From positions 14,043,501 to 14,107,500 of the forward strand of contig OX439041.1 in assembly GCA_949317995.1 (NCBI GenBank): 64,000 bases of DNA. Direction: 5' to 3'. Below are positions 1 through 64,000 of this stretch, piece after piece. Position numbers and translations under genes: made by a program. The stretch's first letter is position 1, and each line of letters begins with the position of its first letter. The DNA is from Acholoe squamosa. Taxonomy: Eukaryota > Annelida > Polychaeta > Phyllodocida > Polynoidae. The notes below the pieces were generated by a model that saw only the letters and a list, made by a program, of their open reading frames with translations, was not told where the DNA came from and made no database searches.

Positions 1-620
1 AATATGATAAGTACAATACCTATAATGGTCTACTGACAATATACTCGAGACGGCCGTCACCCTGGAGAGAAACACCTGACGAGACAGATTACCTATCTGT
101 CCCATGTCGCGAGGGTTCTTGAAAATGATCATGTAGTGAGCGTTCAGACTCATAGTTCGAAATTCGGGTGATTTCTGCAACAGGTTCTAAGTGATATATA
201 TGACGTTCATGTTCCAGTAATGGGAATATTTGGTGAAGATGTCGTCTACCACTTGCTAATTGGAACTGCTCATCAGATCCTCTAAAATCAGTAGAGTGTG
301 TGGTCGAAGAGTGGTGGTAGACGTCGACGATGATTCTTCGTTTCCCTCTATGTCTTCTTTGCTTGGAAGACCTCTGAATTCCACTCCAGTCTTTTTTTTT
401 TTTTTTTAAAGAGGGGCTGCCACATGCCGTAATGGTAAAAGATCTTTTTCACCAGCGGTGTGACCAAGTTGTTAACGTCGCTCAGAAATCGATTCACCAA
501 GTGAGATTTTCCACAACCGGACTGACCGCTGAATATACAACTGAAGGGTCCTTGTAATCAGGGATCAAAATCGGAGAAGAGGGTGATTTTACGGCTCGTT
601 GTTTTTCCGGCGGTCGTCAT
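1..620 (-). pseudogene. Polinton packaging ATPase (FtsK/HerA-like), decayed, 3' end outside window
   Basis: The minus strand from an ATG at 620 encodes the genome-packaging ATPase typical of Polintons. Walker A is seen near 490-535 as GQSGCGKSHLVNRF. Farther on come a region matching the Walker B/sensor part (VVDDIFTKYSHYW, then NVIYIT) and the motif KNPRDMGQIGNLSRQ at about 75-120. The same KNPRDM-QIG motif occurs in the second ATPase copy at 39270-39310, which supports the family call. The copy is dead: an in-frame TGA lies just before Walker A, TAG codons lie near 260 and 190, and a 15-16 nt T tract at 391-407 puts a lysine run inside the protein. The gene runs off the left edge. The call is firm from the two motifs; which Polinton family it belongs to is not known. 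Confidence 0.85.
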
Positions 621-637
621 AATGGGGAACGTCACAG

Positions 638-706
638 TACTAGTAGTAGTAGTAGTAGTAGTAGCAGCAGCAGTGGCAGTAGTAGTAGTAGTAGCAGTAG
701 TAGTAG
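638..706. repeat. (AGT/AGC)n microsatellite
   Basis: Trinucleotide run of AGT units with interspersed AGC, about 70 bp, directly upstream of the ATPase start on the minus strand. It lies where a promoter for that gene would be expected. Confidence 0.9.
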
Positions 707-1310
707 TTGGTTGTCCTCAGTCGAATGCTCAGTGACGAGTGGTAGTCAGGAAAGAGTGGTAGCGAGTTTTATTCTCCATCCTTACATTTCATGACATCCG
801 ATAAGCTCAACGTCTCTCATATTTTTTTCTTTTATGGCAACATATTTTATTTTCACTCAATTTTGTCCATAAATTTTTTTATCAGACTCCTATTAAAAAA
901 AAACTATTAAACTATTTGGGCAAAGCTTGTTGCTTTGCCTACTTATTCTTTTAAACATAACCGTATTCAAAAAATTATCAGGGGGTAACAGCAAAGTGGT
1001 GACAAACACAAATTGGAATGTAATCTTGAAAGTAGTGCGTTCCTTTATTTTTCAGTTCGGCGGCGTTGTAATAAGACGACTTCAAATTGATTCCAGATTG
1101 TGTTCACATCGGCCACCATGTGCACCCACCAAGTGGGAGCGGCAGTTACCCCCAAAAATCCAATGTCCTCGTCAAATTTTTTCATAGCACTTATACTAAC
1201 CATATTTAAAGACCCTGTACTTTCATGAAATGCCCAACGTGTGGGTGCACTGCGGGTGGTTATCAAACAGTAATGGAGGGAGTTCTTTTCTTTAAAGACA
1301 GCTTTTGGCC
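707..1310. other. Non-coding, no gene recognised
   Basis: AT-rich with homopolymer tracts. Short open frames on both strands show no recognisable domain. Probably decayed Polinton flank or host intergenic DNA. Confidence 0.5.
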
Positions 1311-1560
1311 ATATTCCTCCTTTTTTTAACTACTTCTTCTACTGCTTTTGTTGTTGCAACTGCTGCTGCTTCTACTGCAGCCTCTATAGCTGCTACTGCT
1401 GCTACTGTTGCTGAAGATCTACTACTTGTACTACTTGTACTACTACTACTACTACTATGGCTGCTACTACTACTTGTTACTTGTTCTCCTTCTCCTACTT
1501 TGACTGCTCCTACTACTGCTTTCGCTATTTCTATCACTGCTGGTGGTGTTGCTAAAGCTT
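1311..1560. repeat. Low-complexity CTA/CTG trinucleotide region
   Basis: Interrupted CTA, CTG and CTT triplets. On the minus strand they read as an Ala/Ser-rich frame (1292-1576) with a long serine run; on the plus strand they read as a Leu-rich frame. Both frames are open because the repeat lacks stop triplets, so I do not call a gene. A disordered Polinton protein upstream of the ATPase cannot be excluded. Confidence 0.6.
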
Positions 1561-3440
1561 CTACAAAAGGTCTCACCTTTGCCTTTTACAAGATTATTCA
1601 TCGCCTTAAAAGAGGCGTGAGACTGAAATATGTGCTGCTGTCTACGTCAGATAGATGGGGTTTCCCTGATCGTTCTTTTAAAATCTCGATCCATCTCGAG
1701 TGGAATAGCATGAAATAAAATAAAAAAGCTCAAAAAAAAAAAAGAGAGAGTGATGGACTCAAATTTCCCCTCCTGGAGGGAAAAGTGGGTGTAAGTGGTG
1801 AACGGGCAACGGCGGCGGCAGGTGAAGACAGTCATGTGCCGTAGCAGCAGCAAGCAAGCAAGCAGTAGTAGAAGTGGTGGTAGTGGTGATGGTCGTGGTG
1901 GTCGTGGTGTCAAAGGCGACGGCAGATGTAATGTACCCTACCAAGAAAAAAGATGGGTCCTTATATAATGGAGAGAATGCTCTAATCTCATTTTCACCTG
2001 GATCCTCCCACCCTTTTGGGGATAAGCATGTCAGGTGGGATAACGGGTGTAACAACTGTGATAATAACCCGAATGTGTCTTACATGTCTAAGAGGATTAT
2101 GGTTCATTAGGAGCTTAAGGTGTTCAAAGTCTACATACAAAAACTACAGGGGGTGGTCAACAAAAGGTAGGGTGATTTACTTGGATTACTCCCTACAAAA
2201 AGGTAAGGGGCGTGCCGCAAACTTCATCTCAATGTATATTAGAGTACAGGGATACCCCAGGAGCTTAATTCAACACATCCTGGGATCCAAACCCCAGCGA
2301 TCTTAGTGTAGGCACATATCATAAGACCTGACTGGTCTACCCTATGTAATGCAGTGGTTGCAGGCCTGTCCAGAATAGCTAGTCCTGGGATCACTTCACT
2401 ATTTCATTTCCACCACTAAGATCACTGCAATCTTAGTGAAAGAAATGCATAGTGGTTTCACCTGAGTACAAGAGCACTTACAGGGAACACTCCTGATCGA
2501 AAGAGTGAATAGCCTGCTGCATACATAAAGAGGGGAGGGAGGACGTTTGCTGAGTGTCCTTGAGGGCTCTTAGGGCTACTCATGCGTTAAGTGCACTGTA
2601 AGGTAATTCTTTCCTTCTCTCTCTTTGTCCTGGGGGGAGGGCACAATGCTTCTAATAGGCAAGCATAAATCATACATTCATGGGAACAACTCTTGAATAC
2701 TGTACGGGGGTCAACTGCACCCTGTGCTCTTTTGTTAGCCCATATGGGGACGGGAAACAATGGTATAAGCACTCTTGTGAAGAAGAGAGACTCCACAGCT
2801 ATTCCTTTATTTTGGGACTCTTACCCCTGTACCTAGTCAGTTCTTCTTGGTAATAATGTAGGAGGGCTGAGGCTAAGATCGATGCGATCTTAGTGCTGGC
2901 TAGGATATGTGAACCCAGTCAACTCTTGAGATCGCTTAATAGGATAAGGCTGATTTATTCCTAAGATCACTGGGGTCGTGATCCCAGGATGTTTTTAATT
3001 AAGCTCCAGGGTGCCATGTCTGTCTGCCTCTCTCTCTGTGACTACAAAACATGCGTGTGTGGTAAGCATCTTAAGTCTAACAAATCAACAAAGTTTAAAC
3101 ATCCTCTTGTCGCCAACCTGGAGTGTTGGTGAGCCTCTATGTCTGCGACAACACTTTGATGATCTAAGACTCCTGCAGTGAAAGGTGGGGGGACACAAAC
3201 AACAGGTACCCTTTGTGACTATGCGATCAGATCCTTCAAGTCTTTTAACTTTTCCCTCTGGGACCAACTGCGCTTAATGAACTAAGGGATCCATGCTTAC
3301 AGCGACCGGCAGGTGAAAAAAAAAAAAGAGAAATAGTCTACCGAGCGAAGGTCTCTTTGAAAATGGGCTTAAATCTGTTTCAAGTCTTTGATCGATTGAA
3401 ACCTGCAGTAAAGAGGTTTATCTTGGACAGGGAACATAAG
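1561..3440. other. Non-coding stretch with dispersed palindromes
   Basis: No coding frame with a recognisable domain. It contains a G-rich GGT/GGTGGT tract near 1870-1915 and four short palindromic sequences around a TAAGATC core (separate entry). Confidence 0.5.
2297..2987. repeat. Dispersed palindromes with core CTAAGATC...GATCTTAG
   Basis: Near-perfect palindromes occur at 2414-2438 (CACTAAGATC, 5-nt centre, AATCTTAGTG) and 2873-2893 (CTAAGATCGATGCGATCTTAG). A half copy lies at 2297-2308 and a diverged copy at 2960-2987. Each is about 21-28 bp. They may be scars of one small palindromic repeat family or operator-like sites; nothing in the sequence decides. Confidence 0.65.
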
Positions 3441-3487
3441 GGAGAGTGACCACTTGTCCCAATCACACTTTCTCTGCCTCCTTCATC

Positions 3488-3988
3488 ATGGAAACACTGA
3501 CCACTCTACACACTGTCAACTTTGAGAACCCAACAACTGTTACATCATCATTATATCTCTCCATAGTAATGGATGTGGATGATTTTCTGTCGACAGATTA
3601 CGCTGCTGACGCAGCCGAAGATTATATGGACCCGTCTGAATGGTTTAATCTTTCTGATATAGGTACTATTGCTGGTGATGATGATGGTACTACTGGGGGT
3701 GTTGCTCTACAGCCTGTCAACTTTGAGAACCCAACAACTGTTACATCATCAGCATATCCACCCATGGTAATGGATGTTGACGATGTTATTATGACAGATT
3801 ACGCTGCTGACGCCTCCAAAGATTATATGGACCCGTCTGAATGGTTTAATCTTGCTGATTTAGGTACCCTTATTGGTGGTGATGATGGTACTACTGGTGC
3901 TCACGCTGATGAGGACTTTTATATTGATGCATACAAATGGTTGAAAGCTGCTGAAGCTGGTGTCAGTGGACTATTCTATGTATTATAA
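3488..3988 (+). CDS. Acidic protein with in-frame tandem duplication, C terminus replaced by LTR
   Basis: I do not recognise this protein. From the ATG at 3488 it gives 166 residues. A 201-bp (67-codon) block starting at 3515 is repeated in frame at 3716, so the segment VNFENPTTVTSS ... DYMDPSEWFNL occurs twice. A third, diverged DEDFYIDAYKWLKAAEAG follows. The copies are acidic with spaced aromatics (YMDPSEWFNL), which resembles activation-type short linear motifs, but no fold is recognised. The last eight codons (VSGLFYVL and stop) are the first bases of the LTR that starts at 3961, so the original C terminus was lost when the retrotransposon inserted. An exon of a host gene or a Polinton accessory gene are both possible. 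Confidence 0.45.
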   Translation: METLTTLHTVNFENPTTVTSSLYLSIVMDVDDFLSTDYAADAAEDYMDPSEWFNLSDIGTIAGDDDGTTGGVALQPVNFENPTTVTSSAYPPMVMDVDDVIMTDYAADASKDYMDPSEWFNLADLGTLIGGDDGTTGAHADEDFYIDAYKWLKAAEAGVSGLFYVL

Positions 3989-4319
3989 TTATCAACGACA
4001 TATTCAAACCAAGCTGACCAAGGTTCCCCCTGTATAACCTAAGGTTCTCCTATTTTTAACCTGAAAGGGTGAGAGACTCACTCATCCCTGTCTGACTCAC
4101 TCACCCCTGTCCTCCCCCAGTGAGCACCCCCAGGTCCCACCTGCAGATCCCCCACTGGAGGACATGATATCAGATGCTATTTTTAGCCTCACCTGCCCAG
4201 GTCATTTACTCTTGAGAGCAGCTCTCTCCCTCCTACTCCGGATTGGACTGGATCCAACCAGATAGGGGCAGAGCTGCTCATTCCCCAGGCTGAGTCACTG
4301 AGCACTTCCAGAAAGAGCA
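3961..4319 (+). repeat. 5' LTR, portion shared with the 3' copy
   Basis: The 359 bp matches 19336-19694 with few differences. The true 5' LTR probably continues to roughly 4550: a polyadenylation signal AATAAAG lies at about 4499 and TATA-like sequence at about 4455-4465, both outside the shared part. I see no clear TGG-type primer binding site directly after 4319, which fits a longer LTR. Confidence 0.8.
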
Positions 4320-5039
4320 TTTTACGTACACTGAGTGAAACTTCCTTTACAAACAGGCAGAACCCCACTCAGTACATCTTATTCTTCTCCAACCCTAGAC
4401 CCTACGACACTCAGGTGCCTTGGCCCCAGGATATACACTGATATAGCTGGCGAGTACTATACTGTGTACCCTATTAATTACTCTCATGCCAATCTTACAA
4501 TAAAGCTGAATTGTCTGGACTCCTGTTCATGACATGTAATGACATGTAACGACCTGTTGACAATGTTGGAGAACCCTACTGTAACGATCCCATTGTTTTC
4601 ACCTTTTATGTGCCATGAACCAAAGTGAGACGACGCCTAAAGAGTTTGCTTCAGAACGCGCCGTTACATCCCCAGGGCTAGACGCGCCCCAACCAGCAGC
4701 AGCAGCTCCAGCCTACTCAAACAGCTGATTTGTGACCTGATGCCTTCCTGTTGGATCCTATCCTGCCAGCATCATTATTAACACCTAAGCCAACACCTGT
4801 GAGTAGGAACAAAACCTTCTCATCAACTATAGTTGATAGTAATACCAGTACACAGACCAGCACACCTAGCACATAACAATTTGACTTTACCTGGTTTTTC
4901 AGACGCTGAGTCCCCAGCACTAAGACTTGCTGGTCTGCCAAGTTAAATACAAGTCTACACCTGTAATTAACTGTCCTAGTCACCCGGATTAAGATACACA
5001 TTTAGAACCTAGGTCTCCTCAACTACAGGCTGCCTTACA

Positions 5040-6770
5040 GGGCATACCAGTTCCTACTCAGCAGCCTAGTACCGGTACACACCCCACCTCCAATGAAGCA
5101 GGTTTCATACACCCAGACCCCTCTGAGCTCACTTGGGATAATTTTGTTGTCCCAGACTCTACTACTAATACACCACCTACTTCTGATCTCTGGAGACAAA
5201 GGATAAGGTCAGCTATTACCAGGTGGAGATCAGCAAACTCAAATAGTACCAACAGAGCTCAGCAGGCACCAACCTGCAACCCCGAGGACACACAGTGTGG
5301 TCAGGGCCCCTCAGCCTTTTTACATCGTGTCAATGAATACTGGAGGAACAGTGGCCTGACCCTACAACCTTTAGTGAACCTTTCAGATCATACCTAAGTC
5401 CCTCCACTCCTGAGGCAACCCCACCACCACCAAGCTTGGAATCTGGAATCTCCACATCTGACTATACACCCTTACCCAGGAGGAGAAGAATACAGTCCAG
5501 CTCACCTCATAGGAGACAAACACCTCCTTATTATAGACTGCTAAGAAGTGTAGAGTCAGCAGCAGCTAGAGGTAATGTGAGAGCCACCTCCCATATCTTC
5601 AGCAGAAGACCAACCGCCCCCGATTTCACATCAGAGGAAAGCATCACTTCTGAAGAAGATTCAGGTACAGGACAGACAGCAACATGGCATCAGCACCCCC
5701 AACCAGGTATGACCAGGATGACCTGGCCAGAAATCTGGTGAGAGAATGCATACAGGCAGTCAGTGATTCCTTGTCCAACTTACTGACTGGCCAAATTAAT
5801 CTCCTGTCTGCTGAAATCAAAAGAAATATGGATGATGTTAGAAGGGACATTTACACAGCCTATGACAACAGGGCACCTCCTGCTTATGTCCCTGTTACAC
5901 ACCTAACACCAGCCAGCACAGGGTTAACTCACACCACTCAGACCCCGAGTGCACCTCCTGCAGCATCCATCCTACCACAAGGCGCAAGCATCAGGTTAAG
6001 CCCACCCAGCGCCTTCCAATGCAACACTCCAACCGGCTTAACACATGTCACGCCCACCTCAAACCAGCCGGCCCAAGGCGAAATCCCTGGTTTATCCGCT
6101 ACCCACCAGATGGCAGCACCAGCTCCCACCCAAGCAGAAGCAAGGCCCAGTGCCCTAGACTCAGTGGTAGGAGATATATACACTCCAACACAAGGACACA
6201 CCTCTGGTAATATGCAAATACCTATGCAAACCTTGCACTCCCAAAGCACAGGTGCACACCACAAGGGTTATCACCAGGCATACGCCCACTCCACACCTAT
6301 GGTCCCAAACCTAGGGCATTCCCATTCACTAACAGCATGGGATGAATGACACTGGAAAATGATAAACTCTCCTCAGCCCAGCTCAGCTCTTTTAATAAGC
6401 CTGAGACCTTTGATAAACCAACTGAGTACAGATCATCATGGAATTTAAATTCTGGATTAGAAACATGTACCCCCGCCACCCACACCTTCATGCTTCATGC
6501 ATGAACACCTTTCTCAAGGGGAGAGCAGCCCAGTGGTTTTTCTCTAATATATTTGAGAAGCCCATCATGTATGATAACGAGGCTGTAGGCTGCTCTCTTA
6601 CAGCGTTTTGGCACCCCAGACCCTGCAGCCATCATTAAAGGCAGGAAGCAACAGCCAAATGAAACTGTGGAGCAATATCTGGCCGACATGTCTCTCCTCC
6701 TGGCCAATAGCAGTCTAGAAGAATCTGTGCAGGTGGATTATTTAATCAATGGCCTAAAACAGTAATCCTC
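5040..6770 (+). pseudogene. gag of the 3961-19694 retrotransposon (broken)
   Basis: A Pro/Thr-rich frame at 5061-5740 leads into an open frame from the ATG at 5684 (MASAPPTRYDQDD). That frame has a predicted N-terminal helix, followed by a long Pro/Thr/Gln-rich linker to 6349. Past that stop, in another frame, comes the capsid-type segment: AIIKGRKQQPNETVEQYLADM at 6632-6695 and VDYLINGLKQ at 6730-6764, typical of the C-terminal half of retrotransposon Gag capsid domains. At least two frame breaks and stops separate the pieces. No CCHC zinc knuckle was found. The call rests on the C-terminal motif and the position upstream of protease. Confidence 0.7.
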
Positions 6771-7640
6771 CTTAAGGCACCCAAATCTATAGTATAGGCA
6801 GAGTGCCTAGCACTCAAACAGGAGCGCAGCCTTGAAGCCAACAAAACCTCCTTGGCCTCCACCCAGCAAGCAGACCTCTGCGCCATTTTTAACAACATTA
6901 AAAATAATGGCAGATCCAGAAAAGAAGCCCATTATCAGGACAATAAAAAGGATGACAGGCTTCCAAATGGCAACTACAACAAGCAGTATGATGCCAAATA
7001 CAAAAGTGGCTTTAATAGCCAACAATAACAGGAGGTACAAAGGCAGATCTAGATCCCTAGACTCAGGCACCGATGTTAATAAAATCATCATCACTGTGGC
7101 CACAGCCCCAGCTGACAATAAACAGATCTCCTTCAAGAAGCTCACACCTTCTGCTGATTCCAAAGCCCCTAATGACTCCTCATACAATAAGAGAAGGACC
7201 AGGGACTCAACACCCAGCAGATACTCTAGCAATAATAAGGATGATGAGCCTACTGAATCTGACAATGAAGCTGATCTCAATAATATTGATGATGATGACT
7301 TTGATTACAATGATGGCGATGAAGTCTTCATTGATGATGAAGAGAAATATGAAGATGAAGAATAGGTTTCTGGGGAAGGTCGCCATGCACCCCATGACCC
7401 CACCCCCGGCCAAGTGGACAAGAAATCTGGAATGCCCCCCCACCAGCCACCAATCAAGTAATGCTCAAAGTGATGCTGAAGTCAACTCCCTCCAACAGCC
7501 TGACATCAACAGCAGATTAAACCTTGATGACAGCTCCTCAGACAGTGAGGACTGTTATGAGGCCAGCAACAGCAGAGTGGTGCGCCTCCAACTGAGAATC
7601 AAGTCAGATAAGTATGTGCAGCAGCAAGGTAAGGTCTAAA
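6771..7640 (+). pseudogene. gag-pol linker / nucleocapsid-like acidic region
   Basis: Two overlapping open frames (6832-7365 and 7073-7639) of low complexity: a basic Asn/Lys-rich stretch (NNIKNNGRSRKEAHYQDNKK in one frame) followed by a strongly acidic tail of Asp/Glu runs around 7240-7365 and a Ser/Asp cluster around 7525-7570. The order, basic then acidic before protease, suits the end of Gag or the gag-pol junction. No zinc knuckle is seen. Function is not recognised beyond position. Confidence 0.4.
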
Positions 7641-7910
7641 GTGATTAACACCCCAAACTTTAGACATGGAAGAAGATCAAGTATGACCGTCCTCCTCTCA
7701 GACAGATCCTCAGTATAGGTAAACCTTGCATTAAATCTTAGCTTTCTCACCAGGTTCCATGTAGTACCTAAGTTAAATCACCCCTTCATCCTTGGAGTAA
7801 ACTTCATGACCAAATACAAAGCCAAACTCAATTTTGGCCCCAAGCGACCAACAGCTTTCACAATTAGGCCGGTAGAAAATTTCACAATACCTCCTAATTA
7901 GGAAACCACA
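7641..7910 (+). pseudogene. Retropepsin remnant
   Basis: Near 7750-7840 the plus strand reads HVVPKLNHPFILGVNFM followed by TKYKAKLNFGPKR. This matches the C-terminal half of gypsy-type retropepsins, including the conserved hydrophobic-LG segment before the RT domain. The N-terminal active-site D-T/S-G triplet cannot be found in any frame at 7600-7740, where stops occur. Its position directly before RT supports the call. Confidence 0.65.
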
Positions 7911-7919
7911 CTGAACACG

Positions 7920-9776
7920 ATGGTCATTGGCTCAGACAAACTTTCTAGACTTACAGGCATCACTGAAAATGTTGACATAAAGTTACCCTTCTTAATTAAA
8001 CATGCTTTGGTTAAACTTAAAACACCTCAAAAGTTAATACCAGTAACTGTGGCAAACCCAAATGATTTTCCTTTACCGTTAAAGAAGCACATGGCTTTAG
8101 GCCTATTCAAGCCATTCAACACCAAAAAGGCAATACCAATTGGCCCCTTACATAGTCACCATTCACTCAACCATGTCATCCCTGACCAAGAGCTCTTCCC
8201 AATCAATTGTGGTGAAGATCCCTTAGAGCAACTCCCAAAGGGCAATGAACCCCTAAAATATAAAATCTGTGAGCAGCTCAATGACATCCAAAAGGAACAG
8301 ATCCGTAAAGTTGTTGAGGGAAATGGACAAGCTCTTGTGATAAATGACAGTACCATTGGCTCCAATGTTGAAAATGCAGTCAAACTGGAATTAATCCCTG
8401 ACCACAAACCCTGTAACAGGCTTTCATACAGAATGTCCCCCCACACAGAAATTTTCCAAAAAGAGCTCTTCAATAAACACTTAGAGCAGGGAAACATTGA
8501 GGAATGCACCAAGCCTTGTGAATGGAATTCACCAGCTTTCCTAGTGCCTAAACCTCAAGGAGACAGATCTGTAGCCTCTGGTTGGAGATTTGTAGTAGAC
8601 TACAGATGGGTTAATCAAAACCTCAAATCTTTTTCATACTCCTTCCCCAGGGCAGACGACCTCATGGAACAAATTGGCAGAACAGGTGCCAAATATTTCT
8701 CAAAATTGGACGTCTATAGCGCTTACCACCAAATTCCTTTGGCTGAAGAATCTAGGCCTATAACCACCTTTTCAGCCAATGGAACCAGGTATATGGCCAA
8801 AGTCCTCCCTATGGGACTTAAAACCTCAGGTCTATCCTTCATGAACGTCATGGAACAACTACTCTTGAAATGTAAATATAGGAATGCAGTAGCATTTGTC
8901 GATGAGGTGGCAATTTATAGCCCAACATGGGAAAGACACCTGCAGGACCTGGATGAAGTGCTCAAACTTTTCATTAAAGGAAACATCAAATTGAAATCTG
9001 AAAAATGTTAATTTGGCACCACCAAGATGGATTTCTTGGGATTTTCTCTAGACCAACATGGTGTGTCACCTTCCCCAGACAAAATCCGGCCAGTCAAAAC
9101 ATTTTCCCCACCTAAGAACATTCATGACCTTAGATGTTTCAATGGTATGGCACAGTTTTACAAAAGGTTCATAAAAGGCTTTGCTCATATCATGAAGCAC
9201 CTATATGAGGCTACTAAAAGCACCTTTAAATGGACCATAAGCTGTCAGCAAGCCTTTGAAAAAGTCAAAGCCTCAATTTCCACTGAAGCTGTACTCAAAT
9301 TCCCTGATTACAGCAAACCTTTCATTATTTTCACTGACTCAAGTAATTACAGCCTGGGAGCTGTGATAACACAGGTAGATGACTATGGTTTCTACAGACC
9401 CATTGAATTCGCATGCAGAGGTTTGACCCCACAGGAAACCAGATATGGAATAACAGACAAAGAACTACTGGGCATATTCTTTGCAGTAAAAACGTTCCAC
9501 CATTACATTGATGGAACTCACTTCAAGATCTACTCTGACCACACCGCCCTAGTTTTCCTCTTCAATAAGAAAGAAAATATCACCAATGGGAGACTAGCCA
9601 GGTGGGTGGACACAGTCATGTCTTACGATTTTGAAGTAAGATACCTGCAAGGCAGAGCCAATCTTTTGGCAGATTTCCTTTCCAGGAGGACCTACCCACT
9701 AAGCTCTGATGACCCAATTCCCATTAGATCACAAAGGGAAAATCATACTTCCCCACAAAAAGTTGTCTTTTTCTGA
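7920..9776 (+). pseudogene. pol: Reverse transcriptase-RNase H, one premature stop
   Basis: One reading frame from 7920 to 9776 is interrupted only by TAA at 9009-9011, between KSEKC and FGTTKMDFLGF. RT motifs in order: VPKPQG ... WRFVVDYRWVNQ, KLDVYSAYHQIPL (first catalytic Asp, about 8706), LPMGLKTS, and AFVDEVAIYS at about 8890-8920. In that last box the usual DD pair reads DE, which would impair catalysis. The connection domain follows, then RNase H with IFTDSSNYSLGAV, TDKELLGI, YSDHTAL and ADFLSR, so all four acidic positions are present. This is the best preserved part of the element and shows it is Ty3/gypsy-like. Confidence 0.93.
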
Positions 9777-10214
9777 CATTACCATGACTGAGGTTTTCAG
9801 ATACAATGAGCCAGTACCAAATCACCCAATCCAGATGAGACCTCCCAGATCAATACTAAAAGGAGGCAAAATCTGGGGGAGCACAGGCAAACCACCAAAA
9901 GGTGTCATTGCAAAGAAAAATAGCTCTGAAAGAAATTACATAGCTTCACTTACAGCGCACTCAGAGCTGTGTTTCTTAACCAGAGCGCAGTCACAGAACT
10001 CCCAGGAAGACACACACCCAGCCCCCACCTAATCACGGACCAGAACCACTGTAAATAAACAGAGCCAACCCACCCACAAATGTCAAGCCAGCTGGTTCTA
10101 GGTCAAGAGGTCAACCTTCTAAAACCAGGTCAACAAGGGTATCAGTCAGAGCAGCTAAATGCTAAAAGAGCCAAGCTCTCACAAACTACATAACCTATAG
10201 CTGAAAGGGCAATT
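9777..10214 (+). other. RNase H-integrase spacer
   Basis: An open frame (9709-10032) with Pro/Ser/Lys-rich, non-conserved residues, then a stop-rich 180 bp. This is the variable region usual between RNase H and integrase; no domain is recognised. Confidence 0.5.
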
Positions 10215-11569
10215 ATGAAACTTTGCAATCATACCTCCGCCACACCTTCTAGAAAGGCTTTAATTAAGGCACAAAAAAAAGACCTTTTTGCCTCATCAAT
10301 GCTAAATTACATTGAGTATGGAAAATTGGCAATCAACTCAGGTTTAACCAATCAAATCTTAAGTAATCATGATCAGTTCATCATTCTAGATGAGGTCCTT
10401 TTCAGAATAACTGATACTGTCATGGGTAAATCCCTAGACCCCACCCTTCAAATTGTGATCCCTGAAAAATGGGCAGAATCAATCATTGGATCCACACATT
10501 GTTCCCCATTAGGTTGACACTTGGGTTCATACATGTGGTAACAGTTCATGCCACCAGACATGTCACAGCATGGTGCACAGAAGAAAACACAGCCACCGAT
10601 GTAGCCCTTGGTTTCTTCCAAAGAGTGATCTGTATCCATGGAACACCTTTAGTCCTAAATACTGATAATGCCAAACAATACACCTCAAATTCCTTTGCAT
10701 TATTTTGCAACAAATTTGACATTAAGCATGTCACAGGGAGCGCACACTGGAGCAGGTCTCAAGGCCTCTGTGAGCGTCAACACCAGACAATAGAATCATC
10801 CCTCAGAGCTTTTGTATCCAAATCACAAAAGCATTGGTCAACCTTCCTCCAGGCTGTGATTTTCAGCATGAATAACACAGTCTCCAGCACCCTAGGCTAC
10901 TCACCCAACCTCTTGGTTTTTGGTAAACAAACACATCTACCCACAGAGGCTGCATTAGCGCTGATCACTTCTGCAAATGAAATTAAACAGAAAGAAGATA
11001 TAGCCACCCACTTATTAAATCTCAGGGATGATATCCAAATGAAGGCAGCAGAAAACATGATTAAGGCTCATAAAAAGATGAAAGCCAAGCATGACGCCTC
11101 AGCAGAGGTATGCACCTTCAACACTGGTCAATTGGTGTTTTTACACATCCCTAACCTTCTGGTGAAACAAACGACCAAAAAGCTACAACCTACCTACTCT
11201 GGCATAGTCAAAATGACCTCATCAGTGACTACAATTATGAAAAGATTGCAGGATGGAAAAGTTTTCAAAAAAGCTGTACATGTCTCCAGGTTGAGAAGAC
11301 CAATCACAAAGGCCAGTGCCAAAGCCATCATAAAAAGACTTCAAACTGGCCCTGTGACAACCCTTTTCTACCCTGACTTGAGCACAATACCCGACACTAA
11401 TACACTAGCCTCACCTCCCAAAAAGAAGAGAGGACGGCCTGCCAAAAAAGGTATTGTTACCTTTACCCTGTCTCCACTCAAAGGGCGAAGAAGAAAAAAA
11501 GCAGCAATCACTTGTAAAACTCGACATGAAGTTAGAATAGACTTCCCCTTTCTGCTTATTAGGTGCTAA
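10215..11569 (+). pseudogene. Integrase with internal deletion and AT-hook C terminus
   Basis: 10215-10517 encodes the region before the zinc domain (LFASSMLNYIEYGKL ... LQIVIPEKWAESIIGSTHCSPLG). It stops within what should be the H2C2 finger. A second frame (to 11569) resumes inside the catalytic core: IHVVTVHATRHVTAW, then the second acidic residue in VLNTDNAKQYTS and the Glu in GLCERQHQTIES. The rest of the finger and the first catalytic Asp are missing, consistent with a deletion near 10517-10530. The C-terminal domain follows (TGQLVFLHIPNLL ... VHVSRLRRP), then a basic tail with KKKRGRPAKKG at about 11420-11450, a classical AT-hook core. There is no chromodomain. The protein is non-functional as it stands. 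Confidence 0.85.
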
Positions 11570-12258
11570 TTGTACAAGAATAGGGCGAGGGAGGGGAGCT
11601 CTCTTACCGGGTACTTGTTTTCTTGGCGTGCCTAGCCTGAAAATAGCATCACAATCTGCAGTGGTGTACGTAATACCAATGTCAGTGAATAGTTTAGTGA
11701 CAAGATCTTTAGGCCTGGGGTATTTGGTTTCACAAGCACCTCTAATAATAATGTTCTGTTTCCTCTTATTGACCTCCAAACGCTGTACCTTTTCCTGTAG
11801 CTGGTTTATGTGGGTCTGATTCATGGCATTCTTAATTTCTAGGGCCTCAACCCTATCCTCCAATGTTCTAATTCTATCATGGACCCCTTCAAAATCTTTG
11901 AATTTTGCATTGAGATTTTCAGTGGTGTCAAATAATTTAGAAGAGCGAGCACTGACAGAACCAAGTGTTGAGGCAACAAATTCAAGCCCGGTTGTAATAG
12001 CACCTAATCTTTTCCAGAAGCCCTTTTCAATGTCAGTGCTCTTCTCACTTTGGCATTTTCAACAGTGACATTGCGTAAATGATTCAAGAAAACATCAGGA
12101 CTCACTGTAGTGTCAAGTTGACCTCCTTCCTCCTCCTCTGTAGAGTGACCTGCCAGTTACAGTGTGCCACCAACTGCCCCTATTTTCACCCTCTCCTCTG
12201 CTTCTAACCTCTCCTGCTCCTTCTTCTTCCTGTCTTTCTGGGCCTTAGTAAGTCCCAT
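11411..12258 (-). pseudogene. Antisense ORF1p-like protein (coiled coil plus RRM-like domain)
   Basis: On the minus strand from an ATG at 12258: a basic N terminus (KAQKDRKKKEQERLEAEERVK), a linker, then a coiled coil (VHDRIRTLEDRVEALEIKN, INQLQEKVQRLEVNKRKQ). The segment NIIIRGACE ... VTKLFTDIGI ... DAIFRLGTP ... PRPILVQLAP follows. Coiled coil plus this last segment is the layout of LINE ORF1p-type RNA-binding chaperones. One TAA (about 12160) and one frameshift (about 12040) break it. The reading frame runs tail to tail into the integrase 3' end; the last 50 codons are the reverse of integrase sequence and carry no family signal. It could be an antisense gene of the retrotransposon, or a fragment of a LINE inserted into it. 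Confidence 0.6.
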
Positions 12259-12259
12259 A

Positions 12260-14270
12260 GTGTCTCAGTACCTTTATAATCCAGCAGTATTCAATTATTT
12301 GGCATTAGTCCAAGATATAGCTGGTATAATCCAAGAAATTGTGCAGCGCTCCGCGGTGACTCGACTCACGCGGCGACGGCCATTACACCCTCCCCCACCA
12401 CCCAACCCCCCTGGCCACCAGCCCACACACTAGCCACATGCCAGACCCCTGCTGTCCGCCAGAGTTCGACATTCACACACAACTAGTACCCAATTAGCCC
12501 AACCCCATGTGACATCCCGACCTCAGCACAACCTGGCAATAACGACCCAACCACAGCGGCTCCTTAAAATGCCAGCATCTTCAAAAATTCCAAAATACTA
12601 ACCCTTATACCATTTATCTTTATTCTCACAATACATAATTTTTGTTTATTTATTTTTGATATTTTCTTCTCATCAAAAACAAACCTTTACTTGTAAATTA
12701 TTACACTGAATTTTAAATTCAGAGACAACTTACACACCGCACTGGTAACCACTTAAGGGTAGCATATGTAACCTATTTTTGCTCAGTATGGTTTGGTAGC
12801 CACCTATACTGCCCACAGCAGCTGTGTATCCTCTAGTACATGCCTTTTATTGACAAAAGCATGCAAACACTGGCTTGTTAGCTTTTCAGGGCTCCTATTT
12901 ACCAGTGACACGCCTATTGTATTCCCCCATGCCCAATCCATGTTTGTACCTCTGTTTAGCACGAGGGCGGTGATACAGGTAGAACCTAATATTTACGACC
13001 TGTCAATTAAGGCAGATAACAAGTTCATGCATGATGTTCCACACATCCATGATCCACTGGTCAGCAGTTTTTCACACATACAACTGACCTTACCCACTCC
13101 CACCTTATCATACAACCGACCCCAAGGTCCCAATTATAAACCTTCCTTACCTAGGCATAGGTACCAAAATTTGCATAGAGGGCAGCTCGGCCTAAACTGC
13201 ATTCATCCAATAAAATTTGGCCACGGCCTTATAGGGCAAGACATACCACCACAGGGAAATCTGGAAGTGAGAAATGGCCACCCTCACGGATGGGTTTATA
13301 AGCCTTAGCCCACATCCACCTCACCCACTTTTATAATAACACCAAATCCAACCACATCACTGTACCAAGTGAACCAGTCCCTGGAATAGGAGCAACATGG
13401 CGTCCACAGCATGCAATAAGCCCAGGTAGGCCTGTCCTATGTGCCCATTTTTAGTACTAGACTATCAGCCATTCTTGTATCATCAATGGCAAAGTTTGTT
13501 GCCATGATACCCAGGTACCTCTATTAACCAAGGGCAGTGTGAGCACCAGAATACTTATTGTAAACCACCAAAATTTGGTTATCAATATGACCCCTGAAGA
13601 TTTGAGCTGCTACTTGAATGACCCGGCAATCTTCAAAGAACTGCTCCTACATGACCCATTGGTCTCTACACTCATCTAAAGAATGATGTATTACTTATCT
13701 AGTGACGTCCCTACTTCTCCTGATTGGAGCACCTTTTCCCCCAAAGCAGCTGCTTACATTGCGTTGTTATGTGCGTGCGCACTACTGGCTTCTGATAAGC
13801 CCTTAAAGACCTTCCCAGGTATTTCACCGGGATAGGCAGAATTTTGGTCATCATTGCCACAATAGAGCTCACCCTCCAGCAGGCCATTTTTGAAGCCCAC
13901 TCATGGTCCAACAAGTAATCTACTCTCCTTACACCAGCCACCAGCGCTGATCTAAAAACCCAGAAGGGTAAGTTACCATTTTTACAACTCAACCCCCCCC
14001 CCAAATTAACACTAGCTCACTAACACCCCAGGTCGTGTCACACCAACCACACATTTTACCTCACATAAAAGCCAAGCACCCCCCCCTACTCACACACACA
14101 TAACACACACACACACTCACCTAGGTGTACATATAAGCCTTCCCAAAGGATATACCCCACGCAATTAAAACTCCCACAACAAGGATTTTTCCCTTTAATT
14201 TTTCTAAAGACAATTCCCATTACCTTTTTAGGGTTGCAGTCCCTATGGTGGTTACACTCATCCTCATCGC
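12260..14270. other. Integrase-env interval, no recognised gene
   Basis: About 2 kb with stops in most frames, AT-rich at 12600-12720. One open frame at 12793-13308 (171 codons, His/Pro-rich, no ATG-Kozak context, no recognised domain) could be a remnant of an accessory gene. Splice-acceptor-like pyrimidine tracts are frequent but not decisive. Confidence 0.4.
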
Positions 14271-14279
14271 AATAATCAG

Positions 14280-16190
14280 TGGATTACAACATCAGGAGTT
14301 ACCCCCAAGGATTATATTCAGACCAAACTATGGAGCTCTTTTTACACAAATAACCCAGCCCCTACTGTAAAACTTCATTGACACCCCCTGGTTTCCAGCC
14401 TAAATATCTCCCTCTCGCCTACACTCCAAAGACCTGACAAAGTATCATCCTTGTCAGAGCCAATACCTCGCCCTACATCACACACACAGCCAAAAACTTG
14501 GACCTAATGATCAGCAACCTTTTTGATAAATCCCAAAAAATCTTTGGACCTTCTTTTTAATCTAATATCTACCCCCAAGACCTGTCTGACCAGAAATGCT
14601 CCTGGCCAAATCATTGGTGACATTCTCAGGGCTACGATAGGCCTGGGACCCCAACCTGAAATTGACCTCTTAAATTCAGATTTGTCAGATATAGATAGGA
14701 GACTAGCTACCAAAATGCATGTTGTAGAATGGCCGACCCATTTTCTACTCAATATTTCAGAATACAATTACAAATCCTTAAACACACTTTCAGAATTTCA
14801 CAATGATACAGATGATGCACTATCCCTGCTGGCCCACAAACTTCAAAATATAAACTCAAATTTCTTAGGAATTATTCTAAATTTGGAAACCCAGCCCAGA
14901 CAGGACACCTTCTACTGCATGCTATTCTCAGCAGCCAATGCACAAAGTGAATCTCTCATTGATCTCCAAGATGATTTTGACACACTTCTTACAGCCATTA
15001 ATGATTTAATGGAAGTTAACCCCCAACCTTAATTCCCCACAATACCCTAAGGCTAGGTCTAAACAACCTATCCAGCGCCTTAAGCAACGCCTACCAAGTT
15101 ATCACTATACTAGACGTACCGGTAGGTTTATATTACAAAAGACGGGTGAGCGCTCACTGGTGCGACAACGCCACCGTGCTTATAACCATACCAATACCCA
15201 TAGGCCTAGGGGACAACACCTACCCTATTTTTGGAACTGAAACCTTCCCAGTCCCTTTCGACAAATCCAATGTTGACGCCAAAGGCCATACACTAGTACA
15301 GCCCCTACCCCCCTTCATAGCCGTGTCAAACAGCCACGCCCACTACATGGAGCTGCAGCAGGCAGACATAGACATGTGTATACAAGACTCCTTTATCAGC
15401 TGCAACTTACCCCTGTCCCTGTTATCACCACTCCACCCCACATGCACCCTATCTTTTAGATCTACCTGATGCAGTCTATCACACCTGCAGTTTTACTGCA
15501 TACATGGCTGCACCCATACCAAATTTAATTAAACCCATAGCCAGGGACACATATCTCTTAATTACCAGCACCTCACCATCCCACCTACAATGCCACGATG
15601 TAGGTCAAATTACCATCAAAACTGCAGCTTACTCAGTAATAACAGTACCATGCCTATGTTCCATTAATAATGCTGGTATGATCATGATAAATTCAAACAT
15701 GTCTCGTGTACAAAACATCACCCTAGATCCCCTGGCCATGAGCCCCATCAACCTCTCCCTATGGCGACACTTTGGGTCCCATCCAGCCAATGTATCAGGC
15801 ATTTCCATGACAACCATACCATGGTCCCTGGAACTACCTAACTTTCAGCGCTTAAGATACCTACACAATCAGAAAATAGTACATTTAATTATTAAAGAAG
15901 TACTCACCCTCAGAAGAACTGCCAAAGGCCTGTCTGACGAATCCTTCCTGTTATGGGCAAGTTCCCTGACCCACCTCCTCCACCTTGGTTACACCTGTTG
16001 ACCCCGCTCCTGGCTGCTCTGTGTTGTGCAATCACTTGTCATACCCACAGGCATGTGACACGGCTGGCACAGTTGGTCACCATACATTCAGTGCTTAACA
16101 CCCCAACCATGGCAGACACAGCAGCCTGGAACAATCTCAAGGCCATGATCAACAAGGCTAACGAGAAATGGCCCCTGCCTCCTACTGCAA
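14280..16190 (+). pseudogene. env: Env-like fusion glycoprotein (baculovirus F / errantivirus Env type), frame-broken
   Basis: Three consecutive frames hold one diverged envelope-type protein. Upstream, YGALFTQITQPLL resembles the start of F-type ectodomains. 14523-15032 has GQIIGDILRATIGLGP followed by alternating helices (IDLLNSDLSDIDRRLATK), as in the fusion-peptide and heptad region just after the cleavage site. The dibasic cleavage motif is not recognisable. 15146-15469 and 15504-16001 carry the Cys-rich ectodomain with spaced cysteines and N-glycosylation sequons (NVS, NIT, NLS). A hydrophobic, membrane-spanning-type segment (LHLLTPLLAALCCAITC) follows at about 15987-16040. Stops and frame changes at about 15032, 15470 and 16000 inactivate it. 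The assignment rests on layout and local motifs, not on an alignment. Confidence 0.55.
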
Positions 16191-18140
16191 TCCCTCAGGA
16201 AGTCGACACAGATTTCAGGCAGCATGGTATGATACCTTGTGGATCTCGCCGTGGTCCTTGTGACCTTGTACATAGCACAAGTCCTCGTGATGAGATGCTT
16301 AAGACATTGGCCATACTTCAGACAGGACGACTCGGACGGCCTGCTTCAATTCGTCCTAAGGATCCACTCCGCGGGACGCTGCTTCGAATTTGTGGTGGGG
16401 ACCATGATCTTCGGCCCCAACTTGTGGCCCCCCTTTATCAAGGCCCCCAAAATATCTATGCCCCGCCTGACCAGACCTCTCAGCCACCACCAGGCTAAAT
16501 TGGAAAGTGAAAGTGAGCTTCATCATCGCAGGGCAGGTCAAAGTGGTTCAGCTGGAGAGGTACCCGAGATGTTCCCTATTTTGGAGGCTACCTCTCTACA
16601 CTATCCTGAACTCCAAACCTTATGTCATGACCCTGATCATCAAGTCAAAAAGTCAGCCAGACTTCTAACTCTCACCAGCCCTGGATCTTTCGAGGTCCAC
16701 CACTCTACCAGGGCTATCAGAAATCCACCGACCCAGGAGTCCCATCTCCAGGCTCAGAGCGACCCCCACCTCAGGGAGCTTGGTGGAGCTAACCAGCTTC
16801 AGGTCCAGGGAACTCGGCCCCTCAGGCTCATCCTCGACCAGGATCCAAAGATCATCCTAAAAACAAACAACAACCAATCCTATAGAGGAATGCACAACTG
16901 ACAATTTTCAGGAATGCAACATATTCCCGACCCCAAAATTTACCCCCTTTTCGTCAAATCAATTTTCAAGAGGAAACAAATAACAAAAAAAAACACCTGG
17001 GACGTCTCTCCTCATGGGCCCCACTATCCCCAGAGGCCACAAGTGCCACTGGACCCTCCAGCAGGCCCCTCCCTAAGCCCTCCACACTCATGGCACTGAT
17101 AAGGCACCCATCCTACAACCACCAAGATAGTGGGAACCCTGAAAAGGAACCAAAACCTTTCAATCAAGGACCACAACAGTTTTTGGCAATGTCCAATTCA
17201 ATAATCGAAATCGCCCAAAATAATTTGACTACTCACCCCACAGGTTCACTCTCCGCAACAAACACAGACAGCAGAATATCCATGATTTCCCCCTTTCTCC
17301 TCCTGCGCTGGCTGTTGAAATTATAAACTCAATCTCAAAATTCCAACTCTCAGCTATCAACCTTTAAGCACCTTCTGACATAAAAAAATGCTGTCCACCC
17401 CTTTTATAGTAGACCCTACCGCAGGAACCCTCACCCATTTTTCGGCTCAATTTTGGAACCTCAAAATCCAAAATTTCCAGTTTTTTTTCCAAAATTTTCG
17501 CCGCCAAACCAAGACCCCCCCCAGCCAAGACGCACCAAAGGAACGGTGCAAGTGTACACCATTTAGTCTTACCATTCGCCTAATACCATTAACACGAATG
17601 CCGAAGAAACGCCGACTCAGTGGCGCTGCATGGTGTTTTAAATTAGAACTAAAGTCTGAAACCATTGACGGATGGTCCTCCGCCCGTCTGGTGGCGCCCC
17701 ACGCTCCATCACAACAGAACTAACTTAGAGTCCTTAGTTACAAACCTCCCCCACGTGTTCTACCTATCAGCCAAGCTCTGTAGAATTCGGTCCTGGTCAT
17801 AAAACTGATATTTATTACCTCTGAGTTAATTTTGGTATTGCTGTAGTCCTGCTTGTGAAACATACAACCTGAAATGACCTCTAATGCCCATGTGCTCTCT
17901 GTTTTTCTGTACCCTATGACAGGCCCAACCAGAGAAGCAGCACAGGAAAGGACGAGCCGACAGCAGGCCAGCCACCATTAGAACCAGCCACAGCCTCAGC
18001 AACAGCCAAACCAGCGGACCAGCGCGTCTCCAAAACAAAGGGCTAACCATCAGGCAACCCAAGAGGGCAGGGACACCCATTCCCCCTGGATACGACTCCT
18101 GGAGGGATGTAACCTGTTGCCCCACCAACAACCAAAACCA
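16191..18140. other. Env-3' LTR interval, fragments only
   Basis: Overlapping open frames (16239-16901, 16914-17099, 17388-17723 on plus) without recognised domains. 16239-16901 contains a hydrophobic start (AVVLVTLYIAQVLVMRC) that might be an env or accessory membrane segment, then Pro/His-rich sequence. I cannot support a gene. Confidence 0.35.
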
Positions 18141-18144
18141 GGCT

Positions 18145-18828
18145 GTGGGCTGCAAACTGTGCAGTAACACACCTGAAGAATTTACCTGCCCCTGCACCCT
18201 GACAATAGCACCCAAGAAAATAAAATTCAAACCTCTAACATCCTACAGACTAAACCCTGACTTCACATCCTTCTTGCCCATTCCACCACCCCCAACAACC
18301 AACCTCCAAGTCCAAAACCCTTTACAATCGGCACCCTCCTGGCACCAGCCACCACCAGTGTCACCACCCTCAGACACTGAAGATGATGACTCCTCCACCT
18401 TAGCCGAACCAGGCAACCTACCTTCAGTGGAAGAAGATTTCAAGGACCTCAACATTGCACAATACACAAGAACAATTAAAAGAATAGACGTTAGAAGAAA
18501 ATCAGCAGCAGGAAGGTTGTATGACAGAACCCCCAGAAGCCACTGCAACTTACCCCCTGCCAGTGTCGGTGCTAGTTCCACTAAACCAAAGCACCAAAGT
18601 AGACATTTTCCACATGAACTCTTTCCGCACTCTTACATATTCTTAAAATCTAACATTGTTGGGACACAATTATTTTTGACCCCCCCAAGACTTCTCCTAG
18701 GGTGCTATACAATTTTTATAGAGTTGTCCATGAAAGCTGCTACCAATTTAATTTTCATCTTGAAGTCACACTACTGTACTCCTGGTTTGAACACTGATCA
18801 TAATCTCCCACCTTTTATTACTCTGTGA
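18145..18828 (+). CDS. Hypothetical retrotransposon accessory frame with Cys cluster
   Basis: Open frame of about 227 codons without a clear ATG start (18145 is GTG). It begins GCKLCSNTPEEFTCPCTL, a C-x2-C plus C-x-C arrangement that could bind zinc. A Pro/Ser-rich linker with an acidic patch (SDTEDDDSSTLAEP) and a basic segment (TIKRIDVRRKSAAGRLYDRTPRS) follow. It lies 0.5 kb before the 3' LTR, where complex retroelements keep accessory genes. No family is recognised. Its last third is hydrophobic and may be out-of-frame sequence. Confidence 0.3.
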   Translation: MGCKLCSNTPEEFTCPCTLTIAPKKIKFKPLTSYRLNPDFTSFLPIPPPPTTNLQVQNPLQSAPSWHQPPPVSPPSDTEDDDSSTLAEPGNLPSVEEDFKDLNIAQYTRTIKRIDVRRKSAAGRLYDRTPRSHCNLPPASVGASSTKPKHQSRHFPHELFPHSYIFLKSNIVGTQLFLTPPRLLLGCYTIFIELSMKAATNLIFILKSHYCTPGLNTDHNLPPFITL

Positions 18829-19335
18829 AAGTTTGGAGCTGAGCTGACTAACAGCCCAGTCCCAAAATCTTTAAGGTGCCACAGAGCCCCCCATCATTCA
18901 CCATTATTCAAACCCAACCATGTTCATGTATTTATGGGTTTTAGTCATAGTAGAAAACATTTTTGTGTGGAAATCTAAAATCATGGATAAAACAACACCC
19001 AAAAGGCTCTTATTGTCAAAATGCCCTAGAGAACACCATACTTGACAAAAGCAACGACTTAAAAGTCCCAAAGACGGATATCTTTGAGCCTAAAATCAGT
19101 TGTTATCCCACATACAGTATCATATAAACTACTACCGGTACACCGATTCTAACTAGACTAATCCAACGATTGTCTCACGATCACATCAATGAGGAACCAA
19201 CACATCAACCTTTTTGCATCATGTACCACCTTTTATTTTTTCTCAATTTTTGAATATGTCTTGATATAGCCTCTAATTCCTCCTAATTATCCTCCCTTTA
19301 ACCTTGTGCAGAGACGAAGTGGGAATGTGGGGGTT

Positions 19336-19694
19336 TGTCAGTGGACTATTCTATGTATTATAATTATCAACGACATATTCAAACCAAGCTGACCAAGCTT
19401 CCCCCTGTATAACCCAAGGTTCACCTATTTTTAACCTGACAGGGTGAGTGACTCACTCACCCCCGTCTGACTCACTCACCCCTGTCCTCCCCCAGTGAGC
19501 ACCCCCAGGTCCCACCTGCGGATCCCCCACTGGAGGACATGATATCATATGCTATTTTTAGCCTCACCTGCCCAGGTGAGTCACTCCTGAGAGCAGCTCC
19601 CTCCCTCCTACTCCGGATTGGACTGGATCCAACCAGATAGGGGCGGAGCTGCTCATTCCCCAGGCTGAGTCACTGAGCACTTCCAGAAATAGCA
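19336..19694 (+). repeat. 3' LTR, probably truncated on the right
   Basis: Starts TGTCAGTGGACTATTC directly after a purine tract (19316-19335) and follows the 5' copy to about 19694. The polyadenylation signal found at 4499 beyond the 5' shared portion has no counterpart here, and no target-site duplication matches the left flank, so the R-U5 part is likely deleted. Confidence 0.8.
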
Positions 19695-19904
19695 TATGAC
19701 GTTATCATATACCATTTTGTTATGCCATAAATTGTAACATGATTGTATTAATGCATGAATATATGAGGCATTAATACAAATAACTCCATATGAGCGTTCA
19801 TGTTCCACTGAACACCAGCTATGTGAATACACATAAGTTAGAAGGCCAAAGCAAATGGTCTCATGGTCCACTGAACATGAAGGATAGTATATATAATTAT
19901 CTGA

Positions 19905-21150
19905 TTTTTTTTTGAGGATTGAAAATTAATTTTATTGTCCGACACAATTTAACAAAAGTGGATAATGACAATAAAGGTGATTCCTCATCCAATTCATCTG
20001 TTACAAATCCAGTTATTTTCACATTATGACATATATGAATGTACATGATGAAATGAGGTCAAACAGGTAGAGAATATATATATTATGAACACGAAAACAA
20101 GACTACCATAGGACTTAATGGCCACACAACAGTGACACAGCGGATAACAGGGTAAAGCGGGCTCGAACACATGCTTCATTACTATTTACATTTAGTATAG
20201 AATACGAGAGTAAGACAATACAAGATTTGAAGTATGTAGTTATTAAGTGACTTCGGCAAAATAAGCAGTTAAGATTGTCAATGGGTGTAGTCGTTGAAAC
20301 AGCTCCCACAAACAATAACATTGCAGCACACGATAACCATACGACAACCATTACTAGATTTACAAGATTAGGCAACATACTCAGTGTCCAGTAAGAGTAG
20401 TCATTACAACAGCTCCTACTTTACACGAGGGGTTAGTCATTACAACAGCTCCCTCATTAAAACATATCAATCATCCATGTTAACAGGATTCTTACTGACT
20501 TTAGTCAGGTCAGTTATGCCAGATAATCTCTTTTTAAATATAATTTTATCTTTACTGTGCTGATACCAGCTCCCTAAATTATTCCATAAGGTTATACCAC
20601 GATGCATAGGTGATTTATTGTAACCATGATTTTGAGCAGTGTATTCTTTAAACTTTACATTGTTATCCGATCTTAGACCAGGCCGCCTTGGTTCATTCTC
20701 AAGATATTCAGGATTATTTGCAAGTTTAAACATGTAACACAATAGCATTACCTCCCTTCTCCTCTTTAAAGTTGGTATATCAGCTAATTTATACATCTCA
20801 GCCTCAGACAGGTTCCTACCCCTAAATACAATCTTCAGACCTCTCAGCTGAAGCCGATCCAATTTTTTAGGACAGTCCTCATTTGCACCATCAAATACAA
20901 AACTAGCATAATCAAATAATGACATAATAGTAGTTTTATAGACAGTAAGAGCCACATTTTCAGTCAAATTGTGCCTCAGTTTACTAAATCTGAACAGTGT
21001 ATGGCTTACTTTAGAATTAAGATCCTTCAATGCACTATTAAAGCTCAAGTAAATTTGAAATATTTCAAAATGAGGACAAATCTGAATCTTTGATATATTG
21101 GTATAAAACAGTGTATTTATCAGTTCTACCAAGTGTGTATAATTTGTTAA
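19905..21150 (-). mobile_element. 5'-truncated non-LTR retrotransposon (RT C-terminal end plus 3' UTR)
   Basis: On the minus strand 21132-20467 encodes the region after the RT catalytic core: VYKTTIMSLFDYASFVFDGA, KKLDRLQLRGLKIVFRGRNLS, IPTLKRRREVMLLCYMFKLANN and FKKRLSG. This is the C-terminal block of CR1/Jockey/RTE-like polymerases (the stretch around DYxxxVW). The 3' UTR continues to a polyadenylation signal (AATAAA at 19936-19931) and a run of nine A at 19913-19905. Everything upstream of the C-terminal block is absent, the usual result of incomplete reverse transcription. The UTR holds three copies of AGTCATTACAACAGCTCC or close variants. Confidence 0.85.
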
Positions 21151-21847
21151 GTGACTTCCCTTTTACCATGTTTTCAGCATAAACCTAATAACCTGTGTAT
21201 AAAACTAAAGCAAACAGGGGTGGCTTTCTGATGTTATTATTATTTATATAAAAAAATAGGTCACCATATGGGTCTAGACCCTTTAAATCAACAGGTGTTA
21301 CATAACCTTTTCTTGAATTCGGCATGTGCTATGGAGATTAGTGACAAGGACATAGGGAATAGAAATAATTCACATATGACATTTGGTCGGGCGGTAAATA
21401 CGAAACGTAGGCTAGCAAATTTCCAAGTTTTTGGGTGCACCATTTTCCCGGGGGCAGATTTGTGTGGTTCAGTGCAGTGTAAATCATTCAAAGTCCAAAT
21501 TCGCCAAATATGTAACACTTACGATATTGTCATTATACTAGTATACATGATCTAATGGGGGAGGGGCAGGGAGAGAGAGAGGATCATTTAGTATTATAGA
21601 TAAGAGATTGGCGCAATATTATGACCGTGGTATGCATTTTGAAATATGTGCAGGCCTCCAATGTAGCATTTTCATCATGCCTCAAAGCAGGGAGCACCGA
21701 GCACAGAGCACCAGATTGTTTCCTGGCACTGTCAGTGTGGATGTAGGAGTGTTGCCATAATTATGGGACTTTTCATCTCAATGAATGGGTTTTTATTAAA
21801 ATCAACATATGACATGGGGCTTAGTGACAGGGACATGGGAGAATAGT
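21151..21847. other. Non-coding, no gene recognised
   Basis: AT-rich, with no domain-bearing frame on either strand. Confidence 0.5.
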
Positions 21848-22314
21848 GTAGTGTTCTACCCCTCGATGTTCAATCGAATCTTTCGATAAACAACGAAGAA
21901 CAACTATTCAGGTTCCAGTTAAAACTTTATTGTCTAATAACACATAGGCATCAGCCGTTCTCGATCACAGTTACAGGTGGCAGAGTTTGAACTCTATAAC
22001 AAGTTTGACACTAGGCCTTCTAGTGTCTACAGTTGATATTCCACATACACCTCCTCTGTGCAGCAGCACAGAGGAGTATTAGAATATGGTAGCCGGGCAG
22101 CCGCCAACCATCGCTCACGATGGTCAGTCGGGGCTGGACTGACCCTGAGGAAGGCCGTACAACGGCCTTATATACACCGGAGTCGAGGGCCATGTGACCA
22201 AGTGGTGATGTGGCGCTGGACTCCAGCGCCCCAAGGCGTCGGGTAATAGAGGTGCTCTCGATGTCGCCCACGAGGACCACGAAGGTACCTCGAAGACGAC
22301 GCGGGACCACCACA
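21848..22314 (-). mobile_element. Solo LTR in minus orientation
   Basis: 467 bp bounded by TG (21848) and CA (22314), flanked on both sides by ATAG (21844-21847 and 22315-22318), a 4-bp target-site duplication. Read on the minus strand it has a TATA box (TATATAAGGCC near 22178-22168), a downstream AATAAAG polyadenylation signal near 21930 and a terminal ACACTACA. No internal retrotransposon sequence adjoins it, so it is a solo LTR left by LTR-LTR recombination. It differs from the LTRs at 3961 and 60082. Confidence 0.75.
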
Positions 22315-22407
22315 ATAGATATTTAGTGACATGTGACATGGTTTTCTTAAATTGACATGTGATATGGGGATCCCCATCTAGACCCCACCATCGGCCATCT
22401 TCATCAA

Positions 22408-22604
22408 CATATATGTGGATCAACAAGGTAAAAGGTATACCCGGAGGGGTATGCGGGCATCCCTTTTTACTGGAACTAGTGCACTATCTTGGTCCCCAAA
22501 GAGGGCTTCATAGCGAACCCTTTTTACCTGCTCTAACACTAATCCTATGACATTGCAAGGCAGGGACCCCGATTCTGCACTCTACCATGTTGATCCACAT
22601 ATTC
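22408..22604. repeat. Fold-back element, arms TATGTGGATCAACA / TGTTGATCCACATA
   Basis: Left arm at 22411 (ATATGTGGATCAACAAGGTAAAAGG) and right arm ending at 22604 (CCATGTTGATCCACATAT) are inverted copies. Between them are CCCTTTTTAC/GTAAAAGGGT-like internal inversions. A shorter relative with the same arms is at 31010-31087. Confidence 0.7.
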
Positions 22605-25364
22605 ACCCTTTTACAAGCAACCCCAGATCAAGCAGTGCATTGTCTGTACATCCCATGGTCATCTCATCTATCTATGGTAGAGCGCTAGGAAATATACAGT
22701 TTCTTACCACATGGTGATATGTTTGAGACTGCTGAATTCTGTGATCCGTCACCTTTCGCTCTAGCTCCACCGATGTTCATGTGCTGACTGCAGAATGCCG
22801 ACTGCTTGTTTCAATTAGGATTTATGCTGTTGATGTTGGTTAATGGTATGCTTGTCGAAACCAGCGGAAGACAGTGGCGGGAAAAGCGTGCGTGATACAT
22901 CCTGTCATCAATTTTTGTTGTGCATAAATGCCCCCGATGTTCCTTTCCCACACTGAGGCGCTGTCACGCCAACCACACCCTTTATAGTCTTTTACATCAA
23001 ACCCAAAACATTTTTATCTGTCTGTTAGGAAGATTTGCTGGTTACTCTGTGTTAAAGTTGTAATGAGAGGTACTAGTGTAAGGATTCCTCGGGGATTCCC
23101 CCAGTTTCTATCAATCATCTATTTACTCCATGAGAGACCATCGCTAGTTTGACCAAGTCTAAACCCGGGTAGTTCGTTAACAAGGACTAATGCTTTGTTT
23201 AATATTCTCTACATCACAAAAGCTAACTTTTTATACCAAAATTGCGGTTTATGCCTACCTAAGAGCTTAAAATAACTTGAAAATCATCTTTATGACATGT
23301 GTCACATTATACCGCTATATGATTTTAAAAGGAACTGGGTCTGAATTTTCTGATTTTTATGCTCCAAGTCATTACCCTTAGTTACTTGTCTGTAGTTTTA
23401 ACCTTATTGACATGCATATATCATACATGTCTATCATTTATGCACATCATGTATAGAGTGTGTATTATGGTGCCCCTCTGAAAAAAAAACATGGGTGGTT
23501 ATTTCCACTGGAGTCGTTTCCCCTGTCTCAACCTCCCCAACCCCGAGCGAAATGAAAAAACTATCCCTAGGGGTCACGAGGTTAGGGTTGCCTCTAAGCT
23601 AGAATTTTAGTTCCTGGAAATTCCGTCAGATTGCACCTCTGGTCTACGTGTAGGTCTAGATTATGGTTCCCACCATCATTTCTCAGCCTCTCAGCATCTT
23701 TCCTTATAGAATTTACACCCCCTGACATGATATGTTTGAGTTAATTGACCTAGATGTCACCTCCACTGATGGGTCATTGGGTTCATCCCCTGAGAGCAAC
23801 CGAGTCAGATCACGGTGAAACCTGCACACCAATCTATTCACAGATGTTCTGACTAGTGTGAGTAGGTGCGTCATCTGATGAAAATAACATTAACTACATA
23901 TAATTATAACCAAGTGGGGAGGTGGAGAGCTGGGCCCTCCTATTACTAGAGAGCGCTACAGAATCCTTAATGCACCAATGAAGAGAACTCAAATATTCTA
24001 TTTATCACCTCTAAGATGACCACCCAAAGTATCAATGATTTATAAGAAGCAGAAGGGCTTATTATACATATAATGTAACACAACTTAAAAGTAAGGTACA
24101 CATTCATTGAAGCACAAAAGGGAGGTTTTGCATTCCCTTACTGCATTCTACTCTATCTTTATAACCTGACTATATTTATGGACTTGTCAAATATGGCTCT
24201 GGTTAAACAAGAAATTGAGACAGCCTGAGACAGCACTACCACCCTTAATTTACAGTCTGATTACCTTATATATAAAAAGGCATTATTTCATTGCTGGTCC
24301 CCACCTTATTGAATTAAGCTTGCCAGGAACAGATAAACAAAAGAGGCCAGATAAAAGTAGGTACTTTTTTTCCAAATTAACTCGATTTTATTTATCAACA
24401 AAACAGATCAATGATTCTAGATCTAGATTCCAGCCACCAAGACCTTTCATTTGATATGTCATATGTTGGAATCTGATACGTAATTCCAAAGAAACTAACT
24501 AAAACTTAAACCTCCGAGAGGATCTGCTGGGAGAGTGTTAAATTTTTTGGTGTTGCTAGGATACATGCTGTTGCTAGGTTATGCGCCGTTGCTAGGTTAC
24601 GCGCCGACTTTTGAGGCTATGAAACCTTAGGTTCTTAACAGTAGGCCCTATAACCATTATAGCTTTTGCCACTATCTAGAGTAACATACGCCCACACATG
24701 CAGGGAACCACATTATAGGTGTAAGAGAGAGTCCTCTCAAAATGATTTGATCAAATAAACTACAAAATACAGTGTTAAAATATAGAATGTTTTAGAATTA
24801 ACCATGTAATGAAAGTTCTAAATATTGAAATATTTAATCAAGCAAAACATACAAGAGGTGCTCAAAGAAAATTCTTTGTTGGGGTTCAGGCTCAGACCCT
24901 ATACTAGACCTATTACCAGTAGTTCTCACTAGAGTGCACCCCAACTACATGTACAGTAAAGGCTAAAGGGTTGACAATGAGTAATTAACACAAGGTAGTG
25001 CCACAACCCCAGACTTACAGAAATACCATAAAACTCATTGTTCACTCTTTAGCGGTAGACCCCTTACATTTTTCCTGACTCGTCGATACATTTTTTTTTA
25101 GATATAACAAAAAAAAAATGATATATAAAATCGTCTCGGATGAGGTATGTTAAGTCAATACTGGTCTTACTCTTAGCCACAGTCAATCACAGACACCACA
25201 ATTTGGTGGGCCTATTCAACATAAGATGGACATCAACCTCAACTACTTACAGGTTTTTGAACATTTTACCTGACTAATTTTTAAAGGTCTATGCATGATG
25301 ATAGACCAAAAGTTAAAAAAAGATATCTCATCCCAGAAACATACATCTCTATGTATATGTATCC
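22605..25364. other. Non-coding 2.8 kb, no gene recognised
   Basis: No frame with a domain. At 24543-24607 a 19-21 bp unit GTTGCTAGGTTAYGCGCC is repeated three times, which resembles half X-boxes. Otherwise AT-rich and unremarkable. Confidence 0.5.
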
Positions 25365-25380
25365 GCTCCTCGAGAGGAGC
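25365..25380. repeat. 16-bp perfect palindrome
   Basis: GCTCCTCGAGAGGAGC abuts the left end of the MITE that starts at 25381. Confidence 0.8.
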
Positions 25381-26354
25381 TATCCCAGTCAACAAAAAGA
25401 TGTTTTCTGACGTTTTTCAACATAATTTGAAAGTTTGGAAATGTTTGTTTTGAAAGTTCTTCTAACGTAAAAAACATTGACTCATTCTGACATTTTTCAA
25501 CGTTCATACAACCAGTTTTTTCTAACATTTTAAAATGTTTTCTAACATAATTTTCAACATTCAAAAACATTAGAGAACATTCTTAAATGTTTCTACTGGC
25601 ATAACCCCCGGGGTATTTTAACTTTGTATTTTGTATAGGTACCTATTGCCCAAACTATTGTGCCTGCCAAATTAATGACAGAACATAATTATTTGCTGTG
25701 CACATAGAAGTATCTTCATATAGAATTCTCCTGAAGCACATATACCTGTAATCCCTGAGCTAAAAATCTCTAGAACTGGTGCAAAAGGACATTGTCATCA
25801 GAGGGGATAAGTATATTTTTTGGTTAAAACAATGGGTGTCTTCATCAGGATTATTTTATTTAATCCAATAGAATATGACAATACCAGTCATACTCTATCA
25901 AGCATGACTTGGAATTAAAGTTTTGATCCAAGGATACATGAAGTAAGCAAAAATATGATAATGTGTACATTTAAAGCTACTTTAGATTACAGAACCTAGT
26001 GGGAAAATCTCCCCATTGATTGGCCTGCCACCTTGTGTGGAAGATATGTACAACACGAACATATAAAAATGTTAGAAAACGTTCTAAAATCATTTGTTGA
26101 ATGTTTTTTTATGTTTTAAAATGTTCGGAAAGAATGTTCACATTTTAAATTACTGTTGATGTTAACAAACGTTTGTTAAATGTTTGTTTGATGTTATAAA
26201 ACATTATATATGAATGTTTGTTTTAAAGCCTTTATTAGTAAATGTTTGCTGAACATTTCATTTATGTTAGAAAACATCAAAACCTAACGTTCACTTTCTA
26301 GCTTTAAAATGATGTTCATGAACGTTCTCTAAACGTTTGCTGTTCACTGGGATA
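25381..26354. mobile_element. MITE-like element, termini TATCCCAGT...ACTGGGATA
   Basis: Terminal inverted repeats TATCCCAGTCAAC (25381-25393) and GTTCACTGGGATA (26342-26354) match at 12 of 13 positions. Both subterminal regions are filled with AACGTT/AAACATT-type motifs in mirrored orientation (ATGTTTTCTGACGTTTTTC on the left, GAACGTTCTCTAAACG on the right). No transposase frame. Non-autonomous DNA transposon of uncertain superfamily. Confidence 0.7.
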
Positions 26355-26471
26355 TACAGCGGTTTTATGGTAGACAGATGTGTAAACTAACCTGGGGTCA
26401 TCTGAGGACAAATCATGATGGTAGTTGCTTTTTACCAAAACCTTAAGCATTGAGACACCCATAGGCCAACC

Positions 26472-28914
26472 TTGCATGGGGTAAAAACCCCTTACAGGGT
26501 AATTACACATAGGGTAAAGGTTCTGCGTGCTCGCCTTAGAGTGGATATAAAACCCTTTAAGTTTGGCATGCTCTCTGTAGAAACACCCCATAGAGTTTTC
26601 AATTTTTCTCCCAGGGTCAAAGGCGAAAGCGTCAACGAGGTGGACAGACTACAGAATCTCTTCAAGGTGGACGTAAAATTGTTTTCTCTGAAATGGTCGG
26701 GGAAGAAAAAAAAAAACGTCTGAGTGGTGAGAAGCAAAAAGTGTTACAGGAGAAACGTCATGAGCCTCAACATCTTCAATTCTCACGTAAGCCTCATCAC
26801 GAACATGGGTCTCTACCATCAAATTGACCCCTGCGAGGTATGCCATAAGCTGTTCACTAGCATTTACTCTCTCACAAGGCACAGGGGTGTGAAAAAAAAA
26901 TTGCACCATAGTGACTTTCAACTACAAAGGGGGCATCTATAAACCTGCCAGATCTGTTTTTCAACTCTTGGAGGAATTGGGCATAAAAACCCTCTCACAG
27001 TTGAAAATATACCCATATAAAATAGTCTTTGACTTTGAAAGTTTCTTCCTGAAGCACCACATTCAAGGAAAGGAAGCCAGCAACACCGTCATCGAAAAAA
27101 ACCACGTTCCCCTATCAGCCAGTGTCCCTTCGGATTTCCCAGATTACACCACGCCAGTGTGTTTTGTGCATCGTTCTAACAGACACAACGATCCCCTGGT
27201 GAAGTCGGTGCTGGAACACATAAACAATTTAGGTTGAAACATAGGCGGTACAGTGAAAGACGCTTTCAGAGAAACACTGGATGAGTTGGACAAGGTGATA
27301 GGGAGGGAGAAAAACATGGAGGAGAAAGCAGCTTGTCAAGTTTTTGACTAGGTGAGAAAAAGAAACAAAGCTCAGAGAAAGGATGAAAAAGAAATTGTTT
27401 GCGTACATCAAAAAATTGCCAGTCATTGGATTGAATTCCGGAAAATATGACCTGAACTTGATGAAGAAAGAGTTTATTCCTTATTTTCGAAATGGGACAA
27501 GCAGGAAGTGAAAACCATCAAAATGTTTTCACTTCCTAGATCTATTCAACTACCTGGCTCCAGGCTATTCTTACGCCAACTGCCTGAAAGCCTTACTCGA
27601 AGGGAAAGTGGCCAAGGGCTATTTCCTCTACGAGTGGATGGACGACGTGCTAGAGTTGGAAAACAAACAACTGCCGCCCAGAACGGCTCTCTACAGTTCT
27701 CTGACGGGCACGTGTATATCTGGCAAGGAGTATGAAACTTGCCAACCACATGGTCTGAACACAAGATGCAGTCCATGAGGGACTACTTTGTGTATTACAA
27801 CAACTTGGACGTGGCTCCCTCTGTGGAAGCTGTCAAGTTTGTTTGATGTTTTTTCATAGAGCGAGGTGTAGACATGTTCAAAGATGGCTTAAACTTGCCC
27901 GGTCTCACCTTGAAGTTCCTCTTTGAAAACACTTCTCCCAACGCTGCAGCGTATGTTCATTTGGGTGAGCAAGAAAAGGATGTGCACAACTTGCTGAGAA
28001 AGAACATCTTCGGAGGTCCTTCTATCATCTTCCACAGACACCACAAGAGTGGACAAACTCAAATAAGGGGGAAAAAATACAGGGTGGAAAGCAAGGTGTG
28101 CAGACACATCTTGGTCGTGGATGCCAACAGCCTCTACCTGAAGTGTATGGGGGAAGCGCACTGCTCAGGCTAGGTGGTACACCGCAGAGAGAACGACTTT
28201 CGAGCTGTCTGCAGTCAACAGGTCAGCTTTTCCACCACGGAATGGTTGCGTTACCGATTGCTCTTTGAGGACAAGAAAATACTGTACCAATACAATTACG
28301 GCGAGGTGAAACTTGCATGGAAACTTGTCAGAGTAGACGGCTTCTCACCTGCAGATGAGACGGTTTATAAATCAATTACACAGGTGTTGTTGGCATGGTC
28401 ACTTTTGTCATTTGACCAAGTCTATTCTTAAATCTCCCAACGGGCAAGCGTGGATGGGGAAAAAGGCTAAGAACACAGCTCAAATCAGCGCCTACCTCAA
28501 GACGTTAGGGTACAAAGTGGTGGAAAAGTATGCATGTCAGTGGCTGAAAGAAAGAGAGAGCGAAGAATGAGTGAGTGAGTGAGTAATAGATGTTTAATGC
28601 CAATTTCGACACCTGAGGTCATATTCATGGCAAGAACTACATTAGACAATTTGATAGAGGAATGTATCAGTGCCCACGCATATGTGCACCACACACATAT
28701 GAGGGAATAGGAAAGAGGAGAAATAGACCCTTTTAAGTGGCCTAGGGAAACCTGAGCGAAGAATGCAAGGTGAAAAAGGGGCAGTGGTTCGTAAAAAGAC
28801 CCCCTTGTTCAGGTAGAACCAAAGCGGAGATTCTCAAAGGTGTGATGGACCGTTCCCTTTTCGGACTGATTCATGATTTTTTTGCTGTGTATAAAATAAA
28901 ATAAACAAGGGTTT
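26472..28914 (+). pseudogene. Polinton protein-primed DNA polymerase B, truncated and interrupted
   Basis: Pieces in order on plus: the N-terminal region (TPHRVFNFSPRVKGESVNEV, 26580-26640), a zinc-finger-like CEVCHKLFTSIYSLTRHRG (26835-26890), the exonuclease motif KIVFDFESFF (about 27020-27050) with NHVPLSASV, and FNYLAPGYSYANCLKALLEG (27545). KDGLNLPGLTLKFLFE and GGPSIIFHRHHKSGQTQIRG (27880-28070) follow, then polymerase motif A (VVDANSLYL, 28110-28140) and an HGHFCHLTK-type box (28395-28420). Stops and frame changes occur between most pieces. A SINE-like insertion splits the gene at 28570-28753, after which the frame resumes (CKVKKGQWFVKRP ... RSLFGLIHDFF) until TAA at about 28914. The C-terminal palm, with the DTDS-type motif, is missing, so the gene was cut by a deletion before the terminal repeat. 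Confidence 0.88.
28570..28753 (-). mobile_element. SINE-like insertion with 12-bp target-site duplication
   Basis: 184 bp flanked by GAGCGAAGAATG at 28558-28569 and 28754-28765. On the minus strand it ends in CATTAAACATCTATTACTC followed by (ACTC)n, a tail typical of LINE-mobilised short elements. A diverged copy of the same sequence lies at 47139-47310. No clear A/B box was found, so a LINE 3' fragment is an alternative. Confidence 0.8.
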
Positions 28915-28960
28915 TTAGCGTTGCACACCAACCACGTGGTAAAATCAGGTGGTTGGTGTG
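28895..28960 (+). promoter_or_regulatory. Polyadenylation signals plus perfect 12-bp hairpin
   Basis: AATAAAATAAA at about 28898-28912 is followed by CACACCAACCAC (28924-28935) and its exact complement GTGGTTGGTGTG (28949-28960) around a 13-nt loop. It sits between the PolB remnant and the terminal repeat and may form part of the Polinton end or a 3'-end processing structure. Confidence 0.6.
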
Positions 28961-29007
28961 ATTTTGTTTATGTTTTTTGTTGTGATCACAGCTCTCAGAG
29001 CTTGAGA

Positions 29008-29132
29008 AAGTAGGTCACATGCCCATATATGGTCACTTCCGATCTGAAAACTATGTCACTTCCTGTTCTTAAGTAGGTCAAATAGATTTTAGTAGCTGTA
29101 GCTATACGCTGAGTTTACCCCTATATACTACT
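29008..29132 (+). repeat. Polinton terminal repeat (PolB end), terminus TATATACTACT
   Basis: AGTAGGTCAC, TGGTCACTTCCGATCT and TAGCTGTAGC are followed by CCCCTATATACTACT, ending at 29132. The same words in the same order end the 35-46 kb Polinton at 46111. Read inward the terminus is AGTAGTATATA, consistent with Polinton ends that start AG. Confidence 0.65.
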
Positions 29133-30513
29133 GGTGACTTTTTAGCCAGTAGGTAGTACGATCACCCACTTATGTAGCCAGCTATTTGGTCATACTTGGC
29201 CAAAATCTAAAATCACCTTGTAAGATTTGTCCCATCCCAAGTTGTAGCTGGCTGAACCTGTCTTAGAAACTATTGAAACTAGGTCCTGACTTGTATAGCT
29301 TAGGTGGGAGAGCACTTTGCTTTAGATCTCAGGGTCAAATCCCCAATTGAGGTTTTATAGCAGAATATAACATTGATGCATCCTAACGTGTGCCTGATGC
29401 ACAAATGCAGAACTGATGACTCAATATGGACATATTAGTACTTCATTGATGCATCATGAAAATTATGCGGGCATCTTGCAGCACTTCATTGATGCATCAT
29501 GACAATACAGGCATCCTACATTATCAAGTATTACAATAATAATAACCAGCGAAATCAACAGTAAACAGCTTGTCACCCCCTCATCAAATAAGGTAAATTG
29601 GGGAAAAGTAAGCTTGTAAGGCTCCACAACAGGCTTAAATCTGGCACAGATAGATAAGCTAAACCATATTTCTTATTTCCAGACAGAAAAGATCAAACAA
29701 ACTGACATTGTTTATTTTATGTAAAAGAATGATTAGATAAGGAAATCTAGTGTGCATATGAGACTATGTATTTAAATTAGTCAGTATGTTGTTTTTGGCT
29801 GGCCTGGATTTAATGGTGGAGTGAACATTACGGTCGAACGGTAAATAAAAAGAGACAGGAGTATCATTTGACAGGAGTATCATTTGGAGGGCCTTTCACA
29901 TCACAGAATAGATAGTTTTACCTGAGAACTGGCTCACCTTGAGAAACTTACTTTCTTTCATGTGGTGACTGTTTTCATGTTGTATCAAGTACTGTCACAT
30001 AACTATGATAGCTACTCAAAAATGCAGGGGCAAGAGAGAGTCTGAAAGGAAGGCATCTCTTTATGCAATACATAAGCCAATGTCAATGCATCTCACAAAG
30101 CCGTTATACTGCTAAGTGGGATGCTGCCAGTCCAACTGAGGTGAATGTGATGCAGAAACATCCCACAGAAGTTGATACTTGCATTTATATCATGGCTACA
30201 CAGATTTGAAAGCTTTTGATTAAAGAAAATTATCAATATCTTGGATGATGGTCAGGTAAGTCAAAGGGTGAAATGGAAAATGACTTTTTAAAATGAACTT
30301 TTTAGAATTTAGTGCACTATTTAGCTAATGTGCAATAGCGGCCTCATATATTATGTCTAAATTACATGCCTGTCTTTACTGCACCTCACACTGCAGCTTT
30401 ACAGGGGCTAACAGTAGGAAGGTGTGACAACTATAACCTACAACAGGAGTTCATCTAAAACTGAATTCTTAACCTTCACACAATGAGGTAATTCATTTTA
30501 GCTTTTTAACCTT
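29133..30513. other. Non-coding with repeated TGATGCATCATG motifs
   Basis: No gene. CATTGATGCATCATG occurs at about 29447 and 29489; the motif recurs in the MITE at 30518-30731 and at about 49440. Confidence 0.5.
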
Positions 30514-30517
30514 TTAA

Positions 30518-30731
30518 GAGCCGCTGATGCATTAATGCATCACACCCATTGGTTGACATGATGCTTGAATGCAGCCCTGGTGAGTTACTTCATGCATTAT
30601 GCTAAATTGATTGGGTTTAAACACATCCGACGGGTCACCATCAATGAAGTGCTGATGAGACTGCTTGCCAGCACTTCATTGGTGCATCATGCTGACCAAT
30701 GGGCATGATGCACTCTTACATCAGCAGCCCT
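30518..30731. mobile_element. MITE with TTAA target sites
   Basis: 214 bp between TTAA at 30514-30517 and 30732-30735. The ends are imperfect inverted repeats: left GAGCCGCTGATGCATTAATG ... CACCCATTGGTTGACATGATGC, right (reverse complement) AGGGCTGCTGATGTAAGAGT ... GCCCATTGGTCAGCATGATGC. TTAA target sites are known for piggyBac and Kolobok elements; no coding capacity. Confidence 0.65.
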
Positions 30732-31009
30732 TTAAGAAATACTCATCACAGCTGTTGCAAAGTGTTTATTGTTTGTTATATCAAAGCCCAATAGAGGATT
30801 CCCACAAGTAATGCTACCCCGTATTGGCTTGTATGACAATCAGGCACTCATAGATTTCAATCACACTGGACCCACAGTCCTTACATGAGACAGGCGCTTA
30901 TTTGAAATACAGTGTTAAGTGCCTAAGGTTAATTTCAATGCCCCTATACCCCCGGGTACTTATTCAAGACTGATTACCCAGAGAATAATTATAAGACTAT
31001 ACTTTCAAT

Positions 31010-31087
31010 ATATGTGATTCAACATGGTAAAAGGTACGCTCACGCACCCCCTCGCGGGCGTACCTCTTACTGTGTTGATCCACATAT
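31010..31087. repeat. Short fold-back element related to 22408-22604
   Basis: Arms ATATGTGATTCAACATGGTA and TACTGTGTTGATCCACATAT surround GGTACGCTCACGC ... GCGGGCGTACC, so nearly the whole 78 bp folds back. Same terminal words as the element at 22.4 kb. Confidence 0.7.
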
Positions 31088-31630
31088 CTTCACTTTCAGT
31101 ATCTTAACATTTTATGTGATGATTATCTAGCTTTTACTCAGAAAATCAGTTCTCAGACAAATATGCCAAACATATATTGAAAGTATAGTCTGGTAATTAA
31201 CCCAGGGTAATTAACCTTTATAGAACGAGACTTAATATACTGTAAATAACTGAAGGGGTAACTATATAACTTCATCTACAGAAATATTATTTGACTCTGT
31301 GTTAATCAGAGTGAGTTATTATCTGTTACATTATACTGGGTTGTAGTTAAGTACATGACATGACTCCAACTCTATATTGACCTGGCTTTTCATATTTCAC
31401 TTTCAATATCTTACCATTTATGTGATGATGAATTAGCTTTTACTTAACCCCTAGGTGCCCAAGCGGTTTTGGGCTTAAATGGGGCTTAAATACATGTATA
31501 TTGAAGGAAACTATCATCCAGATACGTCTACTGGTCCAATCTGCAAAGTTAGACCCTCTATAGAACGGTCATGACCTCCCCATCACAATACAACCATCCA
31601 TTTTTCTCTATCACCAATATATCTAACAAA
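31088..31630. other. Non-coding, no gene recognised
   Basis: AT-rich, no domain-bearing frame. Confidence 0.5.
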
Positions 31631-32345
31631 CGCTAGATCATATACATCCAAAGTCCCATACTCCCATTAGATTCTAAAAGAAATGTTCATAACCATAGAG
31701 ATAATCGATGCATTGTTACTAGCACATTATGTCTCCTGAGTAGTAGTGCACATATATATGCAGAATTGAATGAGGCCTCAGAATTACAGGTATTGTGAAT
31801 GGGGGGGGGGTCTATATTCAAAGTCAAAATTTGAAAATGATTCATTAGAGGGCCAGCCTCCAGGGGGCTAAGACAAGACATGACACAATTATTACGCTAG
31901 ATCATATACATCCAAAGTCCCATACTCCCATTAGATTCTAAAAGAAATGTTTATAACCATAGAGATAATCCATGCATTGTTACTAGCACATTATATCTCC
32001 TGAGTTGTTATTCACATATATATGCAGAATTGAATGAGGCCTCAGAATTACAGGTATTGTGAATGGTGGGAGTCTATATTCAAAGTCAAAATTTGAAAAT
32101 GATTAATTAGAGGGCCACCCTCCAGGGGGCTAAGACCAGCGATGACACAATTATTACGCTAGATCATATACATCCAAAGTCCCATACTCCCATTAGATTC
32201 TAAAAGAAATGTTCATAACCATAGAGATAATCCATGCATTGTTACTAGCACATTATGTCTCCTGAGTAGTAGTGCACATATATATGCAGAATTGAATGAG
32301 GCCTCAGAATTACAGGTACATTGTGAATGGGGGGGGGGGTCTATA
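31631..32345. repeat. Tandem repeat, period about 263 bp, 2.7 copies
   Basis: Units begin CGCTAGATCATATACATCC at 31631, 31895 and 32157; the last is cut near 32345. Copies differ at few positions and in the length of a G run. Confidence 0.9.
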
Positions 32346-33760
32346 TAGTACACAAGAGAGACCAAATACTACCAATTACAACAAACGGAATGTTTTGGTA
32401 ACTATGGTTAAACTGACCAATAAATTTCATGTCCTTAACTGAAAGTCTTCACTGATTTATAAGTATTCAGGAAATGCAATACAGAGACAATATCAAAAGA
32501 TAAGATCAAAATAACACATGGGCTGATCAACTAAGTGATATAATTGTGAAATAATGTAAAATCTTCAAATAGTTCTGGGCACAAAAAGGTTAAGAGATTA
32601 TGGTCAGTTCTCAGACAAATGTGTCTAGTATCCATGAAAACAAACAAGCAAATTTCAAAGACCTCACAACACAGACCTCTTTCCCCAGAATTTAGGTTCT
32701 TCCATCACTTATTATTATTTGTAATTCACTAGAGATGATAAATAATAGAAACACCAGAGCTGCAGATGGTCCATTGATTAGTCTTTATTCCTCATACGGA
32801 AAGAGTTAGAAAGTCACCTCCATTTAGTGCTTTTTCAGAATGGAATATGATACTTTCCCCTTCATTCCCTCAGTAATTAATATCACGATTGGAGTTTTTA
32901 AACTCAATTTGTTTAGAATAGGTCAGATAAAAGTATCAAGCCAAAGGCCAACATATTAATTTAATTGTCTAGGACTACCTCCAAATGCTTTCATATAGTC
33001 CATGTACACTGAGCATACAATTGATAAATATATTTGCTTATATAATGTTTGTTCAATATAATAAACTACTAAATTGAAATTGAATTGACGTATTTTATAC
33101 AACCTTCACAAGTCACTCTTATCTTCACCAAAGCTATGTGCCTTAAATAACAAAAGGGCACAGTTGAAGTTAGTCTCTCTTTGGAAAGAAATGGAAATGT
33201 GATTTTGTCCAGGTCACAAAAAAGACAATCTGGGTGATTCCTGTGAACTGCCCCACCTTTGGGGGTCTGGGGCCAAACATGACAAACATCTTAAGACTTT
33301 ATTTTATTGATAACCCTATATCTTGGCTGTATGAAAAGGTCCATTCAAGTCATTAACTCCCAGGATGTCAGTTTTTATCACAGTTGCAGTAAAAAGGTAT
33401 AATTTGTGTAACGCGCTTGATCGATATAACTTCTTATGCATAGAACTTCATCAATAATGTCTCTGTGATTACCATATTGCATGTCCAAACTTGTATAGTA
33501 GTTATGAATAAGTGTACCAAAAATTAGGACTGAGTCTTGAAAACTTTTGAAAATATGAGACATAACTTTTTAAGAAAATTGAGATTTTTCAAAAATTTCT
33601 AACACAAAACCTTAACTTTACTCTCACAAGCTTAATATGCATTGGGTATGCATGTAATTCAAGTTATTATGTCTTCATTGTCTATATTTTCTTAAACAAT
33701 CATCATTCTTCCATTCCTACATATTTTTTTTTATGTGAGCAGCTGTCCAAAATTGGCCAA
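32346..33760. other. Non-coding, AT-rich
   Basis: No gene recognised. TGTAACGCGCTTGATCGATA at about 33406-33425 is an inverted match to a part of the 382-bp unit that follows (GATCAAGCGCGTTACATACA). Confidence 0.5.
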
Positions 33761-34923
33761 AAACCAAGAAATGTACAATTAATACCTATTTGGGGTGTCC
33801 CGTATGCCTCGGAAAATAAAATTGCACTTTTTTGCGACTAATTTTTTTACATCAATCAAGCCAGAAGGTCCAAAAATTAACTAGGAGTATCCAAACAGGC
33901 CTAAAATACCAGCCACACATGTCTAGTAACATATTAGATAGCAGTAGTACAGCTCAGATAACTCTCAGGTTGCCCACAGCCAATGAAGCAATACCATGTC
34001 AAATGCCCTCCGCGTAGGCGGATACCGATCAAGCGCGTTACATACAGTCACTCATAGATAGAGGCTCCATAGAGGTACTTAGACCTTTCATATCATAATG
34101 CTGCTTTATACACAACTACTTAAGCAATGGGACTACTGTTTAAAACCAAGAAATGTACAATTAATACCTATTTGGGGTGTCCCGTATGCCTCGGAAAATA
34201 AAATTGCACCTTTTTGCGACTAATTTTTTTACATCAATCAAGCCAGAAGGTCCAAAAATTAACTAGGAGTATCCAAACAGGCCTAAAATACCAGCCACAC
34301 ATGTCTAGTAACATATTAGATAGCAGTAGTACAGCTCAGATAACTCTCAGGTTGCCCACAGCCAATGAAGCAATACCATGTCAAATGCCCTCCGCGTAGG
34401 CGGATACCGATCAAGCGCGTTACATACAGTCACTCATAGATAGAGGCTCCATAGAGGTACTTAGACCTTTCATATCATAATGCTGCTTTATACACAACTA
34501 CTTAAGCAATGGGACTACTGTTTAAAACCAAGAAATGTACAATTAATACCTATTTGGGGTGTCCCGTATGCCTCGGAAAATAAAATTGCACTTTTTTGCG
34601 ACTAATTTTTTTACATCAATCAAGCCAGAAGGTCAAAAAATTAGCTAGGAGTATCTAAACAGGTCTAAAATACCAGCCACACATGTCTAGTAACATATTA
34701 AATAGCAGTAGTACAGCTCAGATAACTCTCAGGTTGCCCACAGCCAATGAAGCAATACCATGTCAAATGCCCTCCGCGTAGGCGGATACAGATCAAGCGC
34801 GTTACATACAGTCACTCATAGATAGAGGCTCCATAGAGATACTTAGACCTTTCATATCATAATGCTGCTTTATACACAACTACTTAAGCAATGGGACTAC
34901 TGTTTAACACCAAGAAATGTACA
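33761..34923. repeat. 382-bp tandem repeat, three full units plus junction stub
   Basis: Units start AAACCAAGAAATGTACAATT at 33761, 34143 and 34525. A fourth begins at 34907 and is cut at 34923, where Polinton sequence starts. Copies are almost identical. A 61-codon frame repeated in each unit has no coding signal. Confidence 0.93.
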
Positions 34924-35584
34924 TTTTATGCAGTTCCTCTACCGGAACCGGGAGAGAGTATTGGGGAGAAGGGCCAGTCAGATCTATGACCTCTACCTGT
35001 GAATACCCCCCTTGGTGAGCAGGTAAAGGTGTCCCTTGTGTTAAATCCACCACTTTAATGGGGTTGACTGCTGGTGATGACGATGTGAGGTCTATGACCT
35101 CTATTGGACTGACCTGGGGAGAAGGTTCCTCCGGAGTTACTGGCGAGTAAGTGGCGGACGTAGGTGCTTCAGTGGGGGGCTGGTAGTTCAAAGGTGCCGG
35201 GGGATTGATGAATTCAGTGTCAAAATCGCCGTCGCCAGCTTCCTGAGGAGTGCGATCCCGGACGCGATCCAGGAAATCAGTGATTTCGCCATGAAGAGCT
35301 GCAAGAGCGGCTTCCTGTTCTCCTGCATCAGGCACTTCAGTTGGAAGCCGAGCGGGAGTTGCAGGTGGTTTATCAGCTGAGGCTGGAGAGGTGGGAGGAG
35401 GGGCGACGCCCGACGTCTTTTTCACTGTCTGTTTAGGTGTGGGAACAGTCAGTGGAGCCAGTTTTTTAGCTGCTACTCTCCTGACACTAAGTCCCGTCTT
35501 CATGCGACCAGGCATTGTTCTCCTTAAAGATGAAAGGGTGGCAGGGCTGGAAGGTGCAGGAGCAGGACGGCGAACAGCAGACAA
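34904..35584 (-). CDS. Disordered protein with three SUMO-interacting motifs, C terminus cut by satellite junction
   Basis: From ATG 35584 on minus, 226 residues. The first ~80 are basic and Ala/Pro-rich (MSAVRRPAPAPSS, RRVAAKKLAP). A short predicted helix follows (EAALAALHGEITDFLDRVRDR). The last third has three copies of a SIM-type motif: IEVIDLTSS (residues about 159-167), IKVVDLTQG (about 174-182) and VEVIDLTGP (about 194-202). V-I-D-L-T is the classical SUMO-interacting core, and tandem copies are known to bind poly-SUMO (for example RNF4). No RING or protease domain is visible. The final ~6 codons lie in the satellite at 34904-34923, so a C-terminal domain may have been lost. A CTATAAAG box sits 43 nt upstream. 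Function is inferred: targeting SUMOylated host proteins or bodies. Confidence 0.7.
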   Translation of the reverse strand: MSAVRRPAPAPSSPATLSSLRRTMPGRMKTGLSVRRVAAKKLAPLTVPTPKQTVKKTSGVAPPPTSPASADKPPATPARLPTEVPDAGEQEAALAALHGEITDFLDRVRDRTPQEAGDGDFDTEFINPPAPLNYQPPTEAPTSATYSPVTPEEPSPQVSPIEVIDLTSSSPAVNPIKVVDLTQGTPLPAHQGGYSQVEVIDLTGPSPQYSLPVPVEELHKMYISWC

Positions 35585-35913
35585 ACGTCAGAAAAGGTTT
35601 GATGAAGATCGAGCAGCTCAAGCCTTCTTTATAGTAACTATCCTAAAATGATCCTGGGACGTTCCCTTGTCATTCAGATAACGTACAACCACGTCCATGA
35701 GTCGTAGATAACCGTGCTTTTCCATTCATAGTATGTTTTACACTCAGACAGCGTTGTTTTGGAAAAAAGTAAAAAGCTAAACTCAAATAAAAAACCGTGA
35801 TAACACTCAGTCAACGTTCAGGGTTAGGTGTGTAAGACGAATCTCGTTGTAACCGTTTTGTGATAAACGCAGACCATTCGTCATTTTTCAGAACGAGCTT
35901 CTCTCAAGCAGAC
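35585..35913. promoter_or_regulatory. Divergent intergenic region
   Basis: About 330 bp between the minus-strand SIM gene and the first plus-strand gene; no open frame of interest. It is the only point in the element where transcription direction changes, so it should hold both promoters. Confidence 0.5.
35627..35634 (-). promoter_or_regulatory. TATA box of the SIM-protein gene
   Basis: CTATAAAG on minus, 43 nt before the ATG at 35584. The identical octamer precedes the gene at 36803. Confidence 0.6.
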
Positions 35914-36570
35914 ATGGCTAACTGTTATCCTTTGCCTTTGTCTTTGACCGTAGGTCACAAAAGGCATCAGGAGGTGTTTATTTCAGACATCAGGAGGGGC
36001 GTAGAAGAAGGTAAGGTGTGGGCTGTGTGGAAATTCTGTCCTGAAAATTTCAACAGGGATCTTTACATCCCTCCTAACTGTAACTTCAAACAATGCTTCT
36101 TGCACAACCAAACCACTGCATTGGTTCCTAGTGGACCCTCTGTGAAAAAACTTATCTCAGAAAATGGGGAAAGTTTTTTTTCAGGTGTTCTTTTGGGACA
36201 TGGTGCCATGGTACACTTGATGTCAAGGCATTCCATTTCCTCTGGAAGTTCAAAAGAATTCATCTTAGACAGACAAAAACCCTTTTTTCTCAGGGATCAA
36301 CCTTTGGGGGCAGGACCTGGTAATTCAGTTTTCATCGATTCTACTATGGTGAAGGCTTTGATTAAAGCCACTTTACTTCACCCAGACAAAATTACACACT
36401 CTCTAGGTTCGAAAATTTTCTATGAAAGAGGATTCAGGACAGAGATTGGACACAATTACCATGGGTGCTGTCATGTTGTGAGAGTTATAACTGAAATAAC
36501 TGCCTCCCATGAAAAAGGTCAGCTCAAGGTGGTAACAGCCTACCCCGTATCTCATTTTTGGTCCTCCTAA
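35914..36570 (+). CDS. Polinton accessory protein, C terminus BECR-ribonuclease-like (tentative)
   Basis: 218 residues from ATG 35914 (MANCYPLPLSLTVGHK); an upstream GTG at 35860 is in frame but less likely. I do not recognise the N-terminal two thirds, which contain RDLYIPPNCNFKQCFLHN and VKALIKATLLHPDKI. The end (FRTEIGHNYHGCCHVVRVIT ... QLKVVTAYPVSHF) has the pattern G-x-H followed by two strands and a final TAYP. That pattern recalls the C-terminal strands of Barnase-EndoU-ColicinE5/D-RelE (BECR) metal-independent RNases. This is a pattern resemblance only. The frame is intact. It is the first gene of the rightward accessory block. Confidence 0.6.
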   Translation: MANCYPLPLSLTVGHKRHQEVFISDIRRGVEEGKVWAVWKFCPENFNRDLYIPPNCNFKQCFLHNQTTALVPSGPSVKKLISENGESFFSGVLLGHGAMVHLMSRHSISSGSSKEFILDRQKPFFLRDQPLGAGPGNSVFIDSTMVKALIKATLLHPDKITHSLGSKIFYERGFRTEIGHNYHGCCHVVRVITEITASHEKGQLKVVTAYPVSHFWSS

Positions 36571-36745
36571 TAAAACTGAAAAGAAATAAACGATGATCCT
36601 CAGGGTAAGGCCCCTGGGCTAAACCCACCCTTCCACATGTTTTCCCCTCTTTTCAACATGCTCAGGCACTGACCCTGACGTTTGTTTTGTCCTTAAGCAA
36701 TAAATCATTTCAGAAAAGTGCGATAAGGAAAGACTGACAGGTTTC

Positions 36746-36753
36746 CTATAAAG
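36746..36753 (+). promoter_or_regulatory. TATA box before the 36803 gene
   Basis: CTATAAAG 50 nt upstream of ATG 36803, identical to the octamer at 35627-35634 on minus. AATAAA signals for the preceding gene lie near 36583 and 36700. Confidence 0.55.
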
Positions 36754-36802
36754 GTTAAACGGGGACTAAACCATCATTTGACACAACAACCTTCGCCCTA
36801 CC

Positions 36803-37426
36803 ATGTCGCGTTACTCCCTGCAGCGTGTATTAGAACAACGTCACCCCGACGACACTCAAGTTCTGACGTACGTCAGGGAAAGAAAGGAAATTATGTGCTG
36901 CTCTTCAAGCTGTTTCAGGTATGTGTGCAAATACTTGAAAGAAACTGTTCTTCACCGGAAAAAATTAAACTTAGTTTTTTCTTCAGTTGAATCAAGTTTT
37001 ACATCCAAAGACAGAAAAACCTTGAGAAAAATGGTTTTGAGTCATAACTTGTCAAAATTTTCAGCGGTGGAAACCTTGGGTTATGCCCTAAAGCATGGAA
37101 GAAAGGGAAAGGGCCCACGGAAAAACCCCTTCCATTGGGAAGCATTGAAAGCGGCAGAAGAGCATCACGCCAAAGAAAATCCCCCCCAACTTAACCAGCG
37201 TCTTGATTTCTTCATGTCTATTTTGGACCTTCTAGCTGAGTGCTTAGAAACCAAAACTTTGTTTTCCTCCTGCCCCATATTTCACATCCCATCATCGTCC
37301 CTGGATCGTTTCAGTGTTGAGGAGAAACAAAAAGTGTGGTTTTATCTGGCTATGTGGTGCACCCAGCTTATCTCCCTTACTCACTTTTTTCACCACAATC
37401 AGCTCGCTTTACACTCAACATCATAA
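36803..37426 (+). CDS. Hypothetical helical Polinton accessory protein
   Basis: 207 residues from ATG 36803, intact. Not recognised. The composition is mixed and mostly helical, with a Cys-rich patch (MCCSSSCFRYVCKYL), a basic stretch (LKHGRKGKGPRKNPFHW) and two hydrophobic helices near the end (FMSILDLLAECLE, WFYLAMWCTQLISLTHFF). Its place between the RNase-like and death-domain genes suggests the same accessory module. An all-helical signalling fold or a DNA-binding protein are both open. Confidence 0.6.
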   Translation: MSRYSLQRVLEQRHPDDTQVLTYVRERKEIMCCSSSCFRYVCKYLKETVLHRKKLNLVFSSVESSFTSKDRKTLRKMVLSHNLSKFSAVETLGYALKHGRKGKGPRKNPFHWEALKAAEEHHAKENPPQLNQRLDFFMSILDLLAECLETKTLFSSCPIFHIPSSSLDRFSVEEKQKVWFYLAMWCTQLISLTHFFHHNQLALHSTS

Positions 37427-37448
37427 CAAATTTAAACGAATGAAGAAC

Positions 37449-37795
37449 GATGTAACAGGCTGACCTAAAGAGGGGGAAGGTAATGGAAGAGTAATATAGG
37501 ACAGGGTAGAATAGGGTAGGGTAATATAGGGTAGAGTAGGGTAGGGTAGGGTAGGGTAGGGTAGGGTAGGGATGGGTTGGGGTGGGCTTAAAAACTATGG
37601 GGTGGGGGGGTGGGGGCACCCCTCAAGTATGGGGGGTTTGGGGCTTGTTGGCCCGGGCTGGTCGCCCAAATAACCCACCTAACCCACCCACCCACCTAAA
37701 CTACCCACCCACCTACCCTACCCTACCCTACCCTACCCTACACTACCCTACCCTATATAAGTTTACTGTATGCTTCCTAGCCTGTCATAACCTAC
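37449..37795. repeat. Fold-back insertion of (GGGTA)n and (TACCC)n arms
   Basis: Left arm 37491-37571 is a run of GGGTA units; right arm 37713-37755 is a run of TACCC units. Outside these, GTAACAGGCTGACC on the left mirrors TAGCCTGTCATAACC on the right. The roughly 140-bp centre is G-rich on the left half and C-rich on the right. The structure can form a long hairpin and G-quadruplex-type folds. It separates the 36803 and 37842 genes. Confidence 0.75.
37753..37761 (+). promoter_or_regulatory. TATA box of the death-domain gene
   Basis: CTATATAAG, 81 nt before ATG 37842, directly abutting the right arm of the fold-back insertion. Confidence 0.45.
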
Positions 37796-37841
37796 CTACC
37801 TACCTACCTACCTAACTTCCTGGATACCTTTTTTGGCTGCT

Positions 37842-38471
37842 ATGGAGTTTCACCTTTTGGACGAGTTGTTATTCAAGATCAGTGAAAAAATATCGGAAAA
37901 AGACTACCCTCGATTAGAGGTTTATCTAGGACTCAGACTAAGTTTAATGGATTACATGGAAGAAACACCATCTCTTCGTTCTATGGGGAGAGAAATGCTT
38001 ATATCATGGAACAGAAAGAACGTGCGTTGCAAGTGGATGGTATTAAGACATGCATTAAGTGACATAGGTCGTTACGATCTCTCTGAATATTGCAGATGGT
38101 ACATGCAGTATTACGACGTAGTGGACCATTGTGAAATACCTCCAGAAGAGTGGAAAGTTGATACTTTGTTCGTAAACCTGGCAGACAAGTTAAAGATGAT
38201 TGACTGGAGAAAACTGGGAAGACAACTGGGGTTAACCGAGCACGAACTTGATGTCATTACCTCCCCTGTTCCAGGGAGAAAAGGTGTCACAAATCCTGTT
38301 TTCGAAGTCCTTATGGTGTGGAAGCATAGAGAAATATCTCATCCAAGTTGTCTTATAGCAAGTTTGAACAACATGGGGCTTTTTGACGTAGCTCTTTACG
38401 TGGAAGGATTAAGAGAGGGCTTTTCTTACTTAAAAGAGGCCGAGGTGGCTCCTTTGGTCACTTTGGTTTAA
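37842..38471 (+). CDS. Tandem death-domain protein of a Polinton
   Basis: 209 residues from ATG 37842. Two copies of a death-fold six-helix pattern are visible. The first, about residues 5-85: LLFKISEKISEKDYPRLEVYL, GLRLSLMDYMEE, REMLISWNR, then MVLRHALSDIGRYDLSEYC. The second, about residues 100-195: LFVNLADKLKMIDWRKLGRQL, GLTEHELDVI, FEVLMVWKHRE, then LIASLNNMGLFDVALYVEGL. Each shows the death-domain signature of W/Y-x2-L-x3-LGL, a Trp in helix 5 and a final L-x2-AL-x-x-hG-x-x-D. No kinase, caspase or membrane segment is present, so it would be an adaptor- or decoy-type molecule in the cytoplasm. The frame is intact although the next gene is dead. Host capture is likely; DED or CARD assignment instead of DD is the alternative. 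Confidence 0.75.
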   Translation: MEFHLLDELLFKISEKISEKDYPRLEVYLGLRLSLMDYMEETPSLRSMGREMLISWNRKNVRCKWMVLRHALSDIGRYDLSEYCRWYMQYYDVVDHCEIPPEEWKVDTLFVNLADKLKMIDWRKLGRQLGLTEHELDVITSPVPGRKGVTNPVFEVLMVWKHREISHPSCLIASLNNMGLFDVALYVEGLREGFSYLKEAEVAPLVTLV

Positions 38472-38485
38472 GATTTCATCCAACA

Positions 38486-39410
38486 TGGATCACAAGGAAA
38501 AGGAGATTATTTTTGACCCACGTCTACAAAGCCCCTTCACTATGATTATAGCTGGACCTACTTCTTGTTGAAAAAGTCAACTTGTTTTCAAGTTGATTAA
38601 AGGTGTAGATGAGCTAGTAAGGGAGTGGTCATTATTCATCAACAGGGGGGGGGTGGTGGGTTTGAGGGGGGGGCGTAAAATTTTCAGACCCCTCCCGAGG
38701 GGGGGGCTAAAAAAATTTTGACCCCTCTTGAGGGGGGGGCTAAAAAAATTCACCCTCTTTTTAGCAAAAAAGCCCGCGTGCTACTATAGATCAAAGAGGG
38801 GCGCGAAAACTCTCCGCGCCTCCGGCGCGGGGGGGGCGCAGAAAATTTTGACTGCCGTCGAGGGGGGGGCGTAAAAAATTTTCGCGCATCCGCGCGAAAA
38901 CCCACCACCCCCCCCTGTTGATAAATAATGACCACTCCCTAACTCCAAAAATACACGACATATACTACTGCTACAGTCAATGGCAAGATGGATTCGACGA
39001 AATGGTTAAGTTGGGGGTTAAGTTCAACTAAGGTCTTCTTTCAGAAGACTTTTTGTTTGAGGATAAAAGAGACGTGACTAAACATGGACTGGTCATAATA
39101 GACGACCTTATGGATCCCGAGTATGTTCCCACCATAATGAAGCTTTTCACTGTGGGCTCTCACCATCGCAGTTTAAGTGTAATTTTTATTACTCAAAACT
39201 TTTTTTAACAATCCTGCCTTCAGAACATTGAGCTTAAATGCACACTACCTAGTTGTTTTTAAAAACCCTAGAGACATGAGTCAAATAGGACACATCAGCA
39301 AACAGGCCTTTCCTGGACAGAAATCCTTTTTGACGGAGGTATATAACTCAGAAACCAAAGAGAAACATTCATACATCCTATTGGACTTTAAGCAGAGCAC
39401 AGGGTAAGGA
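38486..39410 (+). pseudogene. Polinton packaging ATPase, interrupted by a MITE
   Basis: Starts MDHKEKEIIFDPRLQSPF at 38486. Walker A (IIAGPTSC then KS) has TGA in place of the invariant Gly codon at about 38567. A MITE follows the codons for VDELV. Beyond it come the middle part (QDGFDEMVKLGVKF, a TAA, then FEDKRDVTKHG), Walker B (LVIIDDL), YVPTIMKLFTVGSHHRSLSVIFITQ, a frameshift at a T7 run (about 39201-39207), and KNPRDMSQIGHISKQAFPGQ to the end near 39405. The protein would pump DNA into the capsid; this copy cannot. Homologous to the remnant at 1-620. Confidence 0.9.
38619..38935. mobile_element. MITE with long inverted ends and TAA target-site duplication (PIF/Harbinger-like)
   Basis: Termini GGGAGTGGTCATTATTCATC ... 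and ... TAAATAATGACCACTCCC continue inward as G-rich and C-rich tracts for about 40 bp with one or two mismatches. TAA flanks both sides. Codons of the ATPase on either side are in the same frame if the element and one TAA are discounted, so the insertion point is exact. A 3-bp TWA duplication is characteristic of PIF/Harbinger. The interior has several G8-type runs and TTTTTAG/CTAAAAAA repeats and no transposase. Confidence 0.85.
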
Positions 39411-39504
39411 ACAGCATAACAACTCCTTGGAATACCTTGGTTTTCATTCCTCAAGCTTCAACTTCGAAAAGAAAAAGATAGACCAAAAGATCTGCTTCTG
39501 GAGG

Positions 39505-39841
39505 AAAATTTAAAATTTTAAGGAAACATTACCACTTGTTGAAACACATATCCAAGTGTTCCTCGGCAGAGTGTTCCCACATAATTAAAGGTCTCAGCGA
39601 TTAGGTCATCAGGTTGATGAGTCAAATTTGTGTCAACGTGATGAACAAAAACCTGTTGCGTAACGAGTCAGACGCAGTTAAACGTTTATCACCCTACAAG
39701 AAAGAACTGAAGTCAGTCACAAGGCACAAGGCTATGGTAAAGCAGAAGAGGAAAACCTTTGAGCAAAAGGGTGGATTCTTGGGAACCATTTTGGGTCTAG
39801 CCTTACCCCTGATAACAGGTCTCATAGGAGCACGTCGATAA
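39505..39841 (+). pseudogene. Small Polinton minor virion protein with hydrophobic tail
   Basis: The open part starts at ATG 39617. Upstream codons in the same frame (KFKILRKHYHLLKHISKC, HIIKGLSD, then TAG at 39602-39604) belong to the family too, so the N terminus is lost. The body is basic (LLRNESDAVKRLSPYKKELK, KAMVKQKRKTFEQ) and ends in a glycine-rich hydrophobic segment GGFLGTILGLALPLITGLIG. I know this layout from small proteins encoded next to Polinton capsid genes; by analogy with adenovirus cement or membrane-active proteins it may disrupt membranes, which is inference. Confidence 0.6.
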
Positions 39842-39846
39842 GAATC

Positions 39847-40791
39847 ATGTCTTATTCAAGGATGGCCCTCGTAAGGGCGGATCTTGTTCCCCGAGAAAAA
39901 AACCCTTCTATTGTTACTTCTACCTCTCCTCCCCAGCCTGGACCTAGTGTTCAAGACCAGTACTACAGCACTCAACTTTTAAGAGAAGGTTTAACTCCTG
40001 ATTCCAGCCTGGTTCAAGTCCTAATCCACCTTCAAAGTAAAGCACATGAGGTGCTTAACTCTCCTAACCTCAAACTGAAGGAAAAGTTAAGACAGTACAA
40101 TCAACTTATGATAAAGTCGGGAATTTTAACTAAAAAAGCCAAGGCCTTAGGAGAACATAGGGAAGGGACCTATCCTGGTCGAGAAGTAGGGCAAGGACCT
40201 GCAGCAGCAGCAGCTAGGGGTGTGAACAATTCTTTAGAAGACACCAACGACGGCAACGACGATGACGACACTTTCACAGAGACTAGAGACGTTCCACAAC
40301 TTTCTGACGATTCAGACGGAGAGAGTGTAGACGAAGTCAAAGGGGGGGAAGGTCCTGGACCTCGTGCAAGAGACAACACAGTGGGTATGGACGCCGACAT
40401 AAAAGAAAGAATACCCGCAACTTACAGAACGACTGCTAAAAATCTCTACAGAGAATTATCTCGTCACGGAAGTCAGATATTGAATTGGAACAGAGACGGA
40501 GAAATATATGTTAACAGGGAACGTGTGCCTGGAACTGACATAACAGATTTGTTAGCTTTTGCTGCCAGACCAAAGTCTTTGAAAAAGGACCAACCTAAAG
40601 GAAGCCAGCTCTTCATAAGATCAGTTAAAAGGTTGAACCCCACCTTAAAATTTGTCAAAAACAAGTCGGCTTTTGCAGGGCACAGTGCTTCTTTTGCTGC
40701 CAGTCCCTTAAAGAGAGCATCCCCTATCAAGAAGAGGAAAGTAAGTCAAAAAGGAACCGGATGTAAGTTTATATGGCGCACAAGGCTTTGA
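39847..40791 (+). CDS. Polinton virion-associated protein (YRTTAKNL family)
   Basis: 314 residues from ATG 39847, intact. N-terminal Pro-rich leader, then a helical part (DSSLVQVLIHLQSKAHEVL ... LKEKLRQYNQLMIKSG). A Gly/Ala-rich and acidic linker (DDDDTFTETRD, DDSDGESVDEVKGG) follows. The conserved C-terminal domain is ATYRTTAKNLYRELSRHG, ILNWNRDGEIYVNRERVPGTDI and DLLAFAARP. That last block recurs in uncharacterised metazoan Polinton proteins. A basic tail (SPLKRASPIKKRK) resembles a nuclear localisation signal. It overlaps the integrase start by 19 nt. Role unknown; core or assembly protein is likely from context. Confidence 0.7.
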   Translation: MSYSRMALVRADLVPREKNPSIVTSTSPPQPGPSVQDQYYSTQLLREGLTPDSSLVQVLIHLQSKAHEVLNSPNLKLKEKLRQYNQLMIKSGILTKKAKALGEHREGTYPGREVGQGPAAAAARGVNNSLEDTNDGNDDDDTFTETRDVPQLSDDSDGESVDEVKGGEGPGPRARDNTVGMDADIKERIPATYRTTAKNLYRELSRHGSQILNWNRDGEIYVNRERVPGTDITDLLAFAARPKSLKKDQPKGSQLFIRSVKRLNPTLKFVKNKSAFAGHSASFAASPLKRASPIKKRKVSQKGTGCKFIWRTRL

Positions 40792-41837
40792 AGAAAGATG
40801 TCCTCAGGTTTTACACAGATCCTGAACAACCTGGAAGTTTTACCAGTGTATCTAAACTTTAACGTCATCACTTCAAGAAAACAAAGAAAAAAAAACATAG
40901 AACAAGCTTTGGAAGATGTAGACGCATACACCAGACACAAACCTTACAAAAGAAGATTTCCTAGAAGAAAAACACAAACATGGGGCATAGACAAACAGTG
41001 GCAACTTGATCTCATAGACATGCGAGAATTTTCAAAGGAAAACAAAGGATACCAGTACATTCTAGCGGGAATAGACGTGTTTTCAAGGTATGGTTTTGGA
41101 CAACCTGTGAAAAGTAAGAGAGCTGATGACGTCACAGAGGCTTTAAAAAAAAATGAGCAAAGAAAGAAAACCTCAACAAATTCAAACTGACAAGGGCAAA
41201 GAGTTCGTCAACAAAATTTTCAAAAAATACTGTGAAGATCAAAACATCAATTTTTTCACAGGAGAAAACGACGACGTGAAGTGTGCCTTAGCCGAAAGGT
41301 TTAACTCTACTATACAAGGAAAAATGTGGAGATGTTTCTCTCATTTCAATAACTACAAATGGGTTGACTTGCTGCCTGACTTGGTTAAGTCCTACAATCT
41401 AACTTACCACAAAACCTTCGGAGCTGCCCCTTCAGACATAAATAAAGACAACTCAGAAGTCTTGTTTTACAGGTTGTACGATCAACCTCAAAAGAAAAAA
41501 GTTCCTGTCAAATCAAGTGCAAATGTTGAAAACAAAGAAAACATTTAACAGAGGGTACAAACCTAATTGGACTGAGGAAATATACACAGTCGACGATATT
41601 TCACCCAAAGGGTACCACCTCAAAGATCTCCTTGGAGAAGAGATAAAAGGAAGCTTCTACGAACCTGAAGTTCAGAAGGTGCAAGTCCGTCACGGAAGAA
41701 GCTACAACATAGAAAAAATAGTAAAATACAGAGGAAAAGGCAAGAAAAGAGAAGCCTTGATCAAGTGGAAGGGTTATGGAGACAAGTTTAACTCTTGGGA
41801 ACCTGTCAAGAACATAGACAAATGGCGTTTACCTTAA
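40773..41837 (+). pseudogene. Polinton integrase with C-terminal chromodomain, frame-broken
   Basis: Begins MAHKALKKDVLRFYTDPEQP at 40773. TAA at about 40860 and a shift at an A9 run (about 40888) precede DAYTRHKPYKRRFPRRK. The retroviral-type catalytic core has WQLDLIDM (first Asp), IQTDKGKEFVN (second Asp, after a shift at the A9 run 41145-41153) and CALAERFNST (Glu), so the DDE triad is visible. After a third shift near 41530-41545 comes YTVDDISPKGYHLKD and a chromodomain: YNIEKIVKYRGKGKKREALI, KWKGYGDKFNSWEP. It would insert element DNA, with the chromodomain steering to methylated histone tails. Two of the shifts sit in long A runs, so sequencing error is possible for those. Confidence 0.92.
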
Positions 41838-43158
41838 CTTTACCTAGTAACTCGTCTATGAACGTGTTTCCTGACAACACTTTAACCAGTTACAACACAA
41901 TTTTGGCAGAATACATTAACTCTCCTACTCAGTTAGAGTGTGCTCTTCAAGAAATAACCTGTCCTACCACGTGGTACAACGTTAAAGAAGAACCCATTCT
42001 CTTGGCAGAGGGAGAAAACGACCTGAAAAACAACCTCCGCACTGTAGTAGCTTTATTAAAAAAACGCAGAAGAGAATTTTTTCCTCTGGGAAAACCAGGA
42101 GCCCATAGTGTCTTCAGTAGATCTTCAAGCTCTACATAGAATCTATCAGCCCAATCTGCTTTGAAGAGAGGAGTAAAAATAACAAAAAACCTACGTCATG
42201 TCGACCCTGTGGGACTGACTGAAACCATTCCTCCTGCTGGTCCTGAAAGTGAAAGTCCACAAACTCCTGCTGCTGCGACTGAAACGCCATCTGGAGGATT
42301 CACTCCTAACCAACCGACGCCAGAAAAGGAGGAGAAGGAAGAGGAGAAGGATAAGGGGGAAGGTGGCACGGCAGGCAGAGAGAAGAGGGAAATATCGCCA
42401 GCTGTGGCTGAAGTGATGTCTATGGATGAGAGGGGAAAAGGTCTGTTTCTTTTTTCGAAGAAAATGCCGTCTTCACAGACTCTACTCATGTTTCTCCTCT
42501 GTCTCCCAGTCAGTTACAGGCTGTGAAAATATATACACGCTTCAAAGAAATAAGCAGATACCTCTCTAAGTATTACTTCAAGGAAGGAAGTACCTACAAT
42601 ATGTTTGCCTTAGAAGGTGTGAACCTGGAAAGCAACTCAGAGTTGATAGGATACTTGAACAGGACCATAAATAAACTACAGAGCATGTTGGTAAGAAAAC
42701 TAAGAAACTACAGGAAAAACAACAAAGCCACCCTGTTTCACTACAACAAATATACAATGAAAAGTGTAGTTTCCTTGCCTCCTGGTGTGGTCATGCAACT
42801 CCCAGAAAACTTAGGGAAACAATTAGGTTTCGACGGAAGTGTTTTCCTAAGTGGAAAAACACAAAGCCCCTACGTGGTAGACCTTCAGTACAAAAGTCGA
42901 TGTGCTTTTGTGTACTCTGACATAGTCAAGCACAGTCTTGTGGGTGATTCTAAAGCACCCCTTCTGAGGCAAATAAACATAAATCGCTACAATGGTGACA
43001 TGCAAACCATAAGTTTTCAGAACTTGATATATCTGCCAGTCACTAAAACCACCTTCAGACAAATAGGGATATACTTAAGAGACAAGACCGGGGAACCAAT
43101 ACCATTTGAAAGCGGATCAGTGTCGGTGGTACTTGCCTTCAGACCTCTTCTGGGATAG
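41822..43158 (+). pseudogene. Polinton penton (minor capsid, single jelly roll) with a long low-complexity insertion
   Basis: N terminus at ATG 41822: FTLTLPSNSSMNVFPDNTLT ... QEITCPTTWYNVKEEP, the hallmark start of Polinton penton proteins. After a stop at 42139 and a frame change, 42161-42440 is Pro/Glu/Lys-rich (PAGPESESPQTPAAATETP, EKEEKEEEKDKGEGG). From 42523 the jelly roll resumes: YYFKEGSTYNMFALEGVNL, FHYNKYTMKSVV, CAFVYSDIVKHSLVGDSKAP, PLLRQININRYNGDMQTISF, and TGEPIPFESGSVSVVLAF. The insertion is unusual for this family. It overlaps the integrase 3' end by 16 nt. In capsids this protein forms the fivefold vertices. Confidence 0.85.
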
Positions 43159-43170
43159 GGGCATACAACC

Positions 43171-43480
43171 ATGCTTCACTACTATGGAACCCCTCCCTAC
43201 CTGGCCCCTAGGGGTCAGTATGCTGAATACTACAGAAAATCACAGTTCGGGAACGGCGCATTACCGGCATACGGAGGAAGGGGGAGACAAAAAGTGTAGT
43301 AAGGAGAAGTAAAGCAACAGGAAAGGAGTTCCTGAAAAGGGCTGCTTCGTCTGCTCAAGGATACATAAAAGGTACATCTGGACCTTCTCCAGCCAAACGA
43401 CGACAACCGGCAAGCGTGGAGGACGTAAGGGGCAAAGAGGAAGAGGTAGAGCTCAAGGCAGAGGGAACACCTTGTTTTAG
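43171..43480 (+). pseudogene. Polinton pX/pVI-like minor virion protein, frame-broken
   Basis: ATG 43171 gives MLHYYGTPPYLAPRGQYAEY ... FGNGALPAYGGRGRQ. The GALP-x-Y/F-x-G box is the conserved N-terminal core of this Polinton/adenovirus-like family. A frame change at about 43298 leads to RSKATGKEFLKRAASSAQGY. A second one leads to the basic RG-rich tail GKRGGRKGQRGRGRAQGRGN ending TLF just before the capsid ATG. Likely a DNA-condensing or cement protein. Small, but placed exactly between penton and capsid genes as in other Polintons. Confidence 0.7.
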
Positions 43481-43482
43481 TC

Positions 43483-44793
43483 ATGAGTCTCATTCATCCC
43501 AAGGGCCAAGTATGTGCAGTAGGAGAACTAGATCTGCACGCCTTACCTGTCACTCAGAAGGACATTTTAAAGTGTCAATAAAGTGTCAATAATGCCCTTA
43601 CTCCACACACTGAAACTTTTGACTTCACCTTCGAACCAAGCAACCTGTACACAGACCTCTCAGAAACTGAGATGTACATGGAACTGGAAGCCGTGGCAGC
43701 CGATGGAACAACCCACCTTGCCGTCGACATAGAAGCTGCTCCAGTCAACAACTTGGCACACGCTCTCTTTGCATCCTGTCAGTTGCTTATAAACGGAGAG
43801 AAAGTCACCGGCAACAATGAAGACTATGGTCTCAAGGCCTACATATTGGACACAATTTGCTGCAACAAAGAAGACAAAGAGACTCGGCTGAAAGGATGTC
43901 AAAAGTACATGAAAGACACCTGTGGACACATGGAGACGAGAGGGGGCGCCAATGCAGGATGGACGGCACGGAGAGCAGAATTCAGTGCCCGCAACAAACA
44001 CGCCTTAGTCATGAGGCCCCACCTGGATTTGATTAAACAGTGCAAGGTACTGCCTCCGAACTGTGAAATCAAGTTCATCTTCGAAAAAAAATCAACCCAA
44101 TTACTACATGATGCAAGCAGCCGATCAAAACTACTTGATCAAAATCACCAAAGCTGAAATGTCACTTCTCCAAAAAAAGTGTCGACGACGAGGTGGTGAA
44201 AACTCACGTCAGCAGTGTGAGGAACCCACATTGGGGCCCTTTCAACTATCACAAAGCCATTGTGTAAAGTCACTAAACACACTTTGGACAGTGGCTCACA
44301 AGACTACAGTTGGACTCAACCTGACACTACTCAAATCCCCACCAGGATAGTCTTGTGTATGATAAAGGAAACAGCAGCTGCTGGGACTAAGACGGAAAAT
44401 ACTTTCAACTGCAGGCATTTCAACGTGAAGGAACTTTGCGTGAGATATAATGATCAGAAGTTTGAGTTGAAGACTGACTTCGAAACAGGCAACTGCATCA
44501 GAGCCTACAGTCAAATGTTCACAGACAGTGGGTTGTCGGCTTTGGGGCAAGACTGTGGCATAACTTTGGAAGATTTCAAAGGTGGGTATTCCTTCTTTGT
44601 TTTCAACCTCACCCCAGACAGAGCACCTGAAGACAGTCGTATAAATCTCATCAAGCAAGGAAAGCTGGGCATTTCCCTCAGGTTTGCCGCCCCGACTGCT
44701 CATGTCATATCTGCCGTCTTGTGTTCCTTCTACGACAACAACATCCAACTAACAGCTGACTGTCTTCCTGTCACAGACTACCACATGAACTAA
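43483..44793 (+). pseudogene. Polinton major capsid protein (double jelly roll), several breaks
   Basis: ATG 43483 starts MSLIHPKGQVCAVGELDLHA. TAA at about 43579 lies in a direct repeat of AAAGTGTCAAT. The core then reads LYTDLSETEMYMELEAVA, APVNNLAHALFASCQLLING and NEDYGLKAYILDTI, the N-terminal jelly-roll signature of Polinton capsids. Shifts occur at an A8 run (about 44086-44093), at an A7 run (about 44174-44180) and near 44260. Between and after them are NYYMMQAADQNYLIKITKAE, NPHWGPFNYHKAI and the second jelly roll (NVKELCVRYNDQKFELKTDF, YSFFVFNLTPDRAP, GKLGISLRFAAPTAHVISAV) to 44793. Length over the breaks is about 436 codons, normal for the family. Confidence 0.9.
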
Positions 44794-44798
44794 GAAGA

Positions 44799-45275
44799 AT
44801 GAGAACTTCAGACATTACAGCTGCACTGGGAAACCATCCACACACAAGGCGTTTCTACCTTGGAACTTTTGCCAGTAATCAATGTCCTAAAAAACCAATT
44901 CCTTCTATGTGCTTCGTCAGTAACACAGATCCAAGTTCTAAACCTGGACAGCACTGGGTGGCCTTTTACATTTCTCATGAAGGGAATGTGTTCTACTTTG
45001 ATCCCTATGGTTTACCTCCATTAACTATATATCACCAGAGGTTCATGCAGAAGTCGTCAGATGGTCACAGGTCTTTCAGCAGAAAACAAGTACAAAACTT
45101 TTACGCTAAAACGTGTGAAGCGCACTGCATTAACTTCCTTATACAGACATGTCGGACCAAGGACCCACACCACACTGTAAGAAGGTTTTCTCAGGTGCCC
45201 TTCAACTTAATGGACAAAATAGTAAGTCCCTTGCTGAGGAAAAGAGAAAAGAAGAGGAGATGGACTTCGAAATGA
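44799..45275 (+). CDS. Polinton adenain-like cysteine protease
   Basis: 158 residues from ATG 44799, five bases after the capsid stop; intact. Catalytic His in PGQHWVAFYI (about residue 50), acidic partner in FYFDPYGLPP (about residue 68), and nucleophile Cys in TCEAHCINFLIQT (about residue 110). The usual spacing of the adenovirus-type maturation protease is kept. The C terminus is basic (LLRKREKKRRW) and overlaps the next frame by 16 nt. Cleaves capsid and core precursors during virion maturation. It is the only core virion enzyme in this copy without a break. Confidence 0.9.
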   Translation: MRTSDITAALGNHPHTRRFYLGTFASNQCPKKPIPSMCFVSNTDPSSKPGQHWVAFYISHEGNVFYFDPYGLPPLTIYHQRFMQKSSDGHRSFSRKQVQNFYAKTCEAHCINFLIQTCRTKDPHHTVRRFSQVPFNLMDKIVSPLLRKREKKRRWTSK

Positions 45276-45574
45276 GCCCAGAAGAAGTAGCAGTGAAAGA
45301 AGACATGAGCAACCTGTTGGTGAAAGGGAAAGTTAAACGTGAATTGGACATGATAGACGGGCTTCAGAGCACGGCGGAAGTAATAGACAAGATTCTCATG
45401 GTCATGGGTGAGTTAATGGACAAAGTGGTAGCCCTGGAGGAGAATGACATAGGAAGAAGAGGCCTGAAGGATTTGATGGAGAGAATGCGCGCCTTAGAGG
45501 ATCGTAGCCAAAGTCCAACTCCAGCTAAGACCGGGTGCAGTTGGTACTACAACAAGAATTCATTTTCCATATGA
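45260..45574 (+). CDS. Small coiled-coil Polinton protein
   Basis: 104 residues from ATG 45260 (MDFEMSPEEVAVKEDMSNLL). Strongly helical with heptads: IDGLQSTAEVIDKILMVMGE, LMDKVVALEEND, LKDLMERMRALEDR. A short Pro/Ser tail ends CSWYYNKNSFSI. It overlaps the protease 3' end and is the last gene before the terminal repeat. Not recognised; a trimeric fibre-like or scaffold protein would fit size and place but is a guess. A polyadenylation signal follows at 45650. Confidence 0.6.
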   Translation: MDFEMSPEEVAVKEDMSNLLVKGKVKRELDMIDGLQSTAEVIDKILMVMGELMDKVVALEENDIGRRGLKDLMERMRALEDRSQSPTPAKTGCSWYYNKNSFSI

Positions 45575-45649
45575 TATCCATGTACTCTGCTTGCAAGCAT
45601 ATATGGTTATAATGATTCATACCTAGCATGTACTCTGATTCGAAGAAAG

Positions 45650-45655
45650 AATAAA
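45650..45655 (+). terminator. Polyadenylation signal at the end of the rightward gene block
   Basis: AATAAA within GAAAGAATAAAAAAG, 76 nt after the last stop codon; first such signal downstream of the protease and coiled-coil genes. Confidence 0.6.
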
Positions 45656-45778
45656 AAAGATTGAATTTAAAAAGAACCGAGTTGTGTTTTTGTTGCATTT
45701 TAATCTCATATCAAAATAATAAGTCATAAGTATTGCGTAAATCCATAGAAATATTGCATCAGAATATGAGTCATGACT

Positions 45779-46111
45779 ATTGTGCAATTTCTTACAAACA
45801 TTGCGCAATACACCTTCATACGTAGGTCATACGTTTTTGCAAGTAGGTTAGTAGGTCACTTCCAGTTTGCAAGTAGGTCAACCCTAGGTATTGCGCAATT
45901 CTCTTAATTTATGCAACTAGGTCAGGTCACTAGGTCAAACGGAATCCAGCTCTCTGATTGGTCGAAAAAACTAGGTCATGACCTTATGACGTCACTTCCT
46001 GTAAAATCCAGCCCTCTGATTGGCTGAAATTAGGTCACTTCCGGTCTACCAGTAGGTCATGACCTAGTTAGTAGCTGAAGCATTGCGCTGACTTTGCATG
46101 TATATACTACT
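45779..46111 (+). promoter_or_regulatory. Polinton right terminal repeat, dense in transcription-factor-like sites
   Basis: Ends TGTATATACTACT at 46111. Contains ATTGTGCAAT (45779), ATTGCGCAAT (45800 and 45890), a C/EBP-type palindrome; at least eight AGGTCA half-sites, two as AGGTCATGACCT (about 45974 and 46052); a CRE-like ATGACGTCACTTCC (about 45987); and inverted CCAAT boxes CTGATTGG at about 45952 and 46016. The end shares words with 29008-29132. In this element class, promoters inside terminal repeats would drive both outward-facing ends. Confidence 0.6.
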
Positions 46112-47138
46112 CATCTACCATGGGTTGGTCAGATGGTGAGAGGAGGAGGAGACAGTCCCAAAGTCTGTGTAACATTAAAATGTTACATCTACAACAAATG
46201 TCCGCGCTTTTGAAAAATAGCGGTACTTGTGAGGCACTAAATATTCGTAATTCTGATGAAATATGGTTTATAGGGCCAATATCCATGGAATAGGGGTATA
46301 CAGATTGTCATGCATGTGGGGAGGGGTTAATACCATCAAAATACTCTACCTGAGGTAATCCCTTTTTAACCTGGATATTAACTATACCCTATAATTGTTT
46401 TAGGCATATCTTTCCTATTCTAGCCCATAGTGCTGCCCCCTGATGGCTAAAACAGGTACTAAATCCCACAGCTACCCACATTTCTGCTTACTGGCTCACA
46501 TATTTATGCCGAAAAACGACATTACGCAATTTCACATGGTCACCACAAATCTTTTTTTTTTACTGTTCTGTTTTCACCATAGTAAACCTGGTGAAAAATT
46601 ATTTTGAACGGGACCATTGATTTTCCTATTTAGGATGGAAATCATGTTTCCATGGTAACAGAAATCAACAAAAATATCTACTCCTGTTAGTTTCAGGGGA
46701 ATGGTTTGCTAAATATGGTTAGGTATGACCATTTCTGAATGGTGATAAGCTCTATGCCTAATTGGTCATGAGATACATCTATAATTAGCATAATTTATGC
46801 CAATTAGCTAAATTAGCATAATTTTTTTATTCTTTTGCCTATAACTTTTGATCTAGAAATGGTATTTTTTCAACTTATTTTCAGTATAACCACAGTCGTT
46901 GCAAGCAGGACCCAGCTCCTTGTATGTCCACAGATAATATTGTGCTTTCGACTTGACGCTGATACACTGGCTCTATCAGTTTTTTGGTTGGTGAGAAAAT
47001 TTGCGAACGAGTCTTTATGACTTTTGTATAATTTAAATTCTCTAAATCTTTAAAATTAAACGTGGGTGACTAAATTTTAAAGTTCTGTAAGGTAGGTGAA
47101 ATTATCAAAAAAACGGTAAAATCCTTGTCTCCTTATGA
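46112..47138. other. Non-coding, no gene recognised
   Basis: AT-rich; ATTAGCATAATTTATGCCAATTAGC-type motifs near 46780-46825. No domain-bearing frame. Confidence 0.5.
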
Positions 47139-47310
47139 GGGAGTAATAGGTGTTTAATGCCATTTCGACAGCTACAGTCATATTCATTGTGAGAACGACA
47201 TTACACAATTTCACAGAGGCATGTGTCAGTGTCTGCGCATATGTGGACCACACACACCTGAGGGAATAGAAAAAAAGGAGAAAATAGATCCTTTTAAGTG
47301 GGTTAGAAAA
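47139..47310 (-). mobile_element. Diverged copy of the 28570-28753 SINE-like repeat
   Basis: GGGAGTAATAGGTGTTTAATGCC through CTTTTAAGTGGGTTAG parallels the PolB insertion along its whole length, including CATATTCAT, GCATATGTG and CACACACA blocks. The (GAGT)n tail is shortened. Confidence 0.75.
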
Positions 47311-47910
47311 GTCCAGAGATTCCTTGTACCACAGTGTGTACTGTACTGCTTCATTGTAGAAACTACATTGATTCACTATAATGCAACAACAGTGGTTCAT
47401 TGTTCAGTTTAACGAGAATCCATGATAGGAATTGTGAATATTTTTAGAGTGAATATTCATTGCGAGAAAATTCTGATTAGACATCACCATCACAAATAAG
47501 GACATGTGTCCATGTCTGTGCATATGACCAGCGGCGCTCCCAATATAGAGTTAAGTTGGAGAACTAATCCACAGGGCTACCTTACTGGTGACATCTGGGA
47601 TATATACATAGTTAGGTATACACCCTACTCACTCATCAGGTCTCATGGTCCCAATAGTATCCACACTGAAGGGCACTGCACTGAGGGCTACACCTGACAC
47701 TTTCTGTATCACACTTTTAATAGACTTTGCCTCAATTTAGAAAATATGTAAAGCTAGTTTTAAAATCCAGGACATTCATACTTTCCATATATCGCAGTTG
47801 ATATAAGGAAAAGGCAAATATTTTTAAACCTGAATGTGAATATCATTTTGGAAGCATGTTGTACTTAAATGGCCCAATACACGAAAGTGAGGTTGACCAT
47901 ATATATGCAT
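47311..47910. other. Non-coding, no gene recognised
   Basis: AT-rich, no domain-bearing frame. Confidence 0.5.
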
Positions 47911-48470
47911 CTTTTTGCATTTTCTACTTCTATACATAATCAACCTACATAATCTAAAAGTATTTGAAAATAGCAACAGAACATGAAAGATATTTTAGCA
48001 GAAAATGAGGTCATAAATTTTCCCATTGACTCCTATAGGTCTTTATTCATTACAGCCCTTTCCCAGATAATTAAGCTCGGTTACATGTCACTATTTTTAC
48101 ATTTCCTTCATCCCTATATATAAACCTAATGATATCCAGAGTTATAGGCAAAATCCAACACAATCCTTTTGCATTTTCCACTTCTATACATATCCAACTA
48201 TCATAATCCAAAAGTATTTGAAAATAGCAACAGAACTTAAATGATATTTTAACAGAAAATGAGGTCATAAAATTTCCCATTGACTCCTATAGGTCTTTAT
48301 TCATTACAGCCCTTTCCCAGATAATTAAGCTTGGTTACATGTCACTATTTTTAAATTTCCTTCATCCCTATATATAACCCCAATGATATCCAAAGGTATA
48401 GGCAAAAATCAACACAACTTCTGATATCCAGAGGTATAGGCAAATATCAACACAACTTCTTTACAACTCA
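47911..48470. repeat. Tandem repeat, period about 253 bp, 2.2 copies
   Basis: TTTTGCATTTTCTACTTCTATAC at 47914 recurs with few changes at 48167. The end carries a further short duplication of GATATCCAGAGGTATAGGCA. Confidence 0.85.
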
Positions 48471-48769
48471 TCCACCAGCATTTGTCTTTAATATTAGTTG
48501 TATGGTCTAGTGCCATGTGCAAGCATGTTTTTTAGCAGTGTAGTACTACTCTAAAGTACAAAATCCTCATGTATAAGACACACCCCTCACTTTGGTGGCT
48601 TAAAAAAAACACAGCAGTGCTCTATCATAAAATATATGGCTTATACATGAACCCGCCTAAGGGTTGGGTTCACTAATATTAAAATAACTTAATACTTTGG
48701 ACCCCCCCATCCCGGCAGGTGAAAATCAAACAAACAGTAGTCAAGTTATCATTATCATCACGCCTAAAG
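48471..48769. other. Non-coding, no gene recognised
   Basis: No coding signal seen. Confidence 0.5.
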
Positions 48770-49095
48770 AATTCAGGAGTATCTCATTTACATAATTAGC
48801 CCAGCCCCTTTGTTTACAAATAAGGGACCACATGGCTACACCATGTGTTGTTGTTTACAAACGAGGGGTCATGTGACCACACTAATTCCGTAATTAGGTC
48901 ATGTTAACATGGTTACCAGAATGCTGGCATCTGATTGGCTATGCGGTGGTTGCTACTCCCCTAAGTAGGTCATGTTACCATGGTTACCAGAATACTTGCC
49001 TCTGATTGGCTGAGAGGTGGTCCCTAATCCCCCAAGTAGGCCACGTTGCCATGGCAACGGGTCACATGACCAAATGGAGGCCTCTGATTGGCTGC
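48770..49095 (+). promoter_or_regulatory. Array of three X-box/Y-box-like modules
   Basis: X-box-like palindromes GTTAACATGGTTAC (48903-48916), GTTACCATGGTTAC (48974-48987) and GTTGCCATGGCAAC (49045-49058, a perfect RFX-type site) are each followed by an inverted CCAAT box CTGATTGGCT at 48931, 49002 and 49084. X-to-Y spacing is 14, 14 and 25 nt. TAGGTCATGTTA precedes the first two modules. The unit length is about 71 bp. Confidence 0.65.
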
Positions 49096-49765
49096 ATGCC
49101 CAGTGAGTAATATCCTTAGATTAGTTATAGTCCCATTCCGATACATACTATACTACTCCCTGTTGACAACTAGTAAGCACTCCTTTTACCACCCTGCACA
49201 TCAATCCATTTTATGGATAAACCACAAACGAATAAGAATGCAAATTCGAAATCAAAATCCTTCGATTCAAAATACACTATATCATTTTGAAAGACAACTC
49301 AAAAGCGAATCTGCAGAAGATGTTATCATAGGTAGACATTGAATGCCATGGTATTTGAGCTTGTCACAGAGTCATACATATAGAGACTGATAATTTGAAA
49401 TGACCGATGTGGTCTGTACGATGCAGCCAAGAAGGCATCGGTGCATCATGCTGACAAATGGTCAGGATGCGGCCCTTTGAAGCTAACTGGGCCTTCATCC
49501 AGTTATGCGTCATCCCAACACTATCTTGGCTGGCATGACTAGACAGGGGCTTGGAGAGCATATTCATTGTTTGTTTGCTTATTTTCGGAGGGAGAGGACA
49601 AGGGGGCGGGGGCGAGGGTGGTTTTATTCATTTTCAGGGTTGGTCAAAAGTGGGGGGCCTGGTTTATAATGCAGTGATTTGGCAATACTGGGGTAACCAT
49701 ACATTTAGCAATAGCCATTGAGACTAATGATCACTCAAGCTTAACCCTAATTGACGCAGATGGTG
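49096..49765. other. Non-coding, no gene recognised
   Basis: Contains a TGCATCATGCTGAC stretch near 49441 like the MITE at 30.5 kb. Confidence 0.5.
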
Positions 49766-49797
49766 TCAGTTTGAGAGGGTTCCATGGCGCATGGCCC

Positions 49798-49932
49798 TTA
49801 AGTCTTATGGCACCATGTCATTTGGCACCATGTCACATGGCCGAAATATTAGTGGCCGAAATGACATATGGCCGAAATGACATAAGGCCGAAATGTCAGA
49901 TGGCCGAAATGTCAGATGGCCGAAATGTCACT
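49798..49932. repeat. (ATGGCCGAAATGTCAG)n short array, left flank of the giant inverted repeat
   Basis: Six or more copies of TGGCCGAAATG(A/T)CA in about 135 bp. The inverted motif TGACATTTCGGCC recurs at 53385-53480 and 55918-56013 on the other side of the minisatellite. Confidence 0.85.
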
Positions 49933-50150
49933 GAATTCCATACTTCTCCAACCTGATCCAGTGGAAAGATTGTTGAATCAAGTTTTTTTAAATGTTTGTA
50001 TACATGTATCAAAAGTTGATTTGAAGTTCAATGTTGGACCTTCAATCTTGTTTATATATTCATCCCATTTATAGCTTTCTCCTCATTTCGAGTGGATATC
50101 CCAACTTGAATCATTGAAATTGTCATTTATTATTTAATGTTGACAACCCA

Positions 50151-52094
50151 TTGACGGCCCCCATTCACAATACAACACCATACAACACCATACAACACCA
50201 TACAACACCAGTACCAAACCATACAACACCATACATACAACACGATACAACACCAGTACAACACCATACAACACCATACAACACCAGTTCGACACCATAC
50301 AACACCATACAACACCAGTACCGTACCACACCATACAACACCATACAACACCAGTACAACACCATACAACACCAGAACCACACCATACATACAACACCAT
50401 ACAACACCATACAACACCAGTACAACACCATACAACACCATACAACACCAGTACCACACCATACATACAACAGCAGTACAACACCATACAACACCATACA
50501 ACACCATACAACACCAGTACGACACCATACAACACCATACAACACCAGTACGACACCATACAACACCATACATACAACACCATACAGCACCATACCACAC
50601 CAGCACAACACCGTACAACACCAGTACGACACCGAACAACACCATACAACACCAATACCACACCATACAACGCCAGTACCACACCATACAACACAATTAC
50701 CACACCATACAACACCATACAACACCATACAACACCAGTACGACACCATACAACACTATACAACACCAGTACCACACCAAACATACAACACCAGTACCAC
50801 ACCATACATACAACACCAGTACAACACCATACTACACCATACAACACCATACAACACCAGTACCACACCATACAACACCATACAACGCCAGTACCACACC
50901 ATACAACACCAGTACCTCACCATACAACACCATACAACACCAGTACGACACCATACAACACCATACAACACCAGTACCACACCATACAACACCATACAAC
51001 GCCAGTACGACACCATACAACACCGGTACGACACCATACAACACCATACAACACCAGTACGACACCATACAACACCATACAACACCATACAACACCATAC
51101 AACACCAGTACGACACCATACAACACCATACAACACCAGTGCGACACCATACAACACCATACAACACCAGTACGACACCATACGACACCATACAACACCA
51201 TACAACACCAGTACAACACCATACAACACCATACAACACCAGTACGACACCATACAACACCAGTACCACACCATACATAAAACACCAGTACAACACCATA
51301 CAACACCATACAACACCAGTATGACACCATACAACACCATACAACACCAGTACGACACCATACAACACCATACAACACCATACATACAACACCATACAAC
51401 ACCATACCACACCAGCACAACACCATACAACACCAGTACCACACCATACAACACCAGTACCACACCATACAACACCATACAACGCCAGTACGACACCATA
51501 CAACACCAGTACGACACCATACAACACCATACAACACCAGTACGACACCATACAACACCATACAACACCAGTACAACACCATACAACACCATACAACACC
51601 ATACAACACCAGTACGACACCATACAACACCATACATACAACACCATACAACACCATACCACAGCAGTATAACACCATACAACACCAGTACGACACCATA
51701 CAACACCATACAACACCAGTACGACACCATACATACAACACCATACAACACCATACCACACCAGTACAACACCATACAACACCAGTATGACACCATACAA
51801 CACCATACAACACCATACAACACCAGTACCACACCAGTACCACACCATACAACACCAATACCACACCAGTACAACACCATACAAAACCATACATACAACA
51901 CCATACAACACTATACAACACCATACAACACCAGTACGACACCATACAGCACCAGTACCACACCAGTACCACACCATACATACAACACCATACAACACCA
52001 TACAACACCATACAACACCATACAACACCAGTACAACACCATACAACACCATACAACACCATACATACAACACCATACAACACCAGTACAACAC
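50151..52094. repeat. 10-bp minisatellite, orientation ACAACACCAT
   Basis: About 1.94 kb of (ACAACACCAT)n with interspersed ACAACACCAGTACG/ACAACACCAGTACC and CATACATACAAC variants. Long open frames on both strands are produced by the repeat and are not genes. Confidence 0.97.
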
Positions 52095-53325
52095 ATGGTG
52101 TGGTACTGGTATGGTATGGTGTCGTACTGGTGTCGTACTGGTGTTGTATGGTGTGGTATGGTGTGGTACTGGTGTTGTATGGTGTTGTATGGTGTTGTAC
52201 TGGTGTTGTATGGTGTTGTACTGGTGTGGTTTGGTGTTGTATGGTGTTGTATGTATGGTGTTGTATGGTGTTGTACTGGTGTTGTATGGTGTTGTATGGT
52301 GTTGTACTGGTGTTGTATGGTGTTGTATGGTGTTGTACTTGTGCCGTATGGTGTTGTATGTATGGTGTTGTATGGTGTGGTATGGTGTTGTATGGTGTTG
52401 TATGGTGTTGTATTGTGTTGTACTGGTGTTGTATGGTGTTGTTTGGTGTTGTATGGTCTTGTATGTATGGTGTTGTATGGTGTTGTACTGGTGTTGTATG
52501 GTGTTGTATGTTGTTGTATGGTGTTGTATGGTGTTGTACTGGTGTTGTATGGTGTTGTATGTATGGTGTTGTATGGTGTTGTATGGTGTTGTATGGTGTT
52601 GTATGGTGTTGTACTGGTGTTGTATGGTGTTGTATGGTGTTGTATGGTGTCGTACTGGTGTTGAATGGTGTTGTATGGTGTTGTACTGGTGTTGTATGGT
52701 GTTGTATGGTGTTGTATGGTGTCGTACTGGTGTTGAATGGTGTTGTATGGTGTTGTATGGTGTTGTACTGGTGTGGTTTGGTGTTGTATGGTGTTGTATG
52801 GTGTTGTATGGTGTTGTATGGTATTGTATGGTGTTGTATGTATGGTGTTGTATGGTGTTGTACTGGTGTTGTATGGTGTTGTATGGTGTTGTATGGTGTC
52901 GTACTGGTGTTGAATGGTGTTGTATGGTGTTGTATGGTGTTGTACTGGTGTGGTTTGGTGTTGTATGGTGTTGTATGGTGTGGTACTGGCGTTGTATGGT
53001 GTTGTATGGTGTGGTACTGGTGTTGTATGATGTTGTATGGTGTCGTACTGGTGTTGTATGGTGTTGTATGGTGTGGTACTGGTGTTGTATGGTGCAGTAT
53101 GGTGTTGTATGGTGTTGTATGGTGTTGTACTGGTGTTGTATGTATGGTGTGGTACTGGTGTTGTATGTATGGTGTGGTACTGGTGTTGTATAGTGTTGTA
53201 TGGTGTCGTACTGGTGTTGTATGGTGTTGTATGGTGTTGTATGGTGTGGTACTTGTGTTGTATGGTGTGGTACTGGCGTTGTATGGTGTTGTACTGGTGT
53301 GGTATGGTGTGGTACTGGGGTTGTA
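52095..53325. repeat. Same minisatellite inverted, orientation ATGGTGTTGT
   Basis: At the junction ACAACACATGGTGTGG (about 52086-52101) the repeat switches to its reverse complement for about 1.23 kb, giving an inverted repeat with essentially no spacer. Confidence 0.97.
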
Positions 53326-56300
53326 TTTGAAAAGGTTCTTTGAAAATGTTGAAAAATGGGTTAGCATAAAATGATTTTCAAGTATTTCGGCCATCTGTCA
53401 TTTCGGCCATGTGTCATTTCGGCCAAATGACATTTCGGCTAAATGTCTTTTAGGCCATACATTTTTCGGCCATGTGTCATGGGGCTATAAGTCGCAGGGC
53501 TACTTGGCTTATAGGCCATAGGACTGGAACCCGTTTGAGAGTGCAGCAACTGGTTGTGCGGTGCACTGCGCCCTTAACCTTCAATACATACATCTTAAAT
53601 ATGAATTATGTAGGTCAGATGACATGCCTCTGGGGGCATTTCTTAACAACCTATGACCGCTACCCTGCAACTCGTAGTGGGAACCCTTAACATAATGACA
53701 TTATACATTATAGTAGGGATTATATTGTGTTTGCAACACTACGACTGCTCTACCAAACTCTATGTAATTACTACATTAGGTAATGATCGCACAGAGCAGT
53801 CACTGGACTGTACCTGCGATCACTGGCACTAACCTTTAAGTTGTCAATAAGTCATAGTGGCTCTAATTATGCAGTTGTAGTCCCTTAAGAAATAGCCTTC
53901 ATATTTTTTTTAAACAATACTGGTGTAAGTTGCTGTCAATGCAAATGCTACAGTGGTCTATATAACCCCTTTCAATTGGGGTGGAGAGTGTAGTGTAAGC
54001 AGGGACCATTTAGTATCAACTAAGTGAGAGGTGATGTATTGTGAAGAAAGCAACAATTTCTGTGCTCTTTATTTTGCACTGTACATATTTTCGTTGATAA
54101 GCTTCGCGAATGTATGTCTTTGCTGAAGACTTTGGAATATGTAAGGACAGGGACAAAATAATTGGACTTGGGATGGCATAAAGAGGCGCGGGAGGGGGGT
54201 GGGTGTTTAAAGGCATTTAGTGAAACTATTGCAGACAATACAATAGCTATTACTTCTAATACCCTTTCAATTAGGACAACTGATTAACAACAGAATAGCC
54301 GATGCCTTATAGATGAATGTGTTTCTAAAGGACTTTTCATAGTGTGAATGAAATAAGGGCTGGTAAATTGTTTTTTTTTAAAAGATAGTAACTCCCCGTC
54401 AAAATGATTTATATTTATGTAAATACTTGGGGTAAACCCGGCTCTATATATTCTCATGTACATTTTTTGTGGTATAACCCAATTTTCCAACATACAATGT
54501 ATGTGACCAATAATCATGAATTGTCCAGATTTGGCCTGCCAGGGGGGTCAACAAAGGTTTTAGGGTACATAATAGTACAGGTGTTAGGGGTTACAGTCCA
54601 TATATGTGCGTAGTGTTGTACTGGTGTTGTATGGTGTTGTACTGGTGTGGTTTGGTGTTGTATGGTGTTGTATGTATGGTGTTGTATGGTGTTGTACTGG
54701 TGTTGTATGGTGTTGTATGGTGTTGTACTGGTGTTGTATGGTGTTGTATGGTGTTGTATGGTGTTGTACTGGTGTCGTATGGTGTTGTATGTATGGTGTT
54801 GTGTGGTGTTGTATGGTGTTGTATGGTGTTGTATGGTGTTGTATGGTGTTGTATTGTAGTGTACTGGTGTTGTATGGTGTTGTATGGTGTTGTATGTATG
54901 GTGTTGTATGGTGTTGTACTGGTGTTGTATGGTGTTGTATGTTGTTGTATGGTGTTGTATGGTGTTGTATGGTGTTGTATGGTGTTGTATGTATGGTGTT
55001 GTATGGTGTTGTATGGTGTTGTATGGTGTTGTATGGTGTTGTACTGGTGTTGTATGGTGTTGTATGGTGTTGTATGGTGTTGTACTGGTGTTGTATGGTG
55101 TTGTATGGTGTTGTATGGTGTTGTATGGTGTTGTATAGTGTTGTATGGTGTTGTACTGGTGTTGTATGGTGTTGTATGGTGTTGTATGGTGTTGTACTGG
55201 TGTTGTATGGTGTTGTATGGTGTTGTATGGTGTCGTACTGGTGTTGAATGGTGTTGTATGGTGTTGTATGGTGTTGTACTGGTGTGGTTTGGTGTTGTAT
55301 GGTGTTGTATGGTGTTGTATGGTGTTGTATGGTGTTGTATGTATGGTGTTGTATGGTGTTGTACTGGTGTTGTATGGTGTTGTATGGTGTTGTATGGTGT
55401 CGTACTGGTGTTGAATGGTGTTGTATGGTGTTGTATGGTGTTGTACTGGTGTGGTTTGGTGTTGTATCGTGTTGTATGGTGTGGTACTGGCATTGTATGG
55501 TGTTGTATGGTGTCGTACTGGTGTTGTATGGTGTTGTATGGTGTCGTACTGGTGTTGTATGGTGTTGTATGGTGTGGTACTGGTGTTGTATGGTGTGGTA
55601 CTGGCGTTGTATGGTGTTGTATGGTGTGGTACTGGTGTTGTTTGGTGTTGTATGGTGTTGTATGGTGTTGTACTGGTGTTGTATGTTTGCTGTGGTACTG
55701 GTGTTGTATGAATTGTGTGGTACTGGTGTTGTATGGTGTCGTACTGGTGTTGTATGGTGTTGTATGGTGTTGTATGGTGTGGTACTTGTGTTGTATGGTG
55801 TGGTACTGGCGTTGTATGGTATTGTACTGGTGTGGTATGGTGTGGTACTGGGGTTGTATTTGAAAAGGTTCTTTGAAAATGTTGAAAAATGGGTTAGCAT
55901 AAAATGATTTTCAAGTATTTCGGCCATCTGTCATTTCGGCCATGTGTCATTTCGGCCAAATGACATTTCGGCTAAATGTCTTTTAGGCCATACATTTTTC
56001 GGCCATGTGTCATGGGGCTATAAGTCGCAGGGCTACTTGGCTTATAGGCCATAGGACTGGAACCCGTTTGAGAGTGCAGCAACTGGTTGTGCGGTGCACT
56101 GCGCCCTTAACCTTCAATACATACATCTTAAATATGAATTATGTAGGTCAGATGACATGCCTCTGGGGGCATTTCTTAACAACCTATGACCGCTACCCTG
56201 CAACTCGTAGTGGGAACCCTTAACATAGTGACATTATACATTATAGTAGGGATTATATTGTGTTTGCAACACTACGACTGCTCTACCAAACTCTATGTAA

Positions 56301-57146
56301 TTACTACATTAGGTAATGATCGCACAGAGCAGTCACTGGACTGTACCTGCGATCACTGGCACTAACCTTTAAGTTGTCAATAAGTCATAGTGGCTCTAAT
56401 TATGCAGTTGTAGTCCCTTAAGAAATAGCCTTCATATTTTTCTTAAACAATACTGGTGTAAGTTGCTGTCAATGCAAATGCTACAGTGGTCTATATAACC
56501 CCTTTCAATTGGGGTGGAGTGTGTAGTGTAAGCAGGGACCATTTAGTATCAACTAAGTGAGAGGTGATGTATTGTGAAGAAAGCAACAATTTCTGTGCTC
56601 TTTATTTTGCACTGTACATATTTTCGTTGATAAGCTTCGCGAATGTATGTCTTTGCTGAAGACTTTGGAATATGTAAGGACATGGACAAAATAATTGGAC
56701 TTGGGATGGCATAAAGAGGCGCGGGAGGGGGGTGGGTGTTTAAAGGCATTTAGTGAAACTATTGCAGACAATACAATAGCTATTACTTCTAATACCCTTT
56801 CAATTAGGACAACTGATTAACAACAGAATAGCCGATGCCTTATAGATGAATGTGTTTCTAAAGGACTTTTCATAGTGTGAATGAAATAAGGGCTGGTAAA
56901 TTGTTTTTTTTTTAAATGATAGTAACTCCCCGTCAAAATGATTTATATTTATGTAAATACTTGGGGTAAACCCCGCTCTATATATTCTCATGTACATTTT
57001 TTGTGGTATAACCCAATTTTCCAACATACAATGTATGTGACCAATAATCATGAATTGTCCAGATTTGGCCTGCCAGGGGGGTCAACAAAGGTTTTAGGGT
57101 ATATAATAGTACAGGTGTTAGGGGTTACAGTCCATATATGTGCGTA
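52095..57146. repeat. 2.53-kb tandem duplication (minisatellite block plus 1.28-kb spacer)
   Basis: 53326-54612 and 55859-57146 are nearly identical at an offset of 2533-2534 bp, differing in a few bases and one indel. Each is preceded by an ATGGTGTTGT block (52095-53325; 54613-55858). Spacer frames (53472-53690 = 56005-56223) are duplicated without coding evidence. Both spacers begin with TTTCGGCC-type repeats. Confidence 0.95.
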
Positions 57147-57207
57147 GGTTAAATACCATTTTTAAATGCACAGCACAAGACCAAAGGTGACTACTACAAA
57201 TATGCAT

Positions 57208-57407
57208 GGGGCCCTAGAGAGACCCTACCTACACATACTAGTTATGGCTGATTTCTGGAAAGTTTTGTGTGAAATTCCATCTATAGTACCTTCGATATAA
57301 AGTTTGATGAACATATAAGAGGGTCTAGTTAAACATATTATGCATGGATGGTGGGATTGAGAGTAGGGTCTCTCTCGGGCCCTACGAGAGGGTCTCTCTA
57401 GGGCCCC
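57208..57407. mobile_element. Small MITE-like fold-back, ends GGGGCCCTAGAGAGACCCT
   Basis: Left arm 57208-57226 and right arm 57389-57407 are exact inverted copies of 19 bp. A partial copy GTAGGGTCTCTCTCGGGCCC lies at 57363-57382. About 200 bp in all, no coding capacity. Confidence 0.7.
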
Positions 57408-60081
57408 GTCTTGTGTATTCACAACATAGCTTTGGGACTTAATGGGGTAGGAGGTTTGTACTAACAGGCCAAGTTACTTTGATATAAAGGTCAATTAACA
57501 TGTAGCACATTTTAGTTAGATATATAAATCACCATATAAACTACCCCAGCCCTGCCACTAAAACTGGATGGACTCCTCTGACTATGTTATTAGACTCTAA
57601 TTTAGAGCTAGACTTTGAATTTTTTTACACATCTAAGGACATGTTAAGGCCTTGCATGGTTTATCTTTTTCATCCCTGTGCTATATAAAAAAAAAATAGA
57701 GTATGGCAGCCATGTTAGTGTCTCTCTCGGTCCCCATGTGCAACTGCTATACATTTTGGCCCCCAGCATAAAAAATATTTTGGCTACATTCACCATCATC
57801 TGGATGATTCATGATTATTGGTCATGTATCTATAGCATGTTTTGATTAAGAAAGGTTCTATAGCATATGTCTTATGAAAACTATTTACCAAGAACTCAGA
57901 TTCGAATAACCACCCCAGAAACTGGTCTGTCCCTCAATGGATTTTATTTGATAGTAGGCCAGGACCTTTGGGTGAATACTGGGCCAAACCGGGAATGAAA
58001 TAACATAAAGCTGAAAATCACAGGAATAGCCTGCCTTGATATGTAGTTTAAGCTCCAAAAAGTCCTTGGTCCCCAAATGTGTGCTTTATTTTAAAAATGG
58101 GGGTGCACTGTAAGTGTTAAAAATCAATGAGTTTGCTGAATCTTCATGTATATCTTTATATGGTCACCATGATCCGTTTGTTTGACAGCTCTACTTTTTT
58201 GACGGCATAGTATGTATTGCTTTAGACTATATATAGAAACAGCCATTTTTTTTTATATACACTAAGGGGGCCACACAAAAACACATATTTGATGTATATT
58301 CAACCGTAAATCTCTACATTAGACTACATTGCCTAATTCAAGAAAACAGTGTTATATATTGCACATACAATGAAGAAGTACTGATATTGCTTGTATAATT
58401 GATCCATAAATATGCCATGAGATAAAGGGGAAAAAATCAAAAATTTCTCCACAAATGGCCTTCCATACTGAATGGTTGGTAATTAAGGCACAGTGACAGC
58501 AGATTAGACCAGAAGAAGTGGGTCCACTTTAGTCAACAATTATGGTAAATTTCATCAATCATTAAGAGGTATTACACAAATACCCTGTGCAGTAATGCCA
58601 AGGAAGGACTGTAGATTCTATATGTATAACAAAATATGTTAAAAATGTCCTAAGAAGACTGCCTTGAAAGTTCTCCGCTTAAACAGAAAACTTACAAAAG
58701 ATGTGCAAATATTCAACCATCTACAGGCAACACATCAGGTGGTAACTCAGTCTGGCGAAGACCTTTTCATTAGCCTATATGGTGGAGACAAATGGATAAC
58801 ACTTGACCAACTGAGAACTATGTGAAGGCTATTGCATGACAGTCACTTCAGACATCATTTAATCCTCTCTACCCCCTAGGTGTGCTGCCTCAATACAACA
58901 TTGACTCAGAGTCTACATTTAAGGGCAAGAATAGCTCGGGAACTAACTGCCACCAGATGTGTGGGGTTGGAGCTCAAAGAATGGTGATTTGATTCTCGTT
59001 CCAACTGATCTCCCCCAGCCACTGAGAAAATCCTCAATATGATTAGGGTAGATTCACCAGTTATGGACGGTAGCTTTCAAGGTGAAGATGACAATTATTT
59101 ATTTTGCTATTAATATTGATATTTTTCACTTAGAATTTAAGGTACCTTTGATGAGGGGAATGTTCATATCTTAATACTGCATTGCAAACCCAACACTTTT
59201 AAGGACCTGTTAATCAAAGAATCATGACCAAACTAAGGAAATTGAAAGGATCTTATTTTACCTGAAGTCAGACAGTATTTTGCTTTATTACACCTGGAGT
59301 CGGGCACTTTGATTTTATCATCTCTTAGTTATCATATATGGACAATAAATCTAAATCTCAATACCTCTTTGGAAGTCACTAACTGTGACACAATTGTTCA
59401 ATAGAAATGAGGTATTCATGGTAGTACACTTGAATATTTCTTAAAATTTGCATTAGATATTGGCTATGGTGAAGCCCAGCGAGTAGTGTGAAATAATGAG
59501 TGAATCAATGTGGAAAATGATGCTATTCATTTGGGATATTTGGCAAGGAATATAGAGTGAGGTGAAGGATAAAAAACAGATCCATGACACAAGAAATTGT
59601 ATTTGCATATGAGTATCATTAAGATGTGTGTGCTGTAGTCAGTACATTTTACTATGATATTCTATGGTGGTGGTTCAAACAAAGTAGCTTGCTTTGTATC
59701 CTAACTTTCTCGTACCAGAGAATGATCCCACGGGTCAATATGATCCTACAATTGTTTGGATAATATAGTAAAGCTCACATATCATATAACTATATTAGAA
59801 AACACTTAAATGTGTGTCCGAAGCAAGGTGAAATAGGTGTCCGACTCCAGGTGAAATTATATGGCCTCATGATCCTGTCTATAAATAGTAGACCTCTCAT
59901 GTAATGCCTGTATATATTACATTTATATGGGGGTTATAAATTATAAATGAAAGAGAATGAGAAAACCATCCCTAGCTTACTGCAGGAATTTTCATCTCAG
60001 AATATCAAAATACACCCCAACTTTAGAACACTAACAAACATTGGTCAACATATTATAATGATGCACTATTTCCATAAATAT
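57408..60081. other. Non-coding 2.7 kb, no gene recognised
   Basis: AT-rich with no domain-bearing frame and no clear repeat structure. Confidence 0.5.
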
Positions 60082-60445
60082 TGTAAGGGCCGGCATCGTT
60101 GTATATATATTAGTGCGGTTCATCCGAGAGACGTGCTCGTGTGGTGCTCGTTCCTTCTATGCCAGCCAGGTGTCGCTTCGCGATACCTGTTTGGTACAAG
60201 AGGGGGCAGCACCATGCCTCGTGTCCAGCTTCTACTAAGGAGCCGGACGATCCGCAGAAGGGGACTGGACTTGCTCCAGTCAAGACGTATACCAGGCACT
60301 GGAAGTACGTTAATAAAAGACCTACCCGAGCGGTAGGGGTGATCTGGGGCTTTGCCCAACCCGAATCTCTCGTGTTGTGTTGGTGTCTTTAGTGATAAGC
60401 GAGCCAACGAGCCACCCAACATTTAAATCGATACGAACCACTACA
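60082..60445 (+). repeat. 5' LTR of a second retrotransposon
   Basis: Starts TGTAAGGGCCGGCATC and ends CCACTACA. A TATA-like TATATATATTAG follows the start at about 60102, and AATAAAAG is at about 60311. It is directly followed by a primer-binding-type sequence. Only one copy lies in the window, so boundaries rest on TG...CA and the signals. Confidence 0.7.
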
Positions 60446-60446
60446 C

Positions 60447-60459
60447 TGGTGCCGTGACC
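60447..60459 (+). promoter_or_regulatory. Putative tRNA primer binding site
   Basis: TGGTGCCGTGACC begins one base after the LTR end, the expected place for a primer binding site; the tRNA species is not assigned. Confidence 0.6.
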
Positions 60460-60472
60460 AGTTGGTTCGGGG

Positions 60473-62874
60473 GTGGAGCGCGGCCAATCGGCCGAAAGCC
60501 TCGGAAAACCCGATGCGGATCCCTCGAGCCCTGGGCTGGAGGGATTCGAAGAGGATGGCTTCACATCCCAGCATTTGTTGTTAGACTGGAAACCGGGTCA
60601 ACAACATGTGTTCAACCCGGAGGGTGTCCAGACTGTTTTCTCGACACCCGGTCTAACAGACGGTGCCACCAGAAATGGGGACGGTATCGTTAAGTTGTAT
60701 CCGGGCACACCTCAACAGTTCGCCACGGATACAGGATTATTCAGGGGGGTACTGAAGCCCCCAAGTCTGAACTTGAGCGATTGGTCCCAAGTATTGACTA
60801 GCAGACGCCAGCTGGGACCCATTATCCCGGCAGGCTCGGCTAGTACCTTGGATACACCAAAAGCCCAAGGTCCAATGCAGCGTACCGCGACCCCTAGGGG
60901 CGCTGCACTAGATGGGGCAACCGGAGTGGCCCCACTAATGACATCGTCTGATCATGATAGCGACGATAGTAAGGCTGAAAAAGATTTCCTCAGCAACCCC
61001 GGAGGCTAAGCCCCGAGAGACATTGCCGAGAAGCTCGGAAAGGCACTCTCTGGGCCTATCTTTAGATGAAGGCTTGTCTGACTCCATGTTTAACCCTGGA
61101 GGCAGCCGCAGGTCTATATACGGACGTCGGATGGGCCCCGGGTATAAAACTACCTCGGCCTATTTGAAAGGCAAAGAGCAGGTAGAGCTACAGGCTAAGA
61201 GACAGCATAATCAATTCATAGCTGCCCAAAATAAAATAGAGGAGGAGACAAAGGCACGGATCCGTAAGCTCAGTTCCATCGAGCAGGAGGCGATTCTAAA
61301 AGAATCCGACCTCAAGTATCGCTTGTCTTCATTAGCCCATCGATTGGAGCTAAAAGAGAAGGACGAGAGGGAAAAAGAAAGTAAGTTGGCTGACCTAGAA
61401 CTCGAGGAAGCCAATAGACTCAGAGCAATTGACAAGGCTAGAGCCGAGGAAGTTGCTAAGGCCCGGGACGTAAGCAGATTACAATCCAAATTGCATGCGT
61501 AAAGCGGAGACAGAAGCCAGGTTGGTCTCGGAACAGGCCGAGATCCGAAGGGAGACCAGCGAATACCAGAGGTCTCAAAAGGAAAAAAGTGAGAAGTATC
61601 GCTCATTAAAGGATACTTTAAAGCGAGAGGCAGTGGCTGCCCAAGAAGAACGCAATCGAGCTGTTGCAGATAATGAAAAGATTAGATCCGAGATCTTATC
61701 TGAAAATGCACAGCTAAGGGAGGAACAGCGAAACCTTACTACCAATGTAGCTAGTTATTTACAGGAACAGGAGCATACGAATGTTCCCCCAGCGAGTAAG
61801 GACCAAAATCCTCACAATTCAGCCCGAAGAGTAGCTGTCATTCCGAAGGAATACGACGGTACTCGGCCATGGAAAGAATGGTTTGAAGATTTCATCGATG
61901 TGATGAATTGCAATGGATGGACCCCATACGAGGCCAAGCCGCATCTTGTAAGATGCCTAAAAGGTGGGCCAGGTCATATGGCCGTAGAGCAATGGCGCAC
62001 CTGGTACGGTCTCGTCGGAAGCTTTGAGCAGTTAGTCGAATCTGCTAGTGGACTATTATGTAATATGGTCAAGGAGGATCCGATGGTCCGCTTTAAAAAA
62101 CGGACCCAGAAGCCTAATGAAGCTTTCAGGGCATACGGTATGGAACTGCATGCTCTGTTAAGTAAGGCCAGACCGGGTACAGAAAACCAAGACTGGTATA
62201 TGGACGAGTTGATTACTCAGTTCGTCAAGGGTCTGACAGACCGAGATGAGCAGATTGCTGCTAGGGATGCCTGGAAGGAGGGTATAACACTGCATGGTGT
62301 ATTTAATGGCATAGATATGGCTGTGAAGAAACGAACGATGTTGGCTGGAGACATCCCGAACAGCACGGGATCGACTCCAGTGTCAGTGGTAGTTCAGCGA
62401 TCCGAGGTAGACTGTACCCCGGATGACTTTGAACTTATAGACATCGAGCAAGAGGATGGTACCTTTTGCTTGATGCAGCTTAGGAAAAACACTTCAGGTA
62501 GGAAGTATATTCCAAGGAAGGCGTTTAGTAAATCTAAGGATTCTAAATCGCCATCCGAGGTCAGGGGTGACTCGAAAGCTGGTAGCAAAGCTACTAAGCC
62601 CTCTGACAGCGCTGATAAAGCCAGGGGTCAATCTCCGGATATGACCAAACTGATGGAGGAGATGTGTAAAAAGATTACAGATGCCCTTCAAGCCAGTCGG
62701 CAGAGACCCAGAGTGGACCGCCGGACGGTTAAGTGTTTCAGGTGTCAACGCATGGGACACTATTCATCCGAGTGTACTGCTGCAAATCCAGTAATGGCGG
62801 CTTTCTATGAAGCTGAAGTCGACGGCGAGGATAGCCAGAATACTACAGATTCCACGGATGTGGTGAGAAACTAG
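60473..62874 (+). pseudogene. gag: gag of the 60082 retrotransposon, in three reading frames
   Basis: 60473-61009 (frame a, no ATG start, first codon GTG) is Pro/Gly/Ser-rich. 60954-61502 (frame b) has a long coiled coil (KIEEETKARIRKLSSIEQEA, LELKEKDEREKESKLADLEL). From 61495 (frame c) the coiled coil continues (RRETSEYQRSQKEKSEKYRS, EKIRSEILSENAQLREEQ). The capsid domain follows with VIPKEYDGTRPWKEWFEDFI, HLVRCLKGGPGHMAVEQW and FRAYGMELHALLSKARPG. A zinc knuckle CFRCQRMGHYSSEC (C-x2-C-x4-H-x4-C) lies at about 62737-62778. Stop TAG is at 62872. The two internal frame changes both fall within one continuous coiled-coil protein, so they are likely mutations or sequence errors. Forms the particle and binds RNA. 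Confidence 0.85.
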
Positions 62875-64000
62875 TGGGGGTTGTATCCACGGCATTGGGT
62901 ATAACCCCAAGAGTGAACGAATACCAAAAAGCCATCGGGGGTAACCCGGTGGAAGATTTCGAATCAAATTCACCTGTAGGCCGGGTGGCTGTGGGTGCGC
63001 ACCCCTGCACTACGGCCGGGGCCAGGGACCCTAGTGCTTATGTGTACGGTGGCGAGCATATGGAGGTGAGTGGCCGCACTGGGGGAGAGGAAGGATGGAT
63101 CAAGGAGTTGATTCGAATGTGTGGGACACGCCTTCCCCCAAGTCATCCGTGCCTGGAGTTTTTGAGAGGGCTCGGATTGAATCTTGGTGATTCGGGAGAC
63201 TTTCACCAGTTTACCAGCAACCCATCCCCTTTGGGGGGGAGACGGTGGTATGTACCCATATCTGTGGAAGGCCGGGTAGGAGAATTCTTAGTGGATACTG
63301 GAGCTAGCCATTCCTGTGTGTCCAAAAGATTCTTCGACTCGGTGGCCAGCAGTCATGAGAACCTCAAAACGGGGGTAAATGCTTGCACGGCCGACGGAAG
63401 CAGTATGCGGACTTTTGGTAGGACTTTTATGCCTATCCGTATAGGAGGCAAAGAGTTCGTTCTCTCGCCGACTATAGCAGAGGTTAGTGATGATGGAATC
63501 CTCGGATTGGATTTTGCAAGCATGTACGGGGCCGTCTTGGACCCAAGGGATGGTATGATGAGTATTCGGAATCCGTATGGCTTGCATGTCCAGTGGGTTT
63601 TGAGACAGGTGTCTTCGGTAGCATTGGTTATACACATGGTGAAGATCCCTCCGGGTACCACTTGCGATGTCCTTTGTGGCATATCAATGGCCCAGAAGGG
63701 TGAAACAGGAGTCTTTGAACCCGACACAGTATATTTATCGAGTATCGGGTTGGACTCAGTGGATACATTGGTGGCTAATGCAGCATGGTCTGTATTACCT
63801 ATAACTAACCGAAGTGGTTCAGTGGTTTACTTGAAGCGAGGCGACAGTGTGGGGGAGATGAGTTTGGTAGAACACGTCGCCGAGGCCAGGTTCAATAAAC
63901 CATTAAACCCTGTTAGTAAGCATCCTTTGGATGAAGAATTTCAGAACCTGATTGAAAAATCAGATTTACAGAATACGGAGGATAAGGAATGCCTAGCGAA
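62836..64000 (+). CDS. pol: pol (retropepsin part), -1 frame relative to gag, runs off window
   Basis: Open without a stop from the codon after TAG at 62833-62835 to the right edge. It overlaps the end of gag by 39 nt in the -1 frame, so a gag-pol frameshift is expected near the sequence AGAAACTAG (62866-62874). A linker (WIKELIRMCGTRLPPSHPCL) is followed by retropepsin: EFLVDTGASHSCVSKRF (active-site DTG, about 63290), TFMPIRIGG and DDGILGLDFASMYG (flap and ILG box, about 63490-63520). About 150 further residues follow before the window ends inside the protease-RT linker (EEFQNLIEKSDL). RT lies outside. The active-site residues are intact and no stop is seen, so this may be a young copy. Confidence 0.85.

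Follow-up and report, generated by a model that had tools for sequence, protein, structure and literature searches.

What is an intact gene of two tandem death domains doing inside a decayed virus-like element of an annelid genome? The question arises in a 64,000-nucleotide stretch of Acholoe squamosa (assembly GCA_949317995.1, contig OX439041.1, forward-strand positions 14,043,501 to 14,107,500), referred to here as the window, where a first-pass annotation had placed such a gene between Polinton genes, had proposed that it was captured from a host apoptosis or innate-immune adaptor for use as decoy or activator, and had added that its intact frame might also reflect later host use. The analysis presented here assigns it to the accessory genes of an adintovirus-like Polinton family of high copy number, and suggests a role in disrupting host defences on the element's behalf.

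The gene occupies positions 37842-38471 of the plus strand as an open frame of 209 codons (226 from stop to stop), with a TATA-box-like TATATAAG, recognised by eye only, at 37754-37761 on the same strand, 81 bp 5' of its ATG. Its length is only moderately unusual, since a stop-free run of at least 226 codons occurred in 3 of 400 first-order random 30-kb sequences, and the decision therefore falls to homology. The whole 209-residue protein matches the Pfam family PF00531 (Death) in two stretches with 51.4 bits (E 1.2e-13; cut-off 22.6 bits), and no other family was matched at E 1 or better. Support is strong for the second domain (residues 113-184; 38178-38393, plus strand), where residues 101-197 alone reach 33.2 bits (E 5.7e-8; another cut E 8.7e-8), FADD is matched at E 3.6e-4, and an AF2 model built from a two-row alignment, with domain 1 as sole partner row, comprises six helices (5-20, 26-32, 37-44, 56-66, 72-81 and 85-100; pLDDT 75.6, pTM 0.68). 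It is moderate for the first (residues 12-82; 37875-38087, plus strand), where residues 1-110 alone score 22.5 bits (E 1.3e-4), marginally below the cut-off, and shorter cuts (residues 1-90, 1-95, 1-100 and 6-93) gave no Death match in Pfam; a BLASTP comparison of domain 1 with domain 2 returned no alignment.

In a seven-row alignment of the window protein, three near copies and three relatives of 21-25% identity, residues W56, W122, W160, L29, G30, D79 and L80 are invariant. Among PDB sequences the best match is FADD, at E 4.9e-4 for the window protein alone and E 9.1e-8 for the seven-row family profile, which also matches the death domains of ankyrin, THOC1, RIPK1 and PIDD, after FADD; Pfam found no DED in the window protein. 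The first-pass claims of an intact tandem death-fold gene and of conserved Trp, LGL and GRYDL-type positions are thus borne out by the open frame, the profile search and the invariant residues, while its expectation of six-helix bundles agrees with the model of domain 2 and is addressed for that domain only; a single-sequence structure model of the full-length protein was unusable (pLDDT 39.3). Overall, the death-domain fold can be assigned with high confidence, and a chance reading frame is ruled out by the Pfam match together with the dN/dS values and dispersed copies described below.

The surroundings of the gene are those of a Polinton. Only 13 bp separate its stop from the likely ATG of a packaging-ATPase gene (38485-39401, plus strand, start set by eye), which is broken by frame changes and, as the first-pass annotation had reported, by a stop and a MITE: the in-frame stop lies within the Walker A stretch, and the MITE was located by repeat analysis at about 38616-38944. 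This MITE has long inverted ends with TAA at either side and is PIF/Harbinger-like by eye. Beyond the ATPase follow, all on the plus strand, a small ORF, an intact conserved ORF (39847-40791, recognised from frames and sister copies), an integrase with a C-terminal chromodomain split into three frames (40792-41834), a penton or minor capsid gene in more than one frame (41825-43158), a major capsid protein (MCP) gene with in-frame stops (43489-44793) and an intact adenain-type protease gene (44799-45275).

Several of these identifications draw on a Polinton-like contig, L001, the one of three loci from a contig scan of other genomes that proved useful for comparison. Its order of ATPase, small gene, unknown gene, integrase, penton, further small gene, MCP and protease is, by tblastn, the gene order of the window block. 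The window integrase is 34-43% identical to that of L001 (E 9e-46) and matches Chromo at E 1.7e-9 and rve at E 7.4e-4, the latter below the cut-off; the penton gene has its relative in L001, as does the MCP gene (E 6e-25, with four stops in the match), and the protease has 22 homologues of up to 64% identity besides a Peptidase_C5 match below the cut-off (E 0.0043). L001 begins at its ATPase and is therefore uninformative on genes upstream of it; it is filed under a Candidatus Nomurabacteria MAG and probably misbinned. With ATPase, MCP, penton and adenain protease in one block and a retroviral-type integrase present, the first-pass placement of the gene among Polinton genes stands, and the death-domain gene is almost certainly Polinton cargo.

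Upstream of the death-domain gene lie three further accessory ORFs. The nearest is an intact DUF5662-like gene (36803-37426, plus strand; PF18907 E 3.8e-5, below the cut-off), which several families pair with the death-domain gene. It is preceded by an intact ORF named gpE here (35914-36570, plus strand), which was recognised from its frame and its dN/dS (0.248) and for which an assignment as an EndoU-type nuclease was dropped when Pfam gave no support, and by a minus-strand ORF (34904-35515, recognised from frames) with three (V/I)DLT motifs that resemble SUMO-interacting motifs (SIMs); gpE and this SIM-like ORF are both present in sister copies. A tandem repeat at 33760-34929, with a period of about 382 bp and units 97-98% identical, abuts the SIM-like ORF.

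Other parts of the window carry further remnants. Putative protein-primed DNA polymerase remnants at 26893-28567 (plus strand) were recognised by eye alone from their motifs; two pieces of this stretch gave no Pfam polymerase match, and an L002 polymerase piece gave no match at E 0.05. No inverted repeat of at least 40 nt brackets the gene block within 20000-50000, the window copy having decayed. A second, divergent Polinton ATPase lies at 1-560 (minus strand), where positions 16-294 are 36.5% identical to the L001 ATPase (E 9e-15, two stops), and inspection of its frames by eye found no adjoining death-domain ORF, so the cargo may not be universal among Polintons. At 7920-11569 the window also holds frames of a retroelement polymerase and integrase that look Gypsy-like by eye, and it contains a low-complexity satellite at 50151-55907 with long stop-free frames on both strands and halves of opposite strand skew.

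Searches of the genome (1.48 Gb, 63 contigs) place the window gene among many close copies. The DNA search yielded 762 first-look candidates, the best 40 of which correspond to 40 near-full-length places at 92-100% identity (window included), plus one partial; the protein search yielded 1889, and the best 150 scored (window included) are all close copies, 86-100% identical. Among these best 150 matches 134 are stop-free and 16 hold a stop, figures that are not copy numbers and in which the stop-free share is biased upward, since only the best candidates were scored. Neighbourhoods were read for 23 distinct copies besides the window's (27 loci, four of them repeating a copy), and the ATPase gene lies directly downstream in all 23, the DUF5662 gene upstream in 22; the exception is L008, in which the region of the death-domain and ATPase genes is duplicated in inverted orientation. 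Most sister copies show the ATPase match in a single frame, the window copy being among the decayed ones.

Linkage was also seen from the protease side. In 59 of the best 150 scored of 2120 protease candidates, a scored death-domain gene lies on the same strand 3.9-10.9 kb upstream (median 6.7 kb), against 1 downstream and 0.1 for random positions, each count being based on the best 150 of each gene's matches. Most of the best 150 of the 2120 protease matches carry one TGA. A host exon or domesticated single copy was rejected, with 150 scored matches alike and linked to Polinton genes; the first-pass annotation had stated that its reading would fall if homologues showed an ordinary host exon with no relation to the Polinton, and the copies proved dispersed and Polinton-linked instead. 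Individual death-domain copies do decay, as the 16 scored matches with a stop and the splitting of the gene between frames in L008 and L012 (two of 24 copies including the window's) indicate. One copy, L029 (G000:C16:47337454-47338071), lies within a 466-aa open frame and possibly represents a fusion with the following sequence.

The arrangement extends to divergent families of the same genome. A PF00531 search gave 1880 candidates, and the best 150 scored contain long runs of identical scores, dozens each for family A (45.9 bits) and family B (42.1 bits) and about twenty for family C (40.9 bits), alongside single host-like matches; 14 control genomes gave no PF00531 match. Families were assigned from scores and frame lengths, apart from the loci inspected, which comprise 21 of family A (10 translated), L064 of family B (L045 being alike) and L065 of family C. 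All three families encode tandem death-domain proteins of about 200 aa, 21-25% identical to the window's; one protein of each matched PF00531 in two stretches (56-61 bits) and also the related bacterial death-like model bDLD3, other matches falling below the cut-off.

A DUF5662 relative lies upstream in 20 of the 21 family-A loci and in the single B and C copies (for B, L064:728-1303, E 4e-23). The DUF5662 genes (window 36803-37426 and L064:728-1303) contain His/Asp motifs, HDLSK and HH in families A-C, which we take to recall HD-type hydrolases, and in family B an IDIVDLP-containing ORF precedes the DUF5662 gene. In families A-C dUTPase-like ORFs lie 3' of the death-domain gene (by Pfam in L064, L048 and L067, by eye in L065), in places more than one per locus. 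Directly upstream of the family-B copy is the end of a capsid gene (E 5e-9 to the window MCP), and upstream also an adenain protease (Peptidase_C5 24.7 bits, above the cut-off; E 9e-16 to the window protease); because these genes adjoin it, the family-B copy lies in a Polinton, where the DUF5662 and death-domain pair follows MCP and protease rather than preceding the ATPase. The short stretches read at families A and C contained no capsid genes.

The simplest explanation of the gene is that a death-domain adaptor was captured long ago from an animal host and retained by the Polintons thereafter, which would accord with the host-adaptor capture that the first-pass annotation had proposed: a death-fold protein in a Polinton stands in its favour, and no donor gene was found. 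No branch is starred in a tree built from 16 domains, which yielded no host gene as donor; within it the first domains of the four mobile families cluster (86/78), whereas the second domains do not form one group and include the host-like row L038 among them. In a set of 5.8 billion proteins the whole death-domain protein gave 323 candidates, none at E 0.01 or better, and domain 2 alone gave 22, none at E 10 or better. IMG/VR held no relatives of the death-domain protein, the integrase piece, the protease, the protease profile, the L001 integrase or the family-B protein, and an integrase DNA-pattern search there likewise returned no relatives, its two loci L004 and L005 being phage-like by eye.

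As to function, the accessory gene probably acts as a dominant-negative decoy. A Polinton ancestor would have acquired the tandem by capturing a death-domain adaptor of the host, or by fusing two domains of this kind, and its descendants would have kept it beside the DUF5662 gene; the protein would enter host death-domain assemblies, possibly of the FADD, IMD, PIDD or RIP-like kind, and the decoy would delay apoptosis or immune signalling during replication of the element. This proposal follows from the domain content, as a protein of two death domains and no other recognised domain would not pass the signal on. On balance, the protein is somewhat more likely an inhibitor than an activator or scaffold.

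The alternative that survives best, although it is unlikely, is a pro-death or pro-signalling activator, in which host complexes assemble around the tandem and apoptosis or NF-kB signalling is set off, for instance so that particles are released or the element's promoters are switched on. Two death domains without an inhibitor domain could indeed nucleate assembly as well, and PMC3352826 describes a TRADD-binding viral TRAF by which apoptosis through caspase-8 is induced in fish. Yet Pfam recognised no effector or recruiting domain, and a gene that kills, with at least 134 stop-free copies in the germline, would impose a cost unless its silencing were tight. Inhibition by a decoy remains the preferred reading.

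Among 20 intact copies (190 pairs) the pooled dN/dS of the death-domain gene is 0.214 (median 0.190), with similar values for domain 1 (0.218) and domain 2 (0.214), and with values of 1.03 and 1.40 in controls shifted by one or two bases. For the window copy against the other 19 it is 0.238, compared with a mean of 0.742 (range 0.598-0.948) in 500 runs of a neutral simulation, in which the window gene was mutated at random at the observed distances and transition counts. These values, and those of DUF5662 (0.335; 13 of 17 compared copies stop-free) and gpE (12 of 14 stop-free), come from copies of unchanged length taken from the best matches, so that the split L008 and L012 and the altered ends of L010 and L029 (four of 24 copies) were left out for the death-domain gene. 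Being well below the neutral expectation, they indicate that selection preserves the gene, as it does DUF5662 and gpE, during multiplication of the element.

Such constraint, comparable to that on two other element genes, would also suit a structural or replicative role, in which the death-fold protein serves particle or element assembly instead of acting on host signalling, and in the window family the gene does adjoin the ATPase. No such gene was seen by eye, however, beside the second, divergent ATPase of the window, and in one family-B copy it follows MCP and protease, which shows that the death-domain gene does not stay with the structural block; an assembly role accordingly appears improbable, more so than an activator.

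Domestication, in which the host has kept the locus for antiviral or signalling use, draws on a frame intact amid broken neighbours, the feature from which the first-pass annotation had suspected later host use. All four accessory ORFs of the window are intact, with a chance of 0.001-0.008, but the ORFs were chosen for intactness; at lesion rates of 1.9-2.7 per kb, which are rough and hand-counted, 630 bp would remain untouched with a probability of about 0.2-0.3, so that finding one frame intact next to a broken ATPase calls for no special explanation. With close copies dispersed and mostly stop-free among the best matches, linked to Polinton genes, adjacent to the ATPase throughout the copies read and under purifying selection in 20 of them, the suspicion loses its basis and domestication becomes very improbable.

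Comparison of sister copies, which form two groups, reveals a divergence peak over the death-domain gene. Between L015 of group 1 and six copies of group 2 (L022, L024, L029, L030, L032 and L033) the gene differs by 8.5-11.2%, compared with 2.1-2.9% for gpE, 2.8-3.9% for the ATPase, 2.4-3.5% for the integrase, 3.7-4.5% for DUF5662 and 4.7-5.7% for the 39847 ORF, with intermediate values for the SIM-like ORF (6.1-7.9%) and the spacers (3.9-9.3%); within group 1 its difference of 3.5-3.7% is unexceptional. Between groups the median dS is 0.20 over codons 1-70 and 0.40-0.42 over codons 71-209, and the median dN 0.02-0.08. The raised divergence at synonymous sites makes exchange with a diverged donor a likelier cause than rapid evolution of the protein, and the pattern suggests, at the level of sequence comparison, an allele exchange between element lineages. 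Competition between elements, with the protein blocking other Polintons or viruses (superinfection exclusion), is compatible with this peak and with the coexistence of two Polinton lineages, probably four, that carry such genes, but is hardly to be expected, as exchange can be neutral recombination and other stretches (the SIM-like ORF and some spacers) are raised too, at 6-9%.

In a broader and more tentative picture, the Polintons of this genome would possess tandem death-domain proteins of their own, a diversified family that forms an accessory toolkit with DUF5662, is common to divergent lineages at differing places in the gene order, has alleles that are apparently exchanged, and probably outnumbers the host's own death domains, as a lasting store of death-fold inhibitors or of material on which host innate immunity could draw. 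If the proposed role is true, the Polintons, although often treated as transposons, carry a mimic that targets one particular immune pathway and is preserved by purifying selection, in keeping with a virus-like existence under host defence. A mimic of two tandem death domains, as distinct from DED, PYRIN or Bcl-2, would offer a new means of finding out which death-domain complex protects invertebrate cells from large DNA elements, and DUF5662, as the partner gene, would be a candidate for acting jointly with the death-domain gene.

Among known systems, the nearest include the adintoviruses and Polintons (Mavericks) with host-like cargo, which share the same core gene set. Cell-death cargo is already known in this group, and the tandem death-domain gene is new as far as the literature searches reach: no report of a Polinton or Maverick with a death domain or FADD was found, with the founding adintovirus and nematode Maverick cargo papers lying outside their coverage, and the word 'death' occurs once only, in 'birth-death', in the main texts of PMC11071296, PMC11071308, PMC8097293 and PMC8363768. 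FADD and other death-domain adaptors (PF00531) resemble the window protein in the Death profile, the six-helix layout and the best PDB sequence match, and FADD differs from it in that the latter consists of two tandem death domains, has no DED and is encoded by a mobile element. Viral FLIPs are tandem DED proteins of herpes- and poxviruses that act as dominant-negative decoys, and share with it the design of a virus-borne protein of only two tandem death-fold domains. The window protein, carried by a Polinton instead of a herpes- or poxvirus, is no member of that family, because its domains are death domains and not DEDs, and the likeness lies in the proposed working only. ORF111L of ISKNV is likewise a virus-encoded mimic in a death-receptor pathway; it is a viral TRAF that binds TRADD and induces rather than blocks apoptosis (PMC3352826), and so differs from the Polinton protein in being TRAF-like where the latter is built of death domains, and in promoting the apoptosis that the proposed decoy would delay.
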